From Cladocopium goreaui (taxonomy: Eukaryota > Sar > Dinophyceae > Suessiales > Symbiodiniaceae), in contig CAMXCT020001784.1 in the NCBI GenBank assembly GCA_947184155.2, positions 62,001 to 126,000 on the forward strand: DNA of 64,000 nucleotides, given 5' to 3'. The position numbers and the translations under genes are program-made. The notes beneath the pieces were generated by a model. The model had not been told where the DNA came from. It saw only the letters and a list, made by a program, of their open reading frames with translations, and searched no databases. Below are positions 1 to 64,000 of the stretch, piece by piece (positions within the stretch are counted from its first letter, which is position 1; the number at the start of each line of letters is the position of its first letter).

Positions 1-584
1 ACATCGGAAGCCTTGCTCACTTGCACAACCTTCGGTTTCCTGGCAAAAAGGATCCTGATGTCCGCTTGGCAAATCGATGACATGTGGCGCAGGTGTCGAA
101 AATTCTTCAAAGGCAAACTCGAAGTTACAGCTGGGTTGAACGTTCCCTCAAACTTTGCAGTCGGTATGCCATCTTGAACTTGTAGAACCAGGACGCTGCC
201 CTGTAGTTATGATCAAACCCACATGGAAAAAACAAAAACTCAAACTAAAGCTTTGATTTTCCCAGGGAACTACAGAAAAACGAAAAAATAGTTTAAGATC
301 CTGATCCAAAATCCAAAGCACATATTTGTTCTCGTTCCCTCTTCTCAGCAAGCACCAAACAATACCATTCGGCAGGCAAAAATTTTGCCGCCGCCGCACA
401 ACCCTAACCGCCTTCGGCCCGGGGGATTTTCTCTTGAAGGCCATTCTTTTCATGGCCTTTTCGAGCCGTGACTGGCCCAAGTTTGCCTGTGACTAACGGC
501 GCTCGCAGGAAAGGGTCAGTGGTGGTCACACCTCAAAATACTGATGTTTGAAAATATGTTTGGATATGTATGAGCACATACAAA
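1..584. other. No supported gene
   Basis: Mixed-composition sequence. The longest open frame, on the minus strand at 148-480, matches no family I recognise and has no supporting motif, so it is not annotated. The last part grades into the TA-rich tract. Confidence 0.5.
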
Positions 585-745
585 TATGTATATGTATATA
601 TCTGTAAATAGATATATATATAGTGTGTATATATATATATATATTTATTTATATTTATATAGTGTACTATATATATATAATGTATATGTAGTATAGTATA
701 TGTACATATGCATATATGTGTGTAATATACATATATATATATCCT
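585..745. repeat. TA-rich microsatellite tract
   Basis: Almost pure alternating TA/TG sequence of about 160 bp. It also lies at the outer edge of the inverted-repeat element that follows, which seems to have inserted into TA dinucleotides. Confidence 0.9.
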
Positions 746-1028
746 GCAGGCCCATACTTTCCCAGAATTTGACCCCAGCACAAAAAAAAAAATACAAGGG
801 CAAAAAACACAGTCCCGAAAAGCAGGTTGGACTTGTCCTTAGCAAAATTTGACCCCAGCACAAGAGGTTCGCGCCCGCGCGCGCGCCTGAAGCGCATACC
901 TTCTGGGGTTCTCCCTGGCGCGCGTGCGCGCGAACCTTCCACACAGATCTCCTTTCCGAAATTTGACCACAGGGAAAAAAAAATTGTGCCGGGGTCAAGT
1001 TTTGGAAAGTACGGGCCTGCAGGATATA
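741..1028. mobile_element. MITE-like element with about 40-bp terminal inverted repeats
   Basis: The left end (about 741-782, ATCCTGCAGGCCCATACTTT...) is the near-perfect inverse of the right end (about 986-1025, ...AAAGTACGGGCCTGCAGGAT). Both ends pass directly into TATATA, as expected for insertion at TA. An inner GC-rich inverted repeat (CGCGCCCGCGCGCGC near 867-885 against GCGCGCGTGCGCGCG near 919-936) and a repeated AATTTGACCCCAGCACA motif add secondary structure. There is no transposase inside, so it would be non-autonomous. The family is unknown. Confidence 0.7.
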
Positions 1029-1259
1029 TACATCTCAAAGTCTCAAAGTGCCATATGAACTTCGTACCACCCGCACGCTTATGCTTCTCTTTTTCACAGC
1101 TCTGCCAATGTTGAGTCAGTTTCACCTGCAATCCTCAGGTTTGCTTTGGGTAGTCACTGCGCGCGAAAGGGGTTAAGAAGGGCGACTTTTTTGTGCCCAA
1201 AAAGGGTTCCAAAAACAAAGAAAAAAGTCGCCAGTAAAAATCCCAAACCAAAAGGAAAA

Positions 1260-1480
1260 TTACTAAGTCACTGTGTGACACGTACATAGCCTCAGACCAG
1301 TTTCACCACTGGTCAGCTACCTAGATCCTCCAGGTTGGAACCTGCTCTTGCAGGTATCACCCGTCCCTTAACCTAAGGGAGGGCAAGCCGCTCTTGGTCA
1401 CCCGAGAGGATCCCCAATAGAGGCTATATACTCGCCTGCCTTGCAGGCCCCCTTAACCTAGGCGGACATCTCCGGCTCTT
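1260..1480. other. Cluster of short perfect palindromes
   Basis: Several small hairpin-forming words follow one another: GTCACTGTGTGAC, GACCAGTTTCACCACTGGTC, ACCTGCTCTTGCAGGT, CCCTTAACCTAAGGG, CCTGCCTTGCAGG. No open frame and no recognisable tRNA, snRNA or SINE promoter boxes. It could be a structured RNA or a degenerate foldback element. Confidence 0.4.
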
Positions 1481-1508
1481 AGGGTTGGGTGGGTGGGGAA
1501 AGAAAAAG

Positions 1509-1562
1509 CAATGAATGCTATTTTGGGTCAACTCCCTTGAGCCAAAATGATAGCATTCATTG
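1509..1562 (-). repeat. Hairpin containing a spliced-leader-like 14-mer
   Basis: The arms CAATGAATGCTATTTTGG (1509-1526) and CCAAAATGATAGCATTCATTG (1542-1562) pair with one bulged base. On the minus strand, 1549-1536 reads CATTTTGGCTCAAG. This equals the last 14 nt of the dinoflagellate trans-spliced leader, which ends CCATTTTGGCTCAAG. The match overlaps the stem, so it may be a relict of a reinserted processed mRNA or a coincidence of the palindrome. Confidence 0.4.
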
Positions 1563-1859
1563 AATCACTTAAAGATGATACATGCACACCCAAGCCTGCC
1601 AAACTCAATGCATCTTCTGATTCCAACATCTTAGCCTCAAAGATACACTTGACCCCAAACAATTCTTACGGGTTCATGTTGGCACTTTTTCCTCGTCCAC
1701 CTTTATATTAATCTTCTCATGCATACACCTCCGGGCAAAAAGGTCCCATGCTGAAAATGCTCAGGGGGCAGTATGGGGCAAAAAAATGCGGTTTCAATTT
1801 AAAAACGACTTTAAAACTGACCCCATCATCCCGTGAGCTACTCACAAAATTCTTAACAT

Positions 1860-2250
1860 AACTCACGGTCGTGTATATGTGTGCGTGTGTAAAAATCATC
1901 TGCGTGCAAAAGCGTCTGTGTGTAAAAGCGTTCGTGTGGCAACGCGTCTGTGTGTAAAAGCGTTTGTGTGTGAAAGCGTGTGTGCATGTGTAAAACGCAT
2001 CTGCGTGTAGAAGCGTCTGTGTGTAAAACCGTCTGTGTGTAAAAGCTTTTGTGTGTAAAATTCGTCTGTGTGTACAAGCGTCTGTGTGTAAAAGCGTTGC
2101 GTCTGTGTGTAAAAGCGTCTGTGTGTAAAAGCGTTTGTGTGTAAAGGCTTTTGTGTGTCAAAGCGTCTGTGTGTCAAAGTGTGTTTGTGTAAAAGCACCA
2201 TGTGTAAAAGCGTTTGTGTGTAAAAGATTTTGTGTGTACTTTGACCGCAC
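1860..2250. repeat. 16-bp minisatellite (TGTGTGTAAAAGCGTC)
   Basis: About 22 imperfect copies of a 16-nt word TGTGTGTAAAAGCGTC, with variants in the last five bases. Minus-strand open frames here are by-products of the repeat (THRRFYTQT-type peptides) and are not genes. Confidence 0.9.
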
Positions 2251-2520
2251 GACATGGAACTGTTAGAGATTGAGGGTGACAATGCTTGCTAGTGTATCCG
2301 TGCTAGGACGTGCGGAGCTTGGTTCGTTTGGTGTGGTAATCTGTGTGGGAATTGATACGTTCATAGTGAGCTTCACTGTTCAGTTTGCATGTCTATGCGA
2401 CAATGATTTTTGCTTGTCAAACGCAGGAGTCGTGGTCTCAGGCTTCGAACAACACATTCTTTGCATTGAATTGTGCGAGTGTGTAGCAGGTTAGTGCATG
2501 AAGTTGTAGAAGTTACCAAG

Positions 2521-3080
2521 TACCTCTTTCCTGGGCTCAGACGTGGACGTAGAGACAAGATGCATTGTGCACAGAGTGAACATCCATATTCTTATATGTA
2601 CGCTGAATGTTCGTGAAACAAGTGACGATTGGCAAACGGGTATCTGTAACATTTCTTGCACTTCTCGAGTTTTCTGTAGGGGCTGTCCGTGAGATCTCGA
2701 GAATTGCATTGTGACAATGTCAGTGTTTGTTTACGATGCAGTGGATCTATGTGATGTATACCACAAAAAAATATATGTGATGTTTTCATTGAAATGCATG
2801 AGCAGTGGACAAAAAAATACTACGGGAATCATTGTACCGTTCAATATTGTACCGTTCAATTTTGTTTTGAAATCAAGCATGTCATGGCATTGTTTTGAAA
2901 TCAAGGAAATAGGTATGCATGTCTCCGAATTTCTGAATGCAAAATGTTTGTTTGAAAGTCACGCACCCGCGACGTTTGTGGACGTTTTGTGGTCGCTGTT
3001 TCATTTGCTGACGGGAACGTCTGTGCGAATGGAGCATGGGACCGCGTCATCCGCGTCGTCCGATGCTGTGGAAATTCGGA
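2521..3080 (+). repeat. Direct repeat copy 1 of about 560 bp, with decayed exon at its end
   Basis: TACCTCTTTCCTGGGCTCAG starts a segment repeated at 3319 with about 95% identity by eye (period 798 bp). The end of the copy (about 3010-3080) corresponds to the first exon candidate of copy 2, but reading on from it gives a different, degenerate sequence. So this copy is probably a dead duplicate. Confidence 0.75.
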
Positions 3081-3318
3081 TGCAGAGGCATTGCGAGATG
3101 ATGCAAGATGGTGTTGCTGAGCTGCTGAGTTTTTTGTTACCGAGCTTTGTTAAACTAGTCTTTTTGCTGATGCGTTCAGCCTTCAGTTCGCAGGTCTCTG
3201 CGACAGTGGTTCTTTGCCATGTCAAACTCATGAGTGGTGTTCTCAGTTTGGAAGTCAGAGAACAAACGCTTTGCAGTGGATTGTGCAACTCTGCAGTGAC
3301 AAGCATAGTTTACCTCTT

Positions 3319-3876
3319 TACCTCTTTCCTGGGCTCAGATGTGAACGTAGAGCCGAGATGCATTGTGCACAGAGTGAACATCCATATTCGTATATGTACG
3401 CTGAATGTTCGTGAAACAAGTGACGATTGGCAAACAGGTATCTTTAACATGTCTTGCACTTCTCGAGGTTTCTGTAGGGGCTGTCTGTGAGATCTCGAGA
3501 ATTGCATTGTGACAATGTCAGTGTTTGTTTACGATGCAGTGGATCTATGTGATGTATAGGACAAAAAAAATATGTGATGTTTTCATTGAAATGCATGAGC
3601 AGTGAACAAAAAATACTACGGGAATCATTGTACCGTTCAATTTTGTACCGTTCAATTTCGTTTTGAAATCAAGCATGTCATGGCATTGTTTTGAAAGCAA
3701 GCGAACAAATATGCATGTCTCGGAATTTCTGAATGCAAAATGTTTGGTTGAAGTCACGCACCCGTGACGTTTGTGGACGTTTTGTGGTCGCTGTTTCATT
3801 TGCTGAAGGGAATGTCTGTGCGAATGGAGCATGCGACCGCGTCATCCGCGTCGTCCGATGCCGTGGAACTTCGGTT
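3319..3876 (+). repeat. Direct repeat copy 2 of about 560 bp
   Basis: Second copy of the 2521-3080 segment. It runs into a coding exon that stays open. It shares the CTGTAGGGGCTGTCYGTGAGATCTCGAGAATTGCAT block with the later repeat units at 4.8, 5.7, 6.9 and 9.2 kb, so it is an older member of the same array. Confidence 0.75.
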
Positions 3877-4066
3877 GCAGGAGCTGCGTAGCAGTGCTGT
3901 GACCAGGGGTCGTGAATGGCTCCAGGATGCCCTGGCACAAATTTCTGTAATGGAGCTTCGCAAAATGGCACAGGCTCGGAATGTTGGCCGTGGACCGGAC
4001 AAGAAGTGGTTTGCAGTTGGAGAGCTGCGCGCTCGATTGCTGGATGTCTTGGCACCTCCAACGCAG
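3812..4066 (+). CDS. Candidate first exon of tandem SAP-like repeat gene
   Basis: Open from ATG (3812, or 3824) to a GT donor after CAG at 4066 (85 codons). The last 72 codons align with the five downstream exons. They share the pattern LRxxAVxxGxEWLxxAL...ELRxxAxAxxVxxxxxxxWxxVGELRxxLLxVL. That pattern resembles two short SAP-type helix-loop-helix units, which usually bind nucleic acid. The N-terminus (MEHATASSASSDAVELR) lacks the VDEA start seen in the others and has no AG acceptor, which fits a 5' exon. The helical-repeat assignment is by eye; the function is unknown. Confidence 0.5.
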
Positions 4067-4173
4067 GTCCGGTGTGGCAGACTAGGATTGTGACGAAAGT
4101 TGCATGTTTGTCACATGGTGCGATGTTGTAGGATGATGGTGGTTTTGTGTTGGCAGTGTGTCGGATGCCGTAG

Positions 4174-4389
4174 GTGGACGAGGCATCGGCTGCCAAATTG
4201 GAAGAACTTCGCCTTGGAGCTGTTTCACAGGGCAAGGAGTGGCTCAGTCGTTCTTTGGACGAAATGCGAAAAGAGGAGCTTCGAGTCTTGGCTACTGCGG
4301 GTGGTGTGGAGACACGATCCGGCAAGGCTTGGCTGCCTGTAGCAGAGCTGCGCAACTCGTTGATGAAAGTCTTGGAACCCTCCACGGAG
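4174..4389 (+). CDS. SAP-like repeat exon, copy 2 (72 codons, phase 0)
   Basis: Bounded by an AG acceptor (CCGTAG just before 4174) and a GT donor (GAG|GTTGGG at 4389/4390). The frame is open with no stop and a length of exactly 216 nt, so the exon can be duplicated or skipped without shifting frame. It encodes VDEASAAKLEELRLGAV..., then RKEELRVLATAGGVETRSGKAW and LPVAELRNSLMKVLEPSTE. Two amphipathic LR-containing helices surround an AGG turn, like a SAP fold. The other copies are at 5056, 5931, 6272 and 7128. Confidence 0.6.
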
Positions 4390-4469
4390 GTTGGGTTCAA
4401 CCAAAAATGTGTTTTGACGTGTGTTGTTTTTGTGACCGAATTCGAATGTTTGTCACATGGTGCGATGAC

Positions 4470-4625
4470 GCTGCAAGACGCTGCAAGACGCTGCAAGACA
4501 ATGCAAGACGATGCAAGATAATGTAAGACATTGCAAGACGATGCAAGGCGATGCAAGGCGATGCAAGATCATGCAAGACAGAGCAATATGATTGAAGGTT
4601 GTGCAAGACGATGCAAGATGATGTG
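4470..4625 (+). repeat. GATGCAAGAC minisatellite, tract 1
   Basis: About 15 copies of the 10-bp word GATGCAAGAC with variants (AATGCAAGAC, GCTGCAAGAC, GATGCAAGGC). It lies in the intron after exon copy 2. Confidence 0.9.
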
Positions 4626-5055
4626 TTACTTCCAAAATAACACGAAATGACGTATGTTATACACACCATCATGGTACCGAGCTTTTTTGTGCCATTTGCG
4701 TGGAATTTTGCATAATAAAATGAATTATCATGTGTCATACACGGCATCATGGTACCGAGCTGTTTTGTCCCATTTATGGGGAAATGTCCATAATAAAATG
4801 AAATGACATATGTCAGACATATCATGTTTGTGAAATACCAAGGATCGACAAACAAATATCTTCAACATTTGTTGCATCTCTTGAGGTCTCTGTAGGGGCT
4901 GTCCGTGAGATCTCCAGAATTGCATACTGATCATGCCAATGTTCGTTTGTGATGTAGTGGATCTATGTGTTATGTTTTCATTGATATGCATGAGCAGCGG
5001 GAAAAAGTTGTAGGATGATGGTTGTTTTGTGGTGGCGGTGTGTCGGATGCTGTAG

Positions 5056-5271
5056 GTGGACGAAGCACCGGCTGCCCAATTGGAAGAACTTCGCCTTGGA
5101 GCTGTTTCACAGGGCAAGGAGTGGCTCAGTCGTTCTTTGTCGGAAATGTCAGCCCGTCAGCTTCGAGTTCTGGCTGCTGCGGGTGGTGCGAAGACAAAGT
5201 CCGACGGGAATTGGCTGCCTGTAGCAGAGCTGCGCAACTCGTTGATGAAAGTCTTGGAACCCTCCACGGAG
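5056..5271 (+). CDS. SAP-like repeat exon, copy 3
   Basis: Again 216 nt, phase 0, AG (CTGTAG) before and GT (GAG|GTTGGG) after. It starts VDEAPAAQLEELRLGAV. The second half differs from copy 2 in a block (SEMSARQLRVLAAAGGAKTKSDGNW) that is shared with copy 5. This shows two interchangeable second-half types within one array. Confidence 0.6.
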
Positions 5272-5344
5272 GTTGGGTTCAACCAAAAATGTGTTGTGAC
5301 ATGAGTTGTTTTTGTGACCGGATTTGCATGTTTGTCACATGGTG

Positions 5345-5492
5345 CGATGACGCTGCAAGACGCTGCAAGACAATGCAAGACGATGCAAGATAATGTAAGA
5401 CATTGCAAGACGATGCAAGGCGATGGAAGGCGATGCAAGATCATGCAAGATAGAGCAATATGATTGAAGGTTGTGCAAGACGATGCAAGATG
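5345..5492 (+). repeat. GATGCAAGAC minisatellite, tract 2
   Basis: Near-identical to tract 1, in the same position relative to its exon. One unit reads GATGGAAGGC. Confidence 0.9.
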
Positions 5493-5930
5493 ATGTGTTA
5501 CTTCCAAAATAACACGAAATGACGTATGTTATACACACCATCATGGTACCGAGCTTTTTTGTGCCATTTGCGTGGAATTTTGCATAATAAAATGAATTAT
5601 CATGTGTCATACACGGCATCATGGTACCGAGCTGTTTTGTCCCATTTATGGGAAATTTTCCATAAGAAAATGAAATGACATATGTCAGACATGGCATGAT
5701 GTTTGTGAAATACCAGGGATCGACAAACAAATATCTTCAACATTTGTTGCATCTCTTGAGGTCTCTGTGGGGGCTGTCCGTGAGATCTCGAGACTTGCAT
5801 AGTGATCATGCCAATGTTCGTTTGTGATGTAGTGGATCTATGTGTTATGTTTTCATTGATATGCATGAGCAGCGGGAAAAAGTTGTAGGATGATGGTTGT
5901 TTTGTGGTGGCGGTGTGTCGGATACTGTAG

Positions 5931-6146
5931 GTGGACGAGGCATCGGCTGCCAAATTGGAAGAACTTCGCCTTGGAGCTGTTTCAGAGGGTGAGGAGTGGC
6001 TCCGTCGTGCTTTGGACGAAATGCGAAAAGAGGAGCTTCGAGTCCTGGCTACTGCGGGTGGTGTGGAGACACGATCCGGCAAGGCTTGGGTGCCTGTAGC
6101 AGAGTTGCGCAGCTCGTTGATGAAAGTCTTGGAACCCTCCACGGAG
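5931..6146 (+). CDS. SAP-like repeat exon, copy 4
   Basis: 216 nt, phase 0, AG/GT flanked. It carries the EGEEWLRRALDEMRKEELRV type of middle segment shared with copy 6. It is followed after only 125 bp by copy 5, the shortest intron in the array. That intron lacks the minisatellite and the CATCATGGTACCGAGC block, so the pair looks like the product of an unequal crossover. Confidence 0.6.
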
Positions 6147-6271
6147 GTTGGGTTCAACCAAAAAATGTGTTGTGACATGATTTGTTTTTGTGACCGAATT
6201 TGAATGTGTCACATGGTGCGATGTTGTAGGATGATGGTGGTTTTGTGGTGGCAGTGTGTCGGATGCCGTAG

Positions 6272-6487
6272 GTGGACGAGGCATCGGCTGCCAAATTGGA
6301 AGAACTTCGCCTTGGAGCTGTTTCACAGGGCAAGGAGTCGCTCAGTCGTTCTTTGTCGGAAATGTCAGCCCGTCAGCTTCGAGTTCTGGCTGCTGCAGGT
6401 GGTGCGAAGACAAAGTCCGACGGGAATTGGCTGCCTGTAGCAGAGCTGCGCAACTCGTTGATGAAAGTCTTGGAACCCTCCACGGAG
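6272..6487 (+). CDS. SAP-like repeat exon, copy 5
   Basis: 216 nt, phase 0, AG/GT flanked. It combines the VDEASAAKLEELRLGAVSQGKE start of copy 2 with the SARQLRVLAAAGGAKTKSDGNW second half of copy 3. Confidence 0.6.
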
Positions 6488-6565
6488 GTTGGGTTCAACC
6501 AAAAAATGTGTTGTGACATGATTTGTTTTTGAGACCGAATTTGAATGTTTGTCACATGGTGCGAT

Positions 6566-6692
6566 GACGCTGCAAGACGCTGCAAGACAATGCAAGACGA
6601 TGCAAGATAATGTAAGACATTGCAAGACGATGCAAGGCGATGGAAGGCGATGCAAGATGATGCAATATGATGCAAGAGGATGCAAGATGATG
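6566..6692 (+). repeat. GATGCAAGAC minisatellite, tract 3
   Basis: Shorter tract after exon copy 5, ending in GATGCAAGAGGATGCAAGATGATG. Confidence 0.9.
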
Positions 6693-7127
6693 TGTTACTT
6701 CCAAAATAACACGAAATGACGTATGTTATACACACCATCATGGTACCGAGCTTTTTTGTGCCATTTGCGTGGATTTTTGCATAATGAAATGAATTATCAT
6801 GTGTCATACACGGCATCATGGTACCGAGCTGTTTTGTCCCATTTATGGGAAAATTTCCATAAGAAAATGAAATGACATATGTCAGACATGGCATCATGTT
6901 TGTGAAATACCAGGGATCGACAAACAAATATCTTCAACATTTGTTGCATCTCTTGAGGTCTCTGTGGCGGCTGTCCGTGAGATCTCGAGACTTGCATAGT
7001 GATCATGCTAATGTTCGTTTGTGATGTAGTGGATCTATGTGTTATGTTTTCATTGATATGCATGAGCAGCGGGAAAAAGTTGTAGGATGATGGTTGTTTT
7101 GTGGTGGCGGTGTGTCGGATACTGTAG

Positions 7128-7343
7128 GTGGACGAAGCATCGGCTGCCAAATTGGAAGAACTTCACCTTGGAGCTGTTTCAGAGGGTGAGGAGTGGCTCC
7201 GTCGTGCTTTGGACGAAATGCGAAAAGAGGAACTTCGAGCCCTGGCTACTGCGGGTGGTGTGCAGACACATTCCAACCGGAGTTGGTTGCCTGTAGCAGA
7301 GCTGCGCAGATCGTTGATGAAAGTCTTGGCGACTTCCACGGAG
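7128..7343 (+). CDS. SAP-like repeat exon, copy 6
   Basis: 216 nt, phase 0, AG/GT flanked. It is the most diverged copy at its end (LPVAELRRSLMKVLATSTE) and has VQTHSNRSW where the others have VETRSGKAW or AKTKSDGNW. The next unit downstream carries no exon that I can recover; the following exon candidate is at 9569. Confidence 0.6.
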
Positions 7344-7364
7344 GTTGGGTGCAAAAAAAAACGG

Positions 7365-7850
7365 CATCATGGTACCGATGTTTTTTTTGGCTATTTATGT
7401 GGGATTTATCATACAAAAATGAAATAACATGTCGTGCACGGCATCATGGTACCGATCTTTTCTCGACCATTTATGTGGGATTTTCCACACCAAAATGAAA
7501 TCATATGTGTCATACAGGACATCATGGTACTGAGCCTTTTTTGATGGTTTCTGTGGATTCTTTCCAGAAGAAAATGAGACAGTGTGTGCCATTTACTGCT
7601 TTATGGTATTGGACATTTTTTTGTGTGCAAACGTATGCAGGCATATCAGTAGTGAAGTATTGTCACACGTGTGATTTGCAGTCTCACGGTACTGATCTTT
7701 TTGGGCCATATTTGTGGTAGTTTCCATACAAACATGAAATAACATGTGTCATTCATAGCATCATGGTACTGAGCTTTTTTTGGGCCATTTATGTCGGAGT
7801 TTCCATACAAAAAAATGAATTAACATTTGTTGTATTTATCGGGGTTTCTG
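7365..7850 (+). repeat. Tandem repeat of about 85-bp CATCATGGTACCGAGC units
   Basis: At least five diverged units, each with CATCATGGTACYGANCTTTTTT, CCATTTATGTGGGA, TTTCCATACAAAAATGAAAT and AACATGTGTCATACA. Single or double copies of the same unit lie at 4655-4830, 5530-5700, 6725-6895, 8205-8310 and 9050-9225. Confidence 0.75.
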
Positions 7851-7854
7851 TGCG

Positions 7855-8181
7855 CAAGATGATGCAAAACGATGCAAGATGATGCAAGACACTGCAAGAC
7901 GATGCAAGATAATGCAAGACAATGCAAGATGCTGCAAGATGGTGTAAGAGAATGCGGGGCAATGCAAGATGATGCAAGACGATGCAAGACGATGCAAGAC
8001 GATGCAAGATAATGTAAGACAAGGCAAGATGCTGCAAGGTGGTGTAAGAGAATGCGGGGCAATGCAAGATGATGCAAGACGATGCAAGACAATGCAAGAT
8101 GATGCAGGTCAATGCAAGACATGCAAGACGATGCAAGACAATGCAAGATCATGCAAGACAATGCAAGACGATGCAAGATGA
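7855..8181 (+). repeat. GATGCAAGAC minisatellite, tract 4
   Basis: About 30 copies. A longer subunit ending in GGTGTAAGAGAATGCGGGGCAATGCAAG is duplicated at 7939 and 8038. Confidence 0.9.
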
Positions 8182-8416
8182 TGTTTTTTCCTAAATAAAA
8201 CGAAATGGTTTATTTCATACACTGCTTCATGGTACCGGGCTTTTTCTGTGGTATTTTCTGTGATGAAATGAAAGAACATGTGTTATACATGGCATCATGG
8301 TACCGAACTTCTTTGAACATCATAATGCTTATATGCACACTGGATGTTTGTAAAATATCAGGGATCTGCAAAGCAATATCTTCAAGATTTGTTGTATTTC
8401 TCGGAGTTTCTGTGTG

Positions 8417-9018
8417 CAAGATGATGCAAGACAATGCGAGACGATGCAAGCGTTTGCAAGATGATGCAAGACAATGCACGATGATGCGAGATTTTGTAAG
8501 ATGATGCAAGACGATGCAAGACAATGCAAGAGGGTGCAAGAGGGTGCAAGATGATGCAAGATGATGCAATACAATGCAAGACAATGCAAGGTGATGCAAG
8601 ATGGTGCAACACAATGCAAGACGATGCGAGATGGTGCAAGTCAATGCAAGACGATGCAAGGTGATGCAAGGCGATGCAAGGGGATGCAATATGATGCAAG
8701 ATGATGCAAGATGATGCAAGATGATGCAAGACAATGCAAGACAATGCAAGACGGTGCAAGAGGGTGCAAGACGATGCAAGACAATGCAAGACGGTGCAAG
8801 AGGGTGCAAGATGATGCAAGATGATGCGAGATAATGCAAGACAATGCAAGGTGATGCAAGATGGTGCAACACAATGCAAGACGATGCAAGGCGATGCAAG
8901 GCGCCGGGTTCCATGATGCAATATGATGCAAGAGGATGCAAGATGATGCAAGACAATGCAAGATGATGCAAGACAAATCAATATGATTGAAGGTTGTGCA
9001 AGACGATGCAAGATGATG
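8417..9018 (+). repeat. GATGCAAGAC minisatellite, tract 5 (longest)
   Basis: About 55-60 copies of the 10-mer with interspersed GGTGCAAGAG variants. The minus strand gives long open frames of the type LHRLASSCIVLHH; these come from the repeat and are not proteins. Confidence 0.9.
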
Positions 9019-9568
9019 TGTTAGGTCCACAATAAAACGAAATGGCGTTTGTTATACACACCATCATGGTACAGAGCTTTTTTGTGCCATTTGCGTGGAT
9101 TTTTGCATAATGAAATGAATTAATCATGTGTCATACACGGCATCATGGTACCGAGCTGTTTTGTCCCATTTATGGGGAAATGTCCATAATAAAATGAAAT
9201 GACATATGTCATAGATGGCATCATGTTTGTGAAATACCAAGGATCGACAAACAAATATCTTCAACATTTGTTGCATCTCTTGAGGTCTCTGTAGGGGCTG
9301 TCCGTGAGATCTCCAGAATTGCATACTGATCATGCCAATGTTCGTTTGTGATGTAGTGGATCTATGTGTTATGTTTTCATTGATATGCATGAGCAGCGGT
9401 GGAAAAAAACTGGTTCCGTTGGGATCATTATATGGTACCGAGCTTTTGTGCTGTAGTTTTGTTGCCATGTTGAGAGTAAAGTAATGTAACACGTGTCATC
9501 TGCAGGCAATTGTAGACTGTCGGCATTGCAAAAACGTCAAGTGCGGCTGTTTTGTTTGATTTTTTTAG

Positions 9569-10130
9569 GAGGAACCGTGTCACGATGATGCTCTTGCGTC
9601 TGGTGCAAGTGTCTTGTGGGGCTGGCTGAAACGATGTTTGGAAAGTCCTTCGGCGCCTGATACTACATTGCTTGGAGATGCTGTTCCAGAAGGAAAAGAT
9701 AGCATGCGTATTTTGGCTGTTTTGGCCGACAAGACCATGCGTCAGGTGGAGGGATTGCATCTTTCGCTTGCTTCTTTGGATGCTCGTGTGGTGGATGCGA
9801 CGTTGCCGCTTCTTGCTACTTTCGATGAAGTGCAGCAATCGTGGCCCAGCAAAGCTGTCATGGATTCGGTTGATTCATTGGATTTACCAGGTTACTTCGC
9901 CTCCATTGGCATGGAGCATTTGCTGCGGCATCAGGTTGTGGCATTGTTGTCCTGTGTTTTGCTGAGTGCATCGGAAGAAAGACGACTTCAATAGTGTCGT
10001 CTGGTGGGGTTCACCATCGACTCGGACATGTTGGAAGTGGCGAGCCGTTTGTGGGATGTCCACACACTTACAGCTGCTTATGAATGGGACAGTTCTGGTG
10101 GTTATGAGGATCGTGACAATGTGGTGGAGG
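9569..10130 (+). CDS. Candidate exon after the tandem array, frame disrupted
   Basis: A strong pyrimidine tract and TTTTTTTAG at 9568 precede an open phase-0 stretch. It starts EEPCHDDALASGASVLWGWLKRCLES and stays open to a TAG at 9992-9994. A second frame from about 9998 continues with a plausible protein (FTIDSDMLEVASRLWDVHTL) up to GAG|GTGGGT at about 10130, a possible donor. Either a hidden intron or a frameshift lies near 9980-10000. No family is recognised. It could be the downstream part of the SAP-like repeat gene. Confidence 0.4.
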
Positions 10131-10214
10131 TGGGTGGTTGTCGAAACTATTGCATGGCTCGCGTTAGTTTTTTTTTCGTGTCTTGCTGGTTCGCGGTGGT
10201 TTTGTCTTTGTGTT

Positions 10215-11088
10215 GCTTGCAGATGGTCCTTGGCAGGTGTTTGCAGGAGCACTTTCATGGGTGGTTTTGGTCATGGTTTGGGCTGCATTGCGTTGCGATG
10301 ATGTGCAGTCAATTTTATCCCACAGAACCATTCTCACGAACTTTGGCTTGAAGGTGGTCATGGGTGAAACGAAAACGACAGGGCCAGACAAACCATAGAA
10401 GGAGATTGCAGGGTTTGTGTATCGCACCATTTCACTGACTGGAGTTGATTGGCTTGGTATTGGCTACAGGGTCTGGGAATCAGACATGTTTTCATACAGG
10501 CGTGATTACCTGGTGATGGAACCACGGCATGATTGGCAGTCTGTTAGGCGTAAATTTGCAACGCCCTCTGATTTGAGTTCGATGATACGGAAGCTGCTGA
10601 GCACGTTGAGGGTCCCTCTCAGGAGGCTGGCTTGCTGGGAGCTGATGGGATCTTCTTTGCTTCTTCCTGACGGTTTGGAAACATTTTTCTGGACATAGCC
10701 CACGGAACTTTCTGACATCAGTGGCTGCACTCATAGGATTCAGCAAGACATGCGTGCATACTTGGGACGTTGGGCAATTGGCATGACATCATCAGAGGAG
10801 TATGTCAGGACAGCCAGACAGGTTGTTTACAAAATTCAACATGCAGTCAACCGCTCAATTGTTGAGAGTCATGAGGAAGAGTACTTTGAGGACGAAGCCA
10901 TTACAAGCCTCTGTCAGACGGCAGAGAACAGTGGAGCCAATCCAATGAGGATCAAAAAGAGGCACAGTGTCATGATGGCCATCACGGGCCGCACTTGTTT
11001 GGGTATGCAACACCCCACCTTGGAAGTGAGAGATGATGACTGGGTTGATATTGATGATGGTGCAGCGGTTGAGAACGCTGAGCTTGAA
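10215..11088 (+). pseudogene. Decayed tyrosine recombinase, 3' half (YR retroelement 1)
   Basis: The sequence matches the intact recombinase at 61854-63860 in order. Visible pieces are the first-Arg box (ALRCDDVQ), the Lys loop (GETKTTGPDKP), SLTGVDWLGIGYRVWE, and the Tyr box YLGRWAIGMTSSEEYVRTARQVV. An in-frame TAG follows DKP, another stop follows FFWT, and the HxxR box is lost in a frameshifted gap near 10700-10750. It is broken off at 11088, where helicase-element tail sequence begins. The probable continuation is at 26633. Confidence 0.7.
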
Positions 11089-12864
11089 TTTTTTTCCGTC
11101 CAACGCCATGTGGCTTCCGCCAGGTCGTTCAACAGCTATTCAAGCCTGTTGCACATGAGATTAACTATTTAATTCGCACAGGGGCCGATGCTGTAGTGGC
11201 CGCAAAAGTAAACTGGAAGAGGACCGATACATAGTCCAAAGGCTTGTCACGTTCCAGGGTTCAAAAACGGAAAACCAAAACCGGAAAACAAAGAACCAAA
11301 GCAAAACAAAAACACCAAAACAAAACCCAACAACAAACAAAAGCCACACAAAAGAAAAACAGCCACAAGGCCACAAAACCGTGACGTGACAGATTCCAGT
11401 TTATGGGTGAAACAGATCTGTTGAGGCGGGAGGTGATAGCTTGTTATCATCTCAGCGCTTGCATATGACAACTTGTGTGTCATGTTGGCAGGCCCATAAA
11501 ATAAACAACAACAAGACCAAGACGAAATCACCATGGGCCAATTGAAGGGCAACAAGGCTCAATGCGGAAACCAGGGATCCCCCCAGCCAGGATCCCCGAG
11601 ATCACACCGAGCAGCCTTCACGGCATGACATTCAACACCCTGACACTTTGAAGCAAACATCGACAACGCCGGGTCACAACAAAGTGGTGAGAAACTACCG
11701 CAGTGAAACAGGAGAGTGAAACGTGATCTAAGGTGAAAAAGACGGCGCGGTAACAGCACTCAGGTACCCTCAGAGTCCGCTCAGTACTGCTTTTCCAATC
11801 ATCATATTGCAACGAAATTGTGAGTGGCACTACCATGCTAGTGCTCTTGCATTGCATCTTCGTGATATGGGAGATAGTACCCATGTATGGGAGTTGCAGT
11901 GCACTCTGGCGGTGTATACCACTTTCAAAACTGAATCCAATGCGATCGAGTTCGCGAAGGGCGAGCTCGACAGCATTGATGCAGGCTTGCAAGCGTTGCG
12001 CAGCTCGAGCGGTCAACTTGGCAGGTGTTGAAATCAACTGCATTAGATGCGGTCAATGATCATGGTAGCTGGCTCAGTTACATTGGTGTAGGAATACGAG
12101 CGTTTTTCTCTGCCCAGGGACCAGGTCTATCCTCAAAGTGTTCAAAAGAGGTTCTGGACAGGCAACTTGTGTCAGCTGTGTTAAGGTCCTCAGTCCGGTA
12201 ATGTTGTACGCTCGTATGCATGAGCTGTAGCTGTCGACTTATCACTTCACGTTCTGTGACATTGGCACGGGCTTCGACTCGAATGCGCAGACTTCTTATG
12301 CAACAGCAGGCTGTGCGAATGTCTCTGCAGTCTTGCTCGTTGATAACACCTGCAAGGAGTTCAGTTTGCTGCAATAAGGCGTGGGTGTCTTCCAAAGTTC
12401 TGAGAGTATTCGTCAGTCTGTGCACATAGTCCTGCAAAAGGAGGAGATCCTGTGCCTCATTTTGAGTCTGGGGTTCTTGAGGCAGGTATACGACTTCACT
12501 TGGTTGCACGGAACTCATATGGTCAGGTGGCATTCAAGCAATGCAGGTACTGGATTGCACTGAGCAAAACAGCAACGGGCGCCATGGCTTGATGTACTTT
12601 GACATCGCACTAACCTACCATGCAACAATTAATGTAGCACAACATGAACAAATACAAATTAAAAACCCAGAACAGGATTATGATACCCGCCCCCAACCGC
12701 CTCCCTTCCCAGATTGGCTCCGACATGCTGACAGCAAAAGTAATTGCAGCGGGTGGCAATCAACCATGAGTACCCCATGGTGACAACACCGCTCAACCTG
12801 AGGCAAGTTACACGCTAAATGCATGGATGATAAACTTGGGGACTCTGCGTCACTTGATGTGGCT
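11089..12864 (-). mobile_element. 3' tail of a helicase element, copy L
   Basis: Read on the minus strand this follows directly after the stop of the helicase polyprotein fragment at 12865. Most of it is also present after the second copy at 50784-52596. The distal end is ...CGTTGGACGGAAAAAAA, an A-run directly abutting the interrupted recombinase. The tail contains an intact 151-codon frame (12078-12533) and otherwise non-coding sequence. Confidence 0.65.
12078..12533 (-). CDS. Small helical protein in the helicase-element tail
   Basis: 151 codons, ATG start (MPPDHMSSVQPSE). It is mostly charged and helical: QNEAQDLLLLQDYVHRLTNTL and NEQDCRDIRTACCCIRSLRI could form a short coiled coil. It lies about 330 bp downstream of the giant polyprotein stop in the same orientation. 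The copy at 51114-52577 is split by an inversion but keeps the same residues, which supports real coding. No family recognised. Confidence 0.5.
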   Translation of the reverse strand: MPPDHMSSVQPSEVVYLPQEPQTQNEAQDLLLLQDYVHRLTNTLRTLEDTHALLQQTELLAGVINEQDCRDIRTACCCIRSLRIRVEARANVTEREVISRQLQLMHTSVQHYRTEDLNTADTSCLSRTSFEHFEDRPGPWAEKNARIPTPM

Positions 12865-13588
12865 TCACTGGAACTGCTCGTGTGAGGCAGCGCGAGGCTC
12901 TCCACTGCTACTAGCACCACTGGCTGCAGCAGCAGCGGGGGGTGGATCACTGCTTGCCGCTGGTTTCATCATTTGGGCGATAAGCGGGTGGGTTTGTTTA
13001 TCACGTAGAATCCGCGTCATTTCGCGAGTGAATGCCGCAGGGTCATCCACTAGTGCTTTCGCTTCCGCCAGTGGCCTATCAAGGACAATGGCAATGAGCA
13101 TTTCACCCCCATCTTTGTGGATTATAGTTGGTCGGCCTGCTTGGATCTCGGCGAGGATTGCCACTGCCTTGTTTTCACACAAAGTGCGTTCCCATTCTTC
13201 CAGAGCTCTTTGCGCCAGGGTGTCCGTCTGCGGTGGGGCTTTTGGGGCAGCCGGCGTCCCTAGTGTTCGTATGAAAGGGCTATCAGGGGGAACGGGGGAT
13301 GGGAGATGCTGAATGGCCGCTACTGCACGTTGCACGTCATTTGTTTGTACATCATATGACGTGGTCGTTTTTTGCTTATGGCAGGTTCGGAGTCGGCCCA
13401 TAGTTGCTCCACTGTGTATCCTGGTCTCGGTTCCATATACTTTCGGTTCCATACTGCATGATGGGACCATTGGGGCGCGTCACGGTTGATTTCTACTGAA
13501 TCCCTTTTCATGTCATATTCTTTGAGCATATCATCTAATTCTTGTAGCTAGCAGCTCTGTGAATACAGCATTGTCTGACAGCGCCATC
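12865..13588 (-). pseudogene. C-terminal fragment of giant helicase polyprotein, copy L
   Basis: It encodes the same C-terminus as 50060-50783 (LEEWERTLCENKAVAILAEI..., LDRPLAEAKALVDDPAAF, ending in HEQFQ and a stop). One A is missing in a homopolymer near 13370, compared with seven A in the other copy, giving a frameshift that splits it into two frames. The copia element interrupts it at 13588; the upstream part resumes at 23959. Confidence 0.8.
13584..13588. repeat. Target-site duplication CCATC (left)
   Basis: CCATC occurs immediately outside the left LTR and again at 23954-23958 outside the right LTR. The flanks then join as ...GACAGCGCCATCGATGTG..., which matches the uninterrupted helicase element at 50050-50075 in reverse complement. 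Five bp is usual for Ty1/copia. Confidence 0.9.
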
Positions 13589-14427
13589 TGCAGAAGGTAC
13601 CGCAACCTTCGAAACCCTTGGGTCAGCGTCCAGGACGTCGTCCTTAACTCACTAGAACCGTCCACGCTACCAAGTCAACCACTCCCAGAGCTCAGCCACT
13701 TTTACCAAACACACAAGCACAAGGAGAAATGTCTTGCTCATGTCGCTATGGTTCTTGTTGGTGTGTCACGCCTTGACACAAAATGATGCGGAGTCGCCAG
13801 TCAGCATCTTTCTGCTAACTCTCACAAAAGCGATCAAAAACACATGTCCTCACAAAAAGTCTTTACATCAAGACATGGTTTGTTTGTTTAAATAAGTTTG
13901 AGTGTTTGAAAAACGTTGAAACATTTCAAGCACCAAAACATGATTCATGATGTCTCCCTCAGATCTATTAGCAACTCCAGTTCTGAATGCCTTTCAGAAC
14001 GTTGCTCTCGCTATCATCATTGAGAGACAAAACAAACTAAACTTCTCCGATCAATGTCAAACAAAGTTCCTTCTTCCGAAGTCAAAAATGAATTCTACGA
14101 TCTTCTCACGATTCCTTCGAGCACTTCTGCGATGATTCTGTCGACAAAACTAAAGCAAAGTATATGGAAAATGGTTTGATTTTCCATGTCACTATACAAA
14201 TTCAAATCCTCACAATGTTCTCCGTGCAATCAAAGTACTCAAAGAAGACGAAAAGTATATCGTTGTTGGGTTTCGTCATCTCCAATAAAACGTGCAAAAC
14301 ATGAAACGTGCAAATACGATGTCAACCATCACGGTTGAGCTCATCATCAAGATGAAAACCAAATTCACTTCTTTCAATGCAGAAAATACCAATGGATTCA
14401 TCTCACCACAGATGTCAAATTTTCACA
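13589..14427 (-). repeat. Copia 3' LTR
   Basis: 839 bp, TGCAGAAGG...TTTTCACA as read on the plus strand. It has the same length as the right LTR and looks identical to it. A 62-codon open frame inside it appears twice only because the LTR does. Confidence 0.95.
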
Positions 14428-14436
14428 CCCCCTTTT
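14428..14436 (-). other. Copia polypurine tract
   Basis: The minus strand reads CAAAAGGGG directly before the TG of the 3' LTR, the expected position for priming plus-strand DNA synthesis. Confidence 0.85.
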
Positions 14437-14603
14437 GAGATGAACTCCATTCCATAGGCATACGCTGTAACCCATCCAGACTTTAGCACATATCGCTCAA
14501 ACTCGACAGGTCAATACATATAGTACGAATTGTCCCGTTGTCCACCATCCAATGAACAACCAGCTCATAGTCTTTTCTCGTCTTTGCACCAATGAAGATA
14601 TTC

Positions 14604-15185
14604 TCAATCACCCAACTGCCTCTGCACTGAAGTTCCAGTGAAGCAACCCTTTGGCTTTCCAACCTTTCCAGAGTCCTCCACAACCTTGCATGCGCAGAGA
14701 AAAGAATACCAATCCTTTGCAATTGGACTTGTATTCTTGTTTCCCAGGTGATTCATACTCCATTTGCAATATCCTGCCATCTCATCATCGACATATACCT
14801 CACGGTATGTCTTGCCTTCATTGGCAAACTTTCCAAACGCAAACTTCGTTCTGCTCCAATCTCGAAAACTCATGCCTTCAGGCACCAAATCAGCAGTAAG
14901 CTGATCAAGGACCTTGTCGGCAATCCCAGGAAAGATTGGGATAGGCATGACAGGCAACTGTGTATTCAAAGGTTCAGCTGCCGAAGAAATCACATCGAAT
15001 TCATCATCATCCAGAGCCTCACGAAGTCGCTTGCTTCCGTCTGTCATTGCTCCTTGACTCTCCAAAGGAGTCAAAACACTGGATCCGGCTGCATAGCCTG
15101 ACCCTAGATCTCCACTATTCCACTTCTTCTGAAGAAGAGCAAGCAAAGCTTTCTCATCCTCATCTGTCCATCCAGACTTGGCCAT
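14604..15185 (-). CDS. Copia accessory protein, 193 aa
   Basis: An intact frame with ATG (MAKSGWTDEDEKALLALLQ) between the methyltransferase-like frame and the PPT. The N-terminal 20 residues resemble a Myb/SANT-type helix start (GWTDEDEKALLALL). Residues about 115-150 (FGKFANEGKTYREVYVDD, then GYCKW) resemble the small FGK-GKTY-V-YCKW domain found next to exonuclease and topoisomerase domains in other proteins. Its job in the element is unknown. The lack of stops in an element with other frame breaks suggests it is made as a separate protein. Confidence 0.65.
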   Translation of the reverse strand: MAKSGWTDEDEKALLALLQKKWNSGDLGSGYAAGSSVLTPLESQGAMTDGSKRLREALDDDEFDVISSAAEPLNTQLPVMPIPIFPGIADKVLDQLTADLVPEGMSFRDWSRTKFAFGKFANEGKTYREVYVDDEMAGYCKWSMNHLGNKNTSPIAKDWYSFLCACKVVEDSGKVGKPKGCFTGTSVQRQLGD

Positions 15186-15523
15186 GGCTACAAACCAAAC
15201 CGCGTCCGGTAGTGAAAAAGCACTAGACTGTGGCTAAACTCTTAGGAGCAATCAACCTAGAACGTGAAACGAAGTGTCGAACCGCCATCACAAGTGTGAT
15301 AGGATCAGTGGCCTTTCAGATTGTTCTGCACTGCGCACACCGCGTCTTACAGCATCGCGCAACAAAACTCTGCACAAAAATGAAACATCGTGAAAACTCC
15401 TGTTTGTCTTTGGCAACGTTTGTTTGAAAACAACGTGCAAACAGAAATGAAACGGAATGAAACGAAACGCGGATCCAACTTCTGTCTCTCTCTCTGTCAC
15501 AGGGCCCCCTTTTAAACGCAAAC

Positions 15524-15991
15524 TCAACTCTTCTTCGAAGCATGTTTGACCGCAATCAAAATGTATCTTGCCAACTTTCGGTTGTAAAACGCTGTTTCAG
15601 TGTAGTTGATTTGATAAAGTTCTGCATGAGTCTGGCATGTGCATGTAGAAAGTTTAGAGTGAAGATTTAGTGCAAACCAAGCTGAATTGGAAACAAACTT
15701 CAATGTCTTTCCAATCGGAATACCATCCTTGTTCTGGCATCCAGTCTTGCACAACCTCGCCAAAGCCTCATGTCTCATGTCAAAACTCTGCAAAAGATTC
15801 ACTGTCTCAGGTCGGGACCAAATGGTATTTCGTTCTGGAAGCTCAAACGAACATGAGTCTGCATGTTTGAAGTAACCACCAATCGCGTTGATGATCTCAT
15901 CCCATTCCTGGTCCTTTTCAGTGACTGTTTCCGGATTGAAATTGCGAAGCGGACTTCCACTTCCACAAGGAGTCGATGCATGAATGTGCAC
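15524..15991 (-). CDS. C-terminal methyltransferase-like part of copia polyprotein
   Basis: This frame is in exactly the same phase as the RT-RNase H frame and is separated from it only by a TGA at 15992-15994. It opens HIHASTPCGSGSP, which looks like the Pro-Cys motif IV of cytosine-C5 methyltransferases. The preceding frame ends with a motif-I-like stretch (VELCCSEHSNL). The target-recognition part and the later motifs are not recognisable. The methyltransferase reading is inferred; cytosine methyltransferases inside dinoflagellate retrotransposons are known from published work. Confidence 0.5.
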   Translation of the reverse strand: MHIHASTPCGSGSPLRNFNPETVTEKDQEWDEIINAIGGYFKHADSCSFELPERNTIWSRPETVNLLQSFDMRHEALARLCKTGCQNKDGIPIGKTLKFVSNSAWFALNLHSKLSTCTCQTHAELYQINYTETAFYNRKLARYILIAVKHASKKS

Positions 15992-15994
15992 TCA
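15992..15994 (-). other. In-frame UGA between RNase H and methyltransferase-like part
   Basis: CCA CCT TGA GTG CAC: the frame is open on both sides with no other stop from 18508 to 15524. It may be a readthrough site or a single nonsense mutation. Confidence 0.7.
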
Positions 15995-18508
15995 AGGTGG
16001 ACATGAAGAGTTCTTCCACTGTCGAATGCAAACAGTTACACGACTCAACGTTCCAGAACTCTGCACCTTAGCAACTACACCAATGTATGGGACCTTCGAA
16101 ACTTCACAGACCTTTCTCAAGTTCGAATGCTCCGAACAACACAGCTCCACAATCGCAATTGAAGAACCCTGAGTCAACACTTGCTGCAACACACTCAGCT
16201 CACGAAGTTCTGCCAACTCAGCTGTCAAACCATCTGGTACAACAATCCCAAGAGCATATCGATGTTTATAGAAAGCTTTAGCACTCAAGCATTTAGTGAA
16301 AAGATCTGCTGGATTTTCAACACCACTTCTGTGTCTCAATTTCAACAAACCCTCTCTCATTTGCTCTCGTAACCAATGCAATCTTATTTCAATGTGTCGT
16401 GAACGTCGTGGCACATCCATGGATCTCACAAGTTGCAATGCGGAGCTTGAATCGCTCTCCAACCAAATCACAACTTCTTCTGGCTCATCGATCTCATGAA
16501 GTGCAAAAAGAAGACGGTGAACCAGTCTTCCAAACGCAAAGCTTTCTTGACACACTGATTGCAAACCATAAAGTTCTGCCTCACATGAACTCAGACTCAA
16601 AGCTTGCTGTTGTCGGCTCAGAGACCTTACCAAAGACCTCTCAAAGAAAACAGCTCCACCGCTAACACCTTTGCGGTTGTTGAAACGGTACGGCGCATGT
16701 GAAGCGTCGCTGAAAGAGTGAAGATGGACTGATCTCAGTTGAGTATCGTCAACTTGACTCATGATGGTCTCATCTCTGCTCGGTAAACACAAGCATGCAT
16801 GCATGTCAACATACAAGAATCTCAAAACTGCTTTCAATGCTTGTTCAGTTCCGTGCATCGGTTTTGCCTGTTGTGTCCCAAGAACAGACATCCATGTCTT
16901 CAAGTCATGACGCACCTGTGACAACCAAAGCAATTTTCCCAACGCCTTTCTGAAGCGTGAGTATGCTTCATCTGACAAAGGTTTCTGAAAGTTGCTATCC
17001 GTGAGTGTTTTCTCCAGATGTCCCGAAATGTCAGGAACATTCTCAGACCCACGAGTAACACCATAATCCAGAAACGTAGAGTCAAGATAATGTGGATCGA
17101 CACCCAGAGTGATCTCAGAGGAATCTCTTTCTCTTTTGATGACACGACCAATAAAGGTCAGGGATCCTCCCTCTTCTCCGATCTCTCCAGTTGTCTTCAC
17201 AGGCACTACAGACGACAAAGTTGCAACCACATGTTCTTCAGCTTCCTTAGTGGTCGACAACAACAAGATGTCATCAACATACACAACGCACAAACAAAAC
17301 CCAATCTCATGACCATCTTTCACAATCTGTCCACCATACACACATGGTTCCAACGAATCCGACCAAAGGCCTACATGTTCAACCGTAAATGTCAAAAGCT
17401 GCAACCATGCCAGTGAAGCATCACGTAACCCGTTCAATGCCTTTTCAAGCAAATAGTAGGTCGCTTCACCTGATGGAAAGCTAATCGACAACGGCATCTT
17501 CAAGACAACATGTACACCAGTTCCCAATGGACTATGCATGAAGGCATGACTCACGTCCAATGCACGCAAAAGCATCTTCCGTGTCGCTGCCATCGCAAGT
17601 ACCAAATGGACACTCTCGATTGAAGGAGTCGGACTGCTAAATCCTAAGGATCTAGCTGAGGAGCCACGATTGAAGTCCTTCGCAACAATCCTGGTTCGAA
17701 CCCTCTCACTGCTTTTGTAAGCTGCAACCCACCTCGACTGGATCAAACGAAGGTTCGGAACAGCCTTCTTCATGTCGTCCAGTTCTGACTGGGTGATGAT
17801 GCGGCCAGTCTTGCAGTGTTCCAAGTTCCTAACCTCCTCTTGCATACCTTTGAAACCTTGTTCCAAATCAAGCTCTTGCAAACTCTGGTCATCTATGATG
17901 CTGTCCGGTTTCCAAACCAAGACATCCTGACCTCCAAGACGCATCTTCACAAAATCATGCTCATTGCCTCGATTGAAACAAACAGAATCAAGAGAACCAG
18001 AAAACATTTCAGGAGATGTTGCCGGAGCAAAAGACGCCGGACCTTCAAGCGTACCTAAACTCGCAACCAACACAGGCTCACCACTACCAACCCAAAACCA
18101 ATCAAAATCCATGTTTGTTTGAAGCAATTCCTCAGAATCTTCACGGATCTCTCTTTCCAACTGTTCTCGGTCGGTCTCAGCTTTCCTTTTAAACCTTCTA
18201 GTGTACTCAACCTGTGTTTCCGGCTGTCGCCGAGCGGACTCAGGTGTTGGTACCAATTCTTCATCATCGACCTCTTCTACTGGCACCTCAACCTGGGGTA
18301 CGACAACAGGGCTCTCCTGAGAGAGTGTAGGTTCAACACGTCTTTCCTTTCTCCGTTGTTCCTCAAACTCAGCAAAACGCTTCCTACATTCCTTGTTATG
18401 CCTAATACCAGGTGCTTCCATGCCACTCTCACACGCTGGACATCGACGAGTCGGTTCAAAACGTGATACGTCAGGTGAAGTTCTTTCAGAACTCTCAGGA
18501 CTAACCAA
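15992..18508 (-). CDS. Copia reverse transcriptase and RNase H
   Basis: RT of the RVT_2 type: RWVAAYKSSERVRTRIVAKDF, LRALDVSHAFMHSPL and the catalytic YVDD near residue 408. RNase H follows with SFSDASHAPY, SSCEAELYG, LESDSSSALQL and ENPADLFTK. An N-terminal zinc-finger-like CPACESGMEAPGIRHNKECRKR lies near residues 18-40. The final 60 residues carry a motif-I-like VELCCSEHSNL. The frame overlaps the preceding protease-integrase frame by 8 nt in a different phase, so one frameshift separates them. The catalytic residues look intact. Confidence 0.9.
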   Translation of the reverse strand: MVSPESSERTSPDVSRFEPTRRCPACESGMEAPGIRHNKECRKRFAEFEEQRRKERRVEPTLSQESPVVVPQVEVPVEEVDDEELVPTPESARRQPETQVEYTRRFKRKAETDREQLEREIREDSEELLQTNMDFDWFWVGSGEPVLVASLGTLEGPASFAPATSPEMFSGSLDSVCFNRGNEHDFVKMRLGGQDVLVWKPDSIIDDQSLQELDLEQGFKGMQEEVRNLEHCKTGRIITQSELDDMKKAVPNLRLIQSRWVAAYKSSERVRTRIVAKDFNRGSSARSLGFSSPTPSIESVHLVLAMAATRKMLLRALDVSHAFMHSPLGTGVHVVLKMPLSISFPSGEATYYLLEKALNGLRDASLAWLQLLTFTVEHVGLWSDSLEPCVYGGQIVKDGHEIGFCLCVVYVDDILLLSTTKEAEEHVVATLSSVVPVKTTGEIGEEGGSLTFIGRVIKRERDSSEITLGVDPHYLDSTFLDYGVTRGSENVPDISGHLEKTLTDSNFQKPLSDEAYSRFRKALGKLLWLSQVRHDLKTWMSVLGTQQAKPMHGTEQALKAVLRFLYVDMHACLCLPSRDETIMSQVDDTQLRSVHLHSFSDASHAPYRFNNRKGVSGGAVFFERSLVRSLSRQQQALSLSSCEAELYGLQSVCQESFAFGRLVHRLLFALHEIDEPEEVVIWLESDSSSALQLVRSMDVPRRSRHIEIRLHWLREQMREGLLKLRHRSGVENPADLFTKCLSAKAFYKHRYALGIVVPDGLTAELAELRELSVLQQVLTQGSSIAIVELCCSEHSNLRKVCEVSKVPYIGVVAKVQSSGTLSRVTVCIRQWKNSSCPP

Positions 18509-20954
18509 TGGCTACATCTGCAGTATCTGCTGGTGACGTAGGAGATGGAGTGACAGAAACTCGAGACGGCTCTGCTGGAACTTCCTGTGGAGTCACGACA
18601 ACGTTCGATCTTGCCAATGGCACTGCTGGCGCCAAACGCAACTCACCAGATTTCTTCTTCACACTGCTGGACTCTGGCAAGACAAGTTTGGGCTGTGAAG
18701 GTGCCGGCAAACTCTGACCTTTCAACTTTCGCAACTCTTCAGGAGGTAGCTGACTCATATCAGCTGGTGCAGTTCCACTGTCATTTACAATTTGGGGTCT
18801 ACTACCTACAGTCCCAGTATCAAACTGTGTCAAAACACCCTGTCCCGAATTCAAATCCCATCTCAAAGGTGAAATAGCCCTGATGTTCCTAGCTACAAAA
18901 CGCATCAACTCAGCTTTGCCATCCACACGAATGAGACCCTGCACAACTGGACCTCGTTCCAATCCCATGTGAATGAAGGTACACTCAACATTCCTTGTTG
19001 AAAGTGGTGAATGCTGCCGAATTGAATCAGGAATTTCGGCCAGAACCTGAGCACCAAACAAAGTCGAAACTGTTTTGGATAACTTCCTTCCTGAAACCAT
19101 TTCCAATGGACTTCTGTCTGAACCTCTCGATGTTGAAAAATGGTTGTTGCACAAAGCCAAATACGTCAAAACGTCAACCAAATTCTCATGTGAAAACGTG
19201 ACATCCAACCCTTGTGCATTCAGATCAGCCCTTAACACAGAAAAGGATTCCTTTAATTCCCTAACTGCTCGCTCAGCCGACCCAATTGATCGATGTTGTT
19301 GTGGCGCGGCTCTCCGAATAGCGAATGTATATCGGCCAGTAGAGGATCCAATGATCTCTCCCACTGCCCTTTCGCTATCGGTGTGGACGTCGATGGAGAC
19401 TGCCTTCGAAGTCAACCCAAAATGTTGAAGCCATACAACAATCTGTCTCCTGGCTGCTTCGACATCTTCTCCAACCACCACATAGCCAATGCACCTCGAC
19501 ATCATCTCGGTTAACACAAGGATCTTCACCGAACCTGGGAGTTCGTCTGTGACGATCTCGCCTGATGTTTTGAGAAATGCAAAATCGGCCTGAATAGAAA
19601 CCTCTTTCCTGTCACCTTTGTCTCTTCTGTGCTGAAAGACAGAACGACCCTTGGCACACTCCAAACAGTTCGGATTGAATGGAATATGTCCCTGTCTTCG
19701 GTGACGTGCCAGTTCATTGTCGTCTCCTCCAGACACAGCTGCAACAGAAAAGTCACGAGTATCACTCACAGTCAAGTCAGACCTGTATGCACTACTACTA
19801 CCAACATCGGGATACAAACGAACCCAAGGACAATTGGCAAAATAAGCAACATCAAGACAATGCATTCCGAGCTTCTCATGGAACAAATCAAAACCTTTTG
19901 GACCTTGTGTGAATCTCCATCCCGAATCTGCCAATGAAGTAATTGACAAAATGTTGTGCCGGATGGAACCCACCAAAACATTCAAACGTGCTTTCTTCCA
20001 ACACCAATCATCACCTGATGTGCCTGACATGTGCATCTGTACTCCAATCTCAGCAGTGCCTGACATGTTTACTGAGGATCCATTGGCAGCTTTGTAACTA
20101 CCTAATCCCTCACTGTCCTTCAGCACTGACCTGAAGGCTGACAAGTTCGATTCAGCCAAAACACTTGTGGATGCACCCGAGTCAAGAAGCCACCAAGAAG
20201 CATCGGTGTTGTCAGCGACCTGTGAAAGCAAAGGTCGCAAAAACTTCAAGTAAGGTTCAATCTGCTGTTCAACTGAAACCTCACTGCGGTCATCAAACCA
20301 ATCATGTGCACGCACCAAAACGACTTTCATCGGTACAGTGGCACACAAGTCTCGGCTGGGGTCATTAACAAAACATGTTTCCAAGTTGGAACTATCACCA
20401 AGTCCAACCTCATCTCCACACTTCAAACCACAAAACCATGGCTCATGAGTACAGCTGTCGCAACCTCTTGCCAGCACACAACCCATGTCAGCCGCTTCAA
20501 CTTCATCTGACTCATGAGTACAGCTGTCGCAACCTTTTGCCAGCACACAACCCATGTCAGCCAGTTCACTTCTCACTACTTCTGACTCACAAGTACAGCT
20601 GTCGCAACTCCTTGCCAGCACACAACCTGTGTCAGTCAGCTCATCTTTCTCTTCTGACTCATGAGTACAGCTGTCGCAGCTCTCTGCCAGCACACAACCC
20701 ATGTCAGCCAGTTCCATCTTCTTCTTCCGACTCACGAGTACAGCTGTCGCAGCTCTCTGCCAGCACACAACCCGTGTCAGCCAGTTCACTTTCTTTTGAC
20801 TCACGAGTACAGCTGTCGCAGCTCTCTGCCAGCACACAACCCGTGTCAGCCAACTCAATTTCAAAGTCTTTGCAATCAACCACAAGCCTATCCTCGGTTT
20901 CCATGTCAGCAACCTCATGCTCATGCACAAACCTAAGACCTCCAGTGGTTTCAC
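18501..20954 (-). CDS. Copia protease and integrase
   Basis: Aspartic protease active site WWLLDSGAST near residue 257. The integrase zinc-binding HHCC motif is HRRQGHIPFNPNCLECAKG near 412-435. The integrase core has D in IQADFAF, D in VHTDSERAV and E in GSAERAVRELK (DDE triad complete). The N-terminal 150 residues are Cys-rich repeats (ADMGCVLAESCDSCTHES) that continue those at the end of gag in the other phase. A stop at 18501 ends the frame just before the RT frame. Confidence 0.9.
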   Translation of the reverse strand: MKPLEVLGLCMSMRLLTWKPRIGLWLIAKTLKLSWLTRVVCWQRAATAVLVSQKKVNWLTRVVCWQRAATAVLVSRKKKMELADMGCVLAESCDSCTHESEEKDELTDTGCVLARSCDSCTCESEVVRSELADMGCVLAKGCDSCTHESDEVEAADMGCVLARGCDSCTHEPWFCGLKCGDEVGLGDSSNLETCFVNDPSRDLCATVPMKVVLVRAHDWFDDRSEVSVEQQIEPYLKFLRPLLSQVADNTDASWWLLDSGASTSVLAESNLSAFRSVLKDSEGLGSYKAANGSSVNMSGTAEIGVQMHMSGTSGDDWCWKKARLNVLVGSIRHNILSITSLADSGWRFTQGPKGFDLFHEKLGMHCLDVAYFANCPWVRLYPDVGSSSAYRSDLTVSDTRDFSVAAVSGGDDNELARHRRQGHIPFNPNCLECAKGRSVFQHRRDKGDRKEVSIQADFAFLKTSGEIVTDELPGSVKILVLTEMMSRCIGYVVVGEDVEAARRQIVVWLQHFGLTSKAVSIDVHTDSERAVGEIIGSSTGRYTFAIRRAAPQQHRSIGSAERAVRELKESFSVLRADLNAQGLDVTFSHENLVDVLTYLALCNNHFSTSRGSDRSPLEMVSGRKLSKTVSTLFGAQVLAEIPDSIRQHSPLSTRNVECTFIHMGLERGPVVQGLIRVDGKAELMRFVARNIRAISPLRWDLNSGQGVLTQFDTGTVGSRPQIVNDSGTAPADMSQLPPEELRKLKGQSLPAPSQPKLVLPESSSVKKKSGELRLAPAVPLARSNVVVTPQEVPAEPSRVSVTPSPTSPADTADVAIG
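20440..20875 (-). repeat. Six Cys-rich repeats spanning the gag-pol junction
   Basis: Six copies of a 66-75-nt unit encoding ELADTGCVLAESCDSCTRES or close variants, at about 20452, 20520, 20595, 20667, 20740 and 20810. The first two (gag side) are read in the gag frame and the last four in the pol frame. The phase change falls at the A/G run GGAAGAAGAAGATGG near 20712-20725. Confidence 0.85.
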
Positions 20955-23076
20955 ATGTCATGTCAAACAACAAAGGATTAATGATCATGCTGCCGACACT
21001 GCCAGTCTTTTGGACATCAGACCTATTGTCGTGGCTTGCACTCGGTTCCGCACTTTGGACTGGTCCCTGTTGCCAGGTATACCCATACCCGTCGCAATAC
21101 CATCCAGAACCATCGTCCCACCATGTCTGCGAAACTCCCCATTGACCATCACAGCTCTCCGGCCATTGGTCATGCCACCAATAGTCATCATCGTCCCAAC
21201 TCTCTGCAGTCCAGTCGGTCCAATCTTCTGAAACCTCATTCAACTTGCCTTTCTTTCCCTTTCCTTTGCTACTGCCTTTGCTTCTAAAGGTAGCACCCTT
21301 TCCTTTGGAACCTTTACCCTCTTTGCTCTCAGGGCAGTTGAAGCTGATGTGTCCCATCTTACCGCATCTAAAACACCGAATCTTGCTCATGTCTGCGGTA
21401 CAACCTGGGGCAGTGTGTTTCCGACTGCCACACTTTCCGCACCTGCCTTCCACTGCATCTACGAGTTCGGCATCAAGAGAATGATGTTCTACACTCCCCT
21501 CCAGGGAACTCAATCTCTTGCTGGGGCCTACTGTCCCAAAATCGCTAAACAGGCGTTGTTGCTCTTCCCAACGCATCGCAGCGTTCCTGTAGGACTCGTA
21601 ATTGTCTGCGCCGCTGTGATGGAGAACATAATTCTTCACTGTCTCAGGCAAACTTTTCAGCAGAACAACTAGCATGTCAGAATCTGCCAGCTTCAGTCCT
21701 GTGGTGTCCACCTGCATAGGGAGAGTTCCTAGCAACCTTGAGAACCTTGCAGCTTCATAATCAATTCTTCTGATAGTATCACTAACCAAGGAACTCGGCG
21801 ATGTCTGTGTCGCCGCCAGGACAAAGGACTTCCCTGCAATCTGCGTCCTTAGTGAGAGCGCTTCGGATCTTGACCTCAGAGAAAATTCAAGAGTAAGTTG
21901 CCTAAGCAGTTCAATCCCGTTTGCTTGTTGGTTTACTGCTACTGCCACTCTGTCACTAGATCCTACTCCATGTAACGCCACACCCTCACTGAAGGCGTTC
22001 ACCAACGCCACACACCTGGGGTTGTCGTGAAACGCAGCTTTTAAGATGGACATAAGCCTTCGAGACCTTGCCTGTTGTGCTCCACTGAGCGCACTCCATC
22101 TGATGGGACCGGGCCAACGGCTACTATGCTGGATTTCTACAGAAAACTCTAAACTTCCACCAGCTGCCCAGGATGACAACTCATCCAAATAGCCAGCCCA
22201 ACCTAACACCTCTTCTTCTCTTGTCTTCCAAGTTCCTACTGGTGTTGGTGCCGGTGTCAACCATTTTTCGCTTTTGGCGAAGACATCCAATTGCTGTGAA
22301 TTTCCATGATTTGATTGTTGAACACCAAAACCAGGCAAAACATCAAATGGCTGCGGAGTCACAAACGACGAATCAGCTGCCCTACCAAGACCATCACCAA
22401 ACACTTCTGGAACCCCTCTTCTCTGTTGCATAGTTACAAAACGATCTTGCATATGCTGCTGCACTGTCTGTAGCTGTCCCTCACTCATGCTACCTAACAT
22501 GGCCATGACCTCTTGGATCTGCGCCGCCTGAGGCGTCAAGCCTCCCAAGCTCGCTCCAACCGGGCCACTCGGCATGTTTCCTTGACAACTCATTGGGTTC
22601 ACTCCTAAGTTTGGAAAATCTCCAGACCTTGGTCCACCAGGCATACTCGCACAACCATAACTTGGCACACGCGCTTGCGAATTCTGTTGCATAAACGTTT
22701 GTTGTTGGGGAATCCATTGCGCACCAAACCATGCTGGTCCCAGTCCCTGCATTCCGGGGATATTTCCTTGCTGACATCCCTGCACCGGACCTACCTGACC
22801 ACCTGCATCCAGGTTTGTCGTGCTCGCAAATCCCTGTACATTCTGTGACACATTTGCTTGTTGTTGCTGTGGCTGCTGCTGGGGCATGTTACTTACTTCA
22901 GGTGTTTGTCCATCCATCCCAGATCCACTACCTTGCTGACTAGGCGTTCTTGGCACTGGCGGCAATCCGTCACTACGGTTACAACCACCATTTCCGGTAC
23001 CACTTCCTTCACCTCTTTCAGCCATACCAGGACTAGGACAACCTTGCACACCTTGGCTCACACTACCTGGATCCAT
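20704..23076 (-). CDS. Copia gag
   Basis: 790 codons from ATG (MDPGSVSQGVQG). The N-terminal third is rich in Gln, Gly and Pro, followed by a globular capsid-like part (about 280-500) with WSALSGAQQARSRRLM. Two CCHC zinc knuckles (CGKCGSRKHTAPGC near 544-557 and CFRCGKMGHISFNC near 568-581) and a basic GKGKKGK linker follow. Zinc knuckles bind retroelement RNA during packaging. The C-terminal Cys-rich repeats are unusual for copia gag. Confidence 0.9.
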   Translation of the reverse strand: MDPGSVSQGVQGCPSPGMAERGEGSGTGNGGCNRSDGLPPVPRTPSQQGSGSGMDGQTPEVSNMPQQQPQQQQANVSQNVQGFASTTNLDAGGQVGPVQGCQQGNIPGMQGLGPAWFGAQWIPQQQTFMQQNSQARVPSYGCASMPGGPRSGDFPNLGVNPMSCQGNMPSGPVGASLGGLTPQAAQIQEVMAMLGSMSEGQLQTVQQHMQDRFVTMQQRRGVPEVFGDGLGRAADSSFVTPQPFDVLPGFGVQQSNHGNSQQLDVFAKSEKWLTPAPTPVGTWKTREEEVLGWAGYLDELSSWAAGGSLEFSVEIQHSSRWPGPIRWSALSGAQQARSRRLMSILKAAFHDNPRCVALVNAFSEGVALHGVGSSDRVAVAVNQQANGIELLRQLTLEFSLRSRSEALSLRTQIAGKSFVLAATQTSPSSLVSDTIRRIDYEAARFSRLLGTLPMQVDTTGLKLADSDMLVVLLKSLPETVKNYVLHHSGADNYESYRNAAMRWEEQQRLFSDFGTVGPSKRLSSLEGSVEHHSLDAELVDAVEGRCGKCGSRKHTAPGCTADMSKIRCFRCGKMGHISFNCPESKEGKGSKGKGATFRSKGSSKGKGKKGKLNEVSEDWTDWTAESWDDDDYWWHDQWPESCDGQWGVSQTWWDDGSGWYCDGYGYTWQQGPVQSAEPSASHDNRSDVQKTGSVGSMIINPLLFDMTCETTGGLRFVHEHEVADMETEDRLVVDCKDFEIELADTGCVLAESCDSCTRESKESELADTGCVLAESCDSCTRESEEEDGTG

Positions 23077-23100
23077 TCCTACTTACGCGCAGCAAGCAGG

Positions 23101-23114
23101 CAGCTCCGCTACCA
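23101..23114 (-). other. Copia primer-binding site
   Basis: The minus strand directly inside the 5' LTR reads TGGTAGCGGAGCTG. It is complementary to a tRNA 3' end ...CCGCTACCA and close to the initiator-Met PBS common in copia elements (TGGTATCAGAGC). Confidence 0.75.
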
Positions 23115-23953
23115 TGCAGAAGGTACCGCAACCTTCGAAACCCTTGGGTCAGCGTCCAGGACGTCGTCCTTAACTCACTAGAACCGTCCACGCTACCAAG
23201 TCAACCACTCCCAGAGCTCAGCCACTTTTACCAAACACACAAGCACAAGGAGAAATGTCTTGCTCATGTCGCTATGGTTCTTGTTGGTGTGTCACGCCTT
23301 GACACAAAATGATGCGGAGTCGCCAGTCAGCATCTTTCTGCTAACTCTCACAAAAGCGATCAAAAACACATGTCCTCACAAAAAGTCTTTACATCAAGAC
23401 ATGGTTTGTTTGTTTAAATAAGTTTGAGTGTTTGAAAAACGTTGAAACATTTCAAGCACCAAAACATGATTCATGATGTCTCCCTCAGATCTATTAGCAA
23501 CTCCAGTTCTGAATGCCTTTCAGAACGTTGCTCTCGCTATCATCATTGAGAGACAAAACAAACTAAACTTCTCCGATCAATGTCAAACAAAGTTCCTTCT
23601 TCCGAAGTCAAAAATGAATTCTACGATCTTCTCACGATTCCTTCGAGCACTTCTGCGATGATTCTGTCGACAAAACTAAAGCAAAGTATATGGAAAATGG
23701 TTTGATTTTCCATGTCACTATACAAATTCAAATCCTCACAATGTTCTCCGTGCAATCAAAGTACTCAAAGAAGACGAAAAGTATATCGTTGTTGGGTTTC
23801 GTCATCTCCAATAAAACGTGCAAAACATGAAACGTGCAAATACGATGTCAACCATCACGGTTGAGCTCATCATCAAGATGAAAACCAAATTCACTTCTTT
23901 CAATGCAGAAAATACCAATGGATTCATCTCACCACAGATGTCAAATTTTCACA
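23115..23953 (-). repeat. Copia 5' LTR
   Basis: 839 bp. I could find no difference from the 13589-14427 LTR on reading. It should carry the promoter for minus-strand transcription; no core promoter motif is obvious. Confidence 0.95.
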
Positions 23954-23958
23954 CCATC
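23954..23958. repeat. Target-site duplication CCATC (right)
   Basis: Partner of 13584-13588; followed by GATGTGAAGTGG of the interrupted helicase element. Confidence 0.9.
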
Positions 23959-25271
23959 GATGTGAAGTGGCCATCCCACAGGCATATGGGAATCTTCCAG
24001 GAGTCCGTCACCATTTTCCTCTTGATTGTACCCAACATTGGGACATCAATAGTTGCTTTGAGGCTGACTTGTGCACGTTTGCACTTCCATGTATCAGGTG
24101 CTAAGAGGCCTCTGCCAGCCAGCAGCTCAAGTGACTGGAATTGTGGTTGGTCAGTCGCTGGTAGCACCTTTTCTTTAATGACTAACTTCAGCCCATGCAG
24201 TGGCAGGGGTTGCTCTTTTTGAGGGTCTTGAGGTTGCTGGGATGTAGTGTCCCTGGGTGTTGTGTCTTCAAACCAGGTGGGACGGACTGACTGGACTCCT
24301 ATGGGACTTGCAGAACTTGTAGTTTTAATGCTTTCTCTGCGCAGGCTATGGTAGACGGGCGGGATCATCCATGCCGGCACGAATACTGTGATGAACTGCA
24401 CATTCCAGATAACCTGCAAATTCTGCGGCTTGACTTCAGGCGTGATACATCTTACCTGACCATCGATCACTCTGGTATATGATTCAGAGCGGTCGAAGGA
24501 CGCTGTGACTTTCAGGCCTAGATACAGTTCTCTAAACCAGTATTCCTTTAGCATCATAAAGGAAAGGTGAGGCGCCCTCACTTCCAATAGGTGCGAGGCT
24601 GGCATTAGAAGAGTTACCATCCATTTAGCTAAGAACTCAATCATTTTGACTTCGAGTGAAGGGAGGATGGCTTGAACTGCTCGTAGTGCACCCGCGATGT
24701 CCGGAACATGCCTACGCGAAGGCAATCCAACTGTTCGCTTGGCATACTTGTCAGCAAAGTAAAGTCTGCACAACTTTGAGACCCATTGGCTCGGCTTCTC
24801 CATGTATATGGTGATCTTAGCTAGGGGTCATGGGTCTGGGAGCGTTGCAACAATTCGGAGGTTAGGTCCGCCGAGATGACTGGGAAGGCTTCTCCTTGTG
24901 GGCGATAGTCAACTGCAGGTCCCACCGTGCCTTTGCTTCTTTGCGTGTGGGTGCGGGCGGCACTGTGCACGGCTTGGATGGTAGTTTCATATTGGCTGAC
25001 CATAGCCCGTAAGTACTTGCACGCGCGAACAGCTGCTCTTCTTGTGCTTGGCCCATCTTCGGGCTGGTTCTTGGCAGCTACTGCGAGGATATCTCGTGCC
25101 TCTTCTTCTGGCGACCGTTTGGGTTCCGCACCTGGGCAGAGATAGGATCTCCTGGTCTGAGCCCGTCTGTGCTACTATGTGCCCGGTGCGTGCTTTATAC
25201 AGTCCTGAGGGTAGGCACACGTAGGTGGGAAAGTGTGTGCTTTTTTGTTGGTTTGTGCTCGCTCTCGGCAA
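23959..25271 (-). pseudogene. Middle fragment of giant helicase polyprotein, copy L
   Basis: Matches 48640-50050 of the other copy in several frames. Recognisable pieces are FPTYVCLPSGLYKARTGHIV, PSRRHVPDIAGALRAVQAIL, EYWFRELYLGLKVTASFDRS and the VPMLGTIKRK end. The reading frame is broken near 24810 and near 25140. The copy-R segment between about 48750 and 48880 is partly missing. It is non-functional as it stands. Confidence 0.75.
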
Positions 25272-25299
25272 TTAGATAGCTTTATGGACTATGTAAAGG

Positions 25300-26082
25300 T
25301 CACACCAGCTCTCTTTTGTGGCTTTTCATGCATATCAATTCAATTTCCGGCAAGTAAAAGCTTGTGTAACGATCTCGCGAAAGCCTCGGAGGCGTTGGAC
25401 GGAAAAAGAAAAAGGTGGGAAAGTGTGTGCGATCAGCAGCGTAGACATGTAGAACAACTTCAAAGAAAGGAAGATTTTGCCCACTTGTGTTGAGCTCGTA
25501 CCCTGCTTGAACTTCTTGGAAGCGCTCTCTGTTCAGCCATTTAAGGTCGGACTCTCGCACCAATATCAGCCGATATCTTGCTCGCTTCACTTCGTCAGCT
25601 TGCTGATCGTAGTATTGATTGGCAATTGCGAGGGAAGGGTACTCCCAGGTTGGTGCCGAATTGAGTGACCACCGGCTTAGCTGTGCTAAATTCTCTTGGA
25701 CTGGGTCAGGGTCAAATTTTGGCATACTCTATGTCGTTTCTCCTCTCCGTAGGCCCTGGATGCCATATGCAATTGCAGCAATCACCTGTGCCATGCCCAT
25801 GAGTCCCATCATGTCAAGCGGGGAGACCAGCAGGGTTAACGATTTGGACCGGGTGAGTCCGACAGTGATTCTGCCAAGGCAGTCTTCAGTATCTTCTGTG
25901 GGAGAGCCATTGGAGTAATACTTAGTCTTGAGAAATCCAATACTGGGCTGAGCTACGATTGATACCTGCGCTGTTCCTCCTGCCGAATGGCTATTGTTTC
26001 GACACGCAGAGTGCGAACATAATCCCTTTTGAGCGCGGAGCGGTTCAGAGAACGCTGAGCTTTGAAATGGCAGTTCAGACAC
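25300..26082 (-). pseudogene. Helicase motif VI region fragment, copy L
   Basis: Contains SAGGTAQVSIVAQPSIGFL (motif V region) and RITVGLTRSKSLTLLVSP (SF1 motif VI), then MPKFDPDPVQENLAQLSRW. It is split into two frames near 25727. It corresponds to 48065-48640 in the other copy. Walker A and B are absent, so the 5' part of this copy is deleted. Confidence 0.75.
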
Positions 26083-26146
26083 AGGTCACAGAGAATGCGA
26101 AACACTTGCAATCCAAGGAGTCTCACAATTCTTCATCACAGTGTCT

Positions 26147-26425
26147 CTACTGGAACTGCACGTGTGAGGTGGTGCGAGGTTCTTCACTGCTACCGGCGCA
26201 CTGGCTGCGGTATGGGGGTGGATCACCACTCTCCGCTGGTTTCATCATTTGGGCTATGAGTGGGTGGTTTTGTTTTTCACGCAGAATCCGCGTCATTTCA
26301 CGAATGAAAGCTGCAGGGTCATTAACTAGTGCTTTCGCTTCCGCTAGTGGCCTGTCAAGGACAATGACAATGGGCATTTCGCCACCATCTGTCCCTAACG
26401 CTCTTGGAAAGGGGCTATCGGGCAC
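26147..26425 (-). pseudogene. Second C-terminal fragment of a helicase polyprotein
   Basis: Encodes GGEMPIVIVLDRPLAEAKAL, REMTRILREKQNHPLIAQM and a C-terminus HVQFQ-stop, a diverged version of the C-terminus at 12865 and 50783. Its 3' flank differs from both. It therefore comes from a third, older copy joined here by rearrangement. Confidence 0.65.
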
Positions 26426-26632
26426 AGGTTAGCCTCAAAGCAACCATTGATGTCTCTATGCTGGGCACAATCAAAGAGAAAAATGGTGATGGACTCCTTG
26501 AAGACTCCTACATGCCGGTGGGATGGCCACTGCACATTGATGGTGCAGTCAGACAATGTTGTATTCATCGAGCCGCTAGTCTGCAAGAATTAGATGACAT
26601 GCTCAAAGAATATGACATGAAAAGAGATTCGG
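26422..26632 (+). pseudogene. Inverted internal fragment of a helicase polyprotein
   Basis: The plus strand encodes QVSLKATIDVSMLGTIKEKN and HIDGAVRQCCIHRAASLQEL up to MKRDS, matching 49944-50155. It abuts the oppositely oriented C-terminal fragment at 26425 head to head and stops where recombinase sequence resumes at 26633. Confidence 0.7.
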
Positions 26633-26850
26633 AGGGCTGGACACAGATGGCTGCATTTGGTTGGGTGCTTTGTAAAACCAGACAATTGCTGTGAGTTACT
26701 TCCGAAGAGTTCGATTCTATTTGTCGTGCATGCAAAAAGCGTATGCTGCAGGAAGCGGGTAAGGACACTTCTGAGGAGTCAAGTTCGACTGCTTCCTTAT
26801 CGTCCACTGACGGTGACGATAGCCCTGAAGGGGAACAGGCCGGAGACTAA
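26633..26850 (+). pseudogene. Tyrosine recombinase C-terminus (YR retroelement 1, continued)
   Basis: EEFDSICRACKKRM followed by a Ser/Asp-rich tail ending EGEQAGD-stop. This resembles the CKLCKP + poly-Ser and ACKHCWP + Ser/Asp tails of the two intact recombinases here. It probably continues 10215-11088, the gap being the nested insertion. Frame disruption lies near 26690. Confidence 0.55.
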
Positions 26851-27410
26851 ACGTCAGGCGCTGAAGAGGTTAAAATTCAGTGCTGATGAGTGCTCGTTCA
26901 CATGGATTTTGGAAGTTGTTAAGACCACTCGTGTTGATTTGTTTGCTGTTGTTTTGATTGTGCATTGGGGCCAAAGTATTTCACCTGTCTGAACTCGATT
27001 TGATTTCACACTGTTTGGAGAGTTTTAATTTGAGTTTCATGTGCTTGTGATTTGCGTGTGTTGGCGATTTGACTGAGTTTCAAAATACATTGATGTCAGG
27101 GTTATTCAGCGGTGGCAGCCGGATTACGCGTTTAGACGTTGCGAAGACAACCAAGGGCTCAGGTCGTTGTCAAGACATTGGCATTGAAACTCATTCAACT
27201 TCGATTTTGTCACTTTCTGGTTGAAGTTTATTTTCTGATGCAATCCATTTTGAACCTCTCCACTTTAATCGCTTGGATACGTTGTTTTTCCAATGCGTTT
27301 CTTGATCCTCCTGTGTGAGATTTTGTCTATGGGTGTTTTCTATGAAACGATGTCTTGTGTTTTAGTTTGCACGCGTTGGCACAGGGTTTAGACCGTCAGC
27401 GTGGGTTGCC

Positions 27411-28127
27411 ATGGACGAAGCACAACAAAAGGAATATGTTGCTGCGCATATGGATTCAGATTTACAATTTGTTTTGTCAGATTCCGGCGTCTCTTTGGAG
27501 GGACAGGTTGCCATTGCTCGGAGGTATGGCAACATGACCAGAGAGCAGGACAGAGACAGCTGCAGTGGTTTCAGCCTGGAAGGTTGCCCAGGAATACATC
27601 TCGAAGGAGGTGGAGATTCGTGCAGAGGCAAAGGTTCTTGGCCAGCTACGGGCCTTGCAGGTCTACGAGAGGCAGGCAATGTTGAAAGCAGTGGAGTTGG
27701 TCTATGGGCCATTACAAGAGGCAGAAGCCCCTTCTGCTGAGTATCTTTCAGTCAAGGCAGAGGAGACAGAAACAAATGAGCCACAGGCTTCGTCGTTGGA
27801 CGAAGTAACCAGCAAGCGTGACTCACAAACGGCAGAGCTTCAGACTGGCTTGGATTCATCAGGACATATCAGGATCACAAAGACCAAGGTGAAATCGAAG
27901 CTTCCGGCGACCATGGAAGAGTATCGCAGAGTGATGGCAGCCAGGTACAAATCAAAATCCTGGTTGGCTTGACAGCTGCCCCATTCAACAAGTTCGTTGA
28001 CTTCATCTTGGGTGAGAAGGTTTAGAACATCCAGGTTCCTTCACTTCACGGTGAGGGCAGTCAGAGAGTCAAGTCCGATTGGTCTATCGTGTTGAACTTT
28101 GAGCACAGGTTGCGTAAAGAGGCTTGC
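27411..28127 (+). pseudogene. YR retroelement 1 gag, decayed and truncated
   Basis: Starts MDEAQQKEYVAAHMDSDLQF and matches the gag at 59999-61321 through SLDEVTSKRDSQTAELQTGLDSSGHIRI and a final VLNFEHRLRKEACK. Frameshifts lie near 27555 and 27968, and an in-frame stop near 28023. It is cut off at about 28127, where the next element begins. The gene order recombinase then gag is the same as in the two intact elements. Confidence 0.7.
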
Positions 28128-28890
28128 AAGATGTGAAGTTGACCTCAAAGGATCTTTTTATGAACTTGTCCGACGCCTGGGATTACTGTTTGCGCCCGAC
28201 TTAGTACCCCTCCCAACCATCGACGAGTTTCGTGCGCAGTTAGCCAGAGACCCCTATATTCGAAAAGTAGAAGCAATCTGCCCTGACACCATCAAGCAGC
28301 TCCCACTGAGGATTATCAATAGCTCTCTTGATGCTACATACCGGTATCTCAGCTCTATTGTTGATGACTCCCCCAGTGCTAGTGTAAGCGCAATCCTCTG
28401 TCAACTCTGGTCTTTGAGTACAACCCTGACTACTCAGTTGCTACCGCGCTTCCGCCCAGATTTCCTGGTCAACCATAATGACAGCGCTTTTAGATTGCTA
28501 GAGCACTTTGAAGCCATAATTGTCGAGGACACCATTCGTGCCCTCATTGCCCGCCACCCAACACAATCCTTAGTGTGGCTACACGATGGTTTCTTAGTTG
28601 CTCCCCCGCCTCCTGAACAAATGGTAAGACAGATCGAGGAAGAAGTTCTGTCCAAGCATCAGCTTTACTTCGGTCAGCCGTGGTTCAAAGTCACCTCCCT
28701 TGCAACAGCGCGCACTGCATACGTCGACACCCTCAAGCATACCGCCGGTAGCCATGCCCTATCCCTCTCCCGTCGTGCTCCCCACAACTCCCAACGTAAA
28801 CAGCGCAGGGCTCAAGGATCGCCACACATTTGCACCACCCCCTTGGAAGCCCTTGCCAAGTTGCGCGCTCGACGTGAACGCTCGACGTGA
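28128..28890 (+). CDS. Truncated protein with polymerase-motif-C-like HDG
   Basis: Open for about 254 codons after the junction with the gag fragment, so its own start is missing. The stretch LEHFEAIIVEDTIRALIARH followed by SLVWLHDGFLVAPPP resembles the end of the fingers and motif C (V-H-D-x) of family-A DNA polymerases and T7-like RNA polymerases, with Gly at the fourth position. The C-terminal 50 residues are basic and low complexity. The family call is weak. From orientation and context I infer that it belongs to the helicase element downstream. Confidence 0.35.
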
Positions 28891-29264
28891 GTAAATTTAA
28901 ACTTCCACCCGGACGCTGTTGCTGCTTCGGCGACCACAAGCAGTAATTTCCCGGTTGCCCATCTCTCAGGGATTAATGCTACCCCTAATAACGAGCTTCA
29001 AAAGTTAATCCATTATAATCGCCCAGAAGTATACAGTTGCAACCCACTAAGTTGACGTGATCTCGCGGAGGATGACCCAACCCCTAGACCAACGGCCTGC
29101 TACTGCCTATGTATTTCTAGGCCACTGCAACGTAGTTATTGCTGATTGAGACCTCCCCTGACGGTCAAGTAAATCTCATTAGCTCACTACCTGATTTGTA
29201 CCAACCCCCCGTCAAATTAGTTCTTATGCCTCATGAATACTTGTCAGGTCAAGTGGGCTGGGCT

Positions 29265-29281
29265 CCCAGGGGTACCCTGGG
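29265..29281. repeat. Palindrome CCCAGGGGTACCCTGGG
   Basis: 17 bp, near-perfect inverted repeat centred on GGTACC. Confidence 0.8.
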
Positions 29282-29929
29282 TAGCTCTCCCCACCTGCAC
29301 AAGACCTATGAGGACATTTAACACTGAACCACATATGCCCCGGATTTAGGAAGGCCCTTTCCATGATTAGGTACGCTAGCCCAAAGTGTTACATACGCAG
29401 GTGCCCACCAGTTATATGGCACTCCCAGGTGCTTAAGTTTGTCCTCCAGACAGGATCCAGTTTCAGCCGCCCGCTAAGCAGCAGCTAAGCCTAACTATCA
29501 CCCTGCAGATGCTATCAGGTTGTCAGGCTGCAGTAACTGTTCGACACGATCGTGTTCACCTCACAGTTTGACTAAGGTGTACCTCGCAGTATAGCTCCAC
29601 TTTGTTTTGCACTCCTGCTCATTTTTGTTTTTCGGTGTGCCCAGAGGGAATCAACTTCCCACCCAGGGGAAAAGGTGGGGGGAAAAAGAAACAAAAAAAA
29701 AAAAAAACCGGCTTCTCTCCGTACTACAGCTCATCAGCCAATACAGGCGTCGTGCAGCAGCGTGCAAAACATCTTGCCCTGAGAGGATGGACTAGCTGGA
29801 GGACAATCACTATGCTGTAATTCAGCCTCGGCCTGTTGGACAGTCCCGCTACGCGAAGTGTCCTAGGAATGTGCAACCAAGCATCTTTGTTCATAGCACC
29901 CGTGCAACTGCCATACGACCCTTTCTTTT

Positions 29930-29946
29930 CCCAAGGGTACCTTGGG
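29930..29946. repeat. Palindrome CCCAAGGGTACCTTGGG
   Basis: 17 bp, centred on GGTACC and followed by TAAGG. Confidence 0.8.
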
Positions 29947-30736
29947 TAAGGGAAAAGGTTGCAGTGACCCGCAGAGAGCTGCTTAGACTCCTCCGGACTG
30001 ATATAAGGTAAAAAAGCACAGTAGTAATCACTTGCTGTCCTGCACTCTCGTTTTCTGTCTGTCCGTAGCAAAGCCCTGTACCGAGCCATGTCCTCCTCCG
30101 AGGTACCTGCGCATTGTAATCCATAATCACTAGTTTCTAGGTTAATTTCTAGTTGCTAGAGTTTTATTTGGTTCGAGCCTTTCTATCCGGTGCTGTACCA
30201 ACTGAGTAGGTGCAGTATTTCTAGCTGTGTAACACTACCCTTCAGCGTTATGTTCCACACAAATTGGTAAGTTTGGCGAATGGAGCACCTCACAGTCAAA
30301 ACGAATGGATGACACTTCCCTGTCCACGCTCAGAGGTCAGCAAATGTGAGGTAGTTATTGCTGCCTCACATATCCCAGGGAAGGATATATCTTCCCTGCT
30401 CTAATCATCCTGGTAACCATCAGCACACTACCCAAGCGCACAACCTCTAATTCCACCTTGGTAGCCAACCCTATTGGTGGATGTTCCATGCAATTGGCTC
30501 ATACCTAACGGTTGCTCCCAGGAATAACTGTTGTCCATTTGGCATACATCGCCATGCGGAGCAACGCCTATAATTAGAGTTGCCTCTCGCTATCACCTTA
30601 CCAAGCAGTGCAGGGTGATAGAGTCGGCAGACAGTGAGTACCGCCCATTCCAGTAGTTAGTGCTCTCGCCGCTAATTGCACATCGTGCCTAGAGGTTGAT
30701 AGCCCAGAAGACTAGCAGTGTTGGACAGCTGCTGTT

Positions 30737-30753
30737 CCCAAGGGCACCTTGGG
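30737..30753. repeat. Palindrome CCCAAGGGCACCTTGGG
   Basis: 17 bp, centre GGCACC, followed by TAACGG; identical to the copy at 32665. Confidence 0.8.
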
Positions 30754-32095
30754 TAACGGCGAGATATCCCTACTACTCTAATATGCGGCACACTGCCCGA
30801 TGCCGGTGCCATCAGAGTGTCCTGTACTTAATTCGCACTGAAACAGCCCTTGCCTTGCCCCAGATGCCAGATGGCGAAATGCAGCTCGCGGTATTTTTGG
30901 CCAGCAAGTCCTAGCGCTTGTGTCCTGGACGAAGTTTCACCTGAGCATCAGGCATTGATTTGCAATAGCTTGTTTCCAGGTGCGCCAAGTAAGCAGCTCA
31001 AAAATTGCTTTTTACCGCATGGTCTCAATGTTCTTACCAAGTATCGGGCATATCCAGTTGGATTTTTCTTGATTGCGGGCCTCTTGCAAATACTGAGCTA
31101 CAAAATAATTACTCAGTAAAATTGCAGAAGTTGATGAACACTCAGACAAGCTGACAAAAGCTGTTGCAATGACTGGTGCTCCCTGAATACCAGTGACATA
31201 GCTCCGGCCAGCATCTTGCCATTAATCTACCATTGCATGTTTCCGTTTCTTTGGTTGCGAAGCTCAACCAATTGATTGCAGAATAGTTTATCTGCTTGTC
31301 ACCTTGAAGGACTAAGCAGGACCCCAGCTACTTGACAATGATCAGGACTCAAAGTCTGCGTGAAATGGAAAGTTCACTCCCTTAGAGCAGCCCTTTGTGC
31401 GTTAAGTAAGCAGCACACTCAGAGGATTGCTGGTTTCGGCCAAGGCCCATGGACTAAGGAAACAGTCTACTGGTTATGTGAGGGGCACCTTTGTGGAAAT
31501 ATGTCCCAACATCCAAAACACAGAGATGCACTAACTCCATGGGCTTCTACAATTAGGGAATGGTAGCCAGTGGCTTATTCTACAGTTAAATTTTTCCAAT
31601 GCCAGCCGTTATCCCCCTTGCCTCAATATATCCAACGTGATCAGTGAATATAGTTGAAGAGGACCGCCCATTATGCTTAACAACCGTACGCCATTGTCAA
31701 TTACTCATGCCATATTAGTGCGCCATCACCCCGAGTTCTGAGCCAAAGAGGTGTCTATCTAGTCTCTAACTGCCCTTGAGTAACTCTCTGGGTGATGGCG
31801 CGACGCCAAATACCATCATAATATAGGAACGGCTTAAACATCTTACCCATTACTACCTCAGCCCAATGTAGGTCCCCCAAATATGCAGGACGCTGGGAAC
31901 AGCTGAATAACTACTAGGGCCCCAAAGAATATTATTGGCAGGGTGCGGTAGGAGATACTCCAAGTGCATATTCCTTGCGTATTGACATTACGTCCGTGAA
32001 TTTTGGCTAGAGCTTACCCGCCTCTGTGCTTCCAGTCCACTACCCTGTTTGCTGCAGGACGTTCATAGTGTTGTACAGCATTTCGGACCTCATCC

Positions 32096-32365
32096 ATGCA
32101 CAGGGCAGCACGGAGCGCAACTGTTGACCATGTTCGTGCCTTACTCCAGCAGCTTCTTTTTGTCCACCGTGTCAAACTTTTGGCCATGCGATTGCAGTAC
32201 CAGTTGGAGGAAACCATGGATGACCTAGATGACATAGGGTTTGACGAGCAAGTACTTAGCGGCGTATTGCGAACCGCCCACCTTGAGATCAGTGGATTTA
32301 TCGGCCGTTGTGACCGAACGATGCTCATGACGGAACAGCGCATTCTGCGTATACTACTGCGATGA
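32096..32365 (+). CDS. Possible small helical protein
   Basis: 89 codons with alternating charged and hydrophobic residues (VRALLQQLLFVHRVKLLAMR, LEETMDDLDDIGFDEQVLSG), strongly helical. It may start at ATG 32096 or begin after an AG a little upstream. No family recognised. It lies in the helicase element, same strand. Composition is the only support. Confidence 0.3.
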   Translation: MHRAARSATVDHVRALLQQLLFVHRVKLLAMRLQYQLEETMDDLDDIGFDEQVLSGVLRTAHLEISGFIGRCDRTMLMTEQRILRILLR

Positions 32366-32664
32366 CCTGCTGAGCAGCAATGTACAGATAGAAGTTTTTA
32401 ATTTGGCTGCGAAGTGCCCACTAACCGCCAAGAAACAGTCAAACAGTCAGCAATCCATACCCCCTCGATCGTCATGGAACCCCTCCAACAAGTATGATGT
32501 CACATGTAAGCATACCCCCATTCTAAAGGAATAGAGCTGATTGGAACTGCTTCATGCACTCACAACCATCTAAGTAAGTAGTCCCTTCTGCCCCCACCCC
32601 CCACTGTGCCCCACACATCCTGCATAGTAGGAGCATGACACATGTGTCTACCCTCCCTACTGTT

Positions 32665-32681
32665 CCCAAGGGCACCTTGGG
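32665..32681. repeat. Palindrome CCCAAGGGCACCTTGGG
   Basis: Identical to 30737-30753, including the following TAACGG. Confidence 0.8.
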
Positions 32682-33391
32682 TAACGGTGGGGGTTCAGCT
32701 CTGTTTTTACTCTACATGTTAATCATCTCACATGGTTCGCACGCTCGTGATTCTCACCCTGGTTCAAACATCCTGATGGTCATATGTCTTCTCAACGTTG
32801 CGTCCTCCTTGCTAACAATGCTCCTCAGAGTCTACCGTCTCTTGCATATCTTGTACCGATAGCCACTCACCTATGTCATGCTACACTGCCCATGCCACGT
32901 GCTCCGCTCCTTGCTACTCCCCCCTGTGTCGTATGCCTTGTCAACTGAACAACACTGCACCTCACTCCAACCCTGACACCGGCAACATGTTGCATACTCT
33001 TCCCACCCTTGCAATGTTTGTCTTTTGTTTAACTTATGCTTGTACCGAACATAACTGACATAACTCATTGTTCTCCGTCAGTAGCCTGGGCTCAAACTGC
33101 GAGGACACCGCATCTGCATAAGCCAGAGTTGCCTGGGTCCTCCTCGTCTCCAGTTTATTTCATTTGCTCGCCCGTTCATACATCCAAGCCAACACGGGGT
33201 TCTCGTTGTTTGGCCGCTGCCCGCAATAGTGAGTGGTTCCTGTCGTTTGGTTCAACCATCCGCCACGCAATAGCCTCCGCTCAGGAGAGTGCTGCCACTG
33301 CAGGGTACCTGTTGCTGGTATGCCGAAGTCAAATCCCTTTCCGTCTGGCGCAATCAGTGTTTCCGATCAACACCTACTGGACATATCAGCT

Positions 33392-34891
33392 GGAATGGAT
33401 TGGGACATGGAAGATGCCAACAACGTTCGATTCCTTGCAGTAAGGGGCACCATATGGGTAGGAGATTGTCATACAACATATAATTTTACGCTGGTGGAAT
33501 ATCAATTGTATATCGACGAGGTACCATGGCTCATTTTTTCGACTCTTGCTGGTGCCCTGGAGAAAGAGTTTGAACCCAACTTTTGGGGTACCGTCAACTA
33601 CGGTCGGAAAGAGCGGTGGGGTTTCCTGGAACCTCCCTGGGATGGAAAAGCTTACGGTGTTGCACCACAGTACACCAAAATGCGATTATCCATCTTTAAT
33701 GAGGTCGCTCATACCATGCGGGGTGTGCAACCATTTGTGTGGAACCATACCCACCTGAAAGTTCACCCGAATGGAGCAATAGTCTTCCATGAAGAAAAAA
33801 CAATAGCTTTCCTGCTGCCTTTGATCGTGGAAGCCCATGAACTGCTACCGCCTAAGCCACTGTTCTGGGTCAATGATGACAATACCATCCCATTGTGGAG
33901 AACCACCCTGTGGTTGCATGACGAAACCATACAGTGGTTAGCTGAGACCGGAGAGCCGTACCCGCAGGAACTGCGAGATGAACTTCAGCCACGCATTGAC
34001 CAACTTAAGTCTTCACAACATGCGAAACGGGCACTGCCTCCGCCTCCGCCGCTACCGACCAGGTGGACGGAGCGATCCGCAGCAAAACAGCCAGTACAAA
34101 AAATGCAAGCAGATGCTCCACAGGACCCTAAATGTACTCAGAGCACGCCACAGCAAGTGGCTGACCGAGAGCGGCAATACATGGAATTGCAGTCTATTAT
34201 TCATCAAGCAAACCAACAAACGTTGGCAGATAGCCGACCAGCGGCGACCAGACAGACCCAAAAACCAGCCAATTTGCTGGCCGCAAGTCAACAAAGCACA
34301 AACAATGCAGCAACCGCCGCATCGTCCAATCCCAGTACAGGCGTGGTGGCAGAAGCTCCAACCCCGCAGCAAAGCAAGCCACCTGACAAAATCAGTGCAC
34401 AATCATTATTTCACAGAAGACCAGGCCCACCATCGGCCCTGCCTGCGAACAAAGTGCAAACGGATACCCCGGGTACCGGCGTGTTATCCTCTGACTCTCA
34501 CTCTGCAACTCACAGCAAAGAGGATGAGCAACAACAACCTCCGGAACAGCTCGCAGCCCACGACGACACATCAACAGAAGAATCGTCGCCTGCAAATACA
34601 CCCAAAGCATCGCCAGAGACTCAAGCAACTGACACTGCTGGTGCTAGCAGCCCTGAGCCCGCCAGTGACTCCATGCAGGACGTCGACCTCGCCGCAGCGG
34701 ACATCCCAACGTTACAGAACATGGAGAAGACAGCCTGTGAAAGAGTGGCCTCCTATGAAACGCGACTCCTCAATGCCCGCGAGCACCTAACTCGCATTAG
34801 AAAGCGCCTTAAAAGAATGCAAGATGACCACTCACCAGGCACTCCGCAACCCTCTCCTGTTGCAGATATGGAAATGGAAATCATTGACTGA
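33392..34891 (+). CDS. Helicase-element protein with disordered C-terminus, about 500 aa
   Basis: Open from GTG 33233; the ATG at 33392 (MDWDMEDANNVRFLAVRG) is the most plausible start, with another ATG at 33320. The first 230 residues look globular (WVGDCHTTYNFTLVEYQLYI, LEPPWDGKAYGVAPQYTKM). The rest is Gln/Pro/Ser/Thr-rich and probably disordered, with a short coiled-coil-like end (AREHLTRIRKRLKRMQDDHS). It precedes the giant polyprotein frame by about 640 bp in the same direction. No family recognised; a nucleic-acid-binding structural protein is one possibility. Confidence 0.6.
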   Translation, partial: GMDWDMEDANNVRFLAVRGTIWVGDCHTTYNFTLVEYQLYIDEVPWLIFSTLAGALEKEFEPNFWGTVNYGRKERWGFLEPPWDGKAYGVAPQYTKMRLSIFNEVAHTMRGVQPFVWNHTHLKVHPNGAIVFHEEKTIAFLLPLIVEAHELLPPKPLFWVNDDNTIPLWRTTLWLHDETIQWLAETGEPYPQELRDELQPRIDQLKSSQHAKRALPPPPPLPTRWTERSAAKQPVQKMQADAPQDPKCTQSTPQQVADRERQYMELQSIIHQANQQTLADSRPAATRQTQKPANLLAASQQSTNNAATAASSNPSTGVVAEAPTPQQSKPPDKISAQSLFHRRPGPPSALPANKVQTDTPGTGVLSSDSHSATHSKEDEQQQPPEQLAAHDDTSTEESSPANTPKASPETQATDTAGASSPEPASDSMQDVDLAAADIPTLQNMEKTACERVASYETRLLNAREHLTRIRKRLKRMQDDHSPGTPQPSPVADMEMEIID

Positions 34892-35535
34892 CCATGCAGA
34901 CAGCTAGCACTGTGTGCACCTGACTGTGTGAAATCACCTGATCAGTGCCATTTCTAATGCCGCCTACTCCACAGATGCGCCAAGAGAAAAGCAGCTGCGT
35001 GCCAGGCTAATACCCCCCAAACCTACCGTAAGGGAGAGTACCCACTTAAGTATGACCCCCATAAACCGGGGTAAAGGGATTTATGGGTTTTTATTTCGTT
35101 TGGATTGTCTGCTAAGCTTCTTGGCTAGGTGTGTGTCCCAGGTCCCGTCACCGTTGGTCACCTCAACGTCTGTCGAACTAACATGTACTTTGGGTAAGAA
35201 GGTTGCATAAACTGTTAGTGGCTCAATTGTTCGCACTGCAGCTTTTGTGGCTCCACTAGTTTTCATAGCTAGGTCAGCCATCTGACATCAATTCGCACAC
35301 CAAGGTGTAAGACAAACCCTGATTGTTTTGTTTCCTACCTGGTTCACCTCCAACGCATTGGCCCTGCAAGGGGGAACCCTGACCCCGGGTGCCGGGTGTT
35401 CGGGGCTTCCCTAGCCTAGCCAATCCTGTTGATATACTTTTGCACTCGCTGCCCGTATAGCATTCATTATCTTCGGCTAGTCACTTGGCACCTGACACCC
35501 GGGCACCGGTTGTTCAGGGTCAAGCTGGCGTCAAC
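34892..35535 (+). other. Intergenic spacer within helicase element
   Basis: No gene seen. It contains further GC palindromes around GGGTGCCGGGTG (35380-35400) and CACCCGGGCACCGGTT (35496-35512), similar in style to the CCCAAGGGTACC family. The last lies directly before the next gene. Confidence 0.5.
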
Positions 35536-38500
35536 ATGCTGCAACAGATTATGACACCAAATAGGTTCATTTCATTGACGTCGCCTGACCCTGATGACTC
35601 AGATACAGACATCGAACCAGCAGAGCCAACCGCCCCAGATAACACAGTCGAAGATGTGTCAATGGACAGTGATACAGAATACTTTGACGCCCTCGAAACA
35701 GAAGATGACGCTCCGTATTTCCAACAAGGGGCTGAGCCTCCCCCAAGGGAACAGTGGGAAATTGCTGCACCTATAGATTTCTTGAATGTCCAAGAGGTCA
35801 CACAATTAAGCCACCAGCTTGACCAACTGTTCCTCTCGCAAAAAGAAGTTGAGACCCCGCTCGGCATGGACGACATCAAACAAAGGTGGAAATGGGACGA
35901 TGTCGGCTCTTGTCGAATGCCCCGGTCACCCCTGACATACCCTGCACTCATGGTGGACGAAGGGAACGGCATCCAACGCCCCGCAGCCAGCCAGGTCCAT
36001 CATAGAACGCTCTTCCAGTGGATAATAGATAATCTCTCATGGTTACCTCAGTATGCCACCGTCTATGTTTATGTGGACAACCGCAAACTGTCAGGCCCTG
36101 ATCCTCCAGCCTACTGGCCGCATTTCGCACCCTGGATCAAAGGCCGATGTACAGTGACTGGCCCCTACCGGGAGAAAACGACTGCTATCCATTTTCCCAT
36201 TCATGCTGACACAGGTTTGCATCAGGTCCATTATACCTGGGCTGGTGCTGCAGCTCTGGAGGCGCTGTGTTTAATGTTCCCCACTGTGAATTTTGCTCTC
36301 ATCGACTCTGACTGCGTGCCGACCTCATTGTTCGAAATAGCCGAGCTAGTCAATCTTATGACGGATAAGGCAAGCAGAGCCGCAGCAATGCAACACAACA
36401 CAATGGCCAGCTCTAACCAGTGCCCTCCAGCAGTACTCCTTGCCACAGAAGCCAAAGCCGAACTCAATGCCGGCTTGATCATTGTGACAGGGCACATCCC
36501 GACCGAGGCAACTGATGTAGAAATGGCCCAAGCAACCCCGGAAGCACGCATGCCACCGGCCCCTGCTCAAAGCTCCTCTCCGAGTGATGCACCCGCCCCA
36601 AAGGCACGACGAATAGCCCACCCTGCCAACCGCACAGCAGATGACTGGGTCACCGCACTCCAGGATAGCAGAGCCAGTTTCCTAGCTACAACCGCTGTGC
36701 CAGAAGACCCTGCGGAAGCAATGAGGGGAGGGCTACTTCTCACCCCCCTACTAGGCTGTAGGGCTAGAACCCCACTTGACTGGACACATGCATGGGCAAT
36801 GTTGGGCGAATGGGCGGGAGCCATTGCATTCCCCATCCCGGAGCGAGGAGAATGGCCACGTCACGGGGATGGCCGATACCTTAGACCGGACTTTGTCGAG
36901 AGGACCCCGCCATTCCTTACCTGGGCACGCCCCATTTTCGAACAAGGTGCACTCTCCCCTATGTCAGTTTTCCCAGCCGACTTCCCCATACTCTGTCTTC
37001 CAGGAGACAAATTGTTCCAAAGCAAGGAGTTAACCATAGGGTATAGCCTGCCGCCAATAGTGCACGCCTTCCATGGGAGTAAAGTAGGCCTAGGACAACA
37101 ACTCCAACAGTGGCTAAGCAAAGGGCTGCAACCGCTTGCTGTGTCGCTCATAGGAGTCGACGAGGCACCACCGTTATGGACACACCCCACAGGCTGCGAT
37201 TTTGTTAGAGGGAGTAAAATAATCGCCAAGCCGCATGTCCCGCAAAACAGAAGCCTTACCAAGCTGCAGGTGTTGCTTCTGCAGAGCCTTTGGACACCGG
37301 TGGAAGCCCCCAACAACAGCAATGACCATACACCTTGGCCCAAGACTTGCGATCCTGCCATTGTTTTCTGCGGTCAGCATGCGAGCCTCCAGCTCCCCAG
37401 TGCCCCAATCCTCCCTCTGCTGGAAGCGCTGCAACGGCGACTGGAAATTGACCCCAGCAACGCAGAACTAGCCATCAACGAAGTGCTTGCTAGCCATACT
37501 GACCCCCAATACACTGATTGGAAAATCACTGTCATGGATAACACCTCCTGGCAACTCAATGACGCTGACCCAGGGTCCCTGGAAGTTCAGTGCACTGGGT
37601 TGGGTGGAGGAGAACTTGATGAAGAATGGGACGTACTGCTAGCCTGCAAAAAGGAAGCACATGTTTACGGGCCATCCCTTAGCAAACAGGACGATTGGAA
37701 TGCAAGAGCTGGCACAGTAGCAGGCACTGCCCACACACAAGAATACTTGCTCCTGCACATCGCCATGTTTCCCATAGGTGCACACTTCTGGTGCCGCGTC
37801 TTAGGAATGCCCAGTGCGAACCAATTGCAAGCGCAGATCATCAGTCGGGCCATGAAACTGTTGCGCTTCTGTCCCATCATCCCAGCACACAGGAAACCGC
37901 CGTGGCCCGGGTACATACATGGCCTGCGACTTTTCACTAAGTTACTAGTTGCACATCCGCTAGTCGGAGTATGTCTGCCCCCTGAAATCCGCCCAGTAGA
38001 TCTTCTGAGATTAACAGGATACATGGTAGGCTCCATCTACATTCGAGGGCACAGCGCTGGCTCGTATGCAGGAATGGTATGGGAAACCATCTTCTCAGAA
38101 TTCCCAGACGTTGGTGGCAAAACCGTGCTAGCAGCCATTGCGCTACCACCATCGCTGCTCACGACATGCAATTTATCTCAGCTGAGAGAGATCCACCTCA
38201 TTCACCATGCAGATGACAGGCTCTGCGTATGGAACCCGTCGAACCATGACATCAAGCTGCTTAGGCAACGGGGCTTTAAAATTACGCATATCACAGGATG
38301 GAGAGCGTACCTCGGTACTGCGCAACATAACTACTCGCATTGGACAAGAGTTGCCCTCCCAGAAGGACGACCAGATATGGAGCAGTTAGAAGGTACCCCT
38401 GGAGTGCTCCCCTTCGAAGTGTACTCACAGGCTCCCCTCCGTCTGATCTCATGGTGCAGCTTTGAGCTCCCAAGAACTGCCAGAAAACTCCTGCGTGAAT

Positions 38501-39092
38501 TAGCGGAAATGTGCGAGCTACCTGAAACCACGACACAGGCACTTGTTACCCATATTGCTACCCATAATTCAGAGGTCAAAACTGAGCAAGAGGCAACCCA
38601 ATACTTAGCCACGTTGGCAACAGTCACCATCTCCTCAAGGACCAAGTTGCTCAACTATACCACCATGGTACAACATTTCCTTGGCACCTTGCAATTGCCC
38701 CTGGCTGTCTACATGTTAGATTACTACTTGCCCATGCTCAGCCCAAATGAAGGCTATAATGAAACAGGGTTAACAATGCAAAGTGCAGGACCTGTCCGGC
38801 AACCATCGCAACCCATCGCCCTTGAATTCCTCTTCAAAGGCAGCGAGTTTGGACACTGGAAAGTCAAAGGCGGACAGGATGCATTCGCGTTCCGACACCC
38901 AAGCCTGGGTAAAACTGAAGTGTTCAGCCTGCTAGCCAGTGATGCGCACCATCACAAAGTCAGCCCCATTGGCACGGGTAGGCTTATTGCCATGGTGGGT
39001 ACAGCAGACGCACTAGCTTATGATGGAGATGACCTTCAAATCCTGTTTGGCTTGGTCCTAGCCATCACGCCACGCGCAGCCAAAAAAAGGAT
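35536..39092 (+). CDS. Giant helicase-element polyprotein, N-terminal part
   Basis: Open from 35485; first ATG 35536. An acidic disordered N-terminus is followed by a domain with NFALIDSDCVPTSLFEIAEL (near 36286), whose DSD could be a glycosyltransferase-type DxD. An alpha/beta-hydrolase-like segment follows: elbow YIRGHSAGSYAG (codons at 38041-38076), acid in LIHHADDRLCVW (about 38210), His in HNYSHW (38338). It is cut at 39092 by the YR retrotransposon; the last codons of the visible frame (CSAPRCIERGLAR) are transposon sequence. The protein resumes at 46213. An A7 run just before the junction puts the two parts one base out of phase. Confidence 0.7.
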
Positions 39093-39289
39093 GTGTAGTG
39101 CACCAAGATGCATCGAAAGGGGACTGGCGCGATAGTTGAAACTTTTCTTCTTGTTTGTTTGTCCTGGTTTTAAGTTGATTGGTTCTACATTGCTCCAGGT
39201 GACAGCTAGGTGTTGCACATGAAGTGCATGGTTGACCGGTTGCAAGTGTGCACCGCGTCTATTTAGCTGCAACCTTGTGTTTTTCGCGC
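39093..39289 (+). repeat. Split direct repeat A1
   Basis: 197 bp, GTGTAGTGCACCAAGATG...TTTTTCGCGC. It matches A2 except for a 4-nt TGTC insertion in A2. It contributes a spurious C-terminus to the interrupted host frame. Confidence 0.95.
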
Positions 39290-39323
39290 GTTCTATTCTA
39301 TTTTCTTTTTGCTGTGTGGCAGG

Positions 39324-41456
39324 ATGTCTGTCACGGATGCATCCTTTGAGCAATCATGTGGTCATATTGGTACCACCGCCAAAGAGCAGTGGATGCAGTT
39401 GCCATCAGCCTTACGGCGCGATCTGGGTAGCGAATTTTGCCTGCCTGACCCTGGGTTCCTGTACAATGTTTGCCTGGATGACTTGGACCGACATTCCCTC
39501 GTGTCCCACTATGCATCGGATGCTGCCGAACTTGAATTTTTCACATCAATCTTGAAGACTTTGCAGGTTCAGTCTTCTGCTGCTGCTAGCTTGTGTCGAA
39601 AGCGGCGTGCTGCAGTGCACCCTTCTTTGCAATGGCTTGCTGTTTGTAAACAGCCGCGCATGGTCGAAACTGTCGTGCCGCCAGTAGATTCCTTGGAGTG
39701 GCTTTGTCATCATTCTGGTGCTCACAAGCGTGCTCGGATTCGTGTGCCCAAAAATTGCCCTAACAGCCGAGCAGATGCTGAGTTGTCTTCTCAGCTGCGT
39801 TGGCAGCGCAAGTTGGCTACTATTTTGATAGATTCTTGCGCGCCTGCTTTATCCGGAGCGACTGGGCAGACTGGTGAGCTGCGAGCTTTGCGTTTGGCTG
39901 GCAACACCCGCAGCAGCACCTTAAAGAAGCATATCCAGATGTGGCACCGATATAGCAAGTGGCTGCATGCAGCCTACCAGCTGCAGTGGCCGACCACTTG
40001 TGACATGGTACTTGACTTTCTTGAGGAACTTGCTGCTCAGCCGTGTGGCAAAACTGTTCCGGAAGCATTTTGCGCCACGCTGCAATTCATGGAAAGAGTG
40101 GCTGGTATCGCCTTGGAATTTCGTTTAGGGAAGCAAACGGCAGTCCTGCGTACAGTTGAGCAATTGTCCGCGCAGTTGGAAACCGGTGCGCCCCCATCTA
40201 GGAAGGCCAGACCACAACCTTTGATTCTAATCCTGGCTTTGGAACTCTGGGTTATGAACATCAGCGCTGCTCGCTACACACGTGCTTTTGCATGGGCAAA
40301 GCTTGTTAAATTTTGGTCTTCTTCTCGCAGCGACGATTTGTTGGGTCTGGTCCCGCAGTGCCTTCACTTTAGCGGCCGGGGGTTGTGTGGCTTACTACAG
40401 CGTACAAAAACAAGCGGGCCTGGAAAAAAGGTAAAGTGGCTTCCGATTTTTGTTGATCGCGATGCTTCTTTTGCAGGTGTTCCTTGGTTGGAAACTGGCT
40501 TTGCTCTTTGGCAGGAGGAAGGCATGTGCTTCGAACGAGACTATTTGGTGCCTTTGCCGACCAAAAATCGCGAATCCTGTGTCCAATTTATGGCTGACTA
40601 TACGGCAATGTGTGCTTTGTCCAAAGAACTCTATTGCTTACTGCGCCGTCCCGTTTTTCAGTGGCAGCAGTGGAGCTTGACAGATGAGCCTCTTTTGATC
40701 GCCCCATCTGCTTGTCGGGCATGGACAGAACATAGCGAGCGTTGCTGGTTAGCCAGCGTGGCTGCTGTATTAGACATAGGGCGCGAGCGGCGTGAAGTTC
40801 TGGGCCGCTGGCGTGTAGCCTCCTGTTCTGATGAATACATCCGGACTGCGCAACGTGTGGTCAGCCAAGTTCAGCGTGCAATAGTTGGGGGGGTCCTCAA
40901 TGACACGGAATGGCAGCTGCAAGAAATTGGCATTAAAGATTTGGAGATACATTTGAGACAGGCAGGTGAGTCTGATTCATTGATTTACAATCAACTTTGT
41001 GCATTCGACTTGAGCTTAGCGGGTTGGTGTTGCCCTGTTCGACCCATTGCCGCGCATGCTGCGCCCGATTCGCCAAAGCCTATGGAGAATGCGTGCAATG
41101 TAGCTGAAGTATCCGCAGTAGCAGTAGGTAGCACTGAAGATATTTCACCCGCCGAACCAGTTTTGCCTCGAGGGGTCGTAGCTGCTGAGGGCCCCAACCA
41201 AGAAACCTTCCGGTACTTTATTTGTATCACAAAAAACCGGCGCTTGCGTAGGCTTCATCGTTGGGATGGCTGTGGCACCAAGCCAGCGTCATGTTCAGTA
41301 CAGGTTGAAGGTATTGATTGTCTTGACGGCGTCCAGTATGATGCAGCTTGCAAACATTGCTGGCCCCGTGGACAGAAGCCAGGTGTTGAGTCAGACGAGG
41401 ATGACTCAGGCTCTTCGTCAGACAGCACAGATGGCAGCCTAGCATCTGGTGATTAA
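39324..41456 (+). CDS. Tyrosine recombinase of YR retrotransposon 2
   Basis: 710 codons from ATG 39324, 35 bp inside A1. The N-terminal 200 residues are element-specific. A core-binding domain follows (LKKHIQMWHRYSKWLHAAYQ), then the catalytic domain. Visible catalytic residues are Arg in SSSRSDDLLGL (codon 40326), Lys in RTKTSGPGKK (40407), His and Arg in TEHSERCWLAS (40731 and 40740), Trp in LGRW and nucleophile Tyr in SDEYIRTAQ (40836). The set R-K-HxxR-W-Y is complete. The C-terminus has a Cys/His pair region (ACKHCWP) and an acidic Ser-rich tail. It would cut and join the circular DNA intermediate at insertion. Confidence 0.9.
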   Translation: MSVTDASFEQSCGHIGTTAKEQWMQLPSALRRDLGSEFCLPDPGFLYNVCLDDLDRHSLVSHYASDAAELEFFTSILKTLQVQSSAAASLCRKRRAAVHPSLQWLAVCKQPRMVETVVPPVDSLEWLCHHSGAHKRARIRVPKNCPNSRADAELSSQLRWQRKLATILIDSCAPALSGATGQTGELRALRLAGNTRSSTLKKHIQMWHRYSKWLHAAYQLQWPTTCDMVLDFLEELAAQPCGKTVPEAFCATLQFMERVAGIALEFRLGKQTAVLRTVEQLSAQLETGAPPSRKARPQPLILILALELWVMNISAARYTRAFAWAKLVKFWSSSRSDDLLGLVPQCLHFSGRGLCGLLQRTKTSGPGKKVKWLPIFVDRDASFAGVPWLETGFALWQEEGMCFERDYLVPLPTKNRESCVQFMADYTAMCALSKELYCLLRRPVFQWQQWSLTDEPLLIAPSACRAWTEHSERCWLASVAAVLDIGRERREVLGRWRVASCSDEYIRTAQRVVSQVQRAIVGGVLNDTEWQLQEIGIKDLEIHLRQAGESDSLIYNQLCAFDLSLAGWCCPVRPIAAHAAPDSPKPMENACNVAEVSAVAVGSTEDISPAEPVLPRGVVAAEGPNQETFRYFICITKNRRLRRLHRWDGCGTKPASCSVQVEGIDCLDGVQYDAACKHCWPRGQKPGVESDEDDSGSSSDSTDGSLASGD

Positions 41457-41887
41457 TATGTGTTTTAGTGGCCAAGTCCGCTAGGTGTACACACGTGCTT
41501 GCTGAAAGGGGACCAATGTTTGGCCCTTTGCCATTGCTCGTAGCTAACGCAAAGTGGATTGTGTTAGGACTTTGAGCTAGATTGGCAATGGTTTTCATCT
41601 CATGCTTGAGATTTCTCTGAAGTTGGCCAGAGCTGCTTTCTAATTCTGGTTGCTAACACAATGGTGGTTGTGTTATGGCTTCATCTCATGCTAGAGATTC
41701 CTTTCATGTTGAGTTGGGATATGTTCATCCGCCAACTTTGATTTCTACACTTGATCGCATGTGTTTGTTCCGGCCGGGGCACGTTCTTTAGCGCGGCATG
41801 CTGCATGCGCTATGTTTGCTTGGCCAGCTTGTGATCATTGTGTATGTTCTTCAATTACGTCAATTGAGCTTGTCAACTGTTGACATC
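41457..41887 (+). other. Spacer between recombinase and gag
   Basis: No gene seen. TAACACAA-type words and TCATCTCATGCTNGAGATT are repeated twice (41597-41620 and 41682-41700). Confidence 0.5.
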
Positions 41888-43126
41888 ATGCCTTTGATTT
41901 CTTTATCTGATGAAGAGCGCTCAGCAGCGTTGAAGGCTGCATCACCTGACTTGAAGTACCACTTGTCTGAGGTGAAAGTCCCTGTGGAGGTGCAAGCCGC
42001 TTTGTTCCACAAAGGCTTTGTGGATTTGCAGCTTTTTGCCGGGCTGGATGAATCCCGCTTGGAAGTGCGCAATGCTCTTGCTGTTGAAATTGGCTTAAAG
42101 CACGACGAGTGCACCGATGCCCGCCAAAATGTTGCCCGGCTATTATCTGCATGGGAATCTTCTCGTGCGCAGCTGGTGGCTGAGGACAAGATGAAGGCTG
42201 AAAGCAAGCTCGGCCAAACGCCTCGGATTGTGCAGTGCTCCGAGATGGCAGCTTTGCGCAAAGCGGTGGAGGCTGATCTTGGCAAGTTACAGGACGATGA
42301 GGTCCCTGCCAAGTCTCTGATTGCCACCAAGTTGGAACAGATTGAATCTGGCGACCTACGTGCCGAAGACTTACGTGAGGTCCTTTGCGTGGAAGACACA
42401 GATGTTGATCTCTTTAGTGGCATCATTGAGCATGGCACCGGCAATCTCAAGATCAAGCCGGGGAAGGCGAGCATTGCTATGCCATCAACTCCAGAAGAGT
42501 TGAGGCTACGACATCGCCGCATTGGCATTGCATGGCTGATGGTGGGGTCCAAGCACAAGAACCAATCCTGGATCACGCCTGCCTTGTTGGAAGCGTTTCG
42601 CCGTTTTTCTGACCATATTGTGGGCAGGCACATTGCAGGTTTTCCGATCATGGCCCAGGGAGTGACAAGGCACCCAGCTTGGAATTTGGTGTTATCTTAT
42701 GAGCTAGAAGTACGCAAAAGGGCTTACAAGCAGCTGCGCGATGGCAAGCATTCATCTTTGCAAGAAGCTTTGGAAGATGCGTGGAATTCTGCTGAGCTGA
42801 TCAACAAGCATTTTTTGGTTCCTCTGACTGCATCTGCTGACTTCTTCAGCACGGCCAGTCACGGTGAGGTGTTTACTGCCCATGGCAAAGGTAGTGGCAA
42901 GCATGGGAAAGGCAAAGGCAAGGGCAAAGACAGGCGTTTGGTCTCCAAGCAGTTCCTCAAATCTAGATCGGAAGAGGGTAAAAGGCTTTGCTTCAGATTC
43001 AACAATGGCACATGCAAGGAAAAACATTGCTCTTTTCACCATGCTTGCCAAATCTGCCTTGGAGAAGGCCATGGGAAGAAAGATTGCCCGAGTCATCCAA
43101 AGAGCATGTTGCAGTCACCAGCTTGA
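41888..43126 (+). CDS. Gag-like protein of YR retrotransposon 2
   Basis: ATG 41888 (MPLISLSDEERSAALK) is chosen because its distance to the conserved part matches the other element; an in-frame ATG at 41798 is possible. Conserved features are LLSAWESSRAQL with EDKMKAESKLG, RHRRIGIAWLMVGSKHKNQ and WNLVLSYELEVRKRAYKQL. Near the end lie a GKGKGKGKDRR linker and a zinc-finger-like CFRFNNGTCKEKHCSFH then CQICLGEGHGKKDC. It is likely the capsid or RNA-binding protein. It ends at TGA 43124-43126 with the same frame open beyond. Confidence 0.85.
   Translation: MPLISLSDEERSAALKAASPDLKYHLSEVKVPVEVQAALFHKGFVDLQLFAGLDESRLEVRNALAVEIGLKHDECTDARQNVARLLSAWESSRAQLVAEDKMKAESKLGQTPRIVQCSEMAALRKAVEADLGKLQDDEVPAKSLIATKLEQIESGDLRAEDLREVLCVEDTDVDLFSGIIEHGTGNLKIKPGKASIAMPSTPEELRLRHRRIGIAWLMVGSKHKNQSWITPALLEAFRRFSDHIVGRHIAGFPIMAQGVTRHPAWNLVLSYELEVRKRAYKQLRDGKHSSLQEALEDAWNSAELINKHFLVPLTASADFFSTASHGEVFTAHGKGSGKHGKGKGKGKDRRLVSKQFLKSRSEEGKRLCFRFNNGTCKEKHCSFHHACQICLGEGHGKKDCPSHPKSMLQSPA
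43124..43126 (+). other. In-frame UGA at gag-pol junction (YR element 2)
   Basis: CCA GCT TGA ACG GCT. The gag frame remains open through the UGA directly into the RT frame. The first ATG of pol is 217 nt further on (43343). See the same arrangement at 59999-60001. Confidence 0.75.
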
Positions 43127-45445
43127 ACGGCTGCAGGGGCCCAACCGGCTGATGGGCCCCGCCAGGAATCAATTTTGTCAGCCGAAAAAGTCAGTGCCGC
43201 GCTTCCCTCGCCTGCGGTGGGGCATTCATGTTCGGGACAGCGCGTCAGCTCTAGTGTTGATACAGATTTGCTTGATGGTGAAGAAGAGTCAGCATGGTTT
43301 CATCAAGCAGTCGGTGGCTGCGGACCTCCTTTGAAGTCACACATGATGGGTAAAAGCAAACCATTTGTTGACGGTAGTGGTTTGTGCTCGCCCGGACGGT
43401 GGAGCCCATGCGCTCGTCATGTGAAGCCGATAGGTGCGCAATGCTTTGCAGGTCTGCAGACAGTGTTGGACAAGCACACGGACGGGCGTAGACTTCTTTT
43501 TGAGTTGGCTTGCAAAAAACATGTGGACCAGCCTTTCCCTGCAGCACTGGTGAAAGAAGCTAGGGAGGCTGTCAAAGGCATTCTGAGAAAACATGGTGCG
43601 CAGCTTGATTTAGATGCAATTCCAGAGCGACAGCCTTTCCATCTTGCTTTGCTTGAAGAGTTTCTGCGTCTCTGCAACGATCCTGATGCTTCAGCGTATT
43701 TTTCAGGCAAGGATTCATTTGCTGCGGGCGTGTCTTTAGGTGTGAATCAGAAGATGCCGCGAACTCCAGCTGTTTTCGAGAAAAAATGCAAATGGCGTGC
43801 CTATGACGGGGAAACTACAGCAGCGGATGTTTTCCGGAACAACTATCCTGGCGCGGCAGAAAATGCAAAGGCGATTGAAGCACAATTCGTAGAAGAAGCC
43901 AAGTTAGGTGCGATGGTGAAGATGGAAGTTGAGGAGGCGTCAAGGATCTATGGTGAAAATTTGAGGGTAGCTTCGCTTGGTGCAATCCGGAAAGCTGATG
44001 ACAGCTTCCGTGTAGTCCATGATGGAACACACGGCATAGGGGTCAATGGTAATATCAAGGTGCGTGACCAGATTGCATGCCCAAGTGCAGGTGATTTGCG
44101 GCAGGTGCTACAGGTGCTGGAGAAGCCGACTTTTGTTTTGACAGCAGACATCAAGCGCGCGCACAGGCTTGTGAAGATCAAGCCAGAAGACTGGGGGCTG
44201 CAAGCATGTAGGACAGACGAATCTTCTTCATTTGTCTGGCTGAATACTGTAGGCACTTTTGGCGTTGCGTCAGCTGCAGTACATTGGTCGCATCTTTTCA
44301 GTGGAATACAGCGGGCGGTGTACTATTTAACTGGTACTTTGAAGCTGTTTCTCCTCACCTATGTTGATGATTTGCTGTTCATTACACAAGGGAAAGCTGC
44401 AACGGATGCAATTGTAGTTGCTCTTCTGTTTATGGTAGTCTTGGGCGTTCCCTTCAGCTGGCATAAGTGCAAGGGGGGCACACAGGTCGAATGGGTAGGC
44501 TACTACGTGGATCTGGAACAGAAGTCTGTTGGTATTAGTGAAAAACGTGCAGATTGGATTTGCAACTGGGTTGAGACAACTGTGGCAGCAGGCGTGGTGA
44601 AATTGCATGACTTTTCTGCAGTGCTAGGTCGGCTTTCTTTTGCAATGGCGGCAATTGAGCACCTCAGGCCTTTTCTGGGGCCACTGTACGCATGGTCTGC
44701 AGCCCTGGAAAACGTGGTTCATGCTCGCTTGCCTAAAGCTGTTATCTACATCTTGCGTTTCATTGAACATATGCTGAAACATGGATGGCGTACTCGCCCA
44801 GTGGGACCTCTGCAAGAAGCTCGTAGGGAATTATTCAGGGCAGATGCAAAAGCCGAAGGTGAAGTGATTTGCATCGGTGGCTGGGCAGTTGAGGACGGTC
44901 CGGATACAAAATCATGTAGATGGTTCAGTGAAAGGTTGACGCGGTCAAATGCACCTTGGGCTTTCTTGGCTGGGGAATCTTTCCGAGCCATTGCATCACT
45001 GGAATTGTTTGCCACCTTAGTGAGCCTGGTCCTCTTCAAGCCTGCGTGCTACAAAGGTTCAATGAAAATTTCAGCTGGAACTGATAACTTGGGAAATACA
45101 CATCTCATCGCTCGGTTGATGAGCACCAAATTCCCATTGTGCGCTATTTTGATGGAAGTGGCGGCAGTTCTCATGGACGGCAATCATGATCTGCAGTTGG
45201 AATGGCTTCCTCGTCTCCAAAACCAGGAGGCAGACAATCTCACAAATGAGATTTTTCACGGTTTCAGTGAGGATCGCAGGCTGCGATTTCGTATGGAGGA
45301 GTATGAAGGTTTAGTCTTACAGGCAATGTTGAATTTGTGCATGGAATTGTACGAGGACGTGCGGAAAGCACGTGACCGCAAGGTGAGCCAGACCAAGCGG
45401 GTGAAGACTGGCGAGCCTCTGCGTGTGAGAGACCCTTGGGGCTGA
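43127..45445 (+). CDS. Reverse transcriptase and RNase H of YR retrotransposon 2
   Basis: Translated as a continuation of gag through UGA, or from ATG 43343 (MMGKSKPFVDGSGLCSPG). RT motifs: SFRVVHDGTHGIGVN, LTADIKRAHRL, the NTVGTFGVASAA region and catalytic YVDD (44360-44371). RNase H: D in LFRADAKAEGE (44843), E in SLELFATLV, D in ISAGTDNLGN and NQEADNLTN. The order and SAA/YVDD context are typical of DIRS-order RTs. No methyltransferase domain is present, unlike the element at 55-64 kb. It makes the DNA copy from the RNA. Confidence 0.9.
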   Translation, partial: TAAGAQPADGPRQESILSAEKVSAALPSPAVGHSCSGQRVSSSVDTDLLDGEEESAWFHQAVGGCGPPLKSHMMGKSKPFVDGSGLCSPGRWSPCARHVKPIGAQCFAGLQTVLDKHTDGRRLLFELACKKHVDQPFPAALVKEAREAVKGILRKHGAQLDLDAIPERQPFHLALLEEFLRLCNDPDASAYFSGKDSFAAGVSLGVNQKMPRTPAVFEKKCKWRAYDGETTAADVFRNNYPGAAENAKAIEAQFVEEAKLGAMVKMEVEEASRIYGENLRVASLGAIRKADDSFRVVHDGTHGIGVNGNIKVRDQIACPSAGDLRQVLQVLEKPTFVLTADIKRAHRLVKIKPEDWGLQACRTDESSSFVWLNTVGTFGVASAAVHWSHLFSGIQRAVYYLTGTLKLFLLTYVDDLLFITQGKAATDAIVVALLFMVVLGVPFSWHKCKGGTQVEWVGYYVDLEQKSVGISEKRADWICNWVETTVAAGVVKLHDFSAVLGRLSFAMAAIEHLRPFLGPLYAWSAALENVVHARLPKAVIYILRFIEHMLKHGWRTRPVGPLQEARRELFRADAKAEGEVICIGGWAVEDGPDTKSCRWFSERLTRSNAPWAFLAGESFRAIASLELFATLVSLVLFKPACYKGSMKISAGTDNLGNTHLIARLMSTKFPLCAILMEVAAVLMDGNHDLQLEWLPRLQNQEADNLTNEIFHGFSEDRRLRFRMEEYEGLVLQAMLNLCMELYEDVRKARDRKVSQTKRVKTGEPLRVRDPWG

Positions 45446-45533
45446 GAGTTGATAGGTAGAAACCTGCTTGCCGAGTCAAGCGATTCAACCGTACCATAAT
45501 ATATTGTTTGAGGCATGGGTCGCCTGCGGTTGG

Positions 45534-45759
45534 GAGTTAGGTGAGCGCCCATGCTGGGTTGCTTTGCACATCTGTAGGACATGTGTTTTGTCCTACATGG
45601 TCTATTTTGCCTCTGGCCATGTCTTGGCTATATGACATATGGTATGTCTTATGGTATATTAATTCCCACACCGCTAGAAAAAAGAAGGGCGAGTCATTGT
45701 GCGTGTCATCTAAGGCTAGGGTTGGCTGGGCGGTAGTTCTAACTAGAGTAGAAGTCCCG
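45534..45759 (+). repeat. Split direct repeat B1
   Basis: 226 bp, GAGTTAGGTGAGCGCCC...AGAAGTCCCG. Same length as B2, with no difference noticed. Confidence 0.95.
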
Positions 45760-45959
45760 TGTAGTGCACCAAGATGCATCGAAAGGGGACTGGCGCGATA
45801 GTTGAAACTTTTCTTCTTGTTTGTTTGTCTGTCCTGGTTTTAAGTTGATTGGTTCTACATTGCTCCAGGTGACAGCTAGGTGTTGCACATGAAGTGCATG
45901 GTTGACCGGTTGCAAGTGTGCACCGCGTCTATTTAGCTGCAACCTTGTGTTTTTCGCGC
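45759..45959 (+). repeat. Split direct repeat A2
   Basis: 201 bp; shares the first G with the end of B1. It differs from A1 by a 4-nt insertion in the GTTTGTTTGTC stretch. Confidence 0.95.
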
Positions 45960-45986
45960 CCCGCCCTCTGCCACCCTACGGCGCGT

Positions 45987-46212
45987 GAGTTAGGTGAGCG
46001 CCCATGCTGGGTTGCTTTGCACATCTGTAGGACATGTGTTTTGTCCTACATGGTCTATTTTGCCTCTGGCCATGTCTTGGCTATATGACATATGGTATGT
46101 CTTATGGTATATTAATTCCCACACCGCTAGAAAAAAGAAGGGCGAGTCATTGTGCGTGTCATCTAAGGCTAGGGTTGGCTGGGCGGTAGTTCTAACTAGA
46201 GTAGAAGTCCCG
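45987..46212 (+). repeat. Split direct repeat B2
   Basis: 226 bp copy of B1. The element ends at ...AGTCCCG and the host helicase frame resumes with AGCTGGCTGCC. Confidence 0.95.
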
Positions 46213-49200
46213 AGCTGGCTGCCTCACGCATATACAGACAGTGCAACCCTAAATTCATCGAAGTTGCTTTCCTCTCAGGACCGGCCATTGAGTTTTTTGC
46301 AAAGGAACAACTTGAAGCCCTCCAAGACCTGTATAGTGCCTCCGGCCAGCACCTGGACCCCATTGATGCGACCGTCCAAGGACAGAAAAGCCCGGTCCCC
46401 CAGACCTTCTTTCTAAATACAATGTGGATGTTCGGATGTACTAAGCCTACCCGAGAGCTTACCGCTGTCGCGCAAACCCCCCCGTGCAGGTACCACCTGG
46501 GATTAGGCATCTACAATGTCCAAACGGCAGTGGAAGGAATGGAGGGCAACAAAAGATCACATTTCTTGCATTTGTGCGGCCAGTTGCTCCGCCTAGTGCT
46601 AATTCCATGTCACGTGCAGGGCGAGCTTCACCCTTGGACTCGCTCCACTGCACTGTCCTTTGCCGCTGAGCTGGACGGACACGTTTTAGGCACACTCTGC
46701 GCAGTGACAATGGCGTTGCTCACCAACCGGCTAGATCTGTGCATCCAAGGGCTTTTCGGAGCAGGCAAGTCGAAATCGATGGCAATCCTCATCCTGGCCT
46801 TGATTGAAATCGACACTACCGACAGCCTCAAAATATTGTTCATTTGCAAAGAGAACTCCGGCACTCGATCCTTTGCTGACCTCCTCCTATGGCTCGACCC
46901 CCCGTCGGGGGTGTTTGGGCGCATAGGTAGGCTGGTGGGAGACCAAGAGCGCAACAAAAGCAGTTACTCGCACACGAAATTTGACATCCACCCGAGAGAA
47001 AGAAGGCAAATGCTGAACAAGTGTCAGTTAATATTAGCCACTGGGGGAACGGTAGCCCAGGATCTTACCACGCAATGGTCCACAATGAGTGGTTTTATGC
47101 AAGAGCTCTCCCTCCTGGTCATTGATGAAGGTCAGCAGTATGGCACTGACCGCGAAATTGCAGTTATCAGCCTGCTGAAACAGCAACCCCTGGTCCTTTG
47201 GACAGGAGACTCTGAGCAGACACCTGGCGGCATTGATCGGGCAGCTCGCAACGCAAAACGGTCACGACAACTACTGTTAGCTAAAAAGCATGGCCTGCGA
47301 AGCGACCGCAACTACTACATGCCAGCCAACCTTGCCGATGCAATGATCCGACTGCTAGACGGTTCGGCGAATGAAGGCTTAACGGCTCTTAGTCAAATCC
47401 TCAAACGAGGCCAGTCCACGTTAGGTCAGCTATGGACAAGTCACCTCTCGCCGCAGGATGAGGAAGACCTCAGGGCAGCCAGCACTGTGCTCCCAGGCCT
47501 CAAAGCCGTATTTGAAGCAGCCCAACCAAATATGCAACGACACTCCCGATTTGTAGACTCGGAACTGCTGGCGGGTACCGCTCTCAATTTTCCACGGTCT
47601 CTTGTGCGCCTTGCCTGGCTTTTGCAGCATGCCGCTACCCTCCTGCCCATGGCTGGTGACATACAAGCAGTCTTAAATTCCCAGACCGCCGGTGTAAGCG
47701 ACATCCATGCCTGGGGGTTAATGCTTCCCTCCAGCTCCAGGGTTAGTCCTGTGACATACCATGCAGTGGTTGCAGTTAGATATCCCGATCTTTGCAGGCA
47801 GATCAATGGCCTATGGGAACTGGGAAGTTTTGCCTCGGGAGGCCTTCCCGACAAGCCACCAGGGTTCCAATTAGTACTCTGGGATACTAATGCTAGGATT
47901 AACGGTTTGGTAGCGACGGATTTAGAGACTCTTGTGTCAGAAGTACTCAGCCCCTTTCCTCACAATGCTGGATTTGCAGATGGACTTTTCATAATGACCA
48001 CAGCAACTGATCATAAGAACAATTTGAACCGCTCCGTGCTCAAAAGGGATTATGTTCGCACCCTGCGTGTCGAAACAATAGCCAATTCGGCAGGAGGAAC
48101 AGCGCAGGTATCAATCGTAGCTCAGCCCAGTATTGGATTTCTCAACACTAAATACTACTCCAATGGCTCTCCTACAGAAGATACTGAAGACTGCCTTGGC
48201 AGAATCACTGTCGGACTCACCCGGTCCAAATCGTTAACCCTGCTGGTCTCCCCGCTAGACATGATGGGGCTCATGGGCATGGCACAGGTGATTGCTGCAA
48301 TTGCATATGGCATCCGGGGCCTACGGAGAGGAGAAACGACATGGAGCATGCCAAAATTTGACCCTGACCCAGTCCAAGAGAATCTAGCACAGCTAAGCCG
48401 GTGGTCACTCAATTCGGCACCAACCTGGGAGTACCCTCCCCTTGCAATTGCCAATCAATACTACGATCAGCAAGCTGACGAAGTGAAGCGAGCAAGATAT
48501 CGTCTGATATTGGTACGAGGGTCAGACCTTAGATGGCTGAACAGGGAGCGCTTCCAAGAAGTTCAAGCAGGTTTACGAACTCAACACAAGTGGCTCCCCG
48601 AGCAAAATCTCCCTTTCTCTGAAGTTGTCCTATATGCCTACGCTGCTGATCGCACACACTTTCCCACCTACGTGTGCCTACCCTCAGGACTGTATAAAGC
48701 ACGCACCGGGCACATAGTAGCACAGACGGGCCCAGACCAGGAGATCCTGTCCCTGCCCGGCATATACTTCTTTGATGGATGGCGATTACACCCGAAGTTG
48801 CCAATCCCAGACCACTTGCCACGCGCAAAAGAGGCGCCAGTCCAAGGTACCGCTCTCAATGCACCTGCACCAGATACGGAACCTAAACGGTCGCCAGAAG
48901 AAGAGGCACGAGATATCCTCGCAGTAGCTGCCAAGAACCAGCCCGAAGATGGGCCAAGCACAAGAAGAGCAGCTGTTCGCGCATGCAAGTACTTACGAGC
49001 CATGGTCAGCCAATATGAGACCACCATCCAAGCCGTGCATAGTGCCGCCCGCACCCACACGCAAAAAAGCAAAGGCACGGTGGGACCTGCAGTTGACTAT
49101 CGCCCACAAGGAGAAGCCCTCCCAGTCATCTCAGCGGACCTAACCTCCGAATTGTTGCATTGTTTATCCACGCTCCCAGACCCATGGCCCTCAGCTAAGA

Positions 49201-50783
49201 TCACCATAGACATGGAGAAACCGAGCCAATGGGTCTCAAAGTTGTGCAGACTTTACTTTGCTGACGAGTATGCCAAACGAACAGTTGGATTGCCCTCACG
49301 TAGGCATGTCCCGGACATCGCGGGTGCACTACGAGCAGTTCAAGCCATCCTCCCTAAACTCGAAGTCAAAATGATTGAGTTCTTAGCTGAATGGATGGTA
49401 ACTCTTCTAATGCCAGCCTCGCACGTATTGGAAGTGAGGGCACCTCACCTTTCCTTTATGATGCTAAAGGAATACTGGTTTAGAGAACTGTATCTAGGTC
49501 TGAAAGTCACAGCATCCTTCGACCGCTCCGAATTATACACCAGAGTGATCGATGGTCAGGTAAGATGTATCACGCCTGAAGTCAAGCCGCAGAATTTGCA
49601 GGTTATTTGGAATGTGCAGTTCATCACAGTCTTCGTGCCGGCATGGATGATCCCGCCCGTCTACCATAGCCTGCGCAGAGAAAGCATTAAAACTGCGAGT
49701 TCTGCAAGTCCCATAGGAGTCCAGTCAGTCCGTCCCACCTGGTTTGAAGACACAACACCCAAGGACACTACATCCCAGCAACCTCAAGACCCTCAAAAAG
49801 AGCAACCCCAGCCACTACATGGGCTGAAGTTAGTCATCAAAGAAGAGGTGTTGCCAGCGACTGACCAACCACAATTCCAGTCACTTGAGCTGTTGGCTGG
49901 CAGAGGTCTCTTAGCACCTGACACATGGAAGTGCAAACGTGCACAAGTCAGCCTCAAAGCAACTATTGATGTCCCCATGTTGGGTACAATCATAGAGCAA
50001 AATGGTGACGGACTCCTGGAAGATTCCCACATGCCTGTGGGATGGCCACTCCACATCGATGGCGCTGTCAGACAATGCTGTATTCACAGAGCTGCTAGCT
50101 TGCAAGAATTAGATGATATGCTCAAAGAATATGACATGAAAAGGGATTCAGTAGAAATCAACCGTGACGCGCCACAATGGTCCCATCATGCAGTATGGAA
50201 CCGAAAGTATATGGAACCGAAACCAGGATACACACTGGAGCAACTATGGGCCGACTCCGAGCCTGCCATAAGCAAAAAAACGACCACGTCATATGATGTA
50301 CAAACAAATGACGTGCAACGTGCAGTAGCGGCCATTCAGCATTTCCCATCCCCCATTCCCCCTGATAGCCCCTTCATACGAGCACTAGGGACACCGGCTG
50401 CCCTAAAAGCCCCACCGCAGACGGACACCCTAGCGCAAAGAGCTCTGGAAGAATGGGAACGCACTTTGCGTGAAAACAAGGCAGTGGCAATCCTCGCCGA
50501 GATACAAGCCGGCCGACCAACTATAATCCACAAAGATGGTGGCGAAATGCTCATTGCCATTGTCCTTGACAGGCCACTGGCGGAAGCAAGGGAACTGGTT
50601 GGTGACCCTGCGGCATTCACTCGCGAAATGACGCGGATCCTGCGTGACAAGCAAACCCACCCGCTTATCGCCCAAATGATGAAACCAGCGGCGAGCAGTG
50701 ATCCACCCCCCGCCACTGCTGCAGCCAGTGGTGCTAGTAGCAGTGGAGAACCTCGCACCACCACACACGAGCAGTTCCAGTGA
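46213..50783 (+). CDS. Giant helicase-element polyprotein, C-terminal part with SF1 helicase
   Basis: The frame is open from the transposon junction (reading ELAASRIYRQCNPKF), so ATG 46422 is internal. SF1 (UPF1/DNA2-like) motifs: Walker A GLFGAGKSKS (46752), motif II LLVIDEGQQ (about 47115), motif III LWTGDSEQTPGG (about 47199), motif V-like ANSAGGTAQVSI, motif VI RITVGLTRSKSL (about 48201). After the helicase come about 850 residues of unknown domains, also found at 12865-26425, ending HEQFQ. With 35536-39092 it forms one polyprotein of about 2,700 codons, which is unusually long. Confidence 0.8.
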
Positions 50784-51113
50784 GCCACATGAAGTGACGC
50801 AGAGTCCCCATGTTTCTCATCCATGCATTTAGCGTGTAACTTGCCTTAGGTTGAGCGGTGTTGTCACCATGGGGTACTCATGGTTGATTACCGCCCGCTG
50901 CAATTACTTTTGCTGTCAGCATGTCGGAGCCAATCTGAGACGGGAGGCGGTGGGGGGCGGGTATAATAATCCTGTTCTGGGTTTTTAATTTGTATTTGTT
51001 CGTGTTGTGCTACCTTAATTGTTGCATGGTAGTTTAGTGCGATGTCAAAGTACATCAAGCCATGGCGCCCGTCGCTGTTTTGCTCAGCGCAATCCAGTAC
51101 CTGCATTGCTTGA

Positions 51114-51310
51114 ATGCCACCTGGCCATATGAGTTCAGTGCAACCAAGTGAAGTGGTATGCCTGCCTCAAGAACCCCAGAGTCACAATGAGGCACAGGAT
51201 CTCCTCCTTTTGCAGGACTATGTGCACAGACTGACGAATACTCTCTGGAAGACACCCATGCCGTATTGCAACAAACAGAACTCCTTGCAGGTGTTATCAA
51301 CGAGCAAGAT
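51114..51310 (+). pseudogene. Small tail protein, 5' part (split by inversion)
   Basis: MPPGHMSSVQPSEVV... to about VINEQD. Its continuation lies on the other strand at 52290-52577. The intact homologue is 12078-12533. A 4-nt deletion near 51242 also alters the frame. Confidence 0.6.
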
Positions 51311-52289
51311 TTTTTTTCCGTCCAACGCCATGTGGCTTCCTCCAGGTCGTTTAACAGCTATCAAAGCCTGTTGCAAATGACATTAATTATTTAATTCGCA
51401 CAGGGGCCAATGCTGTAGTGGCCGCAAAAGTAAACTGGAAAAGGACCGATACATAGTCCAAAGGCTTGTCACGTTCCAGGGTTCAAAAACGGAGACCCAA
51501 AAACGAAAAACAAAGAACCACAGCAAAACAAAAACACCAAAACAAAACCAAACGACAAACAAAACCCACACAAAAGAAAAACAGCCACAAGGCCACAAAA
51601 CCGTGACGTGACAGATTCCAGTTTATATGTGAAACAGATCTGTTGAGGCGAGAGGTGATAGCTTGTTATCATCTCAGCGCATGCAGATGACAACTTGTGT
51701 GTCATGTTGGCAGGCCCATAAAATAAAACAACAACAAGACCAAAGACAAAATCACCATGGGCCACTTGACGGGTGTGGGAAGCAACAAGGCTCAATGCGG
51801 AAACCAGGGATCCCCCCAGCCAGGATCCCCGAGATCACACCGAGCAGCCTTCACGGCATGACATTAAACACCCTAACACTTTGAAGCAAACACCGACAAC
51901 GCCGGGTCACAACAAAGTGGTGAGAAACTACCGCAGTGAAACAGGAGAGTGAAACGTGATCTAGGGTGAAAAAGACGGCGCGGTAACAGCACTCATGAAC
52001 CCTCAGAGTCCGCTCAGTACTGCTTTTCCAATCATCATATTGCAACGAAGTTGTGATATGCAATGCATCTTCGTAATATGGGGGATTGTAGCCATATATG
52101 GGAGTTGCAGTGCAGTCTGGCGGTGTATACCGCTTTCAAAACTGAATCCAATGCGATCGAGTTCGCGAAGGGCGAGCTCGACAGCATGGATGCAGGCTTG
52201 CAAGCGTTGCGCAGCTCAAGCGGTCAACTTAGCAGGTGTTGAAATCAACTGCATTAAATGCGGTCAGGTGATCATGGTAGCTGGCTCAG

Positions 52290-52577
52290 TTACCTTGGTG
52301 TAGGAATACGAGCGTTTTTCTCTGCCCAGGGACCAGGTCTATTCTCAAAGTGTTCAAACGAGGTTCTGGACAGGCAACTTGTGTCAGCTGTGTTAAGGTC
52401 CTCAGTCTGGTAATGTTGTACGCTCGCATGCATGAGCTGTAGCTGTCGACTAATCACTTCACGTTCTGTAACATTGGCACGGGCTTCTACTCGACTTCTT
52501 ATGCAACAGCAGACTGTGCGAATGTCTCTGCAGTCTTGCTCGTTGATAACACCTGCAAGGAGTTCTGTTTGCTGCAA
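52290..52577 (-). pseudogene. Small tail protein, 3' part (inverted)
   Basis: QTELLAGVINEQDCRDIRTV to the C-terminus KNARIPTPR. The last 95 codons of the 151-codon tail protein, now in opposite orientation to its start. It lacks the LRI triplet present at 12285. Confidence 0.6.
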
Positions 52578-53811
52578 TACGGCGTGGGTGTCTTCCTTTT
52601 TTTTTTCCTCCGGTTTGGCCGATTCGCACTAGGCACGGTCCTTACAATTGCGTAAGCAGTGAAAAGCAGTAGTGTACAGGACTCGTGTGGTCCAAAATCT
52701 CCGGCAAATCATCACGAGAAACAAACCAAACAACAAGAACCACAACCAAAAACGACCCGCAAATCCCCCAGCCAGATTTGCGTTTCGCCACAAAGCAAGA
52801 CAGCGAAGCAACAAAGAAAGGGGCAGGGCCCAACAAGAACCAAAACAAAAAACTCTCAGATTTGCCTTGGATACAGCGACCTTAGCCACTGTATCATCCT
52901 CAAAAACATGCAAACTAATTAATTGCGGCGGTGCATGAAGTGTTGTACCTGTTGCCCAGACCGTCTTACCTGAGAACAGCAAAGAGAGTCCAATATTGTA
53001 GGCAGACTGATGTGTGGTTCGACAGAGGCCGCCTGTATGAACGATTTGTCAATAAATCAACTTCCGCATCGCTGCTGTTCACCCTGTATTGTTCAGCGTA
53101 CGCCAGGCGATCTGTTCCTGTCAGTATACACCACCGCAAGGGACTGTAATCTATTTCCCCCCCAAGACAGGGAGGAGAGCACTGACAGCCTGCAACATGG
53201 TGTGAGCACTTGCAGAAACCGTCACGTGACTTGTGCCCAAGACACTAAGGCCGTGGGTGAAACGGTGGCTAAAGGCCTGACCGGCTCAGTACGGCCATGA
53301 CAGACAAATGATGTTTCGATCATAACATGGGCTCGTGAGCACTTCCAGTATGATACTGCAGGTAGGTATACAAAAGTCGCACTCGCATTGCTGTAAGACT
53401 TGTTCACTAAAACGATCAAAGATGAGGTGGTTCGGTGCGCCAGCACCAGATACTCAGACAGGAGTCACTAGGCGTCATCGTCCCAGCAAGTTCTGCGGAG
53501 AGGACCGGATGCACAGAAAGGCAACTGTATATTCCAGACAAAGCCACTCTCCCACCGAGTGGGCCATAGGCCAGAGCAATACAGAAAATCCGCACAACGA
53601 ACCATGTGGGCAGGCTTTGCTGCACTCGGGCGCTCCAGACTGAACTGCAGGAAGTACAACTGGACAGCGCCAGTAGAGCTCACTGCAGTGCAGCCTAGTC
53701 CATGGCTCTACCGGGAATCTACCGCCCCATAAGAAAACACACAGGAACAAAAAAAACGGAGAGAGAAGGGCCCATCCCAATACAGCCAAAGAGGAAGCCA
53801 CCTGCCAAATA

Positions 53812-53841
53812 AAACACAAACAAACAAACAAACAAACAAAC
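53812..53841. repeat. (CAAA)n microsatellite
   Basis: About seven uninterrupted CAAA units. Confidence 0.9.
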
Positions 53842-54900
53842 GAATTCAAAAGGGGATCAAATTAACAAAAAAGGGGAGGGGAAGGTGAGCAAAGGCTGTC
53901 CCACCTCGGATAAATCCTTAGTCACTACCGGATGAGATCAATGTAGCCATGGTGAAAAGATGGGTGACTGTGCAGAGCTGTAACCTCGGTATCCAGGCAA
54001 CAGAGGAAGCAAAAACAACACACGCCCAAACAACACGACACCTGCCATCAAGGGGGAAGCAAAGAGGGGGGAGCGGCCAAAGTACAACCCATGCAATGCT
54101 ACAAGCCAACAGAGGAAACGAGGAGAGGAGCCAGGAGGCAGCAGAGGACAGAGAGAGAGAGGACACACACGCACAAGAAGGGGTACGAACGTGTCTTAGC
54201 GGAGTCCAAGAAGGGGACAAGGATCATACAATGATGAATACCTCAGTGAGGGAGCACACAGCACCCCAACCACACAGGAAACATGGTGTAGAGGGAAAGA
54301 TCCCCACACAGGGCCAAGGCCTTTGTTGCCATGAGACATCATGAGGAGGGGAAACAGTGCGCAACAAACACTCCACGCGCAGAGGCACGGCAACCAGGCC
54401 GTCGCCGGAAGCAACGATACCCAGAGGGAGGGACCAGTAAAACCTGGACCAGGGCGCCAACGAGGACCATCCGAGGGGGAGGGAGGGCTACGGCAGGCAG
54501 GGACCAAACAAAAACCAAAACAGAATCAACAACCGAGGCACTACGCCTACTGTAACTCTGCAAATTGCAAAAACTATAGGTAAGACGATGAATTCACGTA
54601 CCTTAACTAGTGGGAAGGGTGGGAGAGGGGTAGTCTCGTCAGTATTACGTCAGGGGATAACGGAAACGGTTGCATCATCATCTATGATTGTCAGGCACCG
54701 GGTACGAGAGCGTGCGCTCATGCAGTAGGCTTCATGGTGTGAGGAGGCCTTAGTATAAGCTAAGCTCTCGACTGGACAACACATTCTAAGCACTAGTGCA
54801 AGGGGAAAGCATGCTGCTCGGTTTATTATGCCTAGGCTATCACTCACACATGAGAACACATGTGTGTGGCTACTGGCTGTTGGAGGTCTGAATCAGTAGG

Positions 54901-55092
54901 GGCCAGGCATGGGGCAGAACATTTTTGACAAGTATGAATGAGGGAGGTCTGTGTCACCTACTGCATACCAGTGCACCTGTCACGTCTTTGGACAGACACA
55001 CCAGTATGGAAGTAACCTCCCAGGCATGGGTCATGAGGAACCTGACAATTATAAATAAGGAAGAGCTGTGTCCCCGACTGCATACCAATGCA
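54901..55092 (+). repeat. Two-copy tandem repeat of about 117 bp
   Basis: CAGGCATGGGKCA...GAA..TGACAAKTAT...CTGTGTC..CTGCATACCARTGCAC occurs at 54905-54980 and 55021-55092. The second copy is cut by the end of YR retrotransposon 3, so this may be its target. Confidence 0.6.
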
Positions 55093-55534
55093 CTTGTCTT
55101 CCGTTGTGGGGACCCCAGAAGTCATCTACAGGGGGAGGGGTGAGCACCGAAGGTGGTAAGTGTGTGCATGTGTGTGCAAGGTGTGTGTGTGTGTGTGTGT
55201 AACTGCAATTGCCAAAGTTCCAAACCAAACGAACCCTGAAACGTAAACTCAAATGAATATCTCCAAACTCAAACGACATCAATGAAATGAAAGCTGCTGC
55301 AACTGAAAATGTGGACATCACTGAAATGGTCTCAGAAGGATCGCTCAGCGCATGTTCTTTTTGACCGGGGGTTGTGGACATCCTGCCGTATGAGTCTGTG
55401 CTGCTGCCAGCACTGCAAAGCTTCACCAAAGTCTCAAGCCAGTGTTTCTTGTAAACCAAATTGCATTTCAACCATTGCATATTCACCAGCTAAGAAGGTT
55501 CAACGCATCAAGCATCTGTCTGAGTCTGCCCCTC
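55093..55534 (-). repeat. Split direct repeat B2 (YR element 3)
   Basis: 442 bp; matches B1 apart from the length of a GT run and rare substitutions (GCCAAAG against GCCGAAG). Confidence 0.92.
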
Positions 55535-55815
55535 AATGGGAGACTGTTGTATTTCCAATCCAACCAAAGTCATGTCATCGATGACATCGTGAATTTCGAC
55601 TGCGATGGCGAAGCAGCAAACGCGTAGGATGCAAACGTCACCAATGGTCAGAAAGGTCACAAAGCTAATGCTCTGTTGTACACCCAGACCGAAAATGGTA
55701 CGGGTCAGTGGTAGATCGAAAAGCTGCTCATATCGATCCAGTTGTTCCGCAGTGTAAACTTCGATTCGGTTGTCACGTAAAGACTGCATTCCCCCCCAAG
55801 GTGAGGGAGGGTGGG
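55535..55815 (-). other. Spacer between A2 and B2 (YR element 3)
   Basis: 281 bp not found elsewhere in the window. A minus-strand open frame of 93 codons (55508-55789) crosses into B2 and is not convincing. The other element has only 27 bp here. Confidence 0.6.
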
Positions 55816-56222
55816 TAGCAGAAAATTTGTTTGAGCCTGATCTCCCACATCGAGACGATTCTCATTCCATGTTCCTTTCAAGTACGTGCATTTGAAAAGG
55901 AGTCAAACTGAAAACTGCAACCCAGGTAAGTTTCATCCAAGGTACGACATGTCTCATCTGAAATGAAATAAGACAGCACTTCAAAACGAGTTGATGAATC
56001 CTCAGAAGTTGTCTTCCAAATAAACAGTGCAAATAAGCCGAGGCCCGGTAAACGAAACTGCCGAAATAGAAACCTGTTTGTTTGTTCAAGGTTGTGCAAG
56101 TTGAAAGTGCAGGTTGTAGAGACATCCCAAACCAGAACCCTGCAAACACCCGGCACACACACACACACTAGCACAGCAAACCCCCACCCCTGCAGACAAA
56201 CAACTGAGGCGAGCCCAAGTAG
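55816..56222 (-). repeat. Split direct repeat A2 (YR element 3)
   Basis: 407 bp by position between the spacer and B1. Its first 113 bp (55816-55928) recur without visible difference at 63888-64000. Confidence 0.9.
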
Positions 56223-56660
56223 CTTGTCTTCCGTTGTGGGGACCCCAGAAGTCATCTACAGGGGGAGGGGTGAGCACCGAAGGTGGTAAGTGTGTGCATG
56301 TGTGTGCAAGGTGTGTGTGTGTGTGTAACTGCAATTGCCGAAGTTCCAAACCAAACGAACCCTGAAACGTAAACTCAAATGAATATCTCCAAACTCAAAC
56401 GACATCAATGAAATGAAAGCTGCTGCAACTGAAAATGTGGACATCACTGAAATGGTCTCAGAAGGATCGCTCAGCGCATGTTCTTTTTGACCGGGGGTTG
56501 TGGACATCCTGCCGTATGAGTCTGTGCTGCTGCCAGCACTGCAAAGCTTCACCAAAGTCTCAAGCCAGTGTTTCTTGTAAACCAAATTGCATTTCAACCA
56601 TTGCATATTCACCAGCTAAGAAGGTTCAACGCATCAAGCATCTGTCTGAGTCTGCCCCTC
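56223..56660 (-). repeat. Split direct repeat B1 (YR element 3)
   Basis: 438 bp copy of B2; abuts the end of the RNase H gene. Confidence 0.92.
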
Positions 56661-56680
56661 CTTTAGAGACAGGATGCCCG

Positions 56681-57340
56681 TTACCATACAGTTTTGTTTG
56701 CCATCTTTTGTCTTTTTGTCTGCCTGCCTTCAACCAGTCTCAAACCAACCTGGCCATCTCTCGCTTCAACAAACTCATCTCTCGCCGAACAAAGCTCCTT
56801 CAGCAGTTCCAGAGGAAGGTCTCCCAAGGTGATGTGAATACGGTTATCCGACTCAAATAAACTGAAGTCTTGATTGGTGAGGGAGTCGGCAGGAACATTC
56901 TGCTCCCTTGGTCTCCAGCGCAATTTCATCCTTGTTCCGCATGAAAGCAACTCCGCCGAAACTTGCATGTGAACCGCTAACAACGGCCATTTCGTTGACA
57001 TGTTCTTGTTCTGCAAGGACTGATTAGACTTGTTGTCAGTCCCGCCAGTGATCGCCAGTTTCAGATTCTTCACCCGTTTCTCTCCCTTCAAATAGCCGAA
57101 AGCGCACGCAGCTGCGTACGATGCCATGAGTTCTGCCGCCGTAGAGCACCACTGCGACGAGCCATCTTCTTTGAAGAACATGGGAAGATCCGTAGGGTAT
57201 ACCTCCAAGCAAAACCATGATGATCTCTTCAAGTCTTCCACTCCAGCTTCCAGAGACCATCCAGCTAGGACAATCCGTCCGTCCTCGCACTTCGCATCCG
57301 TACGGAATGCCTCACTGGGAGACTGCCAAGGTGCCAGCAC
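56681..57340 (-). CDS. RNase H of YR retrotransposon 3
   Basis: Carries AFRTDAKCEDGRIVLAGW (first Asp), STAAELMASYAAA (Glu), ITGGTDNKSNQ (Asp) and EQNVPADSLTN, matching the C-terminal half of the RT protein at 43127-45445. It overlaps the RT frame by 29 nt in another phase. One frameshift near 57315-57335 therefore separates RT from RNase H. Confidence 0.85.
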   Translation of the reverse strand: MLAPWQSPSEAFRTDAKCEDGRIVLAGWSLEAGVEDLKRSSWFCLEVYPTDLPMFFKEDGSSQWCSTAAELMASYAAACAFGYLKGEKRVKNLKLAITGGTDNKSNQSLQNKNMSTKWPLLAVHMQVSAELLSCGTRMKLRWRPREQNVPADSLTNQDFSLFESDNRIHITLGDLPLELLKELCSARDEFVEARDGQVGLRLVEGRQTKRQKMANKTVW

Positions 57341-58595
57341 TCACCCAGTGTCCATGGTGTTGTATCTGCCGCCGCAAAAATCTCAAAGAAATAAAGACCA
57401 AGGTGGGAACCCTTGTGACGGTTCCCCGTGCAAGCACCGATGTCCAAGCAAAGAGTGGAGCCAGAAATGGTTTGATCCAAGTGACCACCCTCGCAACAAA
57501 TGACAACCTTCCAGTGAACTCTATAAATGATCTCCCTTGCACCATCCATCCGTTCCTTTCTGCATCATCGATCCACTTGATGACCCATTCTGCTCTCTTC
57601 TTTGAAATGCCTGCCACTTGTCGGTCATATTCCATCTGGTAACCAACGTACTCCACATTGAGGCCACCTCTGAATTTGTGGTACGCAAATGGTGTGCCCA
57701 TGATCTCATATGCCAGTATGCTCAGCCAGAGTGCTACAAATTTCTGTGGGCCCAGGCAAAGCAAGTGCACGTCGTCGACGTATGCCAGCTGCATCGTCTG
57801 TCTCCTATCCAAAATCCTTAGGACCCATCGTCCCACGCAAGCAAATAATCTAGTCCACCAGTATGCTGCGCTTGAAACTCCAAAGGTGCCAACACAATTC
57901 AGCCACAATGTTCGTGAATCTGATTTTGAGCGACATGCTAACCGTGCCCAGTCAGCCTTACGTATGAGCACGCATCGATGCGCCTGGCTTATATCTGCTG
58001 AAAGACAGAAGGCAGCTTCACGGGACTCTGCTGCAAGGGCCACCAACTCTATGATCTCCTCTGGTCCTGGAACTTCCAGGCGGTCAAGTATTTTGATCTT
58101 GTTGTTGAGCCCAATGCCGTGTGTGCCATCATGCAAGGGGCGCACACTACCATCTGGTTTCTGTATTGCTCCCATTGCTGCAATGAGTACTGCTTCTTCA
58201 CCGTACTCCATCTTGGCCTCCGCTAGAGTCGTGGGAAGCATCCTCCCCAGCAATTCATCCTTTCTGAAGTGCGCCTCCAACTCTTCCGAAGAAAGCTCTG
58301 CCGTAGCATAGTTTTTCATGTCCGGTTGAAAGTCAGTGATGTCCAGCTGCCTAAACTTCTCTCTGCGCCTGAACACCTGGGGAGTTCTTGGAAGCTCGGT
58401 CTCCACACCAAGCGGCACTCCCTTTGCAAAACATTCTTCACCTTGGACCAGTATCTCCCAATCGGGATCATCCAGCTCCCTCAAAGATTCTGCAAGCAAA
58501 TAAAGAAAGAAAGGTTGCCGCGGTGGCTGCACAAGTAAAGCATCTTCATCTCCCGGTCTGAGCAAGGTGGCTATCTTCTTTCTCAATGTCTGCAA
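57312..58595 (-). CDS. Reverse transcriptase of YR retrotransposon 3
   Basis: Motifs GSVRPLHDGTHGIGLN, LSADISQAHRCVL, NCVGTFGVSSAAYWW and catalytic AYVDDVHLL (YVDD codons 57782-57771). It aligns along its length with the RT at 43127-45445. The upstream part is in the methyltransferase frame. The change of phase falls near the CCCCTTTT run at 58610-58617, where a one-base indel would join both (GQSSNP... to PFGPEQLQTLRKK). Confidence 0.88.
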   Translation of the reverse strand: MQTLRKKIATLLRPGDEDALLVQPPRQPFFLYLLAESLRELDDPDWEILVQGEECFAKGVPLGVETELPRTPQVFRRREKFRQLDITDFQPDMKNYATAELSSEELEAHFRKDELLGRMLPTTLAEAKMEYGEEAVLIAAMGAIQKPDGSVRPLHDGTHGIGLNNKIKILDRLEVPGPEEIIELVALAAESREAAFCLSADISQAHRCVLIRKADWARLACRSKSDSRTLWLNCVGTFGVSSAAYWWTRLFACVGRWVLRILDRRQTMQLAYVDDVHLLCLGPQKFVALWLSILAYEIMGTPFAYHKFRGGLNVEYVGYQMEYDRQVAGISKKRAEWVIKWIDDAERNGWMVQGRSFIEFTGRLSFVARVVTWIKPFLAPLFAWTSVLARGTVTRVPTLVFISLRFLRRQIQHHGHWVSAGTLAVSQ

Positions 58596-59983
58596 CTGTT
58601 CCGGACCAAAAGGGGATTGCTGCTTTGCCCAAGTGCCAAGCGAAATGCTTCCTTCCGCAAGTCCCCAATCTCCTTCACCAAAAAATCGTGAAGGATCTCT
58701 ACAACTTGCTCAGCATGCTTTGTTGCTGAACCTTTAGCCAGATAATTGCGAGCCCCTGGCAACCACCTGCCCGGTGAGCACAATCCAAAGCCATCAGTGA
58801 ACTCTTTCTTGCAACTTTCGTATCTGCAAATGATGGGCTGTCCAAAACAAGAAGAGGTTGTACTGTCAAACACCATATCCTCTTGCATCTGCCCACTTCC
58901 AGCTATCTGATCTTCACCTGATGATATCCAAATCTCTCCATGGGGCTTGTTGCCTTCGTTCTCAGTTTCCCCATTGGCTGGCTCACTGAATCCAGTCGGT
59001 CCAGACACAGGCCCCTTGCCCCTGTGGAGCGCAGTTGAAGAGGTCGTTGATGTGGTGTCCTGGATGACCGTTGAAGGGTTGGTGGAAGTGGTGGCAGGTG
59101 TCTTGGCTGTTGGAAGTGCAGTGGTTGTAGGTGTATCTGTAGTAGGCGCTGTTGCAGTGTCATGTACCCCCTGCGCAGCCATGCACTGTGGGAGCGCTGA
59201 GATTATGTCCAAAGCTATTGATTTGCACATTTCTTCAGGATATGCCGCTGAATCAGCTGTGTTCCACTTCTGCAATTCCACATTAAATCCCAGAAGTGGT
59301 GGGTGCGAGATGTGGGGACATTTCCCCAATGGTCCTGTGTAAAAGCCAGCTTCATCAAAAGTCGCCCAGTTCACACCATGTTGCAAACAATTTGGTAAAT
59401 TTGAAATCAACCTGGTCGGTTTGGAGGTGGGAGCCCCAAAGATGCATTGATGTATGGCCCAGGAAGCGGCCTGTGTCGCCTGCACCAACTGTCGCAAAGC
59501 CTGCAACTGCCAGATTGACGCAGGGTAATCTCCTGCCCTTGTCTTTCCCAAATCCTCAGGGTGTTCCCACCAGTAAAACCGTCCTTGCGCATGCATTCGC
59601 TTTGCAGCTTCCAAACATTGAAAAATAAAGAAATTTGCAGTTTGCACCGTTTCTTGATCTGTCATGCGTAACCAAGGGAAGCCCAACGGCCAAGTAGCTG
59701 ACCGTAGTGGTCTTGGACCTCCTTGTCGAAAGTGGTGCCTTGCCCTGCTGAATGTATTGCATGGTGGTGAAACCAACAAAACGTCCACAAGCCCTTGATC
59801 AATGTCCTTGAATAGATCATCCCACAGTTCTGTCTTTGACAAGTCATGGGAATGGTGAAGCTCAATATCGAGCTCTTTAAGCTCCAAGTGAAACATGCCA
59901 TGTGCCAATAGTTGCAGCTGCTGTCTGATGTCTCCGCGCCTTGATGCGCCTGCAAACAAGTAGACCACCCGCAACGTCGGCAA
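58583..59983 (-). CDS. Cytosine-C5-methyltransferase-like domain fused to pol (YR element 3)
   Basis: Motif I-like VVYLFAGASRRGD (residues 6-18), an acidic ELDIE after the second strand, and motif IV VLLVSPPCNTFSRARH with the Pro-Cys pair at 74-75. A motif VI-like WWEHPEDLG (Glu140) replaces the usual ENV. No clear motifs VIII-X or target-recognition domain. A Thr/Pro-rich linker follows, then SCKKEFTDGFGLCSPGRWLPG, the start of the RT region shared with element 2. The frame is the gag frame continued through UGA; the first ATG (residue 30) would delete motif I. Substrate and activity are not shown by the sequence. Confidence 0.65.
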   Translation of the reverse strand: MPTLRVVYLFAGASRRGDIRQQLQLLAHGMFHLELKELDIELHHSHDLSKTELWDDLFKDIDQGLVDVLLVSPPCNTFSRARHHFRQGGPRPLRSATWPLGFPWLRMTDQETVQTANFFIFQCLEAAKRMHAQGRFYWWEHPEDLGKTRAGDYPASIWQLQALRQLVQATQAASWAIHQCIFGAPTSKPTRLISNLPNCLQHGVNWATFDEAGFYTGPLGKCPHISHPPLLGFNVELQKWNTADSAAYPEEMCKSIALDIISALPQCMAAQGVHDTATAPTTDTPTTTALPTAKTPATTSTNPSTVIQDTTSTTSSTALHRGKGPVSGPTGFSEPANGETENEGNKPHGEIWISSGEDQIAGSGQMQEDMVFDSTTSSCFGQPIICRYESCKKEFTDGFGLCSPGRWLPGARNYLAKGSATKHAEQVVEILHDFLVKEIGDLRKEAFRLALGQSSNPLLVRNSCRH

Positions 59984-59998
59984 ATCTGTTGCCGTTTG

Positions 59999-60001
59999 TC
60001 A
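59999..60001 (-). other. In-frame UGA at gag-pol junction (YR element 3)
   Basis: AAC TGA CAA ACG, with the frame open on both sides from 61321 to 58583. Same position and same codon as in YR element 2. Confidence 0.75.
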
Positions 60002-61321
60002 GTTCTTGTTGGGGGGTGCACTCTCAGCCCCTTGGGTCATGCCTTGGTAATGTTGCCACATTGGATGCGGTTTGCCACATCCCCGCACCCTACAAACATG
60101 AACTCTGCCGCAGCCGCCTTTGCAGCCTTGTGCATTATATGCAAAACAAATCTGTCGATTGTCATCTGTAAAGGAAACCATAGAGTGCTCAGATCCACCT
60201 TTGCCTCCTTGACGTTGTTTCGACTTGCCTTTGCCACCTTTCTTGCCAGTTCCTTTGTGCCACTTATTCGGTGGCCCATTGCCTCCAGGAAACTCAGGTC
60301 GGCGCCAGTTGCGATTGTTGTTCGAAGAGGCATCTTCTGCCCGTCCGGATTTTCCTTGCAAGGCAATCGGACTGGTGAAATACTGTTCTTTCAGTTGAGC
60401 ATCAGCGCACACCTCTTCCAAGCACTCACGTAGGGGCCTACTCTTTCTGAAAGCCCTCTTGACAGCTTCCTTTCTCAACTCAAACTCATAAGATAACATC
60501 ACATTCCAAGGAGGACGCAATGACACCATCTCTGAGCTCCCTGCTGATGAGGCTGGCCCTGGAATTTTCATAAGATAACACTTGTCACCTAACAAGAAAT
60601 TTGTATATTTCAGCCAGTCGTCGGGTGTCAGGCCATGTAACATTGGATTGTTACGATACTTTGCAGCAAGATAACACCACGTGTTGCCCTCGACGCGCAA
60701 GATCGTGCGCAGCTCCTCAGTGCCTTGCGGCAATTGGCCCTTCTGCCTGGACTTCACAATGCGAACATGACCTGAACTATCCACGGATGTCTGAATGCCC
60801 ATGGTTTTGGCTGTCTTCTTGCTAGTGACCTCATTCAAATAAGACGCCACTGGCTCATGAGCTTCCAATTCCTCAATCTTTGAAGAAAGATAGTCATCTG
60901 AAGGCTCGTACGTCTCTTCGATCTCTCCATGTGTTGCAATGTAAGCTGCCCGCATGGCTGCCCTATCCGTCTGAGTCACCGGCCTTGCGACCCCTAGGAA
61001 CCTGGCTTCTGCTTTGAGTTCTGCCTGCTTAGCTGCATACTCTCGGGAGGCTTCCCAAGCAGCTACAACTCCAGCCACTGCAGCTCTATTCTGCAAACTG
61101 TTTTCCTGGACCTGCAAATCATCTCTCAAAGCTTGCCTCACTCCCTGTCGGGTGTCTGCAATGGCACTGAAGCGCCTGAGCTGGCCAAACACCTGGGTGA
61201 GATTGTACTGCAAGGCTAATGGCACACCGTTCTCTTGTAAGATGTATGCCAAATCAGCTTCCACTCTGTCGTGCAAGAAGGCACGCATATCATTCTCTGT
61301 AACACCTGCTGGTGCGTTCAT
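59999..61321 (-). CDS. Gag-like protein of YR retrotransposon 3
   Basis: 440 codons from ATG (MNAPAGVTENDMRAFLHD). Conserved with the gag at 41888 and the decayed copy at 27411: VVAAWEASREYA, ELKAEARFLG, YLNEVTSKKTAKTMG, WNVMLSYEFELRKEAVKRAF. Then a basic GKKGGKGKSKQRQGGKGG stretch and a CCCH-like finger (CFAYNAQGCKGGCGRVH, CRVRGCGKPH). It is likely the capsid or RNA-binding protein. Ends in UGA with pol in the same frame. Confidence 0.85.
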   Translation of the reverse strand: MNAPAGVTENDMRAFLHDRVEADLAYILQENGVPLALQYNLTQVFGQLRRFSAIADTRQGVRQALRDDLQVQENSLQNRAAVAGVVAAWEASREYAAKQAELKAEARFLGVARPVTQTDRAAMRAAYIATHGEIEETYEPSDDYLSSKIEELEAHEPVASYLNEVTSKKTAKTMGIQTSVDSSGHVRIVKSRQKGQLPQGTEELRTILRVEGNTWCYLAAKYRNNPMLHGLTPDDWLKYTNFLLGDKCYLMKIPGPASSAGSSEMVSLRPPWNVMLSYEFELRKEAVKRAFRKSRPLRECLEEVCADAQLKEQYFTSPIALQGKSGRAEDASSNNNRNWRRPEFPGGNGPPNKWHKGTGKKGGKGKSKQRQGGKGGSEHSMVSFTDDNRQICFAYNAQGCKGGCGRVHVCRVRGCGKPHPMWQHYQGMTQGAESAPPNKN

Positions 61322-61853
61322 GGCCCTCTGCTTCCCTAAGGGGCTAGTGAGCCGTGGTTGCTTCGGGAATCTCTCACTTCTTCCCGTGCCATAGTGGCAA
61401 ACCTATTAAAACCACGACACACGCAGAAATAGTACTGAGATTTCTCAATGAGAACGGTGTCAACAACACCTTGTCCTGGTCTTTTCTCCAGGTCTCCAAT
61501 ACTGAAACAATCAACATGATCAAACCTGCACCTGCCTGCATCAAGAAGGTTACATGCAAGACATGAAAAGAAGCTCAAAGAAGTTCGACTCGAAACTCAT
61601 GGCACTCAAAGACAACTCCACTCACTCACATGCGATCAATCCAAATCTGAACCTGACCTTCGGCCTCAATGCCTCTTGCGTTACTCGACTCAAATGAAAT
61701 CTCAATGAAATGCAGCGCAAACCCTCAATCTATGTTCAACACTAACATGCCAGAAATGTAAGAATCAGAGAGACTGCACAGCCCACAGCAATCAATTTTC
61801 CGTGAAACGCACAACGCAAGATCATGCCTAAGGGAGGTCTAAGGTGGAGACCT
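61322..61853 (-). other. Spacer between recombinase and gag (YR element 3)
   Basis: No gene seen in 530 bp; similar in length to the 431-bp spacer of element 2. Confidence 0.5.
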
Positions 61854-63860
61854 TCAACTGCTGGAGCTCGAACTGCTGGAGCTATCTGGTCCCTGTTGTC
61901 CCTCTGTCAGTTTGGGTTTGCACAGTTTGCAAACAGCGTCAGCAACATCACCACTCAATGAGTAAACTGGTTGTGTCACCAAGCAGCGCTCCTGACGTAC
62001 TGCACACGGTTTTGAAACATGGAGACGTCGGAAATGCGTCTTTCTGCAAATCGTGATAAAGTATGGTGCCTCTGGCAAAACATCTGGATCCTGGGGCTCA
62101 AACGACTCGGTTTCAGGTGCAACCTCCATGGGCGCCGCAACTGGACCCGTGTCAAGCAAGGGAAACTCACCACCTAAATGCCAAGCACTTCCAGCAAGTG
62201 TCCAAACCAAAACAGCATGTTTTCTGGCCGTTGTCAGTGGACCAGCATTTACCTTGACTGCAAATGACTTGATACGTTCCATCAACTCCTCTTCGACAAG
62301 TCCTGGTTGCGGAAGGCCCTCCAGGATGAACTTACAAACAGCTCGCTGTATGCGGTGCACAACTTGCCTAGAAGTCAAAACATAATCCTGTGAACCATGT
62401 TTCGCATAACTCCATCTGCCTAAGTAGTCACGGTCCTCTTTACCGACACCTGCTGCAGCTGCCCAAGACGGCAAGGTGTGTCTGGCACTGTGACCGGTCC
62501 AGAAAGAACCCATTTCCGGTGAAATCAACATGGTTCCCTGAATGAGGCTCAGACCGCTGATCTTGCGCCCCACCGCGGGGAGTGTCAACAGCAGCTTCCT
62601 TAACATCGTAGCTAAGCCCTCAGGTTCCAGGAAACTGCGTTCAGGTTTGTCCCATTCATTTGCAAAACCAATCGCAAAGGAATCCCTAGGAAAATTCAAC
62701 TCTTCCTCTTCCAGTAGCTCCATGCCTAAACGCAACCAATCAACACCTGACAAACTGATATCTCTCGCAATGAAACCTTGAAGTTCACCTACAGGCTTTC
62801 CAGGACCGCTAGTCTTAGTTCTGCGCAGCACAAAACGTAGTCCCAACTGAGACAACTCCAAAGAAGCTGGATCCACATTCTGTAAATCATCACAACGCAT
62901 TGTACCCCAAAGGAGCAAGAGCAGTACAAAGGAATAAAATCTCTGTCCAAGTGGAGCCGCTTCATTTGCAAGCGTCAGTTCTGAACTCACAGCGATTGCA
63001 ACTGTATACAGGTCCGCCTGTCGCCTTGGCGGTGCATCTCTACTCAACTCAGCAGTCCAAGACTTCACTGATTCCAGCCATAGCTGATCCTCTGAAATAC
63101 GAGCCTCTGACGGGACTTGTCCAACCAGTTCCAATAATGCCAACGTTGAATGTATTGACATCGGTACAGTTTTGCCCATGGGTTGGACTTCATTCCGCTC
63201 TTCCAAATATTGCAAAAGGATAGCCACTCCCGATGGCCAAGGTGTCCCTGTTGTAATAATCAGCCAATCACGCAGCTTCTTCCAGGCCCTAGCTCTATTG
63301 CGCAACGTCTTTGAACGGCGAGAACCAAATGCCCTCACCCAAGCAGCATTTGCATTGGGCAATCCAGTGAATGCCGCAACTGCTGGAAGCTTGGCCTCCA
63401 CTATTATCTCAGCCAAATGCAGGGCCCATTTCTTCTTCGATCTGTCCTCCTCATCTGCTCTGGCTGTGTTGCCAGTCTTTGCACGCTTCGCCAGCTGACC
63501 CTCCAGTGAAGCCAAACCCAGCATGGGGCTACTTGCAACTATGCCATCGTAACTATCAGATATGCTATTTATATGACTGGAGTGCTCTGCAAGCTTCCCA
63601 TGGGATACACGTTCCTGCATGCCCTCTCGACGCATGAACTCAAGCCGACCACCTGAGGTATCCTTCCAATCCAAGAGTGCTCTTGCAATTGCATCTCTCC
63701 TCGCAGCACCGTAGCTATTACCCAGTGCATCATCCACTAGTCCCTGTGCGGCTTCCAGTTCATCAAAAGCTGCAGAAACATGCAAAGGTGAGCTGAAAAC
63801 ACCACGCAAAGCTTTGCAAAGTGAACTGTCAATCTTGTCAATCCCACTCCAGTCATCCAT
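61854..63860 (-). CDS. Tyrosine recombinase of YR retrotransposon 3
   Basis: 668 codons, ATG 28 bp inside A1. Core-binding region SKTLRNRARAWKKLRDWL (about 183-200). Catalytic set: Arg322 in WGTMRCDDLQ, Lys349 in RRTKTSGPGKP, His457 and Arg460 in TGHSARHTLPSW, Trp483 in LGRWS, Tyr493 in SQDYVLTSR. All are present. It has a C-terminal CKLCKP and poly-Ser tail. The reading frame is undamaged although pol has two frameshifts. Confidence 0.9.
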   Translation of the reverse strand: MDDWSGIDKIDSSLCKALRGVFSSPLHVSAAFDELEAAQGLVDDALGNSYGAARRDAIARALLDWKDTSGGRLEFMRREGMQERVSHGKLAEHSSHINSISDSYDGIVASSPMLGLASLEGQLAKRAKTGNTARADEEDRSKKKWALHLAEIIVEAKLPAVAAFTGLPNANAAWVRAFGSRRSKTLRNRARAWKKLRDWLIITTGTPWPSGVAILLQYLEERNEVQPMGKTVPMSIHSTLALLELVGQVPSEARISEDQLWLESVKSWTAELSRDAPPRRQADLYTVAIAVSSELTLANEAAPLGQRFYSFVLLLLLWGTMRCDDLQNVDPASLELSQLGLRFVLRRTKTSGPGKPVGELQGFIARDISLSGVDWLRLGMELLEEEELNFPRDSFAIGFANEWDKPERSFLEPEGLATMLRKLLLTLPAVGRKISGLSLIQGTMLISPEMGSFWTGHSARHTLPSWAAAAGVGKEDRDYLGRWSYAKHGSQDYVLTSRQVVHRIQRAVCKFILEGLPQPGLVEEELMERIKSFAVKVNAGPLTTARKHAVLVWTLAGSAWHLGGEFPLLDTGPVAAPMEVAPETESFEPQDPDVLPEAPYFITICRKTHFRRLHVSKPCAVRQERCLVTQPVYSLSGDVADAVCKLCKPKLTEGQQGPDSSSSSSSSS

Positions 63861-63887
63861 CTGCGCCCCTGGTCCCTAGCCTACATC

Positions 63888-64000
63888 TAGCAGAAAATTT
63901 GTTTGAGCCTGATCTCCCACATCGAGACGATTCTCATTCCATGTTCCTTTCAAGTACGTGCATTTGAAAAGGAGTCAAACTGAAAACTGCAACCCAGGTA
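63888..64000 (-). repeat. Split direct repeat A1 (YR element 3), partial
   Basis: The 113 bp up to the window edge equal 55816-55928. The remaining roughly 294 bp should lie beyond the window. Confidence 0.9.

What the first reader, a model, noticed from the sequence alone, without database searches (positions are those of the whole stretch)
43124..60001. Same in-frame UGA at the gag-pol junction of two different YR retrotransposons
In the element at 39-46 kb (UGA 43124-43126) and the element at 55-64 kb (UGA 60001-59999, minus strand), gag and the following pol frame are in identical phase. The only stop between them is one UGA. The first ATG of pol lies 217 nt downstream in the first element and behind the methyltransferase motif I in the second, so re-initiation would be poor. 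The proteins have diverged greatly, so conservation of phase, position and codon suggests programmed UGA readthrough. That is established for some retroviruses with UAG or UGA, but I know of no report for DIRS-order elements.
Basis: partly seen in the sequence, partly recalled or inferred. Interest (0 to 1): 0.88.

Follow-up and report, generated by a model that had tools for sequence, protein, structure and literature searches.

The report
Leaky UGA between gag and pol
Mobile elements of a coral-symbiont alga appear to make their polymerase by letting a few ribosomes read through one UGA stop codon, helped in some families by an RNA knot like that of mouse leukaemia virus.

Summary
Observation confirmed. 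The UGAs at 43124-43126 (+) and 60001-59999 (-) are the only stops between gag and pol and lie in phase. In the host genome (1.17 Gb; Cladocopium goreaui by protein records) I read 53 junctions directly and tallied stops in 138 junction-spanning matches (104 further copies). All 157 copies carry TGA; none shows only TAA, TAG or a sense codon. Ends of the recombinase and pol ORFs are mixed stops. The 60 codons after UGA are open in frame in 20 of 20 lineages (0 stops; 32 and 67 in the other frames). An H-type pseudoknot 9-11 nt after UGA, with compensatory changes, occurs in 7 of 20 lineages, E1 included, and ranks first in all 8 loci scanned that have it. Four other lineages have UGA CUA; three, one of them with the pseudoknot, have UGA CGG. 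Best explanation: programmed UGA readthrough giving Gag and Gag-Pol. The mechanism is known from gammaretroviruses and fission-yeast Ty3/gypsy elements; my searches found no report for tyrosine-recombinase retrotransposons or dinoflagellates. There is no protein evidence, and 7 of 20 lineages, E2 among them, lack a recognised stimulator.

The parts
39093..39289 (+). E1 left repeat (A1 of the split direct repeats)
   Evidence: 100% and 99% copies at 45759-45829 and 45821-45959
39309..41456 (+). E1 ORF upstream of gag, labelled tyrosine recombinase; ends TAA
   Evidence: ORF; E1 and E2 versions match the same ORF of L050 at 28% and 36%; no Pfam match of note; label by position and an HxxR...Y-like motif read by eye
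41798..43123 (+). E1 gag; the start may rather be ATG 41888, near which homology to most other lineages begins
42989..43087 (+). Cys/His-rich (zinc-knuckle-like) end of E1 gag
   Evidence: read; label by recall
43124..43126 (+). E1 recoded UGA
43136..43160 (+). E1 pseudoknot stem 1: arms 43136-43143 and 43153-43160 (8 bp), 9 nt after UGA
43146..43184 (+). E1 pseudoknot stem 2: arms 43146-43152 and 43178-43184 (7 bp)
43127..45445 (+). E1 pol (RT, RNase H region), open 772 codons from the UGA, ends TGA
   Evidence: RVT_1 E 8e-7, 29.3 bits against a curated cut-off of 29.6
45534..46212 (+). E1 right repeats B1 (45534-45759), A2 (45759-45959), B2 (45987-46212)
61854..63860 (-). E2 ORF labelled tyrosine recombinase; ends TGA
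   Evidence: no Pfam match
60002..61321 (-). E2 gag
59999..60001 (-). E2 recoded UGA (context UGA CAA)
59978..59994 (-). E2 6-bp hairpin 4 nt after UGA, part of the best pseudoknot candidate there; not above background
   Evidence: 6.8% of 400 control positions score as well, 30% of 200 in the wider search
58583..59998 (-). E2 methyltransferase-like part of pol
   Evidence: AlphaFold2 model (pLDDT 80) whose first and third PDB matches are C5 DNA methyltransferases, E 3e-3 and 2.5e-2, so weak; no Pfam methyltransferase match
56681..58595 (-). E2 RT and RNase H part of pol in two further frames (57312-58595, 56681-57340); frame broken

Best explanation
Programmed UGA readthrough. Ribosomes translating gag usually stop at the UGA and release Gag; a minority insert an amino acid and continue into pol, giving Gag-Pol. 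In the E1 clade and in the L043-L054 clade the likely stimulus is a compact H-type pseudoknot 9-11 nt downstream. In the L015-L022 clade it is the adjacent CUA, and in three lineages (L043 group, L051, L055) UGA CGG may contribute. In the L027-L034 clade, E2, L056 and L052 the stimulus is not identified. Shown: codon, phase, openness, predicted structure and covariation. Inferred: that ribosomes do this, how often, and that the product is used.
For: TGA in 157 of 157 copies (53 read, 104 tallied), against TAA, TAG and TGA at recombinase-ORF ends and TGA, TAA and (decayed L036, L040) TAG at pol ends of the same set. Linkers of very different length stay in phase and open. In 8 representatives of 7 lineages 0 of 400 control positions per locus match the pseudoknot score, and it ranks first in each whole locus. 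Stem 1 of the L043-L054 clade keeps 95.2% of cells paired with two-sided changes in 6 of 9 pairs, against 40-57% paired when slid; stem 2 differs on both sides at 6 of 7 pairs between E1 and L013 yet pairs in both. CUA or CGG follows UGA in 7 of 20 lineages at a codon frequency of 1.6%. UGA is not read as sense elsewhere: 125 of 138 spanning matches hold one stop only, the TGA, and UGA ends many recombinase and pol ORFs.
Against: No ribosome profiling, proteomics or reporter data. Three of the six gag-tree clades lack a convincing stimulator in some or all members. In one search one of five covariation measures (further pair types, 253 of 500 shuffles) is not above shuffles and another is at 9 of 500. 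dN/dS in the short linkers is only weakly below 1 (pooled ratio 0.64 in frame, 1.08 and 1.41 out of frame, three pairs). One host genome, and the lineages share ancestry, so per-lineage probabilities overstate. One gene-model protein from another dataset (P0034) runs through the junction without an evident gap.
Confidence: 0.88

Rival explanations
1. Termination at the UGA followed by re-initiation or internal initiation on pol.
For: In some lineages an in-frame ATG is close (L046 UGA AUG; L015, L018 and L031 at 15, 18 and 27 nt from the U of UGA).
Against: It demands neither UGA nor zero phase, yet UGA is in 157 of 157 copies and phase is kept but for five indel copies of 53. The first ATG is 217 nt away in E1 and inside or beyond the methyltransferase motif in E2, L027-L029, L033, L043, L053. 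UGA-to-ATG stretches: 829 codons in 21 representatives with 1 in-frame stop (decayed L055) against 24 and 42 in the other frames.
Confidence: 0.05
2. Pol comes from a separate transcript (internal promoter or spliced-leader trans-splicing) with a non-AUG start.
For: An internal promoter was found at the Tca2 junction (PMC2194720 abstract); trans-splicing is general in dinoflagellates (recalled).
Against: Gives no reason for fixed UGA, zero phase or a pseudoknot 9-11 nt behind it.
Confidence: 0.03
3. An intron removes the UGA, as published gene models suggest.
For: Gene-model proteins join gag to pol: P0023 and P0122 (C. goreaui), P0021 (Symbiodinium natans), P0124 (Polarella glacialis), P0123 and P0034.
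Against: P0023 and P0122, from near-identical copies, join at different places; five of the six lack the Cys/His end of gag or the start of the methyltransferase, and P0122 reads the linker in another frame. P0034 is the exception.
Confidence: 0.02
4. UGA decoded as selenocysteine, or UGA reassigned in this host.
For: Only UGA is used.
Against: UGA ends many recombinase and pol ORFs; 125 of 138 spanning matches have no stop but one TGA, so UGA is not scattered through the frames; no SECIS or other Rfam match up to E 5 in E1, and only below-cut-off matches of unrelated families in E2. Protist SECIS elements can escape Rfam.
Confidence: 0.02

Closest known systems
Gammaretroviruses (murine leukaemia virus) gag-pol readthrough (type III)
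   Same: gag and pol in one frame, one stop, compact H-type pseudoknot; MuLV has an 8-nt spacer, 1-nt L1 and 18-nt loop, and UAG to UGA has essentially no effect (PMC4178896 passages); here spacer 9-11, L1 0-2, long loop 14-19 nt
   Different: UGA not UAG; unrelated element type and host; spacer purine-rich only in some lineages; no experiment
Fission-yeast Ty3/gypsy Tj1, Tosmo1-3, Tcry1
   Same: in-frame TGA between gag and pol with conserved GAA TGA CT(A/G) (PMC10085805 passages); L018, L022 and L025 have GAA TGA CTA
   Different: LTR elements with integrase; no pseudoknot mentioned in the passages seen
Tca2 of Candida albicans (Ty1/copia by recall)
   Same: gag-UGA-pol with a possible 3' pseudoknot (PMC2194720 abstract)
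   Different: the junction alone did not direct readthrough in yeast; an internal promoter was found
Type II viral readthrough (UGA CUA / UGA CGG)
   Same: same codon and following triplet in 7 of 20 lineages; definition from PMC11166343 passages
   Different: stem-loop 6-12 nt downstream not demonstrated for the CUA clade
SymbioDIRS-Dnmt3 and other Symbiodinium DIRS elements (de Mendoza 2018, PMC5890265; abstract, passages, section 6)
   Same: same host group, A-coding-B-A-B repeats, methyltransferase and RT in one pol ORF, recombinase in a separate ORF
   Different: 'gag' and 'readthrough' do not occur in the main text; the junction is not described there; identity of the methyltransferase here with Dnmt3 not shown

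Membership tests
Programmed stop-codon readthrough | downstream frame open, in phase and directly after the stop | tested here: met
Programmed stop-codon readthrough | stop identity conserved beyond other stops of the element | tested here: met
Programmed stop-codon readthrough | measured readthrough product | not testable with these tools
   no expression or protein data
Type III (gammaretrovirus-like) signal | compact pseudoknot about 8 nt after the stop | tested here: met
   7 of 20 lineages incl. E1, spacer 9-11 nt; not found in E2
Type III (gammaretrovirus-like) signal | purine-rich octanucleotide after the stop | tested here: inconclusive
   first 8 nt: 6 purines in L046, L047, L054; 3-4 in E1, L013, L043, L044, L053
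Type II signal | UGA followed by CUA or CGG | tested here: met
   7 of 20 lineages; not E1 or E2
Type II signal | stem-loop 6-12 nt downstream | tested here: inconclusive
   folding z-scores of the CUA clade not consistent; L055 has a 10-bp stem 10 nt downstream, L051 an 8-bp stem 6 nt downstream
YR (DIRS-order) retrotransposon with split direct repeats | A1-coding-B1-A2-B2 repeats | tested here: met
   E1; E2 repeats seen in part, cut by the window end
YR (DIRS-order) retrotransposon with split direct repeats | tyrosine recombinase ORF | tested here: inconclusive
   no Pfam recombinase match; HxxR...Y-like motif by eye
YR (DIRS-order) retrotransposon with split direct repeats | RT/RNase H pol | tested here: met
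   RVT_1 E 8e-7 in E1, 0.3 bits below the curated cut-off; RVT_3 E 0.007 in E2, below cut-off

The most novel reading that the evidence does not exclude
One family of retrotransposons has kept a single UGA as its gag-pol switch while swapping the signal around it: gammaretrovirus-type pseudoknots in two clades, CUA in another, CGG in three lineages, and in the L027-L034 clade and the E2 clade (as far as read) a signal of an undescribed kind, making dinoflagellate YR elements a natural series for how recoding signals turn over.
Probability: 0.45. Interest if true: 0.82.

Novelty: new variant of a known kind. Interest (0 to 1): 0.76.

Why it matters
It extends programmed readthrough, with a retrovirus-like pseudoknot, to tyrosine-recombinase retrotransposons and to dinoflagellates, for which my searches found no report. 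It gives over 150 related copies for studying what makes a stop codon leaky, would set the Gag to Gag-Pol ratio of a large element group that often carries a methyltransferase-like domain, and explains why gene models of these genomes join gag and pol by improbable cuts at this place.

Tried and rejected
Viral contigs held no relatives. Rfam gave nothing for E1 and only below-cut-off matches for E2. Simple folding energies near the UGA were not informative overall; the pseudoknot shows only with a pseudoknot search. Linker dN/dS was too short to decide. The L027-L034 clade gave only a weak consensus hairpin that includes the UGA itself: unexplained. A wider pseudoknot search gave weaker candidates in L051, L056, L055 (0 of 200 controls each) and L022 (4%), not claimed. 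Pfam did not name the methyltransferase-like domain; two of eight relatives had PF00145 at E 0.06-0.08; the fold search put C5 methyltransferases first but no match is below E 0.001. MAFFT did not place stem 2 in register in the L043-L054 clade, so only stem 1 was counted by tool. My count of no TGA in 20401 codons is true by construction (the walk stops at stops) and is not used.

Counts: one search was given 50 of 59 rows, 21 of 53, 55 of 63 and 54 of 57; the rest I judged not to span the UGA. Three of these left-out rows overlap the X of the query on paper and show no stop (C1608; C1469 and C2353), but their DNA ends 7 bases before, or starts 97-99 bases after, the TGA read directly in L028, L047 and L049. 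Three pasted rows do not span and were not counted. The searches score only the best candidates, and copies with an indel at the junction appear as split matches outside the 138. L050, where gag runs into the methyltransferase part without a junction, looks like a deletion; its relative L051 has the TGA.
Full report
What is there. The window is G000:C1784:62001-126000 of a 1.17-Gb assembly. Protein records named Cladocopium goreaui that match E1 lie on contigs of 615,856 and 79,231 bases, the lengths of C2669 and C3005 of G000, which carry E1 copies. E1 (39093-46212, +) has split direct repeats and the order recombinase-labelled ORF, gag, UGA, pol with RT. E2 (minus strand, 64 to 56 kb) has the same order with a methyltransferase-like domain between UGA and RT; its pol frame is broken further downstream. 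At both junctions the only stop is one UGA, in phase.

Relatives. A search of the genome with E1 pol, which does not include the junction, gave 60 matches down to 38% identity. Of 58 distinct copies held after (58 loci minus one copy of the window and one double, plus E1 and E2) the junction is visible in 53. It is TGA in all 53: 52 by script and L025. In 48 the nearest gag and pol matches are in phase; the other five have indels. The 52 fall in 20 lineages at 80% nucleotide identity (whose 53 rows count L012 and L014, two pieces of one element, twice). The gag tree of 19 rows shows six clades with long branches between them; the places of E2 and L052 are unsure.

Unbiased tally. Proteins that span the junction with X at the UGA were searched against the genome, so that stops inside each match are counted. 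Spanning matches: 47, 21, 55, 54; 138 distinct copies; every one has a TGA (125 one TGA only, 6 two TGA, 7 with a TAA and/or TAG besides). 104 of these copies were not among the 53, giving 157. The search reports the number, not the place, of the stop; in the directly read copies it is at the gag end. Three near-boundary rows without a stop are explained in Tried and rejected.

Controls. The recombinase-labelled ORFs of the same elements end in TAA, TAG and TGA; pol ORFs in TGA, TAA and, in decayed L036 and L040, TAG (first stop after the last homologous match). In the first 60 codons after UGA, 20 lineages show 0 stops in frame and 32 and 67 in the other two frames, of 1200 codons each. From UGA to the first ATG, 21 representatives give 829 codons with 1 in-frame stop, in decayed L055, against 24 and 42. 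Linker length to the first fixed motif varies from 10 to 154 codons, so indels have kept the phase. dN/dS of the linkers is mostly below 1, but the frame comparison on three pairs is weak (0.64 against 1.08 and 1.41).

The signal. In E1, L013, L046, L043, L044, L047, L053 and L054 (7 lineages) an H-type pseudoknot starts 9-11 nt after UGA: stem 1 of 7-10 bp, L1 0-2 nt, stem 2 of 6-8 bp, long loop 14-19 nt. No control position reached its score (0 of 400 in each of 8 loci), and in a scan of the whole loci it ranks first in all 8. E1 and L013 differ on both sides at 6 of 7 stem-2 pairs and still pair; L047 and L053 share stem 2 unchanged. In the L043-L054 clade (7 sequences) stem 1 has two-sided changes at 6 of 9 pairs, 95.2% of cells paired against 40-57% when slid; 0 of 500 shuffles reach the covariation score, 9 the number of two-sided pairs, 253 the number of further pair types. 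Of the other 14 of 22 representatives, 11 scored nothing, L020 and E2 were within background and L055 was better than 99.5% of controls. Four lineages (L015, L018, L020, L022, one clade) read UGA CUA and three (L043 group, L051, L055) UGA CGG, 7 of 20 against a codon frequency of 1.6%; counted as four origins of 17 the binomial tail is 1.4e-4; C follows UGA in 11 of 20 and U in none. E1 reads UGA ACG, E2 UGA CAA. The L027-L034 clade has UGA GAG, AAG or GAU and no structure that stands out. Without pseudoknot, CUA or CGG remain 7 of 20: L027, L028, L029, L031, L052, L056, E2.

Alternatives. Re-initiation, a separate pol transcript, splicing and UGA reassignment or selenocysteine are weighed in the Rival explanations section. 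The search of the protein database with P0001, in which only the 7987 candidates sharing most words were scored, found four other proteins that join gag and pol (P0122, P0023, P0123, P0124); P0021 and P0034 came from the pol search. Five of the six lack part of the gag end or of the methyltransferase start. P0034 joins them without an evident gap; whether by a small predicted intron or a sense codon cannot be told from protein.

Known or new. Readthrough at gag-pol is established in gammaretroviruses (PMC4178896 passages), reported for fission-yeast Ty3/gypsy elements with GAA TGA CT(A/G) (PMC10085805 passages) and suspected in Tca2 (PMC2194720 abstract). Features of viral types II and III as defined in PMC11166343 (passages) both occur here. 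Searches (listings) of the held open-access library, and passages of PMC5890265, PMC8547959, PMC3266345, PMC6681497 and PMC5009743, gave no report of readthrough in DIRS-order elements or dinoflagellate retrotransposons; most subscription papers are not held, so this is not proof of absence. Hence: new variant of a known kind.

Noticed in passing
15992-23076 (-): A Ty1/copia-like element: zinc knuckle, weak Pol beta-barrel match and RVT_2 in three ORFs overlapping in different frames.
   Followed up: partly
35485-39135 and 46422-50783 (+): E1 sits between two very long ORFs (1216 and 1453 aa); the second has a weak DEAD-helicase match, so E1 may have inserted into another large element or gene.
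   Followed up: partly
P0021, P0023, P0122, P0123, P0124: Gene models of C. goreaui, Symbiodinium natans, Polarella glacialis and another dataset join gag to pol at inconsistent places, leaving out the UGA and conserved motifs.
   Followed up: partly
41798-41888: Homology of gag to most other lineages begins near the second ATG (41888), where P0123 also starts; L015, L016 and L019 have a TGA upstream of it. L046 and L043 match a little further up.
   Followed up: partly
L059 (C1981:47040-47240): A near-identical sister of E2 carries a 19-nt tandem duplication 64 nt after the UGA; two further sisters (C3874, C4879) have matches split at the same query position.
   Followed up: partly
L050: A copy in which gag runs into the methyltransferase part without a stop and without the gag end; apparently a deletion across the junction.
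   Followed up: partly
L027-L034, after UGA: UGARA can pair with UUUCA/UCUCA 14 nt further on, with one two-sided change; a repeated UUUCACC motif lies there. Function unknown.
   Followed up: no
59009-59998 (-) and relatives: Methyltransferase-like domain without a Pfam match above cut-off; PPC, EDLG and KPTR residues are fixed in the 10 sequences aligned.
   Followed up: partly
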